Shown here in pieces: positions 1 through 64,000 of a stretch of 64,000 bases of DNA; position 1 is the first letter of the stretch, and each line of letters begins with the position of its first letter. The notes beneath the pieces were generated by a model that did not search any database, was not told where the DNA came from, and saw only the letters and a list, made by a program, of their open reading frames with translations. Source of the stretch: Pyropia yezoensis (Eukaryota > Rhodophyta > Bangiophyceae > Bangiales > Bangiaceae). The position numbers and the translations under genes are program-made. The stretch spans positions 29,662,063 through 29,726,062 of the forward strand of contig CM020619.1 of the NCBI GenBank assembly GCA_009829735.1, read 5' to 3'.

Positions 1-643
1 GTATTGCCGTACAGGATCTCAGTTAGTGCCAGCGGTTGTCTCAGTCGCCCGCCCTTTAGTAATCTGGTCTTGGTTGGCGCATCCCGACACGCGCCCGGCC
101 CGCCCGTGCACGCGGCCGCGTCGGAGTGTCTGGGCGACCTTATGTCAGACCCGTTTCTTCAGACAGTCACTAGCGGAAGACAGGCATTCACCGTTAGCCA
201 ACGGAAGAGTACACCGTTCGTGGACGGGATGGCCGGCACAAGTTGCCAGAAGAAATACCTACTTGGTCGGTGCCTGAGTTTGCGCATTAAAGACCAGCTC
301 GGCAGGATACCACACCATTCTCAATATTTCTCGGCGCTTCGTCCTGGGTTGAACCCTGGACCCCGCTGCCCACCGTCCGCTGCGCTTTCCTGGCAGAAGC
401 CCCCGCCCCTCGGCGTCTTTTCATCGCCTGCCACACCTCCCCCCCCCCCCCCTCGTCGGTGCTGTTCCGCACCCAGTGTTTGTCCATGGTGCACTTCCGG
501 GAGGTGCACGAGCTCTGCCTGGCACGTCGGGGCCGGCTGGCGCGGTACATCCTTTCTGACGGTGAGTACCCGTGTCCCACCGGTGGCATCCTTCCATGAG
601 CTACCTCAAGGAACTCGCTGAGGCGCTTCGTGTCATCGAGTAG
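1..643. other. No supported gene
   Basis: Open frames exist here on both strands, but they are short, overlap one another and show no recognisable domain. A poly-C run lies near 438-452. I see no RNA gene or mobile-element end. Confidence 0.4.
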
Positions 644-2978
644 TTGGGATGTGACAGCGGCGATGGTGCTTATCGGGTGGCTGTGACGACGGCGGTGGGT
701 AAGTGGGTCACTGCAGACGTGGTTCCACCCCCTCCCTCCCGGATGCAAGAGCCCGACGCTGACCACACCAGGCGCCCACTCCTGGCGGCTGTGCCCCTAT
801 CGGCGGCATCGGCCGCTCTGGCGGGCGCCCAAGGGGTTCAAGTTGGGGCCCTTCCGGCTGCAGACTCGGCGGTGGTGGACGCGTTGACGGGCGCCATGGA
901 CGACGACGGAGTACCGTTGCTTGGGGCTGCTCTCGGCGCGTTCCACGCCGCCACCACGAGTTTGAAGACGTCGACTGGAGCGTTTTGCAAGGAGATGACT
1001 GCGACAGTCAGAGCGCCTTTGAGCAGTTGCGGCTGAAGGGTGCGCGTGACGACAAGGAGGGGTGTGGGTCCGACCAAGACTAGGACGCGTGTATGGCCGA
1101 ACCGTCCTGTGGAGACTGCCCGGGTCGTGAGGAGGTGCTTGTGTCATCACTCCAGTGGGTCACGGTCCCCGATGGAGTTCACGTCCCCATGGGGGGTGTC
1201 CCTCTTCATGTGGGTGACGACCTCTTGTGGCCCCCGACGGTGGAGGCCGCCAATGAAGAAGAGATGGGAAGTGATGCGAGTGGCGCTGGGGGATTCCTGG
1301 ACGGTGCCCACCAAGAGGCCCTCTACGTCCCCCACCCCACTACGGTTGTCGTAGTGTTTTGGCCACGCATCTGGGCAGACAAGGTGTGGGCCCGGGGCGG
1401 CCTATGGGCCGCTCTCGCACGCGTGCGTGCCATGGTCTCGACCGCGACGGCAGCGGGCGCCTATGACCTTCCCGCAGCAGTGTTCAAGCTGCAGGCAGCA
1501 GTTGAAGACGCCGCGCGCCCCAGTTGTGTCGTCGGCGACGTGCAGTCCTTTGCGGTGGCCCCCATCCTGCATCTGGCGAATGTTTTGGATGACGTTCGAA
1601 CGGCCATGGCGGTATTGCGGCACCTGGTGCTCCCTCCTCCGCCGGGCATTGCTGATTCTCCCGAAGACCCGCCTCATGCGCCGCGTGGCCTGCGGCCTTG
1701 CGACGAGGCGGCGGTGGTGGCGGACCTGGCACGCTGGTTGGGCTGCCACGCGCGCCGCGAGGAGCTGGCGGTGCTGCGCAGGGTTGTATCTGAGAGCGGC
1801 CCCCCATCGATGGTGGCAGTTCGTTGGCTAGCGGCAGAATTGTCACGCAAGCGCTTCCAGGCTTTCCCCGACGGAGCGGTGGGATCATCAGCGGCTGGAG
1901 TCACTGTGGCAGCCCAGATTCACTGTGCAACGGCGGCGCGCATGGACCTTTCTGCCGCCGTCGCTGCTGTGAATGCTACCTTTCTCCCCAGCGACCTGGT
2001 GACGGACATGGCGGAGCTGTTTTGCTATGTTATGAACGGAAACGCTTCTGCTGTGCCTCCTCACGCTTCCCTGGCGCTCGTTGCTCTGGGGCGCTTGGCC
2101 GTATGCAGTCTGGTCAACGTGTCACCTGCCATGGTACCGAAGGTCACTCGTCTTTTTTCAAACCTGTTGTCGCTGGGTGACAACAATACCCTTCTATTCT
2201 GTACGAGAAGCTTTCCTGTTGCCAAGAGGCAATCGCTCTTCAGATGCTGGTCGCGGTTCTGTCTGACCCGAGCGTCCTGGCCGCAGGCACACACCGCTGG
2301 CAGTCATCGGGTAGAGATGAGGCTACTACCGTGTTTCACCCCATTGCCGCCACCTTTGTCAAGCGTGCTGCACCAGTGGTGGCTCGTCACCCTCTCCCCA
2401 CGTATTGCATCCCCCCGGCATTGTCTCCTCGCGAGGCGACCGCTGTGCAGATCCCCGGGGCTGGAGTGACCTCCTTCCTCCGTGGTCCTTCGTTGAAGCA
2501 CAAGGTTGGCCCATTTGCAGGGGAAGTTGATTCCGCAAAGGCTGCCATCGGGCGGTACGACATCAACGCCGTTCCTGTGACGCGCACCGACGGCGTGTGC
2601 GTGGTGGTGACCAAGAGCAGGCGCAAGACGGTTGAACGCGAGGCGACATATCACAACGCATTGGTAGCGGCCGTTTCCCACTTGCAGTCCTTGCTGCGAC
2701 TTAGGGCGTGTGGGCGTGACGGTACGGCAGGGCCAAGCGTTGACACTCCATGTTCGAATTCATGTTTGAGGGGGTCGGGGACTAAGACTGAGTCCGCCCT
2801 CTGCCCTGCCAGCTCCTGTTCCTCTCATGTCAAGCGCGCAACGCGCTCGACAATCTCTGCGACTGCCATCGATGGCGCTAGCAACGATGACAACAACTGC
2901 ACATCTCCGAAGACCACAGCAGTGAGCAACTCATTGGAGCCATCCCCAAGGCCGTCTAAGCATGGCCGCAACCGCTGA
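644..2978 (+). pseudogene. Unrecognised gene in several frames (fragmented or spliced)
   Basis: Three open stretches run in the same direction: 644-1036, 1093 to about 2200 and about 2181-2978. The second reads as an Ala/Val/Leu-rich protein, probably helical. Its sense appears to continue in the third after a one-base shift near 2195-2205, because the residues around 2202-2265 (YEKLSCCQEAIALQML) make a plausible helix that follows from SLGDNNTLLF in the other frame. A further plausible frame at 961-1080 ends in a TAG just before the 1093 frame opens. I recognise no family. It could be a real gene with introns, a gene with sequencing indels, or a decayed copy. The tail (about 2740-2978) is Ser/Thr-rich and low complexity. 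Confidence 0.3.
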
Positions 2979-4330
2979 CTGCTTGGCACAGTCCTCCTTT
3001 GCTGCTGCCGTTCCGTCGCTGCCCCCATCCATGAGGTTTGTCCTGTTTGTTGTTTGTTGAGCTGTTATGTCTGTGCCCAGCGAGTGGGCTTGTTGACCAT
3101 GCTTGTTCCCTCTGGAACGATTCTTTCATCAAGGTCTCCCGGCCGGCGTGGCCCAACATTGTGGCTCACTTCCTGCTCGCCATCTCACTCCAGGGGGTTA
3201 GCTGATTCTGGGCTGGCCGACCACTCTGTCATGAGCAATCGCGCGGCGGCGCAGGCGGCACAGATGGCAGTCAATGCTTCGTGTGCCACCGACGGCCCCT
3301 GTGCAAACCTCGTGCTCCTGCACAGCTTACTCTACCTCCTCCGCTGCAGACATCAGCTGGCAAGACTGCGCACATGAACAAATTAGGCATGACGTACAAT
3401 GATCAAGCATAAAAAAAATGGTTCCAAACACACCAGACGGTGGGGGTCGAGGGAAAAAGGAAAAACGCCTCGCCCCTCTGAAAGCCCCCTCCTCCCTCCC
3501 AGTAGCCACAGGGCGCCCGACTCCTCTCACCGCGCCGAGTCCGCCGCTGCCGTCGCCGCCGCCACCGCTGCCATCACCGTGGCTGGCACCACGGCCGGGA
3601 CCACCGCCGCCGCAGCCGTCACCATTACTGCCACCGCCGTCGCCACCACCACCGCCGCCCGTAACAGCTGCCGACGCCGCCGCCACCGCCGCCCTCACCA
3701 CGGCTTGCACCACGACCGGCAGTACCGCCGCCGCAGCCCATGTCGCCGCTGCTGCCCCCACTGCCGCCGCAGCCGCCACGGCCACGGCAACGGCCGTCGC
3801 TAATGGCACGGTCAGCACCACCGCCGACTCCAACACAGCCGCCACCGCGCCGATACCACGGCAACCACCATCGCCGCCAACACCACTGCCGCCGCACAGC
3901 GGCCGTAGCCGCAGACGCCACCGCTACTACAGTGGTCACCACAGGACCGGCAATCGGGAGGGAGCCAGTCCCGCACCTTAATCGATGGGCAGGATGATCC
4001 AGCCGAAGTGCGGATGGGGGTGTGCCAGCCCACCCGCCACAGGTGGACGCAGGGGGCAGGCGGCAGCCAGCTCAGGGTCATAAGGGCTAGGGGGGAGATG
4101 CCAGCCGGGGGGAAGGGGGGGCACCACATCACCATCCGGGGGCGGCGGTGGGGCGGGGGCCCCGGGCGGTGAGGGAGGTCGGAGGGGGACGATGGGCGGT
4201 GGCGGCGTCGCCGCCGCGGGCGGCGGATCACCGCCCGCCTGGGCGGACGGGAGGGGGGCGGGGGTCATTGTGGGGTAACAGGGGGCGCGAGTCGTGCAGA
4301 AAGGTAGAGGGCAGCGAGGAGGGGCGCGTG
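2979..4330. repeat. GC-rich low-complexity region with GCC/CCG triplet runs
   Basis: From about 3536 to 3960 the sequence is mostly imperfect CCG/GCC triplets, so all frames on both strands stay open and translate as Pro-, Ala- or Arg-rich peptides. From about 4050 to 4265 the plus strand is G-rich with several runs of four or more G. No domain is visible, and the long open frames are explained by composition alone. Confidence 0.6.
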
Positions 4331-4496
4331 CATGAAGGGTCCTGCAAAGAAGAAGATCCAGCTGACGGTCGTCGATGCGGCGGCTCGCAGAGCTCGAAAG
4401 GGTCGCTCATTTCATTTTGGCCGTGCATGCCAATCACTCAAGAGGAAAAACATTTCTCAAGTCCCGGTCAAATCGCAGCAGCTGAAAGATGAGGTG

Positions 4497-4544
4497 CTCG
4501 AGCACAGCGCTGTGCCGAGTTTCTCGAGCACAGCGCTGTGCCGA
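4497..4544. repeat. Two 22-bp direct repeats, each with a perfect 12-bp palindrome
   Basis: The unit CTCGAGCACAGCGCTGTGCC plus GA occurs at 4497-4518 and 4523-4544, four bases apart. Each copy contains CACAGCGCTGTG, a perfect dyad (4503-4514 and 4529-4540), 26 bp centre to centre. It could be a tandem binding site for a dimeric regulator or a short duplication. No neighbouring gene clarifies its role. Confidence 0.55.
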
Positions 4545-7500
4545 CGAGGACGGCGACGCGGATTTTGGGAAGCAAGCTTGTTTTTCACCCGCGTAACAGG
4601 TTCCGCACCCTCCCACAGCTGCCCCTAGCGCATATTTTCGGCAGAAAATCACGAGAATGCTTGCACTCACAGGCGGAGGGCCGCTACGGGCTTGCTCTCT
4701 CATACAAGAAAAGTGGCTGCGGCGTGAGCTTCACGCCCAATAGAGGCACGCACGTCGCAGTCCATCGCACCGAAAAGGGCCAGCTCACATAAGAGCGAGC
4801 AGAAGCAATTAAGCTTGCTTTTTCATTGGCTGCGCAAGCATGAGCTTGCACGTCTGACAACAGACACGTGCCATTCCGCCAATCAGGCCTAGAAGAAACG
4901 GCTGTACAAAGAAAGATCTTGCAGGAAAGCGTGCTCCACGAGCAATGTTTTCCTGTAATGGCTTGTGTACATGGCTTCGCAAGCGTTTCCCCAACAAGAG
5001 CAGGCGAGTGCAGCTCTCTCCGTGATGACGGTTTAGTGGGCAAAGCGCAAGTACCATTCATAGATATGCATAGAAGCGTGTACCAGCACCCCACGTTCGC
5101 CAACAGCCAGACACCACTGCGTAGTCCAAGAAGCAGGTCCGGGTTGCCCTCAAAAAACGTGGTCCTTTGAACGGGGATGTCGTGCAAAATACGTTCATGC
5201 ATGCCTACACTGGCAAAAGAGAAGGCGGACCGGCACGTCATCGCTATCGCCGAATCAGGTCACTCGAGCAAAGAGAAAGATTTTATTTTGCTGGTATCTG
5301 ATTCCCGTCCTGGGGGACTGAGTTTGACTCTCTCAGAGAGGCTCTCAGCCAATTAAGGTCGCCCCTCGGACCGACTCCCCGACCGATGTGCCCACTCAAG
5401 CCAAGTCGCCTTGCAGAATATCCAATCTCCACGGAAACAGCTGGACCGGCCAAGATGAATTTGAATGGGGCGGCTGACATTTATGTCACTTCAGCTCCTG
5501 AGAAGAAATAGTTGAGGCACTTTTCGGCCGTCTTTGTGGGACCTTCGAGCAACTGATAGGCACTTTCCTCCAATGGGATGCCTTGATTTTTCAACAAAGA
5601 ACTTCTTGTCTCGGTCTCGGTACCCTAGGACAGCATTGAGCAAGCGGCAACGGAGTGAGGGTTTTGCACCAACACATTTCTCCGCCACATATGTACACAT
5701 CTATTGCAGAATTCGGAATTTTGTCCCATGGGAACAAGAGCAAGGGAAATTGTAGAAGAGCAGGGGCCATGTTGGCAGCACGACTGTGCAAAGAAGCTTA
5801 CTATTGGCTATGGCCATAAAAGCCCTCGCAGCAAACGCTTATTGTTGAAAGCACTATTGTCTTTTCGTCGGATCTCGCCTGTTCTCCCTCCATCTCAGAT
5901 CATCTGCGTCAAAAACATGAAGCGCTCAGCCGGTGCCTGTTCTCCCACCGAAGTGGTCAGCAATCTCAAGAATTTCCCAGATCACACTGCTCGTAGAGCA
6001 ATGGACGCTCATGTTGCACAGCAGTCATCGGCCAGACAGGCATCATCTGAGTCATTTTATAGATCCTGTCTGTTTTTGCTCTTGTCCGCATAGAACGAAA
6101 TTGACAGAATTCAACCAAACAATAATATGACTTGTCTCAGCAACAATTTTTTTTCCAAATGAGCTTCAACTGGCAACCGTTGACCAGGACAACATATATT
6201 GCTCCAAAAGGAGAATTGAGTACAACTTTTTGAACACGAGTATATCAGTTGTGCAGTGGCGTTTCCAGACTAGCGCTCCATATGCAGACTGGACGGTTCC
6301 GGGTGAGCGCTTGGAAGTCCTTAAAAAAACGTTGAAGCAATGCTATTAGTAATCAGTTAGTCCGCTGCGCCCAACTTTGGATCGTTTGTGCTTCCACTTG
6401 GACTGAAAATATTGGCCTTCTAAGACTGAACAGGGTGGGTGCCACTCCCGGTCGAAGGGGTCTGTGGGCCACCAGAACGCGATTAAAAAGCGCAAGCGAC
6501 TGCAATGAAATACCAGTCGACCCAGAGAGGGGGGTTTTCGTTCCAAGTAGTGTTCCAAGATGTCTGTAGGGACGCCCCGACGGAATTCTGTCTTCTGTAG
6601 AGACCTCTGAGTAGGCGCTGATATCATCATGCTAACTTGGCATGGTGTGCGGAGATTCACTATCCCAAGTTCGACCCTCTTCCATTCATGAGTCGCATGA
6701 ACAACAATCATACGTGGTGCATGACGATGGAACACTCATTTGTTTTTGCTCTTACTTTTTTGAATCTGCACCACCACTGGATCGGGCTCCTCGGAAGCAA
6801 GCCCCAGAGCGTCTTTTTTGTTGTTGTTTAAGCGCAACGTACCGGACGAACACTCTCCACACAAGAGAACAAATTAATGGGATAAAACAATATAATTTTG
6901 CGCGTCGGATTGCGTGCAGACTTGCGCGCCGTATCAATCTGCAAGACTTTGCCCAACTCCGCGGACGCCACAGACACTATGACTAGAGAGAAGCTTCATT
7001 TTGAAGGCTATCGGCGTGACATCGTGAAATGTGTCATGAGGCCAGTTGGCATCGCCTCTGCAGCCACTGCTCACTCCAAATGCTTTAGGCCTAACCATCA
7101 TTACTTGGATGCGCTAGTAAGCAGTGGAGGCGGCGACGAGCTGTATTCCTCCTCTCTTTTTCGCTGCAAAGCCCTGGTCAGCTACGCACCAAGATGTTTT
7201 GCTACTAAAGGTCCATTCCATATAGCTAATCACCTGAGGAGACCCTACTTCACACCCCCCGCATGACACAGTGTATCACGGGAGCCGCCAGGTTCTTTTT
7301 TTCCTCGAGCACAGTGATTATAGGCATCATTTAGCACTATTTATCTGCCGTTTTGGTCATGGTCCCGTACGCTCAAAATTAGTTGCACTTGTACGACTCG
7401 CCGTGCGTTAGTCGCCTAGTGTATATTCTACTGACAGCATCATTTGATCCTAAAAGGACCAAATGATCCTCTTTTTCACCGCCTGTTTACTCTTATTTCC

Positions 7501-7724
7501 CGGCGTCGCCTGCTCGTTTTGACCACAGAAGTGGACTCAGCGGTGGCCGGTTACCCTCGGGCGAGCTCGAGAGTATCTCATTCAAAGGGGAACACATGGT
7601 CAGGCGAGCTTTTGTGCGCGCTTCTGCGTCCCGCCAACGGACGTGAACGGACCTCCGGTGCGCGCGGCCCCTGTCTTTCGCGGTCTCCGCGCGACGCCCT
7701 TTCTCACCCCTGCCCTCCCTGTCC
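4545..7724. other. AT-richer stretch without a recognisable gene
   Basis: By eye this stretch is clearly less GC-rich than the rest of the window. Open frames are at most about 185 codons, conflict with one another and show no family motif. I see no LTR, terminal inverted repeat or RNA gene. It may be old decayed repeat sequence. Confidence 0.4.
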
Positions 7725-7729
7725 TCTCC
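7725..7729 (+). repeat. Target-site duplication of element A (left copy)
   Basis: TCTCC lies directly outside the left LTR. The matching copy is GGAGA at 44588-44592, just outside the other LTR of element A, which is its reverse complement because that part of the scaffold is inverted. Confidence 0.85.
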
Positions 7730-8698
7730 TGTAAGGATTTGCCCCTTAAATCGCCACCCGGAACCCAGGGGATATGGACTGGGACCTCTCCTTACATGTC
7801 CGGCCCCGATAACTCCCCCCAAGACACATCAATTCCCCACTACCCTGGGCGACACCACGCTGTATCCGTGACATTTTGCGGACGTCGGCCGACCGCACGA
7901 AAGCCGCCGTCAACGCACTGTCGGAACCCTGTCATGGACGTCGAAACTCGACAACGAGGAGCGAGTGACATCGTCGACCAACCACGGGCGGACATCCCCG
8001 TCTGTGCTGCCTGAATTTTATTCTCTGCGCTGCTTGAAAGCTGGCATCAAGGACCAGTCACATGATTCACCGACACTGAGGACACCGCACATCCTCGCTG
8101 GCGGCTGAGTGCGATATGACTGGCTCGCCGGCTTTTGGATTGATTGAATTCGGCCAGCTGGTTGGTGACTGGCTGGCCGGTCAAGGAATTGATTGAATTT
8201 GGCCTTGCTGGCCCTTACAGCCAGTCGGACCTTCTGGCCGACCGGCGTGTGGAGCCGGCTGGTGGGGCGCGCTGGGCGCCATCCACGGGACCCCCTTCGT
8301 TTCGGCCAAACTGGGGCTGCACTCCTTTAGTGCGCACGCCCACCCATGCTTTGTTCTGAGAGACATGCTTTGTTTTTGGACCGTTCTGTGCCTACCGGCG
8401 GTGCGATGGGGAAACGCATGCTTTGGGGCACCTCGGGTGCCCCGACGCGAGTATATAGTGCGTGAGTGTCGGCGCCACCGGGGGAGACGAGAGGTGAACG
8501 ACAGACACAGACCAAAGACACTGTTTACCCTTTGTACCCTCGATCCCCACCGACGTCGCGCCCATCTTCTTCCCCAGACCCACCCCCGTCGAGACCACCG
8601 TCCTCTTCCCCGTGCCCCGCCGCCCCATTGGCTCGCAGGGCCCGCTGACACCCCCACGAGTACGTTGAGGGCTCCCCGGTTTTAGGTGGGTCCTCACA
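7730..8698 (+). repeat. Element A 5' LTR (969 bp)
   Basis: It begins TGTAAGG and ends CTCACA, and matches the reverse complement of 44593-45561 over the same length with a few substitutions. A TATATA box sits at 8452-8457. Directly upstream an 8-bp inverted repeat (GGGGCACC, loop TCG, GGTGCCCC; 8425-8443) could be a promoter element. TSD bases TCTCC precede it. Confidence 0.93.
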
Positions 8699-8700
8699 TG

Positions 8701-8718
8701 TGGTAGCTTCCGATTGTT
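8701..8718 (+). promoter_or_regulatory. Primer-binding site of element A
   Basis: TGGTAGCTTCCGATTGTT begins two bases after the LTR and is the complement of a tRNA 3' end finishing in CCA. The tRNA would have an acceptor 5' strand close to AGCUUCC. I cannot name the tRNA without the genome. Confidence 0.7.
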
Positions 8719-8934
8719 CGACTTTCTACCTGGCGGTGACTGCGATTCCGCGCGTGATTTGGACCTCCCTGCGATTGTGACGTCGTGTTGCCCCCTGCGT
8801 TCGGCTTGCCACGGGCATTGTAATACGAACGCAGTGGGTTCCACGAATCACACCGAAAGAATATTTCCCTGACACTGCCATCGCGCTTGATGTCACGGAA
8901 TTTTTCTTTTTGGTCAACCGATTGTTGAATCCCA

Positions 8935-9678
8935 GTGAGTTCCAAATCAGGTTCCGAATGTTCTTCCTCGGCTGTGGCGGCCGCGTCGGCACCCTCCGGC
9001 ACGACGGCCCGCAACACGGTGGCCACGTCACGTGGAAACCCTGAGACCCGCGCACCCCCGACGACCCGCGCACCCCCGACGATCCGCGGCGCTGGTACAG
9101 CGCGCGGCTCGTCGGCACGCGGCAGTCCGTCGGCACGCGGCCCCGTGGGAGGGCACCACCACCCGGGGGCACGCAGCCCCCCGGCGGGCGCCTTCTCCAC
9201 CTCCACCCAGGCGGCCCCCCCGCACCTATCCCTGCTGGGGCGGACCGCCCACAAGCCCCCCCTCTCGGGCAAGGGCAAGCGCCCTGCCTCGGCGGGCACA
9301 GCGGCCCGGACGAACCGGCGCCTGCTGCTACCCCCGTAGGAACCGGCGCGCCGTTTCATCGCGCCGCCCCCCCCGCTGATTGGGCACATTAAGCCGACCA
9401 CCGCGCGGGCGGTGGAACAGCGCGAACAGCGCCGAATCGCCAAGGCCCGCCGCATCCCACTGGGCACACACCAGTGTAAGCCCTGCGGTGTGACGTGCAA
9501 CAGCCTATCGGTGTTGCGCGACCATCGCAACTCACGTCGGCATCGCAATACTGTCAACCGCCCTTCCACTCTCCCACGCTGCGATCCCTGTGGGCGTGAA
9601 TTAAATTCGGTGGTTCAATTTGAAAGCCACTTGCGTGGCAAGGCGCACCACCGCCAGCTGGCGCGGGGCACCGATTGA
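8935..9678 (+). CDS. Leader ORF of element A with two U1/matrin-type zinc fingers
   Basis: A single frame is open from about 8935 to 9678 apart from one TAG at 9337-9339. The first part is Ser/Thr/Pro/Arg-rich. The last 88 codons (9412-9678) hold two C2H2 fingers with identical spacing, C-x2-C-x12-H-x5-H: the first starts at CKPC, the second at CDPC. This spacing is typical of U1-type/zf-met fingers, which usually bind RNA, often double-stranded. The ORF lies between the primer-binding site and gag and is not in frame with gag because a TGA ends it. No ATG is seen at 8935, so the start is unclear. The internal TAG may be a real stop or an indel effect. A role in RNA packaging or frame control is speculation. 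Confidence 0.55.
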
Positions 9679-10021
9679 CAACCTCCATTGATCTACCGCG
9701 AGAGCCCGATTTTCCCCCTCTGATCTCCCCCCCGCGTGAGAATCCGACGAGACCGACTCGGGCCCGAGCGCGGAAGCGGACCGAAGATCCGATTGCGCGC
9801 CCTCGAGCGATTTGCTTGTGATAAGATTTAACGAAATAGTGTTGCACGCTCTTGATCTCGTCACCGCGATCCCTCGGCACTTGACCAATTGTCGCGCGCC
9901 ACTACGTTGCTTGACCAAATTTCTTACACAAATCTATCCGGAGTTCGACTGGGCACTTCTTGTAAGTCCAGGTCGCTCTGTCCTGTGAAATTGTAACTCC
10001 TGGAGTTAACTCCTGGAAACG

Positions 10022-10899
10022 ATGGACCCCTCGAGTATTGCTGGCGGGACCCCGGTCATTCTGGGTCGACATCCGGCACCCCCAGTGTCGAGGCATGGAA
10101 TCAGCTTACGACATTTGTGACGCAAATGCGTGACGAGCTCGAGGCACACAAGGTGGAATTGGAAGACACGATGCAGCAGCTCGCCGAGACCAAGGCGAAA
10201 GCAGCCCGCGAGAACGAAAAACCCGCGCGGCCGAACAAGCCCGGGCTCTTCTCTGGCAAACCCGGGACCATTGAAGCGTGGTGCTCCCACATGGACTCCT
10301 ACGTCCGGCTGAGTGAACCCGCCGAAGCGTGTCGTGTCGCTTGCACCTATCTCGATGGAGAAGCGTTCAACTGGTGGCATACCTATAGTCAGACTACAGA
10401 CGCTTCGAGCTGGGACGCCTTCCGTGCTGCACTCATCCGGCGCTTCAGTCCCCTGAACAAGACGCAGGCGGCACGGGACAAGCTGCACGCATGGCGACAG
10501 ATTAAGGACGTCGGGACGTTTAACAAGACTTTCCTGAGCGTCGTCGTGGACATCCCAGACATCACTGAAGCGGAAAAGATTGACCGCTACACGCGAGGTC
10601 TGAAGCGGGACATCTGGCAGGCACTGTGCCTCAAGAACTACACTGAACTCGAGCCTCTAATGACAGACGCCCTGCGCGTAGAAGCTGCCAAGGCTGGAGC
10701 CTCGCGCTTCACGAACAACCTCAGCAGCACCTCTGGGAAGCCGTCTGCGACGGGTGTCGTCCCCATGGACATTTCCAGCATCAGGGTCGAGAAGCTCACG
10801 CCCGAGGAGCGCCAGCGCTGTATGCGCGAGGGACTCTGCCTCCGCTGTCGCGAAAAGGGGCACCTGGCAAAGGACTGCCCAAAAGGCCAGCGGAACTGA
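10022..10899 (+). CDS. gag: Element A Gag (capsid-like region and CCHC nucleocapsid)
   Basis: The product should assemble virus-like particles in the cytoplasm and package element RNA. From 10117 one clean frame of about 260 codons contains an N-terminal coiled-coil-like stretch (about residues 1-35), a Retrotrans_gag-type core with the WWHTY and F-x2-RRFSP motifs, and near the C-terminus a zinc knuckle [14 protein letters not shown]. The likely start is the ATG at 10022 (MDPSSI), which needs a one-base correction near 10060-10085 to join the main frame. The frame after 10095 already reads naturally ([10 protein letters not shown]). The gag stop at 10897-10899 follows a slippery heptamer. Confidence 0.8.
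10878..10884 (+). promoter_or_regulatory. Predicted -1 ribosomal frameshift site CCCAAAA (element A gag/pol)
   Basis: Read in the gag frame this is C-CCA-AAA, fitting the X-XXY-YYZ rule for -1 slippage. It lies four codons before the gag TGA, and a -1 shift here enters the pol frame (LKQQPSS, then VKDAPLD) exactly. I have not shown a downstream stimulatory structure. Confidence 0.65.
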
Positions 10900-12581
10900 A
10901 GCAGCAACCGTCGTCAACAACGGTGAAAGATGCTCCTTTGGATCCGGAAAACAAATCGTCACCCTTTGAAGGCCCGCGTCTCGGGCTACTGCTTTCTACT
11001 GCTTCTGTCAATGGCCATGTTGTAAAGGTGCTGTTCGACGACGGGTCTCCCATCAACGTCGTCTTCAGGCGCCTCATGAAAACCCTGAATGTCAAGACCA
11101 CTGAAACGGACTTCGCGGCAAACATGCCCGATGGACGTTCCCATGTACTCGCTGAAACCATTGAACCCTTAGAGATTCACATCGGCCTTTACCGAGAACG
11201 ACTACGGTTCGCCGTATGCGACCTCAGTGCGTACGACGTTATCCTCGGTAAGAAATGGCGCGATGACAAGGGCGCCAAGATCAACAACAAGAAGAACAAG
11301 ATATCCTTAAAGTTCAACCACAAGAATATTTCTATCACCGCCTCCCTCAAGAAACCGGAGGGCCTCAATTGCCGGCAACGACTCGCACGTGACCTCATTC
11401 AAAGGACCCCTGTATTCGCCATCTACCTGCAGTCTGAAGACCCCTCAAGCAGCTTTGACATCAACTCCATCATTATGGGAGAAGCTGAAGACAAAAATGA
11501 AGTCCAACAGATTCTCAAGGAGTACGCTGACGTCTTCCCGGCTGAGCTCCCGGACGGACTCCCTCCCGAGCGTAGTCACAAGTTTAGCATCAAGCTGACC
11601 GACGACGCTGAACCACGTCGCAGCGGTATTTACCGCCTCTCCGAGTGGGAACTCGATGAACTCAAGACGCAACTTGCGACCCTGATTCGGAAGGGATTCA
11701 TCCAGCCAAGTGCCTCACCGTGGGGCTCCTCCATTCTATTTGCGGCGAAGAAGGACGGCGGCTGGCGGATGTGCATCGACTACCGAGCATTGAACAAGGC
11801 CACCATCAAGAATGCGTATCCTCTACCACGTATCGATGACATCTTTGATCAACTACGAAAGGCCAAGTATTTCACGAAGATTGACCTTAGCTCTGGCTAC
11901 CACCAGAATCCGGCTGGACCCTGACACCATCCCATTGACGGCGTTCCGGACCAAGTATGGATTCTACGAGTTTACTGTGCCACCCTTCGGACTGACGAAC
12001 GCCCCCCGCAGTCTTCATGAACTTGATGAACGATGTGTTTCAGACCCTACCTGTACGACTTCATCTGCGTCTGCTTAGACGACATTTTGGTCTACAGCGA
12101 AACCTACGATGATCATCTCAAGCACCTGAGAAAAACCCTGGCCAAGCTACGAGACCACAAGCTTTACGCCAAGGCAAGTAAGTGCCAATTCGCTCGAACC
12201 TCTGTCGATTACCTCGGCCACGTCATATCTGACGCAGGCTTTTCCATGGAGGACCAGAAGGTCCAAGCCATTCGGACGTGGGCAACCCCCAAGAGCAAGA
12301 AAAAACGTGCAGTCCTTCCTCGGTATGGTCAACTTCTATCGCCGATTTATCAAGGGAATGGCCGCAGTTGCTACCCCTCTTACGAGGTTGACGGGGAAGG
12401 TCGACTTTGAGTGGACGCCGGATGCCCAAAAAGCCTTCGAGCAGCTGCGGACTCTGACAACAAGTGCACCGGTACTAAGGCCGTTGACAAACGATATCCC
12501 ATCTACGTGTCTACTGATGCCAGCGGGTATGCTATTGGCGCAGTCCTCGAACAAGACGACGGAAAGGGACGGCGTCCAGTG
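10884..12581 (+). pseudogene. pol: Element A Pol, N-terminal part (protease, reverse transcriptase, start of RNase H)
   Basis: The pol frame follows gag by a -1 shift. The protease centre reads FDDGSPIN, where most Ty3 proteases have D-S/T-G-A, so this is a variant. RT blocks follow: [11 protein letters not shown], then [15 protein letters not shown], then the catalytic motif as CLDDILVYSE at about 12074-12103 instead of YLDD. RNase H begins at YVSTDASGYAIGAVL (about 12503-12547). Frame breaks occur near 11902, 12005-12045, 12296-12310 and 12487, mostly one-base changes in homopolymers. The copy of the last 225 bases at 56791-57017 has an intact frame, which points to sequencing error here. 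Element B interrupts the gene after CAGTG at 12577-12581. Confidence 0.85.
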
Positions 12582-12840
12582 TGTGGCAGTATTGACCCCC
12601 AGGTAGGGGGGCAACACGTGCCATGCAAGGGGCGGCAGGCCACTAGCCTGATCCGTTTCCTCCCCCTGCATTTGGGTCCATATTCCCTAAGTTTGGGATA
12701 GTTAGCTTAGTAGTAAATCCAACTTGGATTTGAGGGTTTTCTGCATTTATCGTCTTGAATTTTCGTGTGGCCCGGTGGGCAGGTGCTGGGGTGGGAGATT
12801 CTGAGTGGCGAGATTCTGAGTGGACCCTGGGGGGATAAGG
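12582..12840 (-). repeat. Start of element B LTR running into the gap
   Basis: It begins TGTGGCAGTATTGACC and equals the reverse complement of the end of the 469-bp LTR at 56322-56790, apart from single-base homopolymer differences. It is the same LTR as that copy, represented twice because contig ends were not merged. Confidence 0.9.
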
Positions 12841-13340
12841 NNNNNNNNNNNNNNNNNNNNNNNNNNNNNNNNNNNNNNNNNNNNNNNNNNNNNNNNNNNN
12901 NNNNNNNNNNNNNNNNNNNNNNNNNNNNNNNNNNNNNNNNNNNNNNNNNNNNNNNNNNNNNNNNNNNNNNNNNNNNNNNNNNNNNNNNNNNNNNNNNNNN
13001 NNNNNNNNNNNNNNNNNNNNNNNNNNNNNNNNNNNNNNNNNNNNNNNNNNNNNNNNNNNNNNNNNNNNNNNNNNNNNNNNNNNNNNNNNNNNNNNNNNNN
13101 NNNNNNNNNNNNNNNNNNNNNNNNNNNNNNNNNNNNNNNNNNNNNNNNNNNNNNNNNNNNNNNNNNNNNNNNNNNNNNNNNNNNNNNNNNNNNNNNNNNN
13201 NNNNNNNNNNNNNNNNNNNNNNNNNNNNNNNNNNNNNNNNNNNNNNNNNNNNNNNNNNNNNNNNNNNNNNNNNNNNNNNNNNNNNNNNNNNNNNNNNNNN
13301 NNNNNNNNNNNNNNNNNNNNNNNNNNNNNNNNNNNNNNNN
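12841..13340. other. Scaffold gap of exactly 500 N
   Basis: This is a fixed-size placeholder. Sequence on its left (12357-12840) overlaps the far end of the next contig (56532-57017) in reverse complement, so the true neighbour is the other end of that contig. Confidence 0.95.
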
Positions 13341-16300
13341 GGTGGCGAAGTTCGTCTGCACCCCCAACATCTTCATGACTCCCTGATACAGGACGGACGC
13401 AAACTGTGGTCCGTTATCCGAAAGGATAGAGTCGGGGATGCCATAACTGGCAACCCAGACGTCGAGTAACTCACTCAGAACGTCCACGGCTGTGATATCC
13501 TTGAGTGGGGATACCCGTGTGAGCTTAGTGAAGCGATCACACATCACCAGAAGGTACTCATATCCTTCAGGTGTTCGTGGTAGTGGACCGAGTAAGTCCA
13601 CTGCTATCGCTGCAAACGGCTCTGTTGCAGGAAAGAGTCTCATGGAAGAAGTCTGCCGGGACTCCATGAGTCTATTCTTTGCGCAAGTCGCGCATGCGGC
13701 TACATATCCGTACACATCAGCCACGAGTGATGGCCAATAGTACTTCTTACGTAGGGTCTGATACATCCTCGTAGACCCTGGGTGTCCACCCAACGGTGAG
13801 GAGTGCTCCCGTTGGAGGATACTCTTGCGTAACTCCTTGGGGACGACGACTTGCTTGTCCCCCTGGGTATATCCCTTACGGCAGAGTATGCCGTTGTCAT
13901 TCAGGAAGAACCGAGTCGGTTGAGCCTGGTCGAGCTCCTTCCTGAGTCGTCGACAAAAGTTTGTCGCTCTCCTGTGCCTGGACAAACTCATCCAAAGACA
14001 CGGGTAATAATTTGGCCCATGCCAGGCATCCTCGGGTCGAGGACAGTTCCGGAGCGAGTGGTCACTGCCACATGAGGGAGTTCCTCAGGGATAGGGGAAG
14101 TGTCTTTCCATCCGTCGGTATGCGAGACAACGCGTCCGCAACCGCATGCTTCGGGCCTGGCCGATATTCAACATCATAATCGAACTCAGCGAGGCAGAGT
14201 CGCCATCGATTGAGTCGGTTATTCGTACAGGCTGTAGTGGTGAGTATCCACTTCAAAGCCTTGTGGTCACATCGAATGAGGAACTTCCTTCCTTCGATGT
14301 ATGGCCGTAGCATGGAGACTGCCCATACCACGCCAAGACCCTCTACCTCCGTCACAGAATAGTTCTTCTGGGCGGGTGAGAGTCCCTTACTGAAATAGCC
14401 AACGGGTAAATACTCCCCGAAGGCTGTTGTTGGAGTAAGCAACAACCGAGTTGGTCGTAACTTGCGTCCACATCAACGATGTAGTGAGCCCCCGGTCTCG
14501 GGATCGCTAACACCGGTGGGTTGCAGAGGAGCTCTCGCAACCTATCAAACGCTTCTTGCTCCGGGGGTTTGGGAGCATCCAAGCGCTTGGGCATCTTGGA
14601 ACTTACCAAGTGGTTCAACGGTGCAGACACTTTGGCATAGTTCGCCACAAAGCGTCTGTATACGTTACACATACCCAGGAAGCTCCTGAGTTGTGTCTGC
14701 GTCTGGGGGAACTTCGCCCGACGGATGGCCATGAGGTTCTTCTCATTGACCAGAATGCGACCTGGCCGGACTATATGGCCGAGGTACTCCACCTCATTAC
14801 TAAAGAGGTGACACTTCGTAGGTTTGAGTGTTACTCCTGCTTTCACCCAACAGGGTAAACACTCTGTCCAAGTGGGACAAGTGTTCTTCGGCAGTCCCGG
14901 AGAACACAATGATATCGTCCAGATACACCAGGGCGATCTGCCACTTGACTCCGGCAAGTATCAAGTCAATAGCACGCTGGAAAGTCGCAGGTGCATTGCA
15001 AAGCCCAAAAGGGAGCCGTGTACACTGATAAACTCCACAGTGACACGTGAAGGTGGTCAAGTGTCTGTCCTCCTTGCGGATGGGTATCTGCCAGTACCCC
15101 GCGTTGCAGTCCAACGTGGAAAAGTACTGTGCCTCACCGAGTGAGTCAAGGCAATCGTCCATACGGGGTAAGGGGTAACTATCCCTTACCGTCCGCTCGT
15201 TTAGCTTACGATAATCGATGCAGAACCGCATCGTGCCGTCTGACTTGGGCACCAAGACTATGGGACTGGCCCACTCACTTGAGCAAGGCTCAATGACACC
15301 CATGTCTTGCATCCGTTGGACCTGCTCTCGGGTGAGTTCCCGTGAGTCTGGTCCCATACGGTAGGGACTCAGGCGAACTGGCCTAGCCCCTGGCTTCAAC
15401 ACGATTCTGTGTTCGGTGGCCTTGATGAGCCCAAGGTCACCATTCCACAACTTGTGATGCTTCTGGATTAACTCATCCAGTCGTCCATGTAAACACTCCG
15501 GGATGTTCTCCCGATGTACCGTCGGCGACTTAGCCGTCGATGAACTCGATTGGTCGGCAGAGCCTGCCATTCCAATATCCTCCCATTGCTGTTGAGTCAC
15601 AGCAACGACATTCCCCTCAAAGGTAGAGATCGACGCAATCTTCATGCCTCCGGGGAGTCGTCGAGGTTCCTCCGACGTGTTGAGGACCTCCACCCACCAG
15701 GTTTGGTCATCCCCACAAGTCATGGGGCCCCAAGCAACTTGCACTTGGTGAGTATAATAGACTCGGTCCACGGGGGAAACAAGTCCATTCCCTCGAAACC
15801 GTGTGCGTACTCGCACAAAGGTCCTTGATCGGGGCGGGACTACCGTACCCTTACATACTCGTACATGGGTCGTAGAGCCTCCACCCTTGGGAGAGTTTTC
15901 CCTAGGTTGATGAGTCGTAGGGGAAACAGTCCTCCCTTTACGCAATATGGGGACAGTGTCTCCATTACGCATTCGGATTATCCCTTCCGGTCCACAGACG
16001 GCCGGGACATGGAGGTCCAGATAGTCAGTTCCCAGGAGTACGGGGACTGACATATTGGAGACTACTCCAAAGTTCACCTGCGTCTGGTAGAACCCAATGC
16101 AAACAGTCAATGCAATAGACCCAACAATGGGGAGGAGTCCCCCATTGACATCAAACATACGCCACTCGGGTGAGCCGGCGGGGCTCACATCCGTCCCCTC
16201 TGGCAATAAGTCTTGCCTAATGAGAGAGGCAGCAGAGCCTGTGTCGACTATGACACGAGAGGTAAACTCATATCCATCCTGCAGCCAGAGTCGAGCTGCG

Positions 16301-16500
16301 ACCTGGTAGTTACTCCCTACCAGCACTGACACAATCCGACTCGGGTCGTGCTTCTGAGGAGGGGCCTTGTCCCTAGGTCTCACCCCTCGAGGTCGAGTCA
16401 GGACCTTCACTCTCCCATGGGTCGGTGAGCGTGAAGCAACCCGCTTCATTACCGCTGGAGCCTTTGGGTCAGTCTTAGTCCCAGCGGCTAGGCGTTTCCC
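13341..16500 (-). CDS. pol: Element C Pol, N-terminal and central part (protease, RT, RNase H, part of integrase)
   Basis: The first ATG of the frame is at 16449, but translation is expected to enter by -1 shift from gag at 16494-16500. Clean frame 16449-14800: protease with VDTGSAASLIRQ, then RT with FCIDYRKLN, SYPLPRMDDCLDSLG and YLDDIIVFS. After about 14850 the reading continues in other frames: the RT thumb region and start of RNase H (IVDVDASYDQLGCCLL) in about 14957-14430, the rest of RNase H (AEFDYDVEYRPGPKHAVADALSR) in 14445-14090, and the integrase zinc domain (HSSPLGGHPGS, CATCAKNR) and catalytic start in 13991-13341. The breaks near 14860, 14430, 14090 and 13965 fall close to the contig end. 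The overlapping right contig reads 57520 onward without a break, so they are probably sequencing errors. Confidence 0.85.
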
Positions 16501-18251
16501 TCATCCGACTCGGATGATGGAGTATCCTTGCCACTTGAGCTGGGGGAAGAGGTTTCCCCCTTCTCAAGCGTGGACTCATCCTCTGACTTAGGTTGAGTCA
16601 TGGCCGTCACACGTGTGGTGTGTGGCCGGGTATCCGAATCAGTCCTCGGAATACCGAGCTTCCCAATACGAGCCAACAGGGCTCTCAAACGAACGTCCAG
16701 AGTGGGGCATTGGGCTGCCCAGTGTCCCGACTTGGAACACTGCCAACACGGCCGATCACTCATCGACGCCGATGGCCCCGCTTTTCCCTGTGACTTATCA
16801 GGGATGGCGGCCACCATACCTTCCGTCTCTCGAGTTGAGGACGAAGGTACTGCAGGGTACGTCCGCGTGTAGGAAGGCATCCTTGCAGTTCTGCGGAAGC
16901 GACTTGCTTCCATTCCCTTAACTTCTTTCTCTCGTTCCTTCCGCTGCTCAGACACGAGCCAGCGGTACTCATCACCCTTAGTCTGGGCGATGCGTGCCAA
17001 CTCCGCCAGAGTCATGGTCGGAGTATTACGCTCTCGCACAGTCGCTCGAGCTGCTCGGTGGACACCCTCCACAAAGCGTCCCTTAATGACTCCTTGGGGA
17101 TATAGGAATCCACAGAGGACGTTCAGCTGACGGAGTCGTTCAGCGAACTCCCGTTCCTTTTCACCCTTACTCTGGGTGGCGCGGTTGAACTCTTCAACCT
17201 GCACAGCCAAGGAAGCCTCGTCTGCGTGAAGACGAAGGATCCAATTAACCAACTCCAGGTAGGAGGTCACCTCACCCGGATTCCCACCATGCCGACTTGG
17301 CATGACGTTCATCACCTCGGAGCGGAGTGGCTCCTTGGTGAAGTCCTGAAGCATGAAAAACGCTTCAGCTTCAGAGACATCATTGTCATCGCAGGCTTTT
17401 GCGAACTTCCGCAAAAACTGGAAGACCTTCAGGGGTGGAGTCCCGTCCCATTCTGAACGGACCCCGAAGGATTGCGCAACGTGTTTCTTGCGCCGGCCCA
17501 GGGTACGGGCCTGGCTATTTGAGTAGGTCAACGACTTGTTGACCAACCCATATGTCTCACAGTCGAAGACATCCTTGAACAATGGATTATTCACCACGAT
17601 CTTTCCTGGGACGACTCTAGTCCCAAGACGGTCCGTGTGAGTCACACGACCATGTCGAGTAAGATCTTCTTCACCCGACTTGCCACTTGCAGAGGACTCA
17701 GACTCCGAGTCCACCTCACGACGGAGAGTACGTCGAATCTCCCGTCGCTTCTGACGCCTCGAGGCCTGCTCAGGCGGAGGGGTGCTCCCCTTCAACGCCT
17801 TCCCCACCTCCTCTCGCACGACTTGTGCGATGGCAGTCATCACCGAGTTATCCACGATACCGGATGATCCAGGTGGAGCTTGACTCGAGCTCCCACCCGG
17901 TCCTTCCGGCACCAGTCGTGGCGCGGACCCACCAACCCGGGGTACAGAACTCCCTGTCCCGTCACCTCTGCCGGTCGGCGGTCCCATGCCGAAGTGAGTG
18001 TCGTCACTCCCCGAAGAGGTTGCCGGAGCCTGACGCTGGCTCGGCGCTCCCACCGGAGAAGGGCGAACTCCGCCCGTCTCCTCCGGTGACGGCCTGGGAA
18101 GGAACCTGGCCGATCGCCGTCGGGGTCCAACCTCTGGACCCACCACATCCGCACTGCCCGGCCTGGGTGGTACTCCGCCCGTCGGGGGAGGACTACGCTC
18201 CCCCTCCCCAGGTACACTCGGCGCAATGGGGGGGTCTCCCTCACCAGCCAT
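16488..18251 (-). CDS. gag: Element C Gag (587 aa)
   Basis: The capsid/nucleocapsid precursor. The first ATG is at 18251; the frame is open a few codons further upstream from a GTG at 18266. The N-terminal third is Pro/Ser/Gly-rich, followed by a basic patch (RRQKRREIRRTLRR). A central capsid-like core shares blocks with element B Gag: FDCETYGLVNKSLTY, EWDGTPPLKVFQFLRKF, ACDDN, GEVTSYLELVNW and LNVLCGFLYPQGV. A zinc knuckle CWQCSKSGHWAAQC lies near the C-terminus, followed by a Ser/Glu/Asp tail ending DEGNA. Gag ends in TAG one codon after the GGGAAAC heptamer. Confidence 0.88.
   Translation of the reverse strand: MAGEGDPPIAPSVPGEGERSPPPTGGVPPRPGSADVVGPEVGPRRRSARFLPRPSPEETGGVRPSPVGAPSQRQAPATSSGSDDTHFGMGPPTGRGDGTGSSVPRVGGSAPRLVPEGPGGSSSQAPPGSSGIVDNSVMTAIAQVVREEVGKALKGSTPPPEQASRRQKRREIRRTLRREVDSESESSASGKSGEEDLTRHGRVTHTDRLGTRVVPGKIVVNNPLFKDVFDCETYGLVNKSLTYSNSQARTLGRRKKHVAQSFGVRSEWDGTPPLKVFQFLRKFAKACDDNDVSEAEAFFMLQDFTKEPLRSEVMNVMPSRHGGNPGEVTSYLELVNWILRLHADEASLAVQVEEFNRATQSKGEKEREFAERLRQLNVLCGFLYPQGVIKGRFVEGVHRAARATVRERNTPTMTLAELARIAQTKGDEYRWLVSEQRKEREKEVKGMEASRFRRTARMPSYTRTYPAVPSSSTRETEGMVAAIPDKSQGKAGPSASMSDRPCWQCSKSGHWAAQCPTLDVRLRALLARIGKLGIPRTDSDTRPHTTRVTAMTQPKSEDESTLEKGETSSPSSSGKDTPSSESDEGNA
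16494..16500 (-). promoter_or_regulatory. Predicted -1 frameshift heptamer GGGAAAC (element C)
   Basis: In the gag frame it reads G-GGA-AAC, followed by GCC TAG. The pol frame is the -1 frame. The same heptamer stands at the same place, one codon before the gag stop, in elements B and D. Confidence 0.8.
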
Positions 18252-18550
18252 CTCCACAAGAGTCACGTGGAGTCAACCAAAACGACCAAACGGTGTCCAG
18301 AGTCGGGGATCGTCAGCTAGGGAGTTCCTAGAGCACGTTCCACCCCTCCACCTGCCTCAAGGAAGGCGGTGAGGTTTCCCGAAACTCCGGGTCTCCCACC
18401 AAGACTCACGGTGGCCAACCTCGTCGCCCAGCGAACGCTCGGAACGTAGGCGAGTCGATCGTGTCACCGGAAGTCTCGGTGCCGAAGGGGGAGAGGGGCC
18501 AACTTGGTCCCGTCTCCGGTCAAGGGAGGTACCAAAGTCGATATCCTCTC

Positions 18551-18568
18551 CCCCGCTGATCCACCAAC
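18551..18568 (-). promoter_or_regulatory. Primer-binding site of element C
   Basis: On the minus strand GTTGGTGGATCAGCGGGG directly follows the 5' LTR. TGGTGGATCAGCGGGG is complementary to a tRNA 3' end finishing CCGCUGAUCCACCA. It differs at two positions from the site used by B and D, so it probably uses a different tRNA. Confidence 0.75.
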
Positions 18569-19104
18569 TGTAGCAGTACTCCCAAGCACCAACCCCGAGT
18601 CAGGGAAGGAAGAGGAGTATTGCCGATATCCCAACTTGGGACACCGGAAGCAAGCACCTCCACACAGCCGAACACGGAACTTGCGTGTGGTGAGCGGGTC
18701 CACTCACCAAGGCACGAACAAGATGTGTCGGAGCCAGACGGTGTTTTCTTGCTTGGCCAGCCAAGGTGGGCCCTCCCCGCCTTGCTGTCCCTCCTTATCA
18801 ACCCTCACACGCTCACGCAACCCCTCAAAACACTCAGAAAATGAACCCTCAAACAAACCAATCATATCACTCCACATGCAAAGAACTCAAAGCGTAGAAA
18901 TCCGTCTGGCTCCCGTGCAAAAATCCCAAGAAACAAATACCAGCAGCATTACCCTGCTCTAGTATGTCGGAAGTCCTAGTCGAATTTCCGTCCAGAAGTC
19001 AGAAGTTTCACCATCGTGGGTCGGGTGAATTTCGACTTCCGGTCAGGTCCACTTGACCCGAATCTTCAAAGTATTGGTACCGAATTCCGGCCCAATCTCC
19101 CACA
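18569..19104 (-). repeat. Element C 5' LTR (536 bp)
   Basis: On the minus strand it runs TGTGGGAGATTGG to GTACTGCTACA. By eye it is identical over its full length to the 3' LTR at 62509-63044. Identity of LTRs points to a very recent insertion. Confidence 0.93.
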
Positions 19105-19109
19105 CTCCC

Positions 19110-20650
19110 GGCGCGTCAAGGTGGACCCGAGCTGGGAGCGGGAGTTGGTGCGGCTGGTCAACCAGCCGAACGCGGTCCGGGTGGAACACCATTGGATCCT
19201 GAGTCAGCCGGACGACCGGCATGCGCAGCTCTGGCGCACCCGGGTGGGACGGGGTGAGGTCTACCTCGACCCCAACTTCGGGGTCTGCGACCTGATTGCC
19301 CCCGCGTTGCCGCGGGAGATTGACTACCCGGCTAGTGCTCGGGGGATTGCGGCGGCGGCGGAGCCGGTTGCGTTTGGGGAGACGGTGAGCCGTACCGGTC
19401 GGTATCCCGACTTTGACTACTACCCGGGGGTACCCCCGTATCTGTCGTTGACGGCTCCCTACCCGCCCATGGCGGGGTTGAAGTCGGCGTCGAGTTGGCG
19501 ACGTAACCATGGTGTCATGGCGGATGCGTTCCGCACGGATATAACGTGTGCGTTGCAGACCGGCAACGGTCGTGCTCCGGTATACACTCCCGTGCGCCCG
19601 CCGCTATGGCAGGAGGGGTGGGAACCCGCCCCTGCTTTCCGGTTTGACACCGGCTCCTGCCTTCGCTACTTCGGGAGTGTGTTGGCCTCGCGACCGGTCC
19701 ACCCGTTGCAGGGTACCTTCACCCTTGAGGTTACCCTCGGGCAGGCTTCATCCTTCTTGCTGTCCGTCCGCCGGCAGGGTCGTCTGTTTCATCTTTCGAC
19801 GGGTGTCCGTCGGCACATCGCGCAGTTGGGCGTGGATCTGATAGCTGCCAAGACCGGGTTGGCCCGGGAGTTCGAAGCCCTGCTGGCTGTTCACGATGCC
19901 GTGAACTGGGCTGGGGTGTTGGCCCTTCCCCCGTACCGGGACCCGCAGGCTGGGGCTTCCCCCTTGCCTCGTCACTCGTTGCGTGTCCGGCGTACTCAGC
20001 CGGGTGAGCCTAGTTGCCATGGGTGGGCGTCCACCGAGGCCGTTCCTGACCTGGGTATTCCCATGGTTATCCATGACCCTCTTCAGGTCCTTGCTCCGTG
20101 GTTCGGTAACCCGATGCCGGCGGCGGTTGGCCGTCGTCCCCGAGAGTGGGGCTCTGTGGGTGGGGAGCGTGGGGTGTCCCGTCGTCGGGCGGAGTACCGC
20201 CGTGGTTACGGTGGAGCCCCTTCGGTAGGGTCCTACCGGGCCTCGTATCAGGTGCCACCGGCTCCGGTGGTAGCCGTGTCGGCTCCTGTGGCTCCTCTGG
20301 CTGCGCCAGTGTCACCTCCCGCCCCTGTCCTACATGACGGGGGTCCCCGTCTCTGGTATGAGGGCGTTGACACCCTTGTTACCCGCGCAATGCGTGGGGG
20401 TCTCTCTGTTAGCTGGGGGGATATCCCCCCAGGTGCTGCGCTGGTTGGGTCAGCGCGTTGCTTCGGTGGCGTGCTGGACCGCCTCCAGAAAGCTCTGGAG
20501 GACGTGGAGGCTGGCCGCAGCACCCTCGTCCAGCTATGCACCGAGGTAACTCGGGTGGTCGACCGTCGTGACGTTGCCGACCGGTGGAGCACGGAGGTCT
20601 ACGCGCTTACGCGTGAGTGGCCTCCCTCAGGCAGTGGGTCTACCCACTGA
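19110..20650 (+). CDS. Element D antisense ORF (aORF), C-terminal part
   Basis: Convergent with pol, on the opposite strand, ending 455 bp from the pol stop. Joined after removal of element C and one TSD copy to the part at 63045-63951, it makes one uninterrupted frame of about 815 codons; the join preserves frame exactly (ESS then RRVKVD). This part carries a block similar to the element C aORF (LWRTR...FGVCDL against WYRRT...GVVCDL), a FRFDTGSCLRYFGSVL block corresponding to the FGSV block of B and C, a Pro/Ala/Val-rich linker (about 20245-20330) and a helical C-terminus (DRLQKALEDVEAGRSTLVQL). No signal peptide, membrane segment or known domain is seen, so it is unlikely to be an envelope protein. 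Function unknown. Confidence 0.75.
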
Positions 20651-21105
20651 GGAGTGCTATTGTTTGTGCGGGAGAGGGCCCCGGCAACCCTTATGGTAGC
20701 CGGGTAGTAGTGAGTATAAACTCATCCCCTTTGGGGGGCATTGCTTGCCTCTGTTTGCTGCCCTGGGGAGTACCCCTTCTGGCTCAGTGGTGCCTTGCCT
20801 CCCGTTCAACTTCTTCCGGTAGGTTCATGCTTGGGGAGGTCATCCTCCCTCACTTGGTGTCTTGGCTTGGGGAGGTCATCCTCCCGTGTAAGCTCCCTAG
20901 TTACTTCGATATTATCGGAGTTAGCCTTTACCTTTAAGTTAACTTATTGAAGTTCAGGTTTTACTTAGTTACCTAAGCTTGGTTCGACTTAGAAACCTAA
21001 GTCTAATTTGACTTAGAAACCTAAGTCTGCCGTACCCACGTCACACCCTACTTAGTAGGTATAAGCCTCACCCCCCAACAGCCGAAGTCGGTGTCGGTTG
21101 GGTTG
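20651..21105. repeat. Hairpin-rich spacer between convergent aORF and pol of element D
   Basis: This 455-bp spacer holds two kinds of repeated hairpin. CTTGGGGAGGTCATCCTCCC occurs at 20830-20849 and 20866-20885, each able to pair GGAGG with CCTCC. GACTTAGAAACCTAAGTC, a 7-bp stem with an AAAC loop, occurs at 20986-21003 and 21010-21027, with a related ACTTAGTTACCTAAG at 20963-20977. They could serve as terminators or 3'-end signals for both converging transcripts. Confidence 0.5.
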
Positions 21106-24100
21106 TTACAGTAGGCGTCGTCGCCTCATGTAAGGCATGAGTAGTTGGCGGGGTATATTCGCCGCCTGTTCCCAGGTGGGTGAGTCGTATCCGACCCACA
21201 TAACCTTGACGTACCAGGGTCCTGGTATGTCCGGGTCGGTGTGTCCGACCACGCTCTCTACTTGGTATGGAATCCCATCCGGTCCCACCGGGTCATCCGA
21301 TCGGTGGGTTGTAAGAGCTTCATGTAGCAACCCAGCCGGTACCGGCTGAGGCTGTTCCGGCTTCGGAGCAGGTGTGACATCATTCATACTGATGCGTTGG
21401 ATCTCCGTATCGGAGTGTAAGATAACAGAGTGGTCATCTCTGTGGAGGATCTGGTACGGTCCCTTGACCGGTTGCATAAGCTTGTTCCCTCGGAACTTCT
21501 GGTGTCTGATATAGACCCAGTCACCTGTTACCAGGGTTGCGTTGCGCACCCGTAGTCGGGCGTCGAAGTTCTTCTTATACCGAAGTTGTGTTCTGTCAAG
21601 GGCACCCTTGAGCTTAGGAATCATCCACGATAGCTTGGCCAACCAAGCTAGGTGGATGCGTTCGGCGGGTCGGCCCTTCGGTGTATCATACCGAGTGCAC
21701 CTGCCGGGTGGCAGCGTCAAGTTACCGACGCCTAGTGGCATGACCCACTCCAGCGGAGCAATGTTTGTGCTCCGATGTGGCCTGGCATTGTATGCCAGGG
21801 TGAGTACGGACAGAAGCCTGTCCCAAGTGTTCGTGTGCTCGGCCACGTAGCACTGTAGCATCTTGACGATGGTGCGGTTGAACCGCTCCACCTGCCCGTT
21901 GGACTGCGGGTGGTAGTCGGATGCCCGACGTGGTTCAATACCGAACATGCCCAGGACCTTAGTGCAGAATGCTGACGTAAGGTTTGCTCCGTTATCGGAG
22001 AGGAGTTGCTTCATGACTCCGTATGCACTGATCCAGTGGTCAACCACTGCGTTCATGATCGTGTATGCCGTATCATTCGGGATGGCTGCTGCTCTTGACA
22101 GCTTAGTGAAGCGGTCAGACATGACCAGGATGTACCTGTTCCCTTCTTCCGTTATCGGAAGTGGCCCGAGTATGTCGATAGCGACTTGCTCGTTGGGCCC
22201 ATCAGGTGGGAATAGCTTCATGGCAGACGCCCGCCTATGTAGACTCATGCGGTTACGTGCACAGGGGTGGCATCCCCGTACGTGGTCGACCACGTCGACG
22301 GCCATTGCTGGCCAGTAGAAGAACCTTCGCATTGCTGCGAACATACGTGAACCCCCCGGGTGTCCGGCTGTAGGGTTCTCATGTTCTCGTTTCATGACGG
22401 CTTGCCGTAAGGACACGGGAACCACGACTTGATGTCGTCCATCGGCGGGTGCCCGCCGGTATATGAGTCCGTCTTCGTTCTCGGAGAAGATGCCGGCCGT
22501 ACCGGCCAGGAGGTTAGCACGATGACGTCTACAGTCATCGTCGTTGGCCTGTGCCTCGCGGAAGTCCGCGAGGGTCAATGGGCACGCAAGGTGTGCCATG
22601 GTATGGTCAGCCATACCCTGGGTAGCATTACCCACCATGCACACCGGTACTACCGGGATGTCCTCGTCCACCGGGCGGGTATCCCCGCTCGGGGTGTCGA
22701 GTCGAGACAACGCGTCTCCGAGGTGGTGGGTTGACCCAGCCTTATACACCGTGCGGTAGTCGTGCTCGGCCATCTTCAGCCTCCATCGGGCTAGCCTCCC
22801 ATGGCTATCGGAATCCTTGTCACCAAGGTTGAGGAGCCATCGTAGGGGTTCGTGGTCGGACCTCACAATGAACCTGGAGCCCTCCAGGTATGGACGGAGC
22901 AGTTGCACTGCCCATATAACTCCGAGGCATTCACGCTCGGTGGCACTATAGTTCCGCTCAGCCGGGTTGAGTGTCCGGCTGAAGTACCCTACCGGACGTA
23001 GGTCCGGGATAACGTTATCGGTACCGATCAACGTCTCTCCCTGTAACAGGGTGCATCCCACTTGTGTATCACACGCATCGACATCGATGACGAAGGTACC
23101 CCGTCTATGCGGTAACGCAAGGACGGGTGGGGCTAGTAGGGCTCGCTTCAGCGACTCGAATGCCTCCTCTTCGCTAGGCGAAGGGGGTTGGAGTACCTTG
23201 GGTAAGGTACTGCTCGTAAGAACCGTTAACGGTTTAGCTATCCGAGCGAAGTCCTTGACGAACCGTCGGTATACATTGCACATTCCCAGGAAGCTCTTGA
23301 GCTGCGTCTGGGTGTTAGGGAACCGGGCATCCCGGAGTGCCCGGGTATTGGCTTCGAGTACCCCTAGCTTACCAGGGGTTATCTGGTGGCCCAGATACTC
23401 GACCGTCTGTCGGAAGAAGGCGCACTTCTTCAGACGCAGGGTTACCCCGGCGTTCCTCAAGAGGGTAAGTACTTCGTCAACATGTTGTACATGGTCATCC
23501 ATGTTACGCGAGAAGACGATGACGTCATCGAGGTACACTAGGCAGTTACGCCACTTCACCCCCGACAGTATGATGTCGATAGCCCGCTGGAATGTAGCCG
23601 GGGCGTTGGACAATCCGAAGGGCATCCTTAGGAACTCGTACACTCCACTGTGACAGACGAATGCCGTCTTGGGGATATCCTCGTCCGCCACCGGGATCTG
23701 CCAGTATCCGGCATTGCAGTCGATGGTGGTAAACACCGTAGCCTCCCCCAGGGAGTCGATGCATTCATCCATCCTTGGTAAAGGGTATGAGTCCTTCTTG
23801 GTAACCAAGTTGAGGCGTCGATAATCGATGCAAAACCGAGGAGTTTGATCCTTCTTCGGCACAATAACGACTGGGGCACCCCATTCCGACATCGAAGGTC
23901 GGATCACCTTAGCTTCACTCATCCTCTTCACTTCTCCATCAACGATCTCTCGTTGCATAGGTCCCGCTCGGTGCGGTTGTGAGCGGGCGGGTCGTGCGCC
24001 TGGTACCAGGTCTATAAGATGTTGGGTTGCCCCAATGGTCCCCAAGGCCCCGCCTGTCCACATAACGTCATGCTTTCTTAGCATCCGTCGTACCCCTTCG

Positions 24101-25272
24101 GCTACCGAAGGGGGAAGGTGGTCGAGGTCAGCCTCGGCCAGTGCCTTCAAGGCCTCTTGGTCCTTTGGCGGCAGGTCCGCCGGAGCCGCCGATGGGTTAG
24201 GCTTCCCGTCATCGGTTTGCTGTCGCTCGGTGGTCTCGGCGACCGCCAGTACTTCAAGTGGTTCCACTTGACCTTCCTTATCAGGGGTAAGGATATCTCC
24301 TTCGTAGAGTTCGGCAATCCCGAGGATAGTTCCCTTCGGGAGGGTGACTGCCTTACGGCGATAGTTCGCCATCACTAGGAGGGACGACCCTCCTGCTGGG
24401 AGGTCTATGAGACCGTTGGCCATGGTCAACCCATGGCGCTTGTACGTCCGTAGGTTGGACTGGACTCTGCAGATGCCTGCGAGGTCGCAGTTAACCGGGA
24501 GGACTGTCTCTGACAACGGCTCAAAGCGAGTTCGCTTGGCCAACCGAAGTGTCTTCGGCTCGACGCTTGCGTACACCTCAGCCACGTTAACGTGGCTTCC
24601 TTGTAGCGTCAGGTCCCTGACGATAGCCGTGTGTCCTCGCTTCGTCCCGTCGGCTTCTTGAAGCTCGACGGTCCTCCGGCCTGGCCGGATTGCATCAACG
24701 TGAACGTTGATGAAGGTGCACCCCAGTATGCAGGGCACCGATAGCGTTTCACATACCAGGAAGTCAACTTCCGTGGTGAGATCCCCGATGGTAACCTGCA
24801 GCGACATCGCTGCAGTCGTACGAATGAGTCGACCATTCGCGTCCTTGATGGTGGGTCCCCGAGTCACTCTGACTCGTGGAAGCCACTTGTCCGGGAGGGT
24901 ATCCTTCCGGATAAGGTTGGGTCCAGCCCCTGTGTCCAGTACAGGGTAGTACGATCGTGTCGACTGGGGGTCAACCCCCAGTGTGGCTGATACCTTGAAG
25001 TTCTCCAAGGTAAACAACACATGTCCTACACCGATATCCGGTGTAGCTCGGGCATCCTGAACAGGGCCCTTGTCTGGTTCAACGTGACGGGGCTTCCCGT
25101 CCTCTCCTCCCAACCTTGGAGGTTGGTCATCAATCCCCTGACGCCGTGTCGTCGGGGCCGGAAGGTGTACCCGGGGGTTGATGCGGCGTCGGCTCAACCG
25201 CGCTCTCCGTGGGGCTTTCCCCGCGGTACTCCGGGGTGGCTTGCTTGGGTGACCCCAGCGCCCCCCGGTCAT
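21106..25272 (-). CDS. pol: Element D Pol polyprotein (1388 aa)
   Basis: An intact frame, entered by -1 shift from gag or from the ATG at 25272. Protease DTGA at residues 113-116; RT with FCIDYRRLN (about 480-488) and the catalytic YLDD at 580-583. RNase H follows, with FVIDVDACDTQVGCTLL and a conserved SDHEPL. Integrase has the zinc-binding HENPTAGHPGG...CHPCARNR and the D-D-E centre in VAIDILGPLP, LLSDNGA and GQVERFNR. The C-terminal about 50 residues resemble a chromodomain (YVKVMWVGYDSPTWEQAANI), which in chromoviruses guides integration to marked chromatin. The frame shows no break, so D pol could be functional, although D as a whole is interrupted by C. Confidence 0.93.
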   Translation of the reverse strand: MTGGRWGHPSKPPRSTAGKAPRRARLSRRRINPRVHLPAPTTRRQGIDDQPPRLGGEDGKPRHVEPDKGPVQDARATPDIGVGHVLFTLENFKVSATLGVDPQSTRSYYPVLDTGAGPNLIRKDTLPDKWLPRVRVTRGPTIKDANGRLIRTTAAMSLQVTIGDLTTEVDFLVCETLSVPCILGCTFINVHVDAIRPGRRTVELQEADGTKRGHTAIVRDLTLQGSHVNVAEVYASVEPKTLRLAKRTRFEPLSETVLPVNCDLAGICRVQSNLRTYKRHGLTMANGLIDLPAGGSSLLVMANYRRKAVTLPKGTILGIAELYEGDILTPDKEGQVEPLEVLAVAETTERQQTDDGKPNPSAAPADLPPKDQEALKALAEADLDHLPPSVAEGVRRMLRKHDVMWTGGALGTIGATQHLIDLVPGARPARSQPHRAGPMQREIVDGEVKRMSEAKVIRPSMSEWGAPVVIVPKKDQTPRFCIDYRRLNLVTKKDSYPLPRMDECIDSLGEATVFTTIDCNAGYWQIPVADEDIPKTAFVCHSGVYEFLRMPFGLSNAPATFQRAIDIILSGVKWRNCLVYLDDVIVFSRNMDDHVQHVDEVLTLLRNAGVTLRLKKCAFFRQTVEYLGHQITPGKLGVLEANTRALRDARFPNTQTQLKSFLGMCNVYRRFVKDFARIAKPLTVLTSSTLPKVLQPPSPSEEEAFESLKRALLAPPVLALPHRRGTFVIDVDACDTQVGCTLLQGETLIGTDNVIPDLRPVGYFSRTLNPAERNYSATERECLGVIWAVQLLRPYLEGSRFIVRSDHEPLRWLLNLGDKDSDSHGRLARWRLKMAEHDYRTVYKAGSTHHLGDALSRLDTPSGDTRPVDEDIPVVPVCMVGNATQGMADHTMAHLACPLTLADFREAQANDDDCRRHRANLLAGTAGIFSENEDGLIYRRAPADGRHQVVVPVSLRQAVMKREHENPTAGHPGGSRMFAAMRRFFYWPAMAVDVVDHVRGCHPCARNRMSLHRRASAMKLFPPDGPNEQVAIDILGPLPITEEGNRYILVMSDRFTKLSRAAAIPNDTAYTIMNAVVDHWISAYGVMKQLLSDNGANLTSAFCTKVLGMFGIEPRRASDYHPQSNGQVERFNRTIVKMLQCYVAEHTNTWDRLLSVLTLAYNARPHRSTNIAPLEWVMPLGVGNLTLPPGRCTRYDTPKGRPAERIHLAWLAKLSWMIPKLKGALDRTQLRYKKNFDARLRVRNATLVTGDWVYIRHQKFRGNKLMQPVKGPYQILHRDDHSVILHSDTEIQRISMNDVTPAPKPEQPQPVPAGLLHEALTTHRSDDPVGPDGIPYQVESVVGHTDPDIPGPWYVKVMWVGYDSPTWEQAANIPRQLLMPYMRRRRLL

Positions 25273-25280
25273 CCTTCCTC

Positions 25281-27350
25281 TTACTCGTTTCCCGCCCTTG
25301 GTAGGGTGCTGTCCGCCGGGACATCCGGCTGAGGAGGTGCCCCCTCGACGGCCAGTACTCCACCTGGAGCTGGCTGCCTACCCGGTGCGGGTCCGGGTGC
25401 TCGGGCGGGATACCCCCCGGTGGATGCCTTGCGTTGCGCCGCTGCCCGCCGAGACTCCTCGGGGATGAGTGGGCAGGAAGACACCCAGTGCTGGGGATCC
25501 CCACACAACATACACCCGGACGTGCCGGTCCCCCCTTGAGGTCGCATCGGGGTAGCCCCGTAGCTACGGTTGCCTCCCTCGGGCGCCCGAGTGCCTGCTC
25601 CCTGGTAGGCCTTGGGTCCTTGGGTCAACCGGAACATGGACTCCCCCAACCGGTTGGGTCGGCCCGCAATCTGCGGAGGTGCCTCCGTGCGCACCGCCCA
25701 TGTTGGCAAGGGTTGGTGAGGGTTACCCGTCACCGGGGAGTACCCCGTAGTCCGCACATACGGGACGCGCCGTCCCGTTCCTTCGTTGACCTGGAACTGG
25801 GTTCCAGCCGGGGCGATGTACGCTACCGTACCGTGTTCATCAATCACCGGCGTCGCCGGTAGCAACAGGTGGCCCTGTTGGTCGACTAGAGGGTCATCCT
25901 CACCAATAGGGGTATGTTCGGTCGCCACCAGTACTGGTGCGGCCTTACGTTCCACCTTCTCTTGCCTCGGTACCGGGGTAAGACTGGGCTTGCCTCCCTC
26001 ACCCTTGGGCTTCGGGGCCAAGGCACACTCCGGGTGTAGAACCCGGTAGGCGTCCCCTAGGGACTTGCACATATGCATCAGTCGACTGAAGTTCGTCCGT
26101 GCCGTGTTGGCGCCCCGTGCGGATATCCGCACGTAGTTGGGTACTCCTGCGAACAGGATGGCCCGTAGCTCCCCTTCTCCGAGGAGCTTCCCCAGCTCGT
26201 AGTCGAGCTCTTGGATCCGGCGTCCAAACATCTCCTCATCCTCCCAGGACTGGGCGGTGGCAGTGCGAAGGGCCCGATAGTGGTCCTCGCACTTGTCCTC
26301 ACTGAGGTAGCTGCTCAGCAGCTCCTTCAATATCCCACGGTAATCCATGGGGGTGGCCGCGACCCTCATTCCCGGCATCGGGGATGCCTGGCGAAGAATG
26401 CCTCGCACCCGTTCATCAACAAAGAACGGGAGGATCTCCAGGGCCAGCCCCTCGTTAACGAGCGCCTTGTCTGCGGCTGCCTTGAAGCTAGTCAAGAAGC
26501 CGATGACTGCCAACGGGCGTCCGTTCGGCCCCCCGAACATAGGGACTCCCTTCATAAGGGTCTGCATAGAGCGGATCGCCCGATGCGACGTATTACGCAT
26601 CGATTCCGATACGGTGGTAGAGCGGTCCTCCAAACGATAACGTTCCGGAGTAAGAACCGACCGGAAGACCTCGTTGACGATCTCCGTGTCAGCGTCCTGG
26701 ATATCCAGTCGCTTAGCCAGTTGATGAGCGAACTCATCGGACTCCATCCGCTTCAGTAGGCTCGCAGTTACCTGCGCGGTCATAGCTTCCACCACTGAAG
26801 ATGGTACTTCAGGCGTCGGCACCTCGGGAACCCGAGTTGCCTGGCCTCCTTCGTCGTGGGGGTACTGCGAGAGGGTACCCCCTCCCCCAATAACCGACTC
26901 TCCCCCGGCGTACGTATCCGCCGTGTCGTGTCCGCGGAGTCCGCTTCGGGTGCTCCGAGCGTATCGCTCCGTGTGACTCCGTTCCAATTCTGCCGACGAG
27001 TCGGACCCATACCCCATTGTGTCCGGGGGTTGTCCAGGAGTAGCAACACCGGGGTTGACCCTGGTGGACTCCGAAAGTAGTCCGGCCGGTTCGAACCGTA
27101 CCGGTGTGGGAGGAACACGACGGGGTCCCGTCGTGTGCCGTGTTGACATCAACACTGCCATTGCGTCCTCCATCCGATCTTGACGGGCGTCGAGCCCGGA
27201 AAACCGGGCCTCGATGCGGGCCAATGATGCCATCAGGGAATCCCCTGGTGAAGGAGGCGGCGGAGTGAGGCCGGTCGACGACAGTTGAGGCGGGCCCCCG
27301 CCTCCTGCCGTCCGAGCCGTGCCAAACGTCGATCCGGCACCGGAAAGCAT
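25281..27350 (-). CDS. gag: Element D Gag (about 689 aa)
   Basis: The first ATG is at 27350. The same frame is open back to a GTG at 27470 with a TGA just upstream, so up to 40 more residues are possible with a non-ATG start. The N-terminal half is low-complexity Pro/Gly/Thr. A capsid-like core follows (about 26700-26000), with NEVFRSVLTPERYRLEDRS and YEL-rich helices. A zinc knuckle CMLCGDPQHWVSSC lies near the C-terminus (about 25490-25530), then a Pro-rich tail. It is more distant from the Gag of B and C than those two are from each other. It ends in TAA, one codon after GGGAAAC. Confidence 0.87.
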   Translation of the reverse strand: MLSGAGSTFGTARTAGGGGPPQLSSTGLTPPPPSPGDSLMASLARIEARFSGLDARQDRMEDAMAVLMSTRHTTGPRRVPPTPVRFEPAGLLSESTRVNPGVATPGQPPDTMGYGSDSSAELERSHTERYARSTRSGLRGHDTADTYAGGESVIGGGGTLSQYPHDEGGQATRVPEVPTPEVPSSVVEAMTAQVTASLLKRMESDEFAHQLAKRLDIQDADTEIVNEVFRSVLTPERYRLEDRSTTVSESMRNTSHRAIRSMQTLMKGVPMFGGPNGRPLAVIGFLTSFKAAADKALVNEGLALEILPFFVDERVRGILRQASPMPGMRVAATPMDYRGILKELLSSYLSEDKCEDHYRALRTATAQSWEDEEMFGRRIQELDYELGKLLGEGELRAILFAGVPNYVRISARGANTARTNFSRLMHMCKSLGDAYRVLHPECALAPKPKGEGGKPSLTPVPRQEKVERKAAPVLVATEHTPIGEDDPLVDQQGHLLLPATPVIDEHGTVAYIAPAGTQFQVNEGTGRRVPYVRTTGYSPVTGNPHQPLPTWAVRTEAPPQIAGRPNRLGESMFRLTQGPKAYQGAGTRAPEGGNRSYGATPMRPQGGTGTSGCMLCGDPQHWVSSCPLIPEESRRAAAQRKASTGGYPARAPGPAPGRQPAPGGVLAVEGAPPQPDVPADSTLPRAGNE
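25287..25293 (-). promoter_or_regulatory. Predicted -1 frameshift heptamer GGGAAAC (element D)
   Basis: In the gag frame G-GGA-AAC is followed by GAG TAA (stop 25281-25283). The -1 frame is open through the site and runs into pol. Same sequence and placement as in B and C. Confidence 0.8.
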
Positions 27351-27671
27351 TGGCGTCTCAATGTTATCGATCGGGTTCCCGATCCCGGTTCCCGTAGTCA
27401 CCTCCGGGGTCGGCGTCGACGCCGATCCGTCATCTTGAACGTTCCCCGTCTCTTGGGTAGAAATGGTCACAATCAGTCAACCGACGTATCAATCACCACG
27501 AACAAGAGAGCGAGGGGGTAGATTGGGGAGAGTAACAGTAGATCACAGTCACAGGTAAAATCTCAACACAATCGATCAGGTCGCAACACCACGAGTACAA
27601 GAAAAGGACCAGATCCCTATCCGTGTGCCAGGGCCGAAGACGGCGTCACCACAAGGGTGACGGAAACCCGT

Positions 27672-27689
27672 CCCCTGCTGCTCCACCAA
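27672..27689 (-). promoter_or_regulatory. Primer-binding site of element D
   Basis: On the minus strand TTGGTGGAGCAGCAGGGG directly follows the LTR. It is complementary to a tRNA end finishing CUGCUGCUCCACCA. The same site is found in element B, so both use the same primer tRNA. Confidence 0.8.
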
Positions 27690-28052
27690 TGTAGCACAAT
27701 AGGAATCCGTCGCACGTCCACTCTCAGGGAACACTCACCAAGGGGGATCGGCACCAACGTCACCGGGAGGCCAAGGTTGCTGTCCTTGGAGCGCAAGCCA
27801 CGGGACCAAGATGGGAGCCCAAATGGGAGGGGTTTGTTGTTCTACCTTGGCCGGCGGTGGATTCGCCACCGGCCCCCTCGTTATAAACCCTCGGAGACAC
27901 TACTAACTACCCTCCACCCCAAGATGCAAGTCCCTCTGGTCATACGTAACTTATAGATACCGTGACCAGTACGGACTCTCAAATTGAAAGTTAAGGATTA
28001 GAAGTAGCCCCCCTAATATTAGGGTCACAATACGGACAACCATATTGCTACA
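27690..28052 (-). repeat. Element D 5' LTR (363 bp)
   Basis: Only one copy is in the window, so the ends are inferred. On the minus strand it starts TGTAGCAATATGG and ends GTGCTACA, giving perfect TGTAGCA/TGCTACA terminal repeats; the inner end abuts the primer-binding site and the outer end coincides with the point where the Tc1-like transposase loses its sequence. A TTATAA box lies at 27891-27896, about 155 bp from the LTR start. A perfect 14-bp palindrome CCCTAATATTAGGG is at 28011-28024. Confidence 0.75.
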
Positions 28053-28733
28053 GATGGGCCCCGCCAACACCTCTTGGTACTTGGCGGAGTTCATCGTTCC
28101 ACCGACACGCAGCAGTGGAGTGCGGCCCCGCGCCGAAAAGCCAGCCCAGACCATAATCGTCTGACGCCCGCTCTTGAAAGAGGGGCGCAGGCAGGAGGGT
28201 AAAAAGCGCTCGCCCGAGGCTCGCCAGACACGGCCTCGCGCGGGGCGGCTCACCTCGAAGGATGACTCGTCCGTGAAGAACGTGGCCGACCACTCATCCT
28301 TCCAGCCCTTGTGCTGGCGCGCCCACGCCACTCGTTTAACCTTGTTGGCGTCCGACACCCACGGCTTGACGGCTGGGGTCCTTGAAATGACTCCAAGCTC
28401 CTCCATTGCCCGACGCACGGTGCGCTCGCTGACCGCCGAGTCCCGCGACGCGTTGACAAGCTCAGTAATGGCGGCCAAGCTGGCAAAGCGGTTGGCCCTG
28501 ATGAGGCGGCCGAGCCCCCGGATGTCACGCTCCGAGAGCAGGCGCGGACGCCCCCGGCCGTCTGCCTTGGCCACCCCCGCGCCGCCACGCGCCTGCTTGG
28601 CGACGTGTGCCACGGTGCTCTTCTTGATGCAAAGAGCGGCTGCGATAGCCCCGTTACTGCTGCCCAGCGACGCCATCTCCCGGATGGCACCCCTCTGCTG
28701 CGGCGTCAGGGACGTGCGGTTGTGCCCCGCCAT
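28053..28733 (-). pseudogene. Tc1/mariner-type transposase, N-terminal 227 codons, cut by element D
   Basis: Starts at ATG 28733 (MAGHNRTSLTPQ). The N-terminal part has a helix-turn-helix region (GAIAAALCIKKSTVAHVAK), then a GRPR-type motif (GRGRPRLLSERD), a second helical region (SERTVRRAMEELG) and the first catalytic aspartate in FFTDESSFE. The VWAGFSARGRTPLL block is also present. The frame runs cleanly to AGPI, where the LTR of element D begins, so the second aspartate and the third acidic residue are missing. The other part should lie beyond element D's far LTR, outside this window. Confidence 0.85.
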
Positions 28734-28904
28734 CGACGTCAGGTGCCGCCGGTACGTTTGGGGGGGGAGGTGGACAAGTGGCGCGCTTTTTGTGCGCTTC
28801 ACGGAGATGGCGACTCGGACCGCGCATCTCCCAGATATGGGGCTCAGCGAGGTAAAATCGCAAGATCTGCGGTGCTTCGCGCCGAAGTCTCGGCGCACCA
28901 AGGC

Positions 28905-28944
28905 CCCAAAATTAAAGTGGACAAACGATTTTGTCTGGGGACTG
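28905..28944 (-). repeat. Probable terminal repeat of the Tc1-like element
   Basis: On the minus strand it starts TA-CAGTCCCCAGACAAAATC. CAGT next to a TA dinucleotide is the usual outer end of Tc1/mariner elements. It stands about 210 bp upstream of the transposase ATG. The partner repeat is outside the window, so it is not proven. Confidence 0.45.
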
Positions 28945-28950
28945 TACCTA

Positions 28951-29412
28951 TTGCTGTTCTCCCAATTTTGGCCGATCCGGACAAGAACAACACTGCATGA
29001 ACAACTGTGTGAGCCAATCGCGTGCTGGCAGGTGAGGGCGAGCCAATCGCGTGCTCTAGGGGCCCGATCGCCAGGAGCAGATGATTGGCTGCAGCCACAG
29101 TGGGCCTCTTACCAATCGCTGATTGGTCAAAACACTGTTGTTCTCTCGGCTGAGATCGCCAAAGATTCCCCACACATCGGCTCGTTCCTCTCCGGAACAG
29201 TTGTCGAGCTGGTCTTGGTGTCTGTTCCACTCAGGTTCTCCCCTCCTTGTGCTCGGAATCCCGGGAAAGTCGCAGATCTTACTGTTTGCACAACAATGGA
29301 GGCTGATTCGGAGCTCTCATTGGTCAGAGAGGCATCCTGTGAGGCATGTCATTGGTCAGTGGACTGTTGTTCTTGTTCTTGTCCGGATCGGCCAAAATTG
29401 GGAGAACTGCAA
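28951..29412. mobile_element. MITE with 41-bp terminal inverted repeats and TA target duplication
   Basis: The ends 28951-28991 and 29372-29412 are inverted repeats starting TTGC(T/A)GTTCTCCC, with one mismatch in about 41 bases. TA flanks it on both sides (28949-28950 and 29413-29414), as for Tc1/mariner-derived elements. The interior has no coding capacity and contains a 16-bp direct repeat GAGCCAATCGCGTGCT at 29011-29026 and 29040-29055. Its end sequence differs from the adjacent Tc1-like end, so a different transposase probably moves it. Confidence 0.7.
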
Positions 29413-29559
29413 TAACATGTGCGTGTATGCGTTGTTTTTTTTGTGTGGAAGGCACGATCTGGCACAGCTCGAAGAGCTGACCACGCCTGTCCATTTTGTG
29501 CCTGGGCTTTATATGCTCCATGTTTCGCTGTGGCGCCTTCCTTGCTTCCGCTTGACTTG

Positions 29560-32293
29560 GCTGTGGGTGACGGGCTTCAGTGATGATGCATCGGCCCTTG
29601 TCAAGAAAGCTTTTGATGAGAAACCTCTTGCGTATGTCTACACACAGTGCGCCTCCGCGCTAATACAGGACAGCGTTAATAGCAGGCGGTGGCGAGATGC
29701 TGTGCTGGCGGGGGTCATCTGTCGCGCTGCGGCCGTCACCCTCGTCCGTCTCGCCGCCGTGCGCAAGCAGAGCGTGGCCGGGCCTGTGGACGCCCGGGGG
29801 ACGCCCCGCGGGCTGTGCGCCACGTGCTACATGAGTAACTGCTGGCAAGACGTTGCTGAACGAGCTGACCAGCGCGGCCGCCTGCCAGGCCCCGTCGGTG
29901 GGCCTCCACTGCGAATGGGGCCACGCGGGACGGAGCCCACCACGGCACCCAAGTCCTCGACCGTACCAGGGTCCCGCCGAGACGTCGTCCGTCTGTCTGG
30001 CTTTGAGGTGGCTCTCGTCGGCTTTGAGACTTGTCCAGTGAATGGGCTAAACGCGGCACAGAGTCGACGTCAAGCGATTACAGTTATCCTCAAGTCGTAT
30101 GCGAGCATGGAGGACACCTGCGTGGAGCAAGTGGAGGCTCTTCTCGCCCTACAACTAACGACGACGAGCCCTGACAGTTTTAATGTGTCGTACAAGGGTA
30201 GCCGCCGGCTGTACTTACGCATTACGGAGCCACTCAATAAAGTGGTTGGGGTCCGCCAGAACCAGTGCCGGGCTGCCGAGGTGGCCAAAGTGGTCGCCAG
30301 GGTCATCCATCAAGACCAGAGCCTGGTGCTGACAGCGCTGGCAGATATCCTTCGGCGGGCCAGCCTGAGCGGGGGGGTGGCTGTCGCTCCAGCTGCAGTG
30401 GGCCCATCGGGAGCTGCCAGTGCGTTTGCAGACCCAGTTTATCCTCGATAATTGTGTCAGTGGCACACTGTGGCAGCGGTTTCGGTTGCTCCTTGGCGGG
30501 CCCGCAGGTGGATTGGTCAGCCGGGAACGCGTGCGGGAGGACCGCCGGCTGGCTGCGGCAGAGCCGCGGAACGTGGTTGGGTGTAACGGGCAAGGCGCGT
30601 ACCTGCTGAGCCTGCCCGTCGCCCTGCAGTCTCTCGTGGACGACCTCCAGGACCCCAATCAATTTTTGGAGCGGTGTAATAGGGATGGCCAAGGGCGTCA
30701 CGTGCCGCCAGTCTCCCCGTTTCTGGGACTAGACTCAGCCGCCGAGGTGCACGCGGCGACCGTCGCAGACGTCCAAGTCTGCTTTGGGTTGGACAAGGGT
30801 GGGTTGCTAAGCTCTTGTAAAGCTGTTGTATCCTGTGCAAATCAAGAGAGCCCCTGCAGCCGCGGGAACACCATACTTTATGGTGTTTTTCCTTGTGCGA
30901 GTGACGACCACGCGGCGCTCGCCAAGACGGCGGACGCTTACATGCCGGATATTGACGGCCTGCGCTTGGCAGGCCTGTGTGTAAACGGCCTCCGGCAAGC
31001 GGTGCGGCTGATATTGACCGGCGACTACAGCTTCCTGACGGCCTGGTGCGGCTACCTGGGTGCCAGCAGCCGCATGCCCTGCCGATGGTGTAAAGCCATG
31101 CGCCGTCGCACGGCGACCAATGGGGAGCTCGTGGACAAGTACGTAGATATGCAGGCTGGCAGCAGAGTGGGTGGCACGCTGCGGACGGGGGACAAGCTTG
31201 CCAAGATGGCTGTAGCCTACGCGACGGGCAATAATGACTGTCTCCCTGCGCAACTTACACTCGAGCAGCACCTGTCTGTTGAGCGTCGCCCCCTTATGGT
31301 CATTCCCCCCGACCATATCTCCCCAATGCCGCTACACCTGACCTTGGGCATTACTGTCTGGCTGCTTCAATTGGGTGCCGAAGCTGTTACTTCCGCAACG
31401 GTTTGGAGCAAAGGCGGGCGTACGTGAGCGCGCTGACCGCACTACTCGGGCAGTCGATGGGTGTCAGCCCCGCGCCGTATTTTGACGGCGCTTTTGAAGG
31501 ACGGCAGTGCCAACGTATCGCGCGTCGGATGGAGATGGTGTGCACGCTGATGGATGGATACGTACCAGAGGCGGAAGCCGCGGCGTTCTCCGCCGCATGC
31601 AGCACCTGGCGCGAAATTCTCCCCGTGCTGACCCGTGTGCAGGCCAGCTCCACAACAGAGGTGGGTGCATTCCGCCGGCACACAGCCAGCTTTGTGGACG
31701 GCCTGTTACGTGCCTTTCCGTGGTCATTGGTCACCCCCAAGCTACGCACTCTCTGCTGTCACGCTCCAGACTCTTCGAATCGCTTCGGTAGTCTCGGGCG
31801 TTACGGTGAGCAGAGGTTGGAGGCTTGACATGGCCACTTTAACTACACCGCCGTCCATCACCCTGCCGGCACGTTTTTAGAGAGCTGCCGGTCGTACGTC
31901 ACCCGGTCGGCCATGTCTCGGGCACCAGGAAACGAGGCCTACAATCGGGGAAAGAGACGGGCGCCAGCGACGGCAGGGCCAGGAGCGCGCGCTGCCAAGC
32001 GGATGGACGACAAGCGGAAAACTGCTGGGAAGACACTGGCGGGTGTACCGCGCCTGATGGCAGACTCCTGTGCCCAGGAAGAGCAAGCCGACGCCGAGAA
32101 GTGGGCGCCCAACATGCTGGATGAGGCCGTCACCAAAATTGAGACGTATCGACGGAGGGTCCCCACGGCGGGCGCTCGCGTCGCCGGCATTGACGATGCC
32201 AACGAGGCGTTCACGGCGGCGGATATTTATCGGGAGATAGTAGAGGGAGACACAGCTAGCTTGATGGGTTTGCTTGATGATTACTCTGGATAA
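29560..32293 (+). pseudogene. Large transposon-like gene of unrecognised family, in broken frames
   Basis: Coding sense runs through about 29560-30451, 30420-31427, 31403-31828 and 31829-32293. The order of motifs is: two short Cys motifs (CATCYMSNC), LDSAAEVHAATVADVQVCFG, LDKGGLLSSCKAV, a GDYSFLTAWCGYLGASSRMPC-type block with CRWC, PMPLHLTLGI, then LGRYGEQ and a basic, Lys/Arg-rich C-terminus. The DKGG, GDY...C-x2-WC and PLHLTLGI series recalls a widespread family of mobile-element-like proteins that I remember from animal genomes, but I cannot name it with confidence. Frame changes occur near 30420 and 31400. An in-frame TGA at 31826-31828 interrupts EA-stop-HGHFN. It is therefore a decayed copy, or less likely a spliced gene. 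Confidence 0.5.
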
Positions 32294-34653
32294 AGATGCA
32301 CGCCTGAGCGTTTGTCGTCGATGGGCGCGCGGACGGCGCTCGCCGCAAGCCTGCATCACTTGCCATTGGCAGCACCAGTCTTGATTGCCGACTTCTGAGT
32401 GTACACGGCGCTGCGGCGTGCCCGGGGGCAGGAAAATCGTTGAGCCCTGGCATCACCTGCCGCCGGAGACGGACAGCTGTGCCGGCCGTGTCCTCACCCG
32501 AGTGGGCCGCGCCCGAGAGCGCCCGGCGCCAGTCTGGGGCCCACGCTCAGATAAGGGCCTCGCGCTGAGCAACCAGCCCCCCTGCTGCCCATGCGGGCCT
32601 GCACGCGGGGGGCGTGTGGACGCCGATGGCCGTCTGCGGAAAGCACACGTGGGATGGCAGGGGATGGCGGACCGCGCCTGTCCGACTCCCTGCTCGAGGC
32701 TGGGCGATGGCGACAAGTCGGTGATGGCCGACCGGGCCCGACACCGACCAAACATCTTTCAGATGTCGGACAAGAACCCAGCCCGCGCTCCATTCTCGGG
32801 TCAAATTCAAGTGAGCTGATCACGCCTGGATGCCCCATTGAAGGGGGTACAGCGTGCCACGCATCAGAAGTGCGGAGGGCCGTGCCAATGCATGTGTGAT
32901 GTTCTGACAGATCGTCCGTAAGCCAACCACAGCGCTCTGTGCAGGGCAGGCTTTCACAGGCGTCCAATGGGGGCCTCGATGCGAGCTCGAAAGCCCCATG
33001 TCGCCTGAGAGGGGGTCTTAACTGGGTGTGCCCTCCCCCACCCCGCCTGCATCTTCGCTGGACCGGAGGCCGTCTTGGGGAGACCGCGCACCCCCAAGTC
33101 GCCCACCGGCGCCTGCGGCACCCCCCCACCCCCTTGATACAAGTAAAGAAAATAAAGTGTGGGTGAGTTAGCCTGGTTTTTTACATCACTTCCACGCGTT
33201 GAGGGATGATGGGGTTTGGCGAGCGAGGGCGAATGCTATGCGGCGTGGCGTGACGGAGGGGGTTGGTACCGTATAGTGCGTCCCGTAAAAAGTGGACGTG
33301 CACGTGTCGTGATCATGTCAAATACCGGCCACTGGACCAATCAAACCCACACTGCACGACCCGTGCACGTCCACTTTTTACGGGACGCACAATACCTGCT
33401 GCGAACCCGTCCGTGCAACTGCAGGCTACTTTGTACTGGCCAATCAGCGCCCTAGAACCGGCCTCATTTCGCGGCACCTGGCCTCGGACCGATGCTGTGA
33501 GCCCCTGACAGCGGTCCTCTGCAAGACTGGGCCGGTCTGTGCAGACGGGAGATTTTTCGGCCGGTCTCACATCAAGGCATCACACGGATGCGACACGGAT
33601 TTGCGGTGTTGGATGTGGTTCGGCCAAGGCCGCGGGCACCGCCTGAGAATTCTTGTGGCCCAGAATGCGTGTGCACTTGGCGACTGTTCTGGGAGATCCT
33701 GCTGTGAACCCCTTTACGGAACTGATCATTCTTTGGAAATCGGCCATATTACTTTCTGTTCTCACCCTCCTCAGACTGCCGCGACGAGAGGCGCGAGGGT
33801 CCACGTGTGCATTCGTTGACATTTTTAGACACCATCGCCGGAAAGAAACTGACACAACGTTGTCGAGCCAATGCGGCGCAAGAATTGCTTCGCCCCCAAC
33901 AGAATTGAAGCAGCTGAGCCAACCAGGGGAGGCGGTGGCCGCTGAAGCCCAGGATGCACAGAAAACGCTTTTTTAACGAGGTGTGGCCGCGCTTGCTCTT
34001 GTCCCACTGCACACCAATTGCATGAAGATTCTGGATAGACATCTGTCACATTTTGGTGTGCTGTGGCCGATATTACAGTACGGCAGTACAGTTTTGGTTA
34101 AATTTCGGCGGCGCACGGGCGTGCCGCACAGGGAGGCAGAAAACACAGAACGACCGCTGACTGGCTCCACTTGGTCGCGAGCCGTTCGTCGTGTGGTCGG
34201 TTGGCTCTGTGCGCGACCGATGGCCAGGATCCCGAACATTCGCCGGCAGGTGACGCTGGCCATCATGTCCCGACCTTGGCTAGCTGCAGGCAGGGTGCAC
34301 TGCGACCCCTGCCCTTGGGTTGGCTGGGTTGGTCAACCGATGGGTTCACGCTGTCCCCGGCCCTACCGCCCGCTGGCGTCTGACGAGCCCGCGCGGGTGT
34401 GGCTACTTGACCGCCCCCAGTCGACGACCTTGCCCGAGCGCCGGCGTGACGGCGGGCCCGTGCCAGCCACTGTACAGGCCAGCGGCTTTTGCGAGGGCCT
34501 GCCGTCACCCTTCCGTCGCCTTCGCCACTGGCCCAATCCCCGGGGCGGCTCTGGTCCTCCAGGCCCTCTTTCCTTACGCTCCTCTTCCTTGTTCCTCCCC
34601 TCGTGGCTTCCCCCGCCTGCACCTCCGAAACGATCCCCTTCCTCTATTTCGTC
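32294..34653. other. Region without a recognised gene
   Basis: Open frames conflict on both strands and carry no motif I recognise. The only clear structure is the inverted-repeat element at 33276-33390. Confidence 0.4.
33276..33390. mobile_element. Short MITE-like palindrome with 36-bp inverted repeats
   Basis: The arms 33276-33311 and 33355-33390 start GTGCGTCCCGTAAAAAGTGG and pair at 35 of 36 positions around a 43-bp loop. The outer bases are TATA on the left and AATA on the right, fitting a TA target. It has no coding capacity. It could be a mariner-type MITE or a structured RNA locus. Confidence 0.65.
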
Positions 34654-35718
34654 ATGACGGTCGACCCCGCGGGGGCAGACACCGCCCCCCCGCCGCCCCC
34701 CGCCCCCACTGAGTTTGACATCCCCCTCCCGGCCTTCCCCGGCGCCCCCCTGCGGGTGCGCCTGGCCCCCCCCGCGCCCACGCCGGGAGCCCCTCCCCCC
34801 CCCCTGGTGCTGCTCTTCGGCTGGTATCGCGCCTCCTACCGGCGGCTGGGCAAGTATGTCGACGTCCACGCAGCCGCCGGGTGCCACACGGCGTGCACCA
34901 TTGCGCCGCAGGGGGTGGTCTTTGGGCTCCTCCCATCCTCCCAGTGGGCCTTTGCCGTGGCGGTAGCAACCGCCCTGGCAAGCGTCACGACGCCAGACGG
35001 CCGGCCGCTGACGGCTGGTGGGGTGGTGCTGCACCCCTTTTCCAACGGCGGCGCCTTTGTCGTCCGCCGGCTGGTGGAGCTGGCGGCGATGGGCGCTGAG
35101 CAGCGGCGGGCCACCCTGTGTGCTGCGGCGCCGCCGCCCGCAGACGTTGCCGCTGCTGACGCGGCGGTGGGCGCCCTCTGGGCCGCCACCGCCGGCACCC
35201 TCTACGACTCCTCCCCCGTGGTGCTGTCCCACGCGTCGGCGATGGCTGCCTGTACTGCCGCCGCCGGGCTGACCGCCGGCACCCCCGGTGGGGCGGGCCT
35301 GGCCGGGGCCGCCGCGCGCGGCGCCCTGGCGGCGGGCCTGGCCGTGTGGATTGGCACCCAGTGGGTGCTGGTGGGCGACGTGCCCGCCGCGTTTTGGGCG
35401 GTCATGCGGGATGGGGAGCCGCCGGGGGGAGTCCCCGCGGGCGTCGCGTACGCCTACTCGGCGGCAGACGCGACGGCCGATACGCCCGCCCTCGAGGCGC
35501 TCATTGCCGCCCGCCGTCGGCGGGGGGGGGACGTCCGGTCGTGGCGGGTGGAGGAGGCGCCACACGTGGCGCTGCTGCTCGCCCACCGCGACGCGTACGT
35601 GGCGTTTGCGGGGGGGTGCGTGACCGACTGGGTGGCCGCGTGGCGGGCGCGGCAAGCCGGAGGGGGCGCCCCAAAGGGGGTTGGAGTGGGGGGGGCGTGG
35701 CCGCCAGAGGGGGCGTGA
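34654..35718 (+). CDS. TMEM53/DUF829-like alpha/beta-hydrolase-fold protein (354 aa)
   Basis: The start is ATG 34654, chosen because similarity begins shortly after it; the frame is open further upstream. Motifs of the DUF829 (PF05705) family are visible in order: LLFGWYRASYRRLGKYVDV near residue 55, a HPFSNGGAF block holding the S-N-G-G nucleophile-elbow-like motif, LYDSSPVV, YSAADATADTPALEALIAARRRRGGDV, and APHVALLLAHRDAY near the end, with a conserved His. In animals TMEM53 is a nuclear-envelope protein; in plants and algae family members are mostly uncharacterised. The N-terminus is Pro/Ala-rich. One hydrophobic Ala/Gly-rich stretch lies around residues 195-240. No introns are needed. The substrate is unknown. 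Confidence 0.8.
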   Translation: MTVDPAGADTAPPPPPAPTEFDIPLPAFPGAPLRVRLAPPAPTPGAPPPPLVLLFGWYRASYRRLGKYVDVHAAAGCHTACTIAPQGVVFGLLPSSQWAFAVAVATALASVTTPDGRPLTAGGVVLHPFSNGGAFVVRRLVELAAMGAEQRRATLCAAAPPPADVAAADAAVGALWAATAGTLYDSSPVVLSHASAMAACTAAAGLTAGTPGGAGLAGAAARGALAAGLAVWIGTQWVLVGDVPAAFWAVMRDGEPPGGVPAGVAYAYSAADATADTPALEALIAARRRRGGDVRSWRVEEAPHVALLLAHRDAYVAFAGGCVTDWVAAWRARQAGGGAPKGVGVGGAWPPEGA

Positions 35719-37382
35719 TGTGCTTTTACCTCCGCCCCTGACGCCGCAGTCCCCGCGCCCTGCGTCGCCACCACCTGTAGCCGACCCAGCACCGCCCTCC
35801 GCTGCTCCCCCGCTGTATACTGTTGAGGAGGGGGACGCGAGAGGGCATGGAGAGGCGACCGAGGGGGGAGGGGGAGGGGGGGGGGAAGCTTGGCAGGTGG
35901 CGTCATGGTGGAGCTTTTGTGTCTGCTGCTGTGTCCTGATGGTCATGCCGCGTTGGGGGTCGCGGCTTGTGGCAGTGGGGGCGGGCAGTCTGTATGCAGG
36001 CCGTGGCTGCGGGGGGGGACGGTGACTGACTCTGGGAGGGCCTGTGTTGACCACCATGGTGCGGTTGGGGGGGATGAGTTCTGTTTTGTAAAGAGCTGCG
36101 GCACCTGAGATGGGGACTGTCCCTGGCGGGAGCACGGTCGGATGGCATGAGAAGAGGACTGCAACGGGGGGGGATGATGGTGGTGTCGATTACACCACGT
36201 GGCTGGGAGGGGGCGTCGACGATGGCCAAGCCGGTTTGTTCCTCTGCCTCGCGCGAGTCGACGCTCGCGGACCGACGGGGACAAGCCCGTTCATCCAGTA
36301 GTGCGGCTGCACAAACGCATGCCACTCTCACCAGTGTGTACCGCCAACGCCGCAAGAAAGCCAGCTGCCGCCGCCCAGTGGCCATCCGGTTTGACTCCAC
36401 CGGCCAACCGCGGACGATCCGTAGTCTCCACCTCTGGCGAGAAGCGCGCGGGCAGCGCGGCCGCGGGGATGCCCCCCGCGCGCGGGACATGGCCACGGGA
36501 ACCCCCTCGTGAGTAGCCTCGGACAAGGGCGGTCGGACGTGGGGGGGGGAGGGCCCTTTGCCTGCTGTGGGCGCCCGCCCCCAGTCGTCCCTTTGGCTCC
36601 ACCTCCCGTTGAGCAAGTCGCCGCCCGCCCCTGTGCGTCCGCGGCTTATCGCTATGAGCAGGGACCAGTCGAGCGGCCGCGCAATGACCGCCGCGGCGGT
36701 CGTGGCGCCGCTGCGCACATTTCACTGGGCGAGCACGAGCCATACACACGCCCCTGATTGGCCGTGGAGGCGGAAACGGCAGCGCACCGTCCACCCACGT
36801 GGCTGCGCGTACCGCTTCGCATTAGAGTTGAATCCCTGCTGGACCAGGACACAGGCGCGTCACCAGTGCAAGACGCCGACAAGCGCCACGACCTCCACCG
36901 TCCATGCGTAGGTGCATGCGAAGCTTGTGTTCCTGCAAAGGCCCTACACCATGCAGACCAGGTGCAGCCCAGCTTCAGTGGCACCCCAGATACCTACACA
37001 GGGCCACCTGGTCTTGATCCCCACCGCTCTCCCTGGCCACTCATTTTGCACCCCACCGTGGTACCGGTCGGGCAACCGCACGGCCATCCGCCCCCCCCCC
37101 CGATGTTGCGGGGCGACCCGGCTGCCCTCCGCCGTTACGAATAGACGCCGCCCGCTGGCACGGCGCCGGCTGGAGGGCGTCCCCCTTCGCCCCCCCCCCC
37201 GGCCATTCTGCGTTGCACCTTGAGCCACCCACGCCGGCCCGCCGCTGTCGCACCCCCTCGCCTCTGGTCGTGTGGCGCATCCACCCTCCCCCCCGCCTCC
37301 TCTCTCCTTGCTGCTTGCCTGTCTTCCTCCCCCCCTCCCAATTATCACCGTTCGCCCCCGCTCCCCCCCCCTCCTCCCAGTC
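35719..37382. other. Intergenic region, G-rich tracts, no gene recognised
   Basis: A plus-strand G-run cluster at about 35858-35886 could form G-quadruplex structure just past the hydrolase gene. Poly-C runs at 37088-37100 and 37190-37200 precede the next gene. No domain is seen in the open frames. Confidence 0.4.
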
Positions 37383-38054
37383 ATGAAGATTGCGCTGCTG
37401 GGCGCCACGGGTGGCACCGGCGGCGAGGTGCTGACGCAGGGCCTCGCCGCGGGCCACTCCATCACCGCCCTCGTGCGGACACCCGCCAAGCTGGTGCTCA
37501 AGAACCCCGCCCTGACGGTCATCCAAGGCGACGCCACCTCCCCCGCGGACCTGGCCAGTGCGTTTGACAGCGCCGAGGTGGTCATTTCCACGATTGGGAA
37601 TGGGGGCTTTTTCGCGCAGCGCCATCCCACCACCTTTTACAGCGCCACGACGACGGCCATCCTGCAGGCCATGGCCACCGCTGGCGTGTCGCGGCTGCTG
37701 GTGGTAACGTCCTCTGGGGTGGAGGAGGACCCGGCGGCGCCCCTCTTTTACCGCAAGCTCATTCGCCCCCAGCTGGCGCCCACGTACGCCGACATGGCCG
37801 CCGCAGAGGCGGCGGTCGAAGCGTCGGGGGGTCCCGGCACTGGCGGCGACGGCGGTGACGGCGGAGGCGGGGTGGCGTGGACGCTGGTACGCCCAAGCTT
37901 CCTCCGAGACGGGCCGCTCAAGCCCTACCGGGTGGACGACCGGACCAACCCGGCGGGCGGGTGGAAGATCAACCGGTCGGCGGTGGCGGACTTTCTGCTC
38001 AAGGAGGCCGCCGCCGGGGAGTGGGTCTTCAAGCACCCTGCAATGGCGCATTGA
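37383..38054 (+). CDS. NAD(P)-binding Rossmann-fold protein (atypical SDR, 223 aa)
   Basis: The start is ATG 37383, because the Rossmann strand begins directly there (MKIALLGATGGTGGEVL). G-x-T-G-x-x-G is at residues 7-13. LVRTP, preceded by a strand, is the usual cofactor-phosphate region. VIQGDATSPADL is the acidic loop, VVISTIG the fourth strand, and LLVVTSSGV the active-site strand. A Gly-rich low-complexity insertion (about residues 147-160) precedes WTLVRPSFL, another typical block. The layout fits the NAD(P)H-binding PF13460 group, which includes biliverdin reductase B-like and NmrA-like proteins. The length is typical of the small members. No targeting peptide is evident with this start. 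The substrate cannot be told. Confidence 0.87.
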   Translation: MKIALLGATGGTGGEVLTQGLAAGHSITALVRTPAKLVLKNPALTVIQGDATSPADLASAFDSAEVVISTIGNGGFFAQRHPTTFYSATTTAILQAMATAGVSRLLVVTSSGVEEDPAAPLFYRKLIRPQLAPTYADMAAAEAAVEASGGPGTGGDGGDGGGGVAWTLVRPSFLRDGPLKPYRVDDRTNPAGGWKINRSAVADFLLKEAAAGEWVFKHPAMAH

Positions 38055-39604
38055 GGGGGTGCGAGGAGGGGGAGGGCGTGGGCAGGGGTGGGGAGCTGCT
38101 TGCACCCGCAGGGTCGGAGCTGCGGCTCGGATATCATGCGCATTTCGAGGTGTGTTTGCTGCACGGATGGTGTGGAAGCTCATGCATAGCAGGTCGGGGA
38201 GTAGTCTCATGTGTACCATGTATGTACAGTATACAATCAGACCGCGGTCACCAATGCCGCCACGGGGGTCGCTCGCGCGTGCGCCGACGCCGACGCCGAC
38301 AAGGCGGCGGAAGGTGCGGCGGCGCAGCACTGCTTATCCCCTGTCAAGATACAAGCCCGATTTTGGCCAGATCTCTTGCTTCGTTGTGCAAATTCTTGCC
38401 CTGCTCGAGCACGAAAATGATCAGCTCGAGAACGATTTTGCTTTTCTGATCGAGGGGCTGGGCTGAGGCCAAAGAATCTCGCCCAGGATGACCGACACGA
38501 CGGCCGCTGTCGGTGTTCTGTCAACCAATGACAACAGCGGTGGCGCTGCTGTTTGCTGGATAGAGCGTTCCATTGGTCAAAATTGACGCCGTAGATGTCG
38601 AGCAAGGTGGAGAGACTTTTCCGTGCAGACCCTTGAAAGCTGTCGTCGCGCAGGTTTTTGCTTAACCAGTGCGAGAGATTGCGCGGTTTTTAAACGCGAT
38701 TGTATAAACATTGCACCCAGGTGCAGCGATGGTCGGTCGCTTCTTTGCGCTTCACGAGAGTGCTCTCCTGCCTCGTGCGCTTCCGGTCATACCAAGGGAG
38801 GTGGTGACCACCAATCGCCCGAGCTGTTATAGGCAGAAAGCAAGAAGAGGGGGGAAAAGCGGTGTCTATGATGCCTTGAGGGGGGGTCAATGCAGGTTTT
38901 ATGCAGGTTTTTGCTCGAGAATTTACCAAAAAAGCAAGAAAAGTTTGACAGGCGATAAGCTGTGCTGCGCGGCGTCCCCCCCCACCGCCCTCAGCCAACT
39001 CCTCGTCAGAACATGTTTCATCCAGGTGTTTGGGAACCTCACAAAATTGCCAGAAGGGCAATGTATTTCTTCTCGATCACACCCAGACGACGCTTCACAC
39101 CCAGTCAAGGGTGGTCATCAGGATCTGCCACCGCCCTCTCTGATTGGCCGACAAATACAGATACCATCCCCCCCGCAGCACTCTCTCAGAGGGGTGACAC
39201 ATCTCACTGATGTCTTCTTGTTGCATACTGGAGGACTTTCGTACACCTTCCCGCATGGTTTTGTACAGGCTATGTGGCATCCATGCATGCACCTTTTTTT
39301 TCTCTGTATTGCCGTGTTTTCTTCTGAGTCGGGAAGCTGATGCTTCAGCCCGCTTCACGACCCCTTCTGCCCAGAAGAAACCCGTGTGTGCCCGCGAAAA
39401 TCCCCTCTTAACTAGGTGTGCTTCTCGCTCGCCTCTCTGCCAGCCTTCACCCACCATCCGCGTCATCCACCAACGCCACACATCACCACCATCACACACC
39501 ACCACCACCACCACCCCCACCACCCCACCACTAACTCCCGTGCGGGGTTCTCGTCTGTTCTTTTTGGCTTGTCTCTTCCGCCGCGCCCTCTGTCGGGTTG
39601 TACC
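38055..39604. other. Intergenic region with an imperfect inverted repeat
   Basis: No gene is recognised. A 26-base sequence at 38322-38347 (GCGCAGCACTGCTTATCC...) pairs with 38945-38970 at 24 of 26 positions, with about 600 bp between. Frames near both arms look alike on opposite strands (AAQHCLSPVK against AAQHSLSPVK). It may be an old non-autonomous transposon. Confidence 0.4.
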
Positions 39605-40792
39605 ATGACCAGCGGGCGGTTGTGTGAGGAGGCGGCTGCCCGCGAACGGCGGCCGGCGTCCGTTGCGGACGGCGCGGCGCGGCCGCGGCGGTGGGCACGG
39701 GGGGGTGTCGGGCGCGCCGGCGCCCGCGTGGTCGCCCGCCAGGGGCGTGCGGCACCCACCGCCGCCATTGCCGCCGCCGTTGGCGCCGCCGTGCTTCTTC
39801 CAGGGAGCGCGGCGGTGGTGAGCGAGTCCGGCAGGTCCCCCCTCACCGCCGCCGCCGCCGTCGCTGCCGACGGCGCCACCGGCGTCTTCTCCCCCCCCTC
39901 CTCCCCAGGCACCTTCCCCCCGCGGCTCCTCTCCACAGACGCGGCGGTGGCGGTGGCGGCGCCCCCCCCCCCCCCCCCCCCTCGTCCGCCAGATCGGCAC
40001 CCGCTCCCACCACGTGTCGGTCATTAGCATGACCATTGCCGCCGCGGCGTGCCTCCTCATCATGGCCATGCTGCTCTTCCTGGCCGGCCGCCCCACCTTT
40101 CTCCGCCGCCTGGCGCAACAGGGCTGGTTGCCCCGCCCCGTGCGGGAGGCGGTGGGGCGCCTCCTCGACTGTCTCGACGCCGAGGCGGCGCGTGTCGTCG
40201 CCGCGTCGTCGGGCGCCGCTACGGCAGCGGCGGCCGGCTCGCGCGGGGCGCCCGGCACCCGCGGCGGCGCGGGGGGGGCGGCGGCGGCGGGCGGCGAGCG
40301 GCGTGGGGCCAAGGTCGCCGCCCTCATCTCGGCGCGCTACGCCATCTCCCCCCGCGGCTGCGACAGCGGTGCCGACGGCGATGGGGCAGAGGACGGGGAC
40401 GGGGGCGGGGGCGGGGGGTTTCCCCCCCTGGGGGATGACTGGACCTGCTCCATCTGCCTGGAGGGCGGGGACGCTTCTGTGTCTGGGGTGCACTCGGTGT
40501 CGCTCCTGTCGCAGCTGCCGTGTAGCCACGCATTCCACTCGTTGTGCCTGCAGGAGTGGCTGAGCCGCGGGCGGCGGCCGACGTGCCCGTGCTGCAACGC
40601 AGACGTGGCGGCGCTGGGGGTGGCGCTGCTGTCCGTGGCGGAGCTCCCGCTCCCACTGGCGGGGGCGGAGGAGGGGGGAGAGGGCGATGCCGCCGGCGGA
40701 GCCGCTGGTCACGGGGGAGGACGGGGGGAAGAAGGGCACCACCGATCACGCTGGCAGCGGGGCCGCAGCAGCGCCAGGGCGGGTGCCGCCGC

Positions 40793-40824
<32 letters not shown>

Positions 40825-40991
40825 TCGCCGTGATGGTGGAGGGTGACGCCGACACCCCCTCGACGTCCCCGTCCACGGCCATGCCCTCCCGCCCTCCGGC
40901 GGTGGCCCGATCCGCCGCCGCCGATGCAGACCGCGCTGCCGCCCGGGACGCGGTGGCCGGCTCGGCCTGTTTTGATGGCTGGTGCACCTGA
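39605..40991 (+). CDS. RING-H2 zinc-finger membrane protein, probable E3 ubiquitin ligase
   Basis: The RING frame is open up to 40991. Near 40030-40090 it encodes one membrane segment (ISMTIAAAACLLIMAMLLFL). An Ala/Gly-rich linker follows, then a RING-H2 domain with CSIC, LPCSHAFHSLC, EWL and CPCC, matching C-x2-C, C-x-H-x2-H-x2-C and C-x2-C spacing. The tail is Ala/Gly-rich. One N-terminal membrane helix with a RING-H2 domain is the ATL-like layout of E3 ligases. No ATG lies just upstream in this frame; the likely start is ATG 39605 (MTSGRLCEEA), whose frame joins across a run of about 20 C at 39962-39981, so that run probably has a wrong length here. If the upstream part is not joined, the first ATG is at 40029. 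Confidence 0.75.
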
Positions 40992-41953
40992 GCGGGCGGC
41001 AGCGGCGGCAGCGGGGGCTGTGGGAGCTAAGGGGGAAGACGCAGTTCGGTGGGCAACTGATTGGGAGGGGAGGCGGGGGGGGGTGGCGACAGGGGCGTGC
41101 TTGGGCGCATTGACGGGGGTGCCTCCGCCAGGGGCGATAGAGGTGGCGGTGGGAGCGCCTCGGGGCGGGGTGGGGGTGGAGCACCTGTCGGCCGAGCTGG
41201 AGGGGGGTGTCGCCGGAGGGTGAGAAAACCATTTCGGCTACTAACCCCCCCCACACCCTCAGAATCGGGGAGGTAAGATCGGCCTTGCAGACCCACCAGA
41301 GGCCGCTTTCACCGCACCCCGATAAGTCGATCGATTCGACCCGGCATTAGCGTGCTAATGTCGCCACCATCCTCAGCTGTTCCATCATCCTCCCCCCCCT
41401 CCTCCATGCGCAGTACAGCTCTCTGCCCCCATCCACCCTGCCCTCCCCCCCGCTGGCCCTTCCTACCGCCTGCTGTCCTTATATTAAAGCAGCATCGGCA
41501 AACTTCGCTGTCGTCACTATCCCCGCTTCCAACCACCCAACTCCGCCCCAAACATCCCCCACCACCCGCGAGACACATCGCCTAGCGTCCCCCCCTCCCT
41601 TTCCCGCTCCGACCTTCCCACAGCAGCCGTTACTTCCGATGCACCCCCAACTCTGCCCCTGTAGATCTGCCTCTTCTCAACAACCTCAAAACACGATCGC
41701 ACCTTCCGACGCCCGTCCCGCCACGTACCGTCTTCCACGCACACCCCGCTCCCGTTGCCGTTGCCACAAACAAACACAGCGCCACCGCCACCGCCAGCCC
41801 ACCCGGCGCCGCCCTCCACCGTCCCCCGCCGTGCCCCCTGCGCCCCAACTCTACCCCGGCGCGACAGCGGCGGCGGCGGCAGCGGCGCGGGTGATGCCAT
41901 CGTGCTCTCCTGCGAGCAAAAAAGAGTCAGTGCGAAGGGCACATAAGCATCAG
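40992..41953. other. Spacer without a recognised gene
   Basis: Low-complexity C-rich sequence. A small perfect dyad CATTAGC-GT-GCTAATG is at 41345-41360. No TIR pair for the neighbouring piggyBac-like gene was found by eye. Confidence 0.35.
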
Positions 41954-44276
41954 TCAAAAAAGAAGGGGAGGGGGAAGACCAGCAAGGGCAATGGAGACAG
42001 CAGGAGAGTGGGTGTGTTGGGGAGATGAAAAGGGCCGATGGGGGGTGGAGAGGTCTCGAGCCGGCGGCCAGCCGGCGGTCAAAACGGTGATCGAGCAGGT
42101 GGCCGAGCCGGTGGCCGAGCCGGTGGCCGAGCCACCACCGCCGACGCCGCCGCCACCGTCGCCGCGCGCGACTAAGGCGGACGTAGCCCTCGTCGCGCGG
42201 CCGAAGGCTGCGTTGCCGGTGCCGGTGCCGCAGATTCCCAAGAAGGACAGGTTGACCCTCATTGACCAATCGTGGGTGACCAGCTTGTGCTCCAGCTGGA
42301 AGTCGTCCTGGCGGCAGCGGTTGTGCCGGTCGATCATGGAGCAGCAGTTGTAGTAGACCACAGCATCCTCCGGGATGGGGACGGTAAGGGCCACCCGCTG
42401 CGTATCGTCCTCAACTTGCGGCCACATCACGCGCCGGCACGGAACCCCCGGCAGAGTAGTCGACGCGGAGGAGATGATGTACCGCCGCTCGCGGTCGACC
42501 CAAAGGACGGCCATCAGGTCGCCACACCGTCTGCTGAAGAGTGCAGGAAGGACCGGTGCTCCCCGCGCTGCTCCAGGGGGATGACCAACAAGGCCCCCAT
42601 CGGGTACCCCCGGGTGGCCGTCTTCACGACACAAACAAACCGCAGCCCCATCCGGAGCAGTTGCACCGCCGTCGTAACGCTCGCAAAGTAGGAGTCTGCG
42701 CACACGACGCGCCTGCTGCCTGCCCACGCAGCCACGAGCCTCATCAGGATGACCGTACCTTGCGCCAGGCCGTCGTGCTCGCCGTCGTTGGTCGCCCGTT
42801 GGTGCTCCGCCGTCGTGACTACGCTCAAGCTGAGCATAATTCCGCTGCTGCCGCTTGCTGCATTCTGGAGTTCACGGCCGTTCTCCGGCTTACGGTCAAT
42901 TGCCACGTACATTGGCAGTCCCTTCGAAATCCAATGACCTCCTTGCCCATACCATTTACACATGGATTCGTCCACGCAAATTAGATCACTTCGGGTCACC
43001 CGGGCGGCCCGGTGGAGGTTGATGGAGGCCACAAAGTCGTCGATGAGCTCCCACCGCCTCTTCTCCGACGTCGCCTCGCCGGCGGCCTACTCACTGAAGG
43101 TCACGCATGACCACAGGGCGTCGTACCGAGGGCGAGAAAGGCCCGTATGCTGTCCAAAGGCCGGCGCATGCATTTGCTTGTTGCGGGCCTTTGTCGACCA
43201 AAGGTCGGCGCGGGAGCAAAGCTCATAGCGAGTCGCGAGCAGCGTCACCCCGATGAACTTAAGCACCTCCCCTGCCGTGGTAGGCTGCGCGCCCCGCGAT
43301 AGTAGCTTGATGGACGTCAAGCGCACCATGCGCACCAGCTGGTCCATCGGAAACATGGCCATGAAGTAGTCGCACACTGCCCGGGAAGCTCCAGGTCCCA
43401 TCGTGTTCCCCTCCTCCTGGATGAATTCTCCTGCAGGGGTGCTCACCGACCACCACTGGCGAGGAACCGGCCCACCAACCGGCTCCGTGGCAGCGCCCTC
43501 CTTCCAGACATAGCCGTGGGCAGTAGCACCGGCCGGCCCAGGAGCAAGGGCAGGGGGAGCCCGAGAGCCACTGCCCGCATGCATGGGCAGGGATGGGGTC
43601 GCTTCCGGGGGGCATCCCACCGGAGGTGGGGGGGCTGCCGCAGAAGGTTCACGGAGCGCCCCAGCGCCGCTGGCCCCGCCCGCATCAGGCTGCGACTCCT
43701 GGGTGACAGGTGACCCCCCCTTCAGCCCTTCCGCCTCGGCAGACGGTGCGGAGGAGGGCGGTGCCCCTGCCCGCACGCTGCGTAGCGCCAGGACTTTCTC
43801 CACCTCACGGCCCAGCCAGAGCCACCTCACCCTCAGGCCCGTCTTGCCCCTCCCCCCCTTGGTCTTCCCGAGCACGACCTCCTTTTCCGTGCCCGACCCC
43901 AGCGTGGTCATGGCGGCTGCGCCCAGAAAGCGGGAGCACTCTGCGAAGTTGGAGAGGTTGATGGCCTCCGTGTGCACCACCGCGCCGATGACCAGCGAGT
44001 GTCTTGACTCTTGCTCTTCCTCTGTCGGGCCGGGGGGGGAGGAGGTGGAGGCGCGAGAAGGGGGAGGTGAGGGGGAAGGGAGGGCGGCGCCGATCTTGGT
44101 GGGGGAGACGGGGAAGGTGGAGATAGAGCAGGCGGGGGGACCGGCAGGGTGGCTGGAAGGAGAGCCGGCGCGGAAGGAGACGGATGGCCAGAAGTATGGG
44201 GGGATAGGGGAGGGGAGGGCGTGGCCAGAGCAGCGAGAGCGGCAGCAGCCCGCGAGCGGCGCTTGGACCTTGCCAT
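41954..44276 (-). pseudogene. piggyBac-like (DDE_Tnp_1_7) transposase, broken
   Basis: Starts at ATG 44276 (MARSKRRSRAA), followed by a Pro/Ser-rich N-terminus that changes frame in a poly-G/C run near 44030. Transposase similarity begins with ASRAVCDYFMAMFPMDQLVRMVRLTS. The core continues with ELIDDFVASINLHR, the first catalytic Asp in ICVDESMCKWYGQGG, the second in VVCADSYFAS, and a third candidate in NCCSMIDRHNRCRQDD, with RRCGDLMAVLWVDRE and DWSMRVNLSF also fitting. A TAG at 43087-43089 interrupts the frame, and a -1 change is needed near 42535. The copy is probably inactive, or the breaks are sequence errors. It lies 316 bp from the outer end of element A's 3' LTR. Confidence 0.72.
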
Positions 44277-44587
44277 CCTGTAGTGCGCCGTGGTGGAGTG
44301 GGAGCCGTGGTCGGGTGGGTGAGGAGCCAGGAGACCACAAAGAAAACGAGGCAGGCTTATATGGAGGGGGGGAAGAGGGGGGAGTGGGGGAAAGGAAGGT
44401 CCGAGGGGGGTTCGAGGAAAATCAGAGCAGGGGTGGGGGAGGGAGGGAGAGGGCGGGGGGCGCATCCAGTTGAGAGCAGTGTGAAAACGCGTCGGAGGGC
44501 CCGTTGCCGTGCTCATGGGGGGCGCGCGCGGGCATCCACAGAGACCATAGAGCGTGAGATGCTCGGGAAGCCTGCGCAGGAGCCTTG

Positions 44588-44592
44588 GGAGA
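44588..44592 (-). repeat. Target-site duplication of element A (right copy)
   Basis: GGAGA on the plus strand, TCTCC on the minus strand, equal to the copy at 7725-7729. Confidence 0.85.
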
Positions 44593-45561
44593 TGTGAGGA
44601 CCCACCTAAAACCGGGGAGCCCTCAACGTACTCGTGGGGGTGCCAGCGGGCCCTGCGAGCCAATGGGGCGGCGGGGCACGGGGAAGAGGACGGTGGTCTC
44701 GACGGGGGTGGGTCTGGGGAAGAAGATGGGCGCGACGTCGGTGGGGATCGAGGGTACAAAAGGTAAACAGTGTCTTTGGTCTGTGTCTGTCGTTCCCCTC
44801 TCGTCTCCGCCGGTGGCGCCGGCACTCACGCACTATATACTCGCGTCGGGGCACCCGAGGTGCCCCAAAGCATGCGTTTCCCCATCGCACCGCCGGTAGG
44901 CACAGAACGGTCCAAAAACAAAGCATGTCTCTCAGAACAAAGCATGGGCGGGCGTGCGCACTAAAGGAGTGCAGCCCCAGTTTGGCCGAAACGAAGGGGG
45001 TCCCGTGGATGGCGCCCAGCGCGCCCCACCAGCCGGCTCCACACGCCGGTCGGCCAGAAGGTCCGACTGGCTGTAAGGGCCAGCAAGGCCAAATTCAATC
45101 AATCCCTTGACCGGCCAGCCAGTCACCAACCAGCTGGCCGAATTCAAGCAATCCAAAAGCCGGCGAGCCAGTCATATCGCACTCAGCCGCCAGCGAGGAT
45201 GTGCGGTGTCCTCAGTGTCGGTGAATCATGTGACTGGTCCTTGATGCCAGCTTTCAAGCAGCGCAGAGAATAAAATTCAGGCAGCACAGACGGGGATGTC
45301 CGCCCGTGGTTGGTCGACGATGTCACTCGCTCCTCGTTGTCGAGTTTCGACGTCCATGACAGGGTTCCGACAGTGCGTTGACAGCGGCTTTCGTGCGGTC
45401 GGCCGACGTCCGCAAAATGTCACGGATACAGCGTGGTGTCGCCCAGGGTAGTGGGGAATTGATGTGTCTTGGGGGGAGTTATCGGGGCCGGACATGTAAG
45501 GAGAGGTCCCAGTCCATATCCCCTGGGTTCCGGGTGGCGATTTAAGGGGCAAATCCTTACA
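44593..45561 (-). repeat. Element A 3' LTR (969 bp)
   Basis: Reverse complement of the LTR at 7730-8698, with the same length and only a few substitutions. The polypurine tract stands directly upstream. Confidence 0.93.
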
Positions 45562-45574
45562 CCTCCCCCCCCTT
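45562..45574 (-). promoter_or_regulatory. Polypurine tract of element A
   Basis: AAGGGGGGGGAGG on the minus strand directly before the 3' LTR, the primer for plus-strand DNA synthesis. The pol stop codon TAA (45573-45575) overlaps it, so A has no space for an extra ORF. Confidence 0.8.
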
Positions 45575-47408
45575 AGGACGCGCATCGAAGAAACGCGTCT
45601 AAAACTTCAGGGGCGTTCACAAGGTCTTGCTTTGTCAGCCAAGAGTTCTCGCTGATGTCGCAGCCTTTCCATTTGACGAGGTACTGCAGTCGTCCACGGC
45701 GCTTTCGTGACCGTATAATGGAGTCCACTTCATACTCGACCGAGCCATCCGGAAATGCAACCGGGGCTGGAACGGGAGGAAGTCGACCATACGGATCAGC
45801 GCGGTACGGCTTCAGGAGGCTGGCATGGAAGGCGTTGTGAACTTTGCGATCGAGGACAGCTTGAGGAAGATCGAGACGGAACGTGACGTCATTGATGCTC
45901 TCCGTGACTTTGCAGGGTCCGGAGTATTTGGGCATCAGCTTACGAGCGCCTTGAAAAGCGTCGGGCAAGAGGTTCTTGGTGCTGAGGAGTACGTGGTCGC
46001 CCACAGCGATTGTGCATGGTCGGCGATGACGGTTTGCGTACGCCGCGCGCGTCTCATTGGCGCTCTTGATGGCGGCGATAGCTGTCTTTTGAGCATCGTG
46101 GAGGCTGGATAGCCAATCCGACACAGCAGGAAGATTTGAGTCCCTGCTGTCGAGGATGTCCATAGGCACGGTCCTTGGTTCAAACCCGTAGTTCAAGAAA
46201 AATGAAGAGTACATGGTTACGGCATTAGGTGACCGGTTGTACGCAACTTCCGCGCCAACGAGGAAAAGATCCCAGTCGCCTTGATGATGGTTGACGAAGC
46301 TTCTGAGGATTTCTTCAATTTTCTTGTTCATAATCTCAGTTTGGCCGTCCGTCTGCGGGTGGTAGGCCGATGAGGCTTTGATCTTGACCTTGAGGATCTT
46401 TGTCAGTGACCGCCAGAAGTTGGAGAAAAAGATGGGGTCGCGGTCACAGACGACTTTTTGAGGTAGGCCGTGGTTGCGATAGACGTGATCGTGGTAAAGC
46501 TGAGCTGTGACCGGCGCTGTACATTCCGGCTTCATTGGTGCCAGGCGAATCATCTTGGTGAGTCGGTCAACAACGACATGAATGCCGTTGTGGCCTCGTG
46601 GTGTCAGTGGCAGTGGGGTGATAAAGTCCATGGAGACACTTGCCCATCTTTGGCTTGGGGGTTCGAGTGGTTTGAGATGACCCAGAGGTGAATGAGTGCT
46701 AGCCTTGTTCCGCTGGCACGAATCACATGATTGTACGTATCTTTGGATGTCCTGCCGCATAGACTTCCAGTAGTAATTGGAAGCAACGGCCTTGGTGGTT
46801 TTCTTTACTCCCATGTGCCCTTGGCACGGGACGTCGTGGTAGTCGTGGAGGAGTCTTTGGCGTAGAGTACCAGCGGGGATGCACGTACGGTCACCTCGTT
46901 TCAACAACCTCATATGAAACCGGTAGGGAGATACCGGATCCTTGGCTAGGTCGGCAAATTCGGGGTCCGCTTTGTACTCTTGTTCTAGGGTGGCAAGGTC
47001 TTGATCACTTTGGTTGATGGTCATGAGGTTCTTGATTTCAGTTTTCTTGAGGGTTTCGTCAATGGTCATGGTCAGCACTCGACTAAGGAGATCTTGGTTG
47101 GGTTCGTGCCTGTCAGGGGCATCTTGGGGTTGCCTGGAAAGGGCATCAGCTACGGCATTGGAGATGCCTTTGATCGGGACAATCTTGAACTGGAATTGGT
47201 CCAGAAGTTCAAGCCACTTGACTTGGCGGTCGTTCAGCCTTTCTTGGGTTCGCAGGTATCTCAGTGACTCGTGGTCGGTATGGACCTCAAAGGGTCTTCC
47301 GTGGAGGTAGCAGCGCCAGTGCCGGATGGCTTGGACCACTGCGAGCAGCTCACGTTCGCGGATGCTGTAGCGTTGTTCGTGGATATTCAAGGTCAGGGAG
47401 AAGAATGC
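45573..47408 (-). CDS. pol: Element A Pol, C-terminal part (RNase H, integrase, chromodomain; 611 aa)
   Basis: This continues directly from the pol part ending at 12581 (and its copy at 56791-57017) once element B and one CAGTG are removed; GRRPV is followed in frame by AFFSLTLN. RNase H: YSIRERELLAVVQAIRHW, HTDHESLRYL, NAVADALSRQ. Integrase zinc motif: HDYHDVPCQGHMG with CDSCQRNK. Catalytic D-D-E: SMDFITPLP, VVCDRDPIFF and GQTEIMNKK. It ends with a canonical chromodomain, YEVDSIIRSRKRRG then YLVKWKG and SWLTKQDLVNA. The frame is intact in this part. Confidence 0.92.
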   Translation of the reverse strand, partial: AFFSLTLNIHEQRYSIRERELLAVVQAIRHWRCYLHGRPFEVHTDHESLRYLRTQERLNDRQVKWLELLDQFQFKIVPIKGISNAVADALSRQPQDAPDRHEPNQDLLSRVLTMTIDETLKKTEIKNLMTINQSDQDLATLEQEYKADPEFADLAKDPVSPYRFHMRLLKRGDRTCIPAGTLRQRLLHDYHDVPCQGHMGVKKTTKAVASNYYWKSMRQDIQRYVQSCDSCQRNKASTHSPLGHLKPLEPPSQRWASVSMDFITPLPLTPRGHNGIHVVVDRLTKMIRLAPMKPECTAPVTAQLYHDHVYRNHGLPQKVVCDRDPIFFSNFWRSLTKILKVKIKASSAYHPQTDGQTEIMNKKIEEILRSFVNHHQGDWDLFLVGAEVAYNRSPNAVTMYSSFFLNYGFEPRTVPMDILDSRDSNLPAVSDWLSSLHDAQKTAIAAIKSANETRAAYANRHRRPCTIAVGDHVLLSTKNLLPDAFQGARKLMPKYSGPCKVTESINDVTFRLDLPQAVLDRKVHNAFHASLLKPYRADPYGRLPPVPAPVAFPDGSVEYEVDSIIRSRKRRGRLQYLVKWKGCDISENSWLTKQDLVNAPEVLDAFLRCAS

Positions 47409-47413
47409 CACTG

Positions 47414-47882
47414 TGTGGCAAAAACCACTAGCACACACGGCACCCAAGTTGGGGCGGTGTGCTAGGGCTGCCTCCCGTGTCGGGGGAACCGGAAGAAGTG
47501 CAAGTCGCACACACTCTGTCCCTGTTGTGGGGCAAACCCCCCACGGACAAACAAGAGGATGGTGTGTGGTCCAACAGTTTCTTGGTCGGGACGGGGACGC
47601 AGGGCCAAGCCCCGCTGTCCCTCCCCTTATCCCCCCAGGGTCCCCTCAGAATCTCGCCACTCAGAATCTCCCACCCCAGCACCTGCCCACCGGGCCACAC
47701 GAAAATTCAAGACGATAAATGCAGAAAACCCTCAAATCCAAGTTGGATTTACTACTAAGCTAACTATCCCAAACTTAGGGAATATGGACCCAAATGCAGG
47801 GGGAGGAACGGATCAGGCTAGTGGCCTGCCGCCCCTTGCATGGCACGTGTTGCCCCCCCACCTGGGGGTCAATACTGCCACA
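47414..47882 (-). repeat. Element B 3' LTR (469 bp)
   Basis: The terminal repeats TGTGGCA and TGCCACA are perfect inverted ends. The copy at 56322-56790 differs only by a few substitutions and two compensating one-base indels. Confidence 0.95.
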
Positions 47883-47895
47883 CTCCCCTCTCCTC
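47883..47895 (-). promoter_or_regulatory. Polypurine tract of element B
   Basis: GAGGAGAGGGGAG on the minus strand, directly before the 3' LTR. Confidence 0.7.
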
Positions 47896-48220
47896 AGTTC
47901 CGACCGACCCGGTCGGCCCTGTGAGGGGGTGCGTAAACGCACGTCTCGGCGTTGGGGGCGCGACTTTCTGTCCCCCATCGAGTACGTAACACGGATGTGG
48001 AGGCGGTCACGTTGACCGCCCCTCTCCTCAAGTTTGCCCACTCGGCAGCTTGCTCTCCTCAGTTCACACTTCACCATCACCACCACCTCCCCTTCACCTT
48101 CCACTGGGCCGCCCCACGCTGGGGAGGCCACCCGTATACCCACGATCCGAGTCCCCCTCAACTCGAGGCGGGTCTCGTGCTGCGATAGCCAGAGCGTCTC
48201 TCCCCAACTTGGGGAGAGCC

Positions 48221-50194
48221 ATGGCGACTCCGGGAGTGGAGACGGACTCTCTTGACGAGCGCATGGAGGACACCTCCTACGGGGCAGCACCCGCCGGGAC
48301 TTCCGGCGGGGGCTCCGCGATCGCTCCGGGGGACGGGACTCCCGCGTCGCCCGGCTTTGGGTTGACGGCGGGGTCTCCCCCGGAGGCGGGACAAGTTGTC
48401 CCGCGTGAGGCCTTGGGGCAGTGGTTTTACCCCGTTTGGCCTCTCTATGAGGAGGGGCTGACTGTTCTTCGCTGTGGCCGACTTGGCGCAGCGATGGGCC
48501 GGGTATGGGACCGCCTACGGGAGAAGTATCCCCGTAGGTTCGGGTTCCCTGCCGGCTTCAGGACGGACCAGTTTGCCTTCCTGGACGATGAGGAGGTTGA
48601 GAACGTTCAGCGTGCCAAGGCCATGGTGGACCGCGGGGGAACTATCCCGGGTCCCGGCGACTTGCCGACCTTCACGTGGGACGCTGTGGCAACTCGCCCA
48701 CCGTACCTCCACGAGGCCGATCCGCACACTCATCACTTTGATGTGCGGATGGAGAAAGACTTCCGGCGAGGTCCCTACTTGGTGACCTCGGCTCAACTTG
48801 AGTTTCCTCAACAGTCTGCTGCCAGTAAGGAGCAGTACTATCCGAAGAAGCCCGAGTGGTGGCCTCAAGTTGAGGTCCCCTACGGGTTCCCGGCGTTGTT
48901 GCCACGGTTGCTTGACCACTTCGGCTCCGTCATGTTGACGGCTGCCCCTGATCACCTGGTGTGGGCCATGTTGGCCACCCAGTGGCTCCTCGAGGTCATG
49001 TCGACCTGGGTGTCCTGTGTTCAGCGGCGGGGGATGCTCTGGCATCTCCCCCTCCGGCTCCTCCAAGGTTTGGAACAGCTCACCCCTCAGCTAGTTGCTG
49101 AGGGGTGCTCATCAGGACAACTCACTCTACTTGAGGAGATGCTCCGGCTCCATAAGTTTATCGAGTGGGAGAGCATTGAGCACAAGTTGCGCCGCCCCAC
49201 TCGTGGGCCCAAGGACGATGGCGCACTTCGCCAGTTCGTGTGGGTCGCTCGTGAACTTCACGACGGCCGTGTGGTCCTACGAGAGGGGTTGGGCATCGGG
49301 GACTACCCGTATGCCCCGGGGGTGGATCGCCACACTGCGCCACCCCCGGACAAGCCCATAGTTATGGCCGTGCCGTCCTATGATGACCATGTGACTCAAC
49401 CCACTGCGGGGGCCCCAAGTCGGGGTCGCAGTTACACCCGGGTACCGCCACCTCGGCGTGCCCCTCCGCTTCCTCCTGTTCCTTTCCAGCCTCACGGGAA
49501 CATCCCGATTAGCGTGGCCGTTGAGTCGTCCACCCCGGTGTCCCCCAACTTGGGGGCCACCCTCCTGACGGTATACCCCAAGTTGGTGTTACCGCCCCCG
49601 CCTCTAACCTCAGAGATGATGATCACCACGTTGGTGCGCACCATTTCCTGGTTGGCCGCGTCGACCGCAACCCTACAGAATTCCGAGACTCCTCAACTTG
49701 AGGAGCGCGTTCGTACTGCAGTGGCGACCGCGAGTTGCGAGTCGGTGGCGGAGTTTATGACAGCCGAGTTGGCTCGAATTGGGGCTATTATGCCCCAGCC
49801 AGCCCCACTTGGGCGTGGCAAACGTCGCGCGAGCCGGGCATACTCGCCTCCTCGCCGTCGTCGCCGACACTCGCGGCGCTCTCCTTCCGTATCGGAAGAC
49901 GAGTTGTCTTACTCCGTTTCGGAGTCCTCTACCCCGTCGGAGACGGAGTCTGTCCAGCGTCTGCGTCGCAAACTTGCGCGCAAGACCAGGCAGAAGAGTG
50001 GCCACGGTCGGCGCCACTTGCGCGACCGTGAGGGGCGCGACGGTTCCGACTTGGAGCCGCCGCCCCCTCCAGCAAGTGGAGACCGTTATCGGCGTGGGTC
50101 TCGCCGCTCGCCTCCACGTGAGGGCGAGGGCCGTGGAGTGGGAGAGTCTAGCATGCGTGCCTTGTTGGTAGCTGCCTTTGTTGTGAGAGTGTGA
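48221..50194 (+). CDS. Element B antisense ORF (aORF, 657 aa)
   Basis: Lies between pol and the 3' LTR on the strand opposite to gag-pol, ending 81 bp from the pol stop. The start ATG 48221 (MATPGVETDSLDE) is preferred; the frame is open further upstream. A block at residues 214-245 (VEVPYGFPALLPRLLDHFGSV) and following (RGMLWHLPLRLLQGLEQL, then VVLREGLGIGDYPYAPGV) corresponds to the element C aORF (VEVPCGFPARIPLLVAYFGSV, RGYLWHLP, LFLREGLG, PYAEGV). A Pro-rich linker follows. The C-terminal about 110 residues are basic and rich in Arg-Ser (SPPRRRRRHSRRSPS), like a nuclear or RNA-binding tail. No membrane segment or known domain was recognised. Function unknown; transcription would have to start near the 3' LTR. 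Confidence 0.8.
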   Translation: MATPGVETDSLDERMEDTSYGAAPAGTSGGGSAIAPGDGTPASPGFGLTAGSPPEAGQVVPREALGQWFYPVWPLYEEGLTVLRCGRLGAAMGRVWDRLREKYPRRFGFPAGFRTDQFAFLDDEEVENVQRAKAMVDRGGTIPGPGDLPTFTWDAVATRPPYLHEADPHTHHFDVRMEKDFRRGPYLVTSAQLEFPQQSAASKEQYYPKKPEWWPQVEVPYGFPALLPRLLDHFGSVMLTAAPDHLVWAMLATQWLLEVMSTWVSCVQRRGMLWHLPLRLLQGLEQLTPQLVAEGCSSGQLTLLEEMLRLHKFIEWESIEHKLRRPTRGPKDDGALRQFVWVARELHDGRVVLREGLGIGDYPYAPGVDRHTAPPPDKPIVMAVPSYDDHVTQPTAGAPSRGRSYTRVPPPRRAPPLPPVPFQPHGNIPISVAVESSTPVSPNLGATLLTVYPKLVLPPPPLTSEMMITTLVRTISWLAASTATLQNSETPQLEERVRTAVATASCESVAEFMTAELARIGAIMPQPAPLGRGKRRASRAYSPPRRRRRHSRRSPSVSEDELSYSVSESSTPSETESVQRLRRKLARKTRQKSGHGRRHLRDREGRDGSDLEPPPPPASGDRYRRGSRRSPPREGEGRGVGESSMRALLVAAFVVRV

Positions 50195-50275
50195 GGGTTA
50201 GGGCTGTAGTTAAAAGCCACTCTGCGTACCACTTCGACTTGAAGCACTCTCTTGGCACTGTTGCTCGGCCTTCCC

Positions 50276-53200
50276 TTACGTTGAGGGAGGGCTGTTAGGG
50301 TCTATCTCATTCCGGGCACAGTACGCCCGGACCTTCTCAGCGGGAAGGTCCTCCACATACTCCCACGTATCATCCTTGGCTTTGTAGCCAAACCAACGCA
50401 CCCTCAACATGAGGCGGTCAGTGTCCTCATCCCATCCGTGGTCGATGAACTTATCGAACACGTACTCCTGCGGGCCCTGTTTGGCCGCAGGCAGTGAGGG
50501 GAGGCGCCACGCTTCCAAAGCACGCGCCCAAGCTGGGTCGCCTGCAGGCGGTGGTGCAACTTTGACCACGTCCTGTCCGTTCACTGTGCGGACCCCATCG
50601 TCACTTTCGATGGTGAAGCGCCGCCCATCAGTACGAAGGACCTGGTACGGTCCCTTCGTCTGGAATACCAGCTTACCCCCAGTTGGGGTGTGCGAGTGTA
50701 CCAGCACCCAGTCACTCTGCTCGGGGACATGTTTAGCATTGCGCACCTTTTCGTCAAAGGTACGCTTGTAGCGCTTTTGTGCTTTGTCCATCTCAGCCCT
50801 GACTTTAGGGATGAGGTTTTCAAGCCTAGCGGCGAACTCCGCCTTACTCTCAGTAGGAGTAGGCGTACTGCCACCATCCTCCCTAGTTGGGAGCGACCGC
50901 CGCACGGCAATAGACCGCACGCGACGGGGGGTCACGAAAGCGAGGGGTACTTCCCCTGTAGATGAGTGAACCTGCGAATTGTAGGCAGTAGTAAGGATAG
51001 AAATGTATTAGTCCCACTTCTTCACGTGCTCACTCACATAGTGGCGCAGCTGCCTAACAATAGTTTTGTTGAAGCGCTCCACCTGCCCATTAGTTTGTGG
51101 GTGGTAGGGGGTGGCATAGTTTGCCTTAACCCCCAACATATCCAGCACTCCCTGAAACAGTACAGACGCAAATTGCGGTCCATTGTCCGATAGTGTACTA
51201 TCTGGGATGCCATACGCGGCAACCCAGTGATCTAGGAAGGCTGACACGACCGACATGGCCGTGATCTCTGCCAGTGGGATCGCTCGCGTAAGTTTCGTGA
51301 AGCGGTCACAGATGACCAGGAGGTACTGGTTGCCCTCCTCGGTCACGGGCAGTGGCCCAAGGATGTCCATCGCCAACGCGGCGAAGGGCTCCTTGGCCGG
51401 GAAAAATAGCATAGCCGTAGTAGGCCGCCGTTCCATCAGACGATTCTGTGCACAACTTGTGCAGGCAGCCACCCAACTGTAGATGTCCACCACCATGGAC
51501 GGCCAGTAGTACCTGGTCCTCAGGGTCTGGTACAGTTTACTAGACCCCAGGTGTCCACCCGTGGGAGCGTTGTGCTCCCTCTCAAGGATACTGTCCTTGA
51601 GGGATGCGGGGACGACAAGTTGTTCGGTCCCCTGGAATACCCCCCTCCTCATGAGGAGGCCATCGTCTCCCAGAAAGAAACGCGTCTCTACCACTGTATC
51701 CAGTATATCCCTCTGCGACTTGCAGAAGGGATCCTCGGCCTGGGCCTTCACCACCTCGTCCAGGGACAGGGGCAAGTACTTCTTGTTCCCTGGCGCCTCG
51801 GGGTTCAACGCCTGACCCGAGCGCGTGACTACCCCCACGATGGGGATGTCCTCATCGACTGGGTTAGTGTCCAGCCCCTCGGTAGGTACCCGAGAGAGGC
51901 CGTCGGCAAGGGCATGTTGCCTGCCAGGTCGGTATTCAATGTCAAAGTTGAAGGGTGCCAGTCGCACCCTCCACCGGTTGAGACGAGTGTTCGTACAGTC
52001 CGTCTTAAAGATGAACTGCAACGCGCGGTGGTCACAGCGGATGAGGAACTTCTCACCCTCCAGGTAGTGACGAAGTGACGTCACCGCCCACACCACTGCG
52101 AGTCCTTCCAACTCGGTGACTCCGTAGTTCTTCTCGGCCGAGTTCAGCCCCTTACTAAAGTATCCCACCGGCAAGTACTCCTTGTCCGGCTGCTGCTGAA
52201 GCAACACACAACCAAGTTGGTCGTAGCTAGCGTCCACATCCAGGATGTAGTGGCCTCCCAACCTGGGAATAGCCAAGATGGGGGGCTTCAGCAGAAGGTC
52301 CCGAAGAGTCTCAAAGGATTCCTGCTCCACCCGACTTGGGGGAGGCAGGTTCTTCGGTAGCGTTGAGCTCACTAGCTCATTCAACGGCTTCGCCACCTTG
52401 GCGAAGCCCTTGGTGAAACGTCGGTACACGTTACACATCCCGAGGAAGCTCCTCATCTGGGTCTGGGTCCGGGGGTACTGAGCCTTAAGAATGGCCCTCA
52501 AGTTCTTCTCGTTAACACTGAGACGCCCCGGATGGACAACATGTCCCAAGTACTCCACCTCTTGAGTAAAGAGGTGGCACTTACTCGCCTTCAGTGACAC
52601 ACCGGCGTCAGCAAGTAGCTTGAACACCTGGCCAAGATGGCCAATGTGTTCCTCCGGACTTCGGGAGAACACAATGATATCGTCTAGGTACACAAGACAG
52701 ATCTGCCACCGTACTCCGGCCAGAATCATGTCCATAGCGCGCTGGAAAGTTGCCGGCGCGTTACACAGACCAAACGGTAGACGCTTGCACTGGTAGGTAC
52801 CACAGTGACAGGTAAAGGTAGTTTTATGCCTGTCCTCCGGGGCAATGGGAATTTGCCAGTACCCCGCGTTACAGTTCAGGGTAGAGAACACGTTTGCCTC
52901 CCCCAGAGAGTCCAGACAGTCATCCATCCTAGGTAGGGGATAACTGTCCTTCACCGTGCTCTCGTTGAGCTTACGGTAGTCGATACAAAACCGGGGGGTC
53001 CCATCAACTTTGGGGACGATAACCACCGGACTCGCCCACTCGGCGTTGCTGGCCTCGATCACATCGAGGGCCTCCATGCGAGCAACTTGCTCCTTAACGA
53101 GGGCCCTTGAACGAGGTCCTCCCCTATACGGTTGTTGGCGTATAGGGGGTGCACCGGGCTTCAACTCGATCCGGTGTTGGGTGGCTCTCATGAGTCCCAA

Positions 53201-54259
53201 TTGACCATCCCACAACTTGTGATATTGGTCCAAGAGGCGTTCAACTTGAACCCTCAACCTGGGGGGGACACCCTCCATGTTCACATGGGGTCGAGGAGAG
53301 GCGGCCGACTTGGCTTGATGCTTCTCCTTTCCGGACTTCGGGTCGCTACTTGTGCCCGCGTTGAGGGTGACCGCTACTACCGGTCCCTCGTGTTGGTCGA
53401 TATAGCCGAACTTGGCTCCCGACTTGAAGTACTTGGGCGTCGGGCTGAGGTTCATCACCTGGATCCTCCACGGGACTCCGGCTTTGGAGTCCATCGTGCC
53501 AAGGGCAACATGCACTTGGTGCTTGCGAGCAAGACGGGGGTGAGGGTGCACCAACCCGTTCCCCGTAAAATCAGTTACAACATCAACGTGCGCCACCGAG
53601 TTGGGGGGCAACGTGACTTTACGGGCTAGACGCAGGGTAGCAGTAAACCCTTCCCTCACAGAGCAAACAGGCTTCGACTGTGAGACTGTCACAGGAGCCA
53701 CAGACTTTCCCTTACCAAGGATGGGGATAGTCTCCCCATTCATCAACTTGACCCAGTACTCAGGGCCACAAATCAAAGGCACTTGTGTAACAACATAAGG
53801 GGTACCCAGAAGCAGGGGTACCGATATATTCTCAACTACGCCATAGGTCACGTCGACCTCATGGGTCCCCAACCTAGTTGGTAGGGTCACGGCACCAACG
53901 ATGGGAAGTACCCCACCATTGATGTCAATCATATGGTCAGCTTTGGACCTCCAGCGTTGGAGCTTCACCTCCTTTGGTAATAGCGACTTGCGTATCAAGG
54001 AGGCTCCTGACCCGGTATCAAGTACGATACGGGTACAGCATGCACGGCCGGGGGCAAGTTGCACCCGTCCAGCCACCTGGAAGTTCTCACCCGTCAGCAC
54101 CGCGATGACCCGACGTGGGCTTACGTTCTTGGGGAGTCCTACCCGAGGTGGGCGGACTCCCTTAGGTCGCCGCAGTATCCGGCACGGTTGGTTCGTCCTC
54201 CTGGCCCACTTGGCCGAGGGTGCCGTTGTGAGCTTCGGACGACCAGCCCCAACGGTCAT
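50276..54259 (-). CDS. pol: Element B Pol polyprotein with one internal stop (1327 codons)
   Basis: ATG 54259 overlaps the gag TGA; expression is expected by -1 shift at 54262-54268. Protease: LDTGSGASLIRKS. RT: FCIDYRKLN, SYPLPRMDDCLDSLG, and YLDDIIVFS. RNase H: ILDVDASYDQLGCVLL, RCDHRALQ, HALADGLSR. Integrase: HNAPTGGHLGSS with CTSCAQNR, then AMDILGPLP, LSDNGPQF and GQVERFNK. A TAA at 51008-51010 interrupts the frame after HVKKWD; the same frame goes on without a break as YISILTTAYNSQVHSS and matches elements C and D. The C-terminal region has a GGKLVF/GPYQVLRTDGRR block and a chromodomain-like end (RVRWFGYKAKDDTWEYVEDL). The stop is therefore a point mutation. Confidence 0.92.
51008..51010 (-). 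other. Nonsense codon TAA in element B pol
   Basis: Frame and similarity continue on both sides, so one codon change accounts for the break. It removes the end of integrase and the chromodomain. Confidence 0.75.
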
Positions 54260-56202
54260 TCGTTTCCCGCCGACTTGGCGTCCGAATCTGAGGGCGGGGA
54301 GGAAGACGACGAGTCCGAGGACGACGTGTCCGCCTCCTCCGCCGAGGGTGTGGCGACCGCAACGACCGGTCGAGACCCACCCTCGCGGCGTGAACGTACT
54401 TCGTTCGTAGCCGACTTTTTACTCGCATTCCTAACAAGTTGTTGGATGCGTTTACTCAACTTGGGGCAATCATATGCCCAGTGACCATCGGAGTTGCAGT
54501 TCCAACACCGATGGTCCGTCCCGGGAGGGGTCTTCCCAACTGGGGAAGACGAAGGGATACCCTGGGAAGTTCCCACGGCAGCTACCACCCTCTCCTTGCG
54601 GATTCGGCGTGCCTCTCTCAACTCTCTGGCCTGGCGCGCCTCCTCCCGTTCCTTGGCCAACTCGGCCTGACGCTCCTGGCGTTGTTCCTCCCGCAACTTG
54701 CGGTAGGCCTCGCCTCTGCGATAGGCGAACCTGGCCAACTCGGCCAGGGTCGCCCGGGCAGTGTTATGCTCCCGGGTCTCCATCCGGACTGACCAATGGA
54801 GTCCCTCCACAAACCGACTCTTCACCACAGCTTGTTGATGAAGAAACCCACAAAGATTGTTGAGCTTACGGACTCGCTCCGCAAAGGACAACTCGTCCTC
54901 CGCCTCTTCCTGATGGGCTTGCGTAAACTCCTCGACTTGAGAAGCCAACGCTGCCTCATCAACCATGGCTCTCAACAACCAGTTGACGAGCTCCAAATAG
55001 GACGTCACCTCCCCAGCGCCTCCACTTGAGGAGCTGGGCATGACGGACATAAGTTCTGTCCGTAGGTCGCCCTTCGTAAACTCCTGTAGCATGTAAAAAG
55101 CCATGCCTTCACTTATGGCATTGTCGTCACAGGCTTTTGTGAAACGACGTAGGAACTCAAAGACACGGAGGGGGGGAGTTCCGTCCCACTCCGCTTTGTG
55201 CCCAAAAGAATGAAGTGCATTCTTCTTGGCACGGCCCATGGCTCGGGCCTGGTCAGGACCATACGCCACCGACTTGTTGTGGAGGGCGTAGGTCTCACAG
55301 TCAAAGATCCTCTGGTAGACCGGGTTGGCTACCTGGATCTTGGGCGGCACCTCACGTTGAGGGAACAGCCGCTGTGGCACTGGGGTAAGTTCACTCTCAG
55401 TGCCTGTAGTCCGGCGCGGCGCGCTTGGTGTAGCCGCCGGCGTTTCCGGGGGGAACTCCCCCGTGAAGGGCGTACGCCCCACCGAGTATGGTGTGGCTCC
55501 CTCGTTGGGAGTCACAGGTGTCGCCCCCAGTTCGGGGCGACCAGAGATAGGCGTAAGGGGGGATTCCCCCTGCGCCTGCGGGCTCGAAAGCCCCAATCCG
55601 GTTTGGACATTAAGGCCATCTGGCAAACTCGCCACAATCTGATTCAGAATAGTATTCGTCATCGTGACCACCAGGTCCGGCAAAGTCTGCCGCAACACAT
55701 TGGTCGCCTCCCGACGGACAGTTTCCGCGAGGAGTGGATTGACGACTCCAGTTGAGTCTCGGTCCGCCTCCGGGAGTCCACCTGAGGGGTAACCACGTTC
55801 CTCAGGGGTCTCAACCGGGGGCATGGGCGCGAGCCCATCGCCGACCAACGGAGGTCCACCGTCCTCCGAAAGCCTAGTTGGCGACGACTCCAAGCCAAAG
55901 TTGGCTCCAACCCGAGTGGAACCCGCGGGGACAGTCCTCACCCCTTGGGACGTTCCCGTTGAGTATACCACACGGTGGCCAGACTTCGGCCCACCCACAT
56001 CAGAAGTGTCACCCGAGTGAACTCCCGACTGAGTCGGGGTGGCCTGTTGCCCGCCCGTACTTCCAGTCCTGCTGGCTTGAGGGACCTCTAGTCCCTCTGC
56101 GACCCCAGGTAAACCCACCTGTGTCTCACCAGTATTCAAAGGCACTGAAGTACGTGCGTCACCCGTGTACTCCCCGGACGACGGGGGGTCCGAGCTAGCC
56201 AT
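54256..56202 (-). CDS. gag: Element B Gag (648 aa)
   Basis: First ATG at 56202 (MASSDPPSSGEY); the frame also opens from a GTG at 56226. Long Pro/Ser/Gly-rich N-terminal region, then the capsid-like core: FDCETYALHNKSVAY, EWDGTPPLRVFEFLRRF, ACDDNAISEGMAFYML and GEVTSYLELVNWLLR, all shared with element C Gag. A charged coiled-coil stretch (REEQRQERQAELAKEREEAR) follows, then the zinc knuckle CWNCNSDGHWAYDC and a Ser/Asp-rich tail ending SAGNE. It ends in TGA one codon after GGGAAAC. Confidence 0.9.
   Translation of the reverse strand: MASSDPPSSGEYTGDARTSVPLNTGETQVGLPGVAEGLEVPQASRTGSTGGQQATPTQSGVHSGDTSDVGGPKSGHRVVYSTGTSQGVRTVPAGSTRVGANFGLESSPTRLSEDGGPPLVGDGLAPMPPVETPEERGYPSGGLPEADRDSTGVVNPLLAETVRREATNVLRQTLPDLVVTMTNTILNQIVASLPDGLNVQTGLGLSSPQAQGESPLTPISGRPELGATPVTPNEGATPYSVGRTPFTGEFPPETPAATPSAPRRTTGTESELTPVPQRLFPQREVPPKIQVANPVYQRIFDCETYALHNKSVAYGPDQARAMGRAKKNALHSFGHKAEWDGTPPLRVFEFLRRFTKACDDNAISEGMAFYMLQEFTKGDLRTELMSVMPSSSSGGAGEVTSYLELVNWLLRAMVDEAALASQVEEFTQAHQEEAEDELSFAERVRKLNNLCGFLHQQAVVKSRFVEGLHWSVRMETREHNTARATLAELARFAYRRGEAYRKLREEQRQERQAELAKEREEARQARELREARRIRKERVVAAVGTSQGIPSSSPVGKTPPGTDHRCWNCNSDGHWAYDCPKLSKRIQQLVRNASKKSATNEVRSRREGGSRPVVAVATPSAEEADTSSSDSSSSSPPSDSDAKSAGNE
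54262..54268 (-). promoter_or_regulatory. Predicted -1 frameshift heptamer GGGAAAC (element B)
   Basis: G-GGA-AAC in gag frame followed by GAA TGA (stop 54256-54258). The pol ATG overlaps the stop in the -1 frame. Confidence 0.8.
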
Positions 56203-56303
56203 GTTGGCTGACGATCCGTATGACACGGTCCAAGACCACCGTTCCTCTGAGACAGAGGGCCCCCTACACCCGGGTGCACCCGGAGGTAAAGTTTACCTCT
56301 ATC

Positions 56304-56321
56304 CCCTGCTGCTCCACCAAA
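56304..56321 (-). promoter_or_regulatory. Primer-binding site of element B
   Basis: TTTGGTGGAGCAGCAGGG on the minus strand next to the 5' LTR. TGGTGGAGCAGCAGGGG is the same as in element D. Confidence 0.8.
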
Positions 56322-56790
56322 TGTGGCAAAAACCACTAGCACACACGGCACCCAAGTTGGGGCGGTGTGCTAGGGCTGCCTCCCGTGTCGGGGAACCGGA
56401 AGAAGCGCAAGTCGCACACACTCTGTCCCTGTTGTGGGGCAAACCCCCCACGGACAAACAAGAGGATGGTGTGTGGTCCAACAGTTTCTTGGTCGGGACG
56501 GGGACGCAGGGCCAAGCCCCGCTGTCCCTCCCCTTATCCCCCCAGGGTCCACTCAGAATCTCGCCACTCAGAATCTCCCACCCCAGCACCTGCCCACCGG
56601 GCCACACGAAAATTCAAGACGATAAATGCAGAAAACCCTCAAATCCAAGTTGGATTTTACTACTAAGCTAACTATCCCAAACTTAGGGAATATGGACCCA
56701 AATGCAGGGGGAGGAACGGATCAGGCTAGTGGCCTGCCGCCCCTTGCATGGCACGTGTTGCCCCCCTACCTGGGGGTCAATACTGCCACA
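56322..56790 (-). repeat. Element B 5' LTR (469 bp)
   Basis: Partner of 47414-47882. It is also represented in reverse complement, incompletely, at 12582-12840. Confidence 0.95.
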
Positions 56791-57017
56791 CACTGGACGC
56801 CGTCCCTTTCCGTCGTCTTGTTCGAGGACTGCGCCAATAGCATACCCGCTGGCATCAGTAGACACGTAGATGGGATATCGTTTGTCAAACGGCCTTAGTA
56901 CCGGTGCACTTGTTGTCAGAGTCCGCAGCTGCTCGAAGGCTTTTTGGGGCATCCGGCGTCCACTCAAAGTCGACCTTCCCCGTCAACCTCGTAAGAGGGG
57001 TAGCAACTGCGGCCATT
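56791..57017 (-). mobile_element. pol: Element A pol fragment (RT/RNase H border), up to the gap
   Basis: Reverse complement of 12357-12581, with a correct frame (FDKRYPIYVSTDASGY) where the other copy has indels. It includes the TSD copy cactg at 56791-56795. It is the same locus as 12357-12581, not a second copy, if the contig is inverted. Confidence 0.9.
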
Positions 57018-57517
57018 NNNNNNNNNNNNNNNNNNNNNNNNNNNNNNNNNNNNNNNNNNNNNNNNNNNNNNNNNNNNNNNNNNNNNNNNNNNNNNNNNNN
57101 NNNNNNNNNNNNNNNNNNNNNNNNNNNNNNNNNNNNNNNNNNNNNNNNNNNNNNNNNNNNNNNNNNNNNNNNNNNNNNNNNNNNNNNNNNNNNNNNNNNN
57201 NNNNNNNNNNNNNNNNNNNNNNNNNNNNNNNNNNNNNNNNNNNNNNNNNNNNNNNNNNNNNNNNNNNNNNNNNNNNNNNNNNNNNNNNNNNNNNNNNNNN
57301 NNNNNNNNNNNNNNNNNNNNNNNNNNNNNNNNNNNNNNNNNNNNNNNNNNNNNNNNNNNNNNNNNNNNNNNNNNNNNNNNNNNNNNNNNNNNNNNNNNNN
57401 NNNNNNNNNNNNNNNNNNNNNNNNNNNNNNNNNNNNNNNNNNNNNNNNNNNNNNNNNNNNNNNNNNNNNNNNNNNNNNNNNNNNNNNNNNNNNNNNNNNN
57501 NNNNNNNNNNNNNNNNN
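57018..57517. other. Scaffold gap of exactly 500 N
   Basis: Second fixed-size placeholder. The sequence to its right (57518-58386) overlaps the reverse complement of 13341-14210. Confidence 0.95.
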
Positions 57518-57519
57518 AT

Positions 57520-59268
57520 CGATGGCGACTCTGCCTCGCTGAGTTCGATTATGATGTTGAATATCGGCCAGGCCCGAAGCATGCGGTTGCGGACGCGTTG
57601 TCTCGCATACCGACGGATGGGAAAGACACTTCCCCTATCCCTGAGGAACTCCCTCATGTGGCAGTGACCACTCGCTCCGGAACTGTCCTCGACCCGAGGA
57701 TGCCTGGCATGGCCAAATTATTACCCGTGTCTTTGGATGAGTTTGTCCAGGCACAGGAGAGCGACAAACTTTGTCGACGACTCAGGAAGGAGCTCGACCA
57801 GGCTCAACCGACTCGGTTCTTCCTGAATGACAACGGCATACTCTGCCGTAAGGGATATACCCAGGGGGACAAGCAAGTCGTCGTCCCCAAGGAGTTACGC
57901 AAGAGTATCCTCCAACGGGAGCACTCCTCACCGTTGGGTGGACACCCAGGGTCTACGAGGATGTATCAGACCCTACGTAAGAAGTACTATTGGCCATCAC
58001 TCGTGGCTGATGTGTACGGATATGTAGCCGCATGCGCGACTTGCGCAAAGAATAGACTCATGGAGTCCCGGCAGACTTCTTCCATGAGACTCTTTCCTGC
58101 AACAGAGCCGTTTGCAGCGATAGCAGTGGACTTACTCGGTCCACTACCACGAACACCTGAAGGATATGAGTACCTTCTGGTGATGTGTGATCGCTTCACT
58201 AAGCTCACACGGGTATCCCCACTCAAGGATATCACAGCCGTGGACGTTCTGAGTGAGTTACTCGACGTCTGGGTTGCCAGTTATGGCATCCCCGACTCTA
58301 TCCTTTCGGATAACGGACCACAGTTTGCGTCCGTCCTGTATCAGGGAGTCATGAAGATGTTGGGGGTGCAGACGAACTTCGCCACCCCTTACCATCCCCA
58401 GACTAATGGGCAGGTGGAACGATTCAACAGGACTCTAGTGCGCCAGTTGCGTCACTATGTCCATGACCATGTAGTCACATGGGCTCGTTATGCGTCACTA
58501 CTCGTGACAGCATACAACTCCCAGGTACACAGTAGTACGGGAGAGGCACCGTTTGCCTTCGTCTGCCCCCGACGACTTCCGTCAGTAGCTGTGGAGCGTC
58601 TCACCCAGACAGAGGGTGAGACTTCGACTCAAACACCGAGTCAGGCGAAAGCCTCCCTACTCCAGAGACTGGAGGAGATGATACCCCTTGTCCGGGCTAC
58701 TATGGAGAAGGCCCAAGCCCGTTACAAGAGGTACTTCGATGTCCGAGTCAGACATCGTCGCGATCCGCTCCGAGTTGGAGATTGGATTTATGTTAACTCC
58801 CACGACAATAAGGGAGGGAAATTGGTCTTCAAGACTCTGGGACCATATCACATCCTTAAAACGGATGGACGTCGGTTAACCATCGAGAGTGATGATGGTA
58901 TCCGGACAATAAATGGGAATCACGCGACTCGCGCACCCGAACCCCCAGAGGGAGATCCCGCTTGGGAAAGGGCTTTGCAAGCATGGAAAGTCCCATCCTT
59001 GCCGACCTCTTCCAATAAGCCATTGGAGGCGGTGTTCGACAAGTTTGTCGGGCACGGATATGATGAGTCGGGGCGACTCATGCTCCGAGTCAGGTGGTTC
59101 GGGTATGGACCAACTTCCGACACATGGGAGTTTGTAGAGGACCTACCAGTAGAGAAGGTCCGTAGATACTGCCAGACTGTGGGCATATCTATACGCCGAC
59201 GTAGCACTCGTACGTCGGGGGATGAAGTCCCTGCTCCAAGTCAGAGCAGAGCGGCAAGCCAACCATGA
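57520..59268 (+). CDS. pol: Element C Pol, C-terminal part (end of RNase H, integrase, chromodomain)
   Basis: Open from the gap edge without any break. It starts inside RNase H (RWRLCLAEFDYDVEYRPG, VADALSRIP). Integrase zinc motif: HSSPLGGHPGSTRMY with CATCAKNR. Catalytic triad: AVDLLGPLP, LSDNGPQF and GQVERFNR. Then a GGKLVFKTLGPYHILKTDG block and a chromodomain-like end (LRVRWFGYGPTSDTWEFVEDL). The first about 870 bases repeat 13341-14210 in reverse; this version has the correct frame. Confidence 0.92.
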   Translation, partial: RWRLCLAEFDYDVEYRPGPKHAVADALSRIPTDGKDTSPIPEELPHVAVTTRSGTVLDPRMPGMAKLLPVSLDEFVQAQESDKLCRRLRKELDQAQPTRFFLNDNGILCRKGYTQGDKQVVVPKELRKSILQREHSSPLGGHPGSTRMYQTLRKKYYWPSLVADVYGYVAACATCAKNRLMESRQTSSMRLFPATEPFAAIAVDLLGPLPRTPEGYEYLLVMCDRFTKLTRVSPLKDITAVDVLSELLDVWVASYGIPDSILSDNGPQFASVLYQGVMKMLGVQTNFATPYHPQTNGQVERFNRTLVRQLRHYVHDHVVTWARYASLLVTAYNSQVHSSTGEAPFAFVCPRRLPSVAVERLTQTEGETSTQTPSQAKASLLQRLEEMIPLVRATMEKAQARYKRYFDVRVRHRRDPLRVGDWIYVNSHDNKGGKLVFKTLGPYHILKTDGRRLTIESDDGIRTINGNHATRAPEPPEGDPAWERALQAWKVPSLPTSSNKPLEAVFDKFVGHGYDESGRLMLRVRWFGYGPTSDTWEFVEDLPVEKVRRYCQTVGISIRRRSTRTSGDEVPAPSQSRAASQP

Positions 59269-59396
59269 GTACAAACACATACCATGGTTCTTCAAAGATT
59301 CTCTACTAACAAAGCCGACTATGGCACAATACAAAACGAGAAGAATACCCACCACTCTTCTCACCAAGGAAAGAACAAGTCGTTCGACCGCTGACT

Positions 59397-61313
59397 CTAG
59401 CGTTCCATATGGCCACCCCCACCACTATAGGGACCGCCCGACCACGAACCCCCAGGGTCGTAGGCCGGTAGCGGAGGGGCGTAACCCACTCGGGAGGGCC
59501 CCGGAGTGGAAGCACTGGGAGGGGCCCGCCGACTCGCGGACCCATCCCCGTCGTAAGATAGATGTCCGGAGGTACTCCCTCCGTGACGCGGAAGCTGCTG
59601 CTGAGTCGACAGCAGCCGTTGGACAAACTCGTGTCCAACCGCGAGGCGAGTGACCTCAGCTGCCAATGACTGTCGCGCCGTGGCTGAGTCGCCCGACGCG
59701 AGGAAGTGACTGACACGCCGGGTGACCCAAGCCAACGTGTCAAGGGAGGCCACGAGTGAGGCCTCCACCGTGGCGTCATACATGATGGCTCCCAAGTTGG
59801 GAAGCATCTCGCCAACGCCACGCGCAATCGGCATGGGTACCGGAGTTCGGACCCGTAGCGAACCCAACGCCACGTCGGGGAAGGGCTCGAGGAACTGGAA
59901 GGGTGGAGCCTGAGTCGGCTCCACACCCCCCGAGGTCGGAGTCGCGACCCGCGGGGAAGTCGTCGGCACAGCTCGCCCGCGGCTTCGAGGGGCTCCTCGA
60001 TGAGCACCACGACGAGTCGTCGCCGATGATGTCGCCCACCCAGAGCCAGGGGGCGACGTAGAGGGAGTAACCCCCTCTGCGTAGGGAAGGGAAGAGTCCC
60101 CCAACCCCTCACGCAAGAACAGCTGTCCCTGCACCAGAGTATGGGTGACATGGACGAACTCCCGGGGTGGCTCACTCTCCAACCCCGGCTCTGGACGCTT
60201 GTTGCGGCGGAGGAAGGGTTCCAGCTGCGCCCAATCGAGTCGATTGTGCAGGGTGACCATACCCTTAAGGAGGAACGGAGCCAGGTCCCCCGCGCCCAAG
60301 GCTAACCAGTGGAAGCCAAGGGTTTCCATACCCTCCACCAGAGCCGGTGGGAGGTGCCACAGGTAACCCCGATGGACTACATCGGAGTACCAGCCCCGAG
60401 TCACCACGACCACCCAGTGCGTGGCGAGGTAGGCGAAGACCCGGTTACCCTCCGAGCTGGAGCGTAGCACGGAGCCAAAGTAGGCAACGAGGAGGGGGAT
60501 CCGAGCCGGAAACCCACAAGGTACCTCCACTGTCTCCCACCACCCTGGGAGAAAAGGGTACTGGTGCTCACGCTCCTCCAGAGGTACGTGGGTGAACTCC
60601 ACCCGCGACCCGTGGATGAGGAAGCCCGAGGAGCCCCGGAGTCGGAACTCCTCTCGCACCACGCCGTGTTGGGCGTGGGCGTCCTCTCCGCCCAGGTAGG
60701 GACGGGGAAGGGCACACCACTCGGTAGACACAACCGCGTGGGTGTCGTCGATCTCCTTGTCGCCCGACCCCAAGGCGAGGGAGGTTGACAACGCCTGGAC
60801 TTCAGGCGCGTCCGCCAGGCAGAGTAGCGCTGGTAGGTCGCAGACCACCCCATCAGGTAGAGTCACCTGGTTGGGGTACCGACGAGTCCGGCGGTACCAT
60901 ACGTCGGTCCGCCGTGGCTCGGGGATGATCAAGTAGACATCCTTGAGCTTGCAGTCGGGAAGCTCCCCGACTGACTTGGGAGGCGCCCAGGCTCGGGGCC
61001 CCATAGGAGGACGGGGCCGCGGCGGGAGTAGCAGCCGTGACTCAGGAAGGCGGGGGATGGCAGTCACATCCCCTTCCGCCACCGGGTTGGAAGACCCATC
61101 CCCCGGTGGGACCACGGCCGAGGGGGCAGTAGGAGGTGATGGGGCGGGGACGGCTGAGGCGGCCGCCTCCGACCCTCGCCCGGGACGAGTCGTCTCCATG
61201 GCCGACCCCCGGCTGAGAGACTCCTCAGTCCCGAGGGCCTCCTCTCCCGTCCGTCGCTTGTCCGACAGAGACGTCGGAGACGGGGACAAAGGCCGACTCG
61301 GCTCACCCGCCAT
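59397..61313 (-). CDS. Element C antisense ORF (aORF, 638 aa)
   Basis: Convergent with pol, ending 128 bp from its stop. ATG 61313 (MAGEPSRPLSPS) is preferred because upstream the frame only crosses tandem repeats; an open frame to 61958 would give 853 aa. The N-terminal 110 residues are low complexity. Conserved blocks: VYLIIPEPRRTDVWYRRT and GVVCDLPALL (as in element D), VEVPCGFPARIPLLVAYFGSV at residues 262-282, RGYLWHLPPALVEGMETL and FLREGLGDSSLPYAEGV (as in element B). A Pro-rich linker and a helical C-terminus follow (VEASLVASLDTLAWVTRRV). No signal peptide or membrane helix is evident. Function unknown. Confidence 0.8.
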   Translation of the reverse strand: MAGEPSRPLSPSPTSLSDKRRTGEEALGTEESLSRGSAMETTRPGRGSEAAASAVPAPSPPTAPSAVVPPGDGSSNPVAEGDVTAIPRLPESRLLLPPRPRPPMGPRAWAPPKSVGELPDCKLKDVYLIIPEPRRTDVWYRRTRRYPNQVTLPDGVVCDLPALLCLADAPEVQALSTSLALGSGDKEIDDTHAVVSTEWCALPRPYLGGEDAHAQHGVVREEFRLRGSSGFLIHGSRVEFTHVPLEEREHQYPFLPGWWETVEVPCGFPARIPLLVAYFGSVLRSSSEGNRVFAYLATHWVVVVTRGWYSDVVHRGYLWHLPPALVEGMETLGFHWLALGAGDLAPFLLKGMVTLHNRLDWAQLEPFLRRNKRPEPGLESEPPREFVHVTHTLVQGQLFLREGLGDSSLPYAEGVTPSTSPPGSGWATSSATTRRGAHRGAPRSRGRAVPTTSPRVATPTSGGVEPTQAPPFQFLEPFPDVALGSLRVRTPVPMPIARGVGEMLPNLGAIMYDATVEASLVASLDTLAWVTRRVSHFLASGDSATARQSLAAEVTRLAVGHEFVQRLLSTQQQLPRHGGSTSGHLSYDGDGSASRRAPPSASTPGPSRVGYAPPLPAYDPGGSWSGGPYSGGGGHMER

Positions 61314-61314
61314 C

Positions 61315-61790
61315 ACGCGACCAACCTTGACCGACTCGGTGAGGTTGAGCACGGGGGGGGACACGACCCACACCCCCCACCGACAACGAAGAAGCCCGAC
61401 ACAAGGGGCAGCGCGGGGAAGACACAACCCCGCCAACGAGGACAAAGGGGGGGGAACACGACCCGCTCCCCCTCCGACGACAACCAACCTTGACCGACTC
61501 GGTGAGGTAGAGCAAGGGGGGGGGACACGACCCACACCCCCCACCGACAACGAAGAAGCCCGACACAAGGGGCAGCGCGGGGAAAACACAACCCCGCCGA
61601 CGAAGAGAAGGGGGGGGGAACACGACCCACACCCCCCACCGACAACGAAGAAGCCCGACACAAGGGGCAGCGCGGGGAAAACACAACCCCGCCGACGAAG
61701 AGAAGGGGGGGGGGAACACGACCCGCGCCCCCACCGACAACGAAGACGCCCGACACAGGGGCGGAAGGGGGAAGACACCACCCCAACCAA
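61315..61790. repeat. Tandem repeats of about 95 bp upstream of the element C aORF
   Basis: The core CGACAACGAAGAAGCCCGAC begins at 61381, 61545 and 61640, with a diverged copy at 61735: spacings 164, 95 and 95. The 164-bp step contains an extra CCAACCTTGACCGACTCGGT segment, repeated at 61321 and 61485. Long poly-G runs separate the units. On the aORF strand the array lies between the 3' LTR and the aORF start, where its promoter or leader would be. Confidence 0.7.
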
Positions 61791-62495
61791 CGACACCAAC
61801 CGCACGGCGGGAAGAGACAGACCCGCCGACGCGAGGGAGCAGCGGCGGGAAGGCACACACCCGCCCGCACACACGAAGGGGAGAGAAGACCCCGCACCGG
61901 CGGCCGAGTCCCACCGCCGGCGACCGAGTGCAACACCCCCAACTCGGGGTGCGCACACCCCTCAACCCTGACTAGAAAGGGGGGGAAGGAGTGAGGAACA
62001 CCCCGCAGAGAGCCAGCTGGGGGTGGATCGAGCTGAAGGGGGGGACACAACCCGACCCCCCGAGAGCAACCGTACCCCAACTGAAGGGGCAGGTGCAGGT
62101 CGACGTTCCGAGTGAGAACGTCGACGCCCTACTCCTCCAGTTGAGGGGCAGGGGGTGTGGCGGAGGTACGCCGACACCCAGATTAGGGGGCTCACCCACA
62201 CGTGAGTCCACCCGTGGAGCACCCTGACCAGGTGGGGGACGACTTTCCCCCACACCTGTTTCGCGTGGAGGGGGCTCCTCTACCCAGTGTCAGGGCAGAG
62301 AGCGCACCCCACGGAGAGGGACTGCCTCTCCCGGAGGGCCCCGCCGGACGCGAGTGCAACCCCGGCGTAACCCTGGTGCACGCTAGACGCCAGCGATGCA
62401 CCGTACTTTGCATCTCAACTCGGGAATTGCATCCTCCTCTCCCGGTCACTGCGACTCGCCGCTGATTGGACGTCCACCGGGACGGCTGGACTTTT

Positions 62496-62508
62496 GAGAA
62501 GGGGGAAA
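62496..62508 (+). promoter_or_regulatory. Polypurine tract of element C
   Basis: GAGAAGGGGGAAA directly before the 3' LTR. Confidence 0.75.
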
Positions 62509-63044
62509 TGTGGGAGATTGGGCCGGAATTCGGTACCAATACTTTGAAGATTCGGGTCAAGTGGACCTGACCGGAAGTCGAAATTCACCCGACCCACGAT
62601 GGTGAAACTTCTGACTTCTGGACGGAAATTCGACTAGGACTTCCGACATACTAGAGCAGGGTAATGCTGCTGGTATTTGTTTCTTGGGATTTTTGCACGG
62701 GAGCCAGACGGATTTCTACGCTTTGAGTTCTTTGCATGTGGAGTGATATGATTGGTTTGTTTGAGGGTTCATTTTCTGAGTGTTTTGAGGGGTTGCGTGA
62801 GCGTGTGAGGGTTGATAAGGAGGGACAGCAAGGCGGGGAGGGCCCACCTTGGCTGGCCAAGCAAGAAAACACCGTCTGGCTCCGACACATCTTGTTCGTG
62901 CCTTGGTGAGTGGACCCGCTCACCACACGCAAGTTCCGTGTTCGGCTGTGTGGAGGTGCTTGCTTCCGGTGTCCCAAGTTGGGATATCGGCAATACTCCT
63001 CTTCCTTCCCTGACTCGGGGTTGGTGCTTGGGAGTACTGCTACA
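62509..63044 (+). repeat. Element C 3' LTR (536 bp)
   Basis: Starts TGTGGGAGATTGG, ends GTACTGCTACA. By eye identical to the 5' LTR at 18569-19104. Confidence 0.93.
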
Positions 63045-63951
63045 GGGAGGACTCTCCACGGGGATGCACCAGGTGGAAGTCCACCCGCATACGCCCATCG
63101 GACTCCATCGACTCTTGCACCGTGAGGCCTCGAACCCGAGCCACCAAGTCGGACACCGACATGGCGGGCTGACCCGCCGCCACGGCGACGCCGCCACCCA
63201 ACGGGGCAACCCGGGCAGGACCAGGAAGAATCGGGGGCGCCGGGGGACGCACCACCGGCAGAGGGGCCGACGTCGGAGATTGACGAGGCCGAGGAGGAAG
63301 AAGAAGGGCGGGCGCCCGCCCGGAGTAACTCCCGGAGTCAACCGCCATGGGAGAAGGAGCGTCTTGACCGCTCGACACCCGCGGCACCGCAGGTACGGTA
63401 CCGGCGCCGGCACCACCCGTCGGCGTAGCCCCCGCCGCGGAAGGGGAAGGCACTTGGACAGCCTCCGGAGCCGGAGCCCCGGCCGTGCGGACACCCGCAC
63501 CGTCTTGACCCGCCGCACCGGGTGTCGCACCGCCACCACCACCCGCGTCAACGTCGGGACCGCCTCGAGGAGTCACCGCCCGGACACCCGGACCACCTTG
63601 ACCAGCCGGAGTCGGCTGCGGGTCGCCGCCTCCGCCGCAGGGCGGACCATCTTGAGGTAGCTGCGGTGAGCCGGCACCGGCACCAGGCTCCATCCGGGCA
63701 GCCGGCAGAGAGGGGGTAGAAACCGCCACGCGCGGTTGACCGCCGGGCTGACCTCCGGCCGACGGCACCGTCGTGCCGCTGCACACGGACGACAGTCCTC
63801 CGGCCGACAGACGGACGGACACCGCAGGCTCGTCGTCGTCAGACGAGCTCACCCCGTAACGCGCGGCGTCGGGACCGACAGGCGCGTCGTCCTCCATCTC
63901 CTCCCCGATCAGGAGGTCTTCCTCCTCTTCAAGCACCTGGGGATAGGACAT
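63045..63951 (-). CDS. Element D antisense ORF (aORF), N-terminal part
   Basis: Starts at ATG 63951 (MSYPQVLEEEEDLL); the frame is open to 63981 with a GTG. Acidic N-terminus, then about 220 residues of Gly/Ala/Pro/Val low complexity, then VSDLVARVRGLTVQESM and MRVDFHLVHPRGESS, where element C interrupts it. With one TSD copy removed, the frame passes directly into 19110-20650, giving about 815 aa in total. The start lies near the window end, so the 3' LTR of D should follow shortly after 64000. Confidence 0.75.
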
Positions 63952-64000
63952 GATAACGGGTGCGGAGTCCCCCGCGCCCACAAGCCGTCGACGGCTACGA
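63952..64000. other. Element D sequence upstream of the aORF, to the window end
   Basis: Too short to judge. The polypurine tract and 3' LTR of element D are expected beyond the window. Confidence 0.5.

Follow-up and report, generated by a model that had tools for sequence, protein, structure and literature searches.

Organization of the locus

The window, meaning the whole 64-kb stretch of Pyropia yezoensis DNA analysed here, holds four Ty3/gypsy elements (A, B, C and D) arranged as two nested pairs. Three of them, B, C and D, carry one long open reading frame each (aORF) that is antisense to the element's own gag-pol and convergent, tail to tail, with pol. Element A has a chromodomain and lacks an antisense gene, its pol frame running up to 45573, adjoining the LTR; B appears to sit within A. 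C is inserted within the antisense gene of D, is flanked by the 5-bp duplication GGGAG and has LTRs identical over 537 bp. B and C are bounded by LTRs, while the 3' LTR side of D runs past the window edge. The features are the following.

7730-8699 and 45561-44592: LTRs of A, 99.1% identical
12841..13340, no strand: scaffold gap of 500 N, bordering the inverted contig on its left
13341..16500, minus strand: C pol, 5' part, reaching the scaffold gap
16488..18272, minus strand: C gag, zinc knuckle slightly below the cut-off
18568..19104, minus strand: C 5' LTR, identical to 62509-63045 (537 bp); CTCCC at 19105-19109 on the plus strand corresponds to GGGAG
19110..20650, plus strand: D aORF, C-terminal piece, the rest of the D antisense gene
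21106..25377, minus strand: D pol, chromodomain-like end at 21109-21390
25281..27476, minus strand: D gag, resembling B gag, with a non-significant zinc knuckle match (E 0.07)
47414..47883, minus strand: B 3' LTR, 98.9% identical to 56322-56791 over 471 aligned positions; duplication CAGTG
48221..50194, plus strand: B aORF, 657 codons
50279..54418, minus strand: B pol, broken by a single in-frame stop near 51010 and carrying a chromodomain at 50279-50461
54256..56292, minus strand: B gag, CCHC zinc knuckle
56322..56791, minus strand: B 5' LTR, pairing with 47414..47883
57018..57517, no strand: scaffold gap of 500 N, bordering the inverted contig on its right
57518..59268, plus strand: C pol, 3' part, with integrase; weak chromodomain at 59011-59265
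59397..61313, minus strand: C aORF, 638 codons
61320..61784, no strand: tandem repeats with periods of 95 and 164 bp, immediately upstream of the C aORF start and on its 3' LTR side
62509..63045, plus strand: C 3' LTR; duplication GGGAG at 63046-63050
63046..63951, minus strand: D aORF, N-terminal piece, cut by the C insertion

Judged by its ends, the contig between the two exact 500-N gaps stands inverted in the scaffold: positions 12357-12840 are the reverse complement of 56532-57017 (99.2%) and positions 13341-14210 that of 57518-58386 (99.7%), both matches reaching the gaps. This inversion accounts for the presence of parts of A, C and D on opposite strands and, together with the insertion of C, for the division of the D antisense gene into two pieces. 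A relative (P0017) is continuous across both pieces, and the site is uninterrupted in 29 of the 30 D loci examined (5 exact, 24 with up to two mismatches), the exception being the window copy. The frame that opens at 18980 begins with about 40 residues read from the antisense strand of the C LTR, which do not belong to D.

The chromodomain is firm in B (Chromo E 1.3e-5, 25.4 bits, above the cut-off of 25.1) and weak in C and D, where the matches fall below that cut-off (E 1.7e-4 and 21.8 bits in C; E 0.008 and 16.6 bits at the chromodomain-like end of D).

The antisense reading frames and their proteins

An earlier note on this DNA, made from the letters alone, had placed long antisense ORFs in B, C and D, clear of pol. 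Their coordinates were confirmed, with the N-terminal piece of D ending at 63046, and there is no overlap with pol, the facing stop codons being about 80 bp (B), 128 bp (C) and 455 bp (D) apart. The aORFs of B and C lie between pol and the 3' LTR, and for that of D only the pol side is seen within the window. In seven of the eight B copies sampled the frame has a stop at codon 648 (50162-50164), which the window copy lacks.

In all three proteins a low-complexity N-terminus is followed by a core some 300 residues long, a proline-rich linker and a helical C-terminus, as far as composition and a partial model allow the layout to be drawn. The cores of the C and D proteins contain hydrophobic stretches. 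By a crude hydropathy measure, the maximum over 19 residues is 1.20-1.39 in six of seven proteins and 1.71 in P0014 alone, the usual threshold for a membrane segment being 1.6. Basic clusters were found only in B among the proteins checked, within an RS-rich tail, and this restriction of the basic tail to B is an observation that counts against a trans-acting role. Structure prediction, which the earlier note had proposed as a check, gave a poor model (mean pLDDT 45) that offered no clue to function.

The relatedness of the three proteins, also claimed beforehand, was borne out. BLASTP gave E 4e-46 for B and C (30% identity over 454 aligned columns), 1e-8 for B and D, and 4e-4 for C and D, the last pair giving no match at 1e-3 under other script settings; pairwise identities are 25-30%. 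In profile-against-profile comparison the C and D families matched with E 3e-5 (probability 73%), and a fourth group matched the D family with E 4e-4 (probability 36%). Among the shared blocks, FGSV was found in all three proteins and VEVP-x-GFPA, RG-x-LWHLP and LREGLG in B and C, as described previously; the block given as V-x-CDL in C and D is inexact in D, reading V-V-CDL in C and V-CDL in D. Judging from these matches, the aORF proteins of B, C and D are homologous.

Protein searches with the three aORFs returned 21 further proteins, 1 with B (where the best 8000 candidates were scored), 11 with C and 9 with D. The fourth group (P0014-P0016, from JGI contigs, about 40% identity) is among the 11 relatives from the C search, and every relative with a name is a hypothetical protein from Pyropia vietnamensis. 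The earlier statement that no known domain is recognisable held at the sensitivity used, no significant match being obtained in Pfam, NCBIfam, PHROG or PDB sequences. TRP28 (PF04195) was sought at E values up to 10 in 15 members of one protein set and 10 of another (P0003 being in both) without a match, though a more distant relation may exist; the bZIP domain gave none in Pfam, and no convincing resemblance of the aORF proteins to gag or pol was found.

Copies in the genome and selection on the frame

The aORFs are repeated in the genome together with their elements. That of C was found in at least 70 matches at no fewer than 69 places, 11 of the matches containing stops; that of D in at least 78 matches (a stop in 4); and the core of that of B in at least 136 (a stop in 2). 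At the best-scoring loci, pol adjoins the aORF on the opposite strand in 20 of 20 C, 30 of 30 D and 8 of 8 B cases, and an LTR lies on the other flank in all 20 C and all 8 B loci; among the matches listed, a pol end stands beside 65 of the 69 C aORF places. Both in the window and at these loci, B and C thus have the gene antisense to gag-pol and between pol and the 3' LTR.

For each set of copies, the changes were tested against what its own mutation spectrum (by base and CpG context) would predict. Omega was 0.47 for the C aORF (28 copies, p 2e-9; 133 amino-acid, 129 silent and 3 stop changes), 0.26 for D (30 copies, p 2e-10; 34 amino-acid against 58 silent) and 0.28 for B (8 copies, p 9e-8; 29 against 42), the amino-acid counts being lowered because the loci were mostly chosen as best protein matches (the best 20 of at least 69 for C, 30 of at least 78 for D and 8 of at least 136 for B). 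In the shifted frames the values were 0.93 and 2.94 for C, 2.39 and 2.62 for D, and 1.78 and 1.91 for B. For pol pieces taken from these loci, omega was close to the aORF values, at 0.32 in C (17 of 20 loci) and 0.26 in B. Purifying selection therefore acts on the amino acids and is confined to the aORF frame, which agrees with the earlier proposal that selection retains these frames. That note had named two outcomes that would speak against it, a dN/dS near 1 and a lack of similarity among the three proteins; both were examined and neither was found.

The C copies fall into two clusters (20 and 8 copies), between which the Nei-Gojobori dN/dS is 0.33 and the fixed differences number 7 against 9 (p 0.014). 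Cluster 2 alone, whose 8 copies were reached through lower ranks and include 2 with stops, gave an omega of 0.51, and the variants shared inside cluster 1 gave a pN/pS of 0.75 (4 against 2), too few to weigh. Identity at codon positions 1, 2 and 3 is 0.49, 0.56 and 0.36 between B and C and 0.45, 0.49 and 0.31 between B and D, in an alignment that, being guided by protein, favours positions 1 and 2, and similar values were found in pol and gag.

The region has a GC content of about 63-67%, which favours long frames, and other frames in the C region stay open for 331 and 344 codons, so that chance frames had to be considered. The aORFs (556-657 codons) are nevertheless longer than any frame in 2000 composition shuffles, in which the longest reached 405-475 codons, they are homologous across families, and their selection is frame-specific; these three grounds contradict chance, with hardly any probability left to it. 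The aORFs are protein-coding genes of three related LTR retrotransposon families, convergent with pol and under purifying selection.

Loss of the antisense gene in C derivatives

The integrase end of C gave 150 matches. The analysis took the first 110 and set aside 8 pieces that were short or diverged and 32 matches at 56-62% identity. Among the matches listed, 65 of these 110 pol ends were accompanied by an aORF and 45 were not. Eight of the 45 loci without a listed aORF were examined, and all eight carry deletions: six share the removal of approximately residues 260-629, about 60% of the C aORF, whereas one (L073) retains only about the first 43 residues and another (L068) is devoid of the N-terminal part. 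Across the genome the junction of the common deletion occurs 10 times, 8 times exactly and twice with one mismatch, against none for a reversed-pattern control. The 1346-residue pol frame is present at 7 of these 10 places compared with 13 of 35 aORF-bearing cluster-1 copies (p 0.08).

A single deletion followed by spread would be the simplest account of the shared junction, with local duplication of some copies being possible. Since this lineage lost most of the gene, kept pol and amplified, the C aORF seems to be dispensable in cis, which would mean either that its protein is supplied in trans, or that it is regulatory, or that it is dispensable outright. As an observation on these derivatives, plain dispensability fits them as well as a trans-acting protein does.

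Comparison with known antisense genes

Antisense ORFs between pol and the 3' LTR are known in plants and in a fungus, their function being unsettled (PMC7264820, PMC11963269), and by position the aORFs of B, C and D belong to this class of antisense additional ORFs (aORF-3R). Among the closest systems are the Retand elements of flowering plants, which have a large antisense ORF at the same place, for which a regulatory role has been proposed, and in about half of the elements tandem repeats in the same region, as seen here in C (PMC11963269). The Retand antisense ORF contains TRP28 (PF04195), predicted to be DNA-binding (PMC7264820, PMC11963269), whereas the proteins scanned here gave no TRP28 match; Retand is moreover a non-chromovirus lineage, while the red-algal elements have a chromodomain at the integrase end, firm in B and weaker in C and D. 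On these two differences they are not Retand elements.

The antisense ORFs of Grande (gene23), RIRE2 and PvRetro13 resemble those described here in position, orientation and conservation across copies (PMC7264820), and are unrelated to them as far as Pfam can tell. For Grande gene23 an own promoter and a nuclear product have been demonstrated (PMC7264820), whereas here the promoter is putative. Outside plants, the Boty element of Botrytis cinerea carries an antisense gene, brtn, between pol and the 3' LTR (PMC7264820, PMC8365987); its host is a fungus instead of a red alga, and the likeness is one of position and orientation.

HTLV-1 HBZ is an antisense bZIP protein whose gene lies near the 3' LTR. 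The red-algal genes are like it in being antisense protein genes of an LTR element, situated close to its 3' LTR; however, no bZIP match was obtained with Pfam for their proteins, so that a regulator of the HBZ type was rejected, and their antisense transcription is putative. HTLV antisense genes are mentioned in PMC10186651 and PMC7264820.

No earlier report of antisense ORFs in retrotransposons of Pyropia, Porphyra or other red algae was found among the titles and abstract beginnings of the open-licence PMC papers listed. The aORFs thus represent an apparently new protein family within an arrangement already known, in another element lineage.

Possible function of the antisense proteins

The reading that we favour, with somewhat better than even confidence, is that the aORF encodes a trans-acting accessory or regulatory protein, expressed from its own promoter near the 3' LTR. 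The gene would be driven by a putative promoter lying in the stretch from the aORF start to the 3' LTR or inside the LTR itself, and the protein would act in trans on the nucleic acids of the element or on host control (transcription, silencing or RNA fate). In derivatives without most of the aORF the protein might come from other copies, or it may be regulatory and not a component required in cis. An accessory or regulatory role is preferred because Grande gene23 and Retand provide precedents, because six of the seven proteins are without a clear membrane segment, and because no convincing relation to gag or pol was found. The aORFs are probably tools of the elements themselves, used perhaps for self-control.

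Several other explanations were weighed. The antisense RNA could be the active product, forming double-stranded RNA with gag-pol or interfering with its transcription, the protein being incidental. With stops only 80-455 bp apart, the convergent layout makes read-through and double-stranded RNA plausible, and an RNA role for such ORFs is discussed in PMC7264820; yet selection on amino acids in one frame and the similarity of the B, C and D proteins at 25-30% identity make this account unlikely, while an RNA role could still exist alongside the protein. Capture of a host gene, once, by an ancestor of the elements, with a host-derived activity kept as cargo, is about equally doubtful: the antisense orientation and the lack of gag or pol similarity fit a foreign insertion, but among the 21 proteins found no relative was recognised outside element-like copies.

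The position of the aORF is that of env, and hydrophobic stretches occur in the core of the C and D proteins, which would suit an env-like or particle protein for transfer or packaging. Such a function is nevertheless distinctly less probable, since, by the crude measure used, hydropathy rises above the membrane-segment threshold only in P0014 and the lineage without most of the aORF has spread. The aORF is furthermore antisense in B, C and D, whereas the env-like ORFs of plants are described in the sense direction (PMC7264820), and an env-like third ORF following pol was rejected on this orientation.

Set against the known antisense arrangement, the present case extends it to a distant group of hosts and to another lineage of elements, with a protein family that is apparently unrelated; a repeated origin of the arrangement is thereby suggested. 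More tentatively, and in our judgement with somewhat less than even probability, red-algal chromodomain Ty3/gypsy elements may have independently evolved a trans-acting antisense regulator, from a protein family with no relatives known, that is a public good among copies and is exploited by deletion derivatives that dropped it. If this is true, the antisense strand by the 3' LTR would be a control site that LTR elements invented repeatedly, in red algae as well as in plants, fungi and retroviruses. With the frame-specific estimates of selection and the natural deletion lineages, what the aORF does for its element can be put to the test in a seaweed for which genome and RNA data exist.

Loss of the antisense gene in element C

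A derivative lineage of the Ty3/gypsy element C has lost most of the long antisense gene that lies between pol and the 3' LTR. It is represented by L067, L069-L072 and L074, loci that have the integrase end of C and no listed antisense gene; the common deletion junction (loss of approximately residues 260-629) occurs at 10 places in the genome, and the breakpoint of this deletion is situated within a short shared repeat. Directly upstream of the antisense gene of C there are also tandem repeats, and plant Retand elements are similar in having tandem repeats in a comparable place:

61320-61784, tandem repeats of 95 and 164 bp

State of element B and the presumed primer-binding stretch

The copy of the related element B found in the window has a single in-frame stop in pol, near 51010 and ahead of the integrase end. 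In all seven other copies of B sampled, the antisense gene has a stop at codon 648; this stop is missing from the window's copy, whose reading frame continues for 10 more codons (50162-50194). The presumed primer-binding stretch that follows the 5' LTR is similar in B, C and the third related element, D (TTGGTGGA-CAGC-like; approximately 56320, 18550 and 27660, respectively).

Other features of the window and scaffold arrangement

Two DNA-transposon remnants and several probable host genes were assigned by Pfam matches:

27954-29108, minus strand, Tc3-like transposase HTH remnant (E 4e-12)
43090-44421, minus strand, DDE_Tnp_1_7 remnant (E 7e-8)
34450-35715, plus strand, DUF829, probable host gene
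37224-38051, plus strand, NAD(P)-binding NmrA-like protein, probable host gene
39822-40988, plus strand, RING-finger protein, probable host gene

One contig, bounded on each side by a 500-N gap, has apparently been placed in the scaffold in reverse (12357-13340 and 57018-58386), since the flipped orientation gives overlap with the neighbouring contigs at both of its ends.
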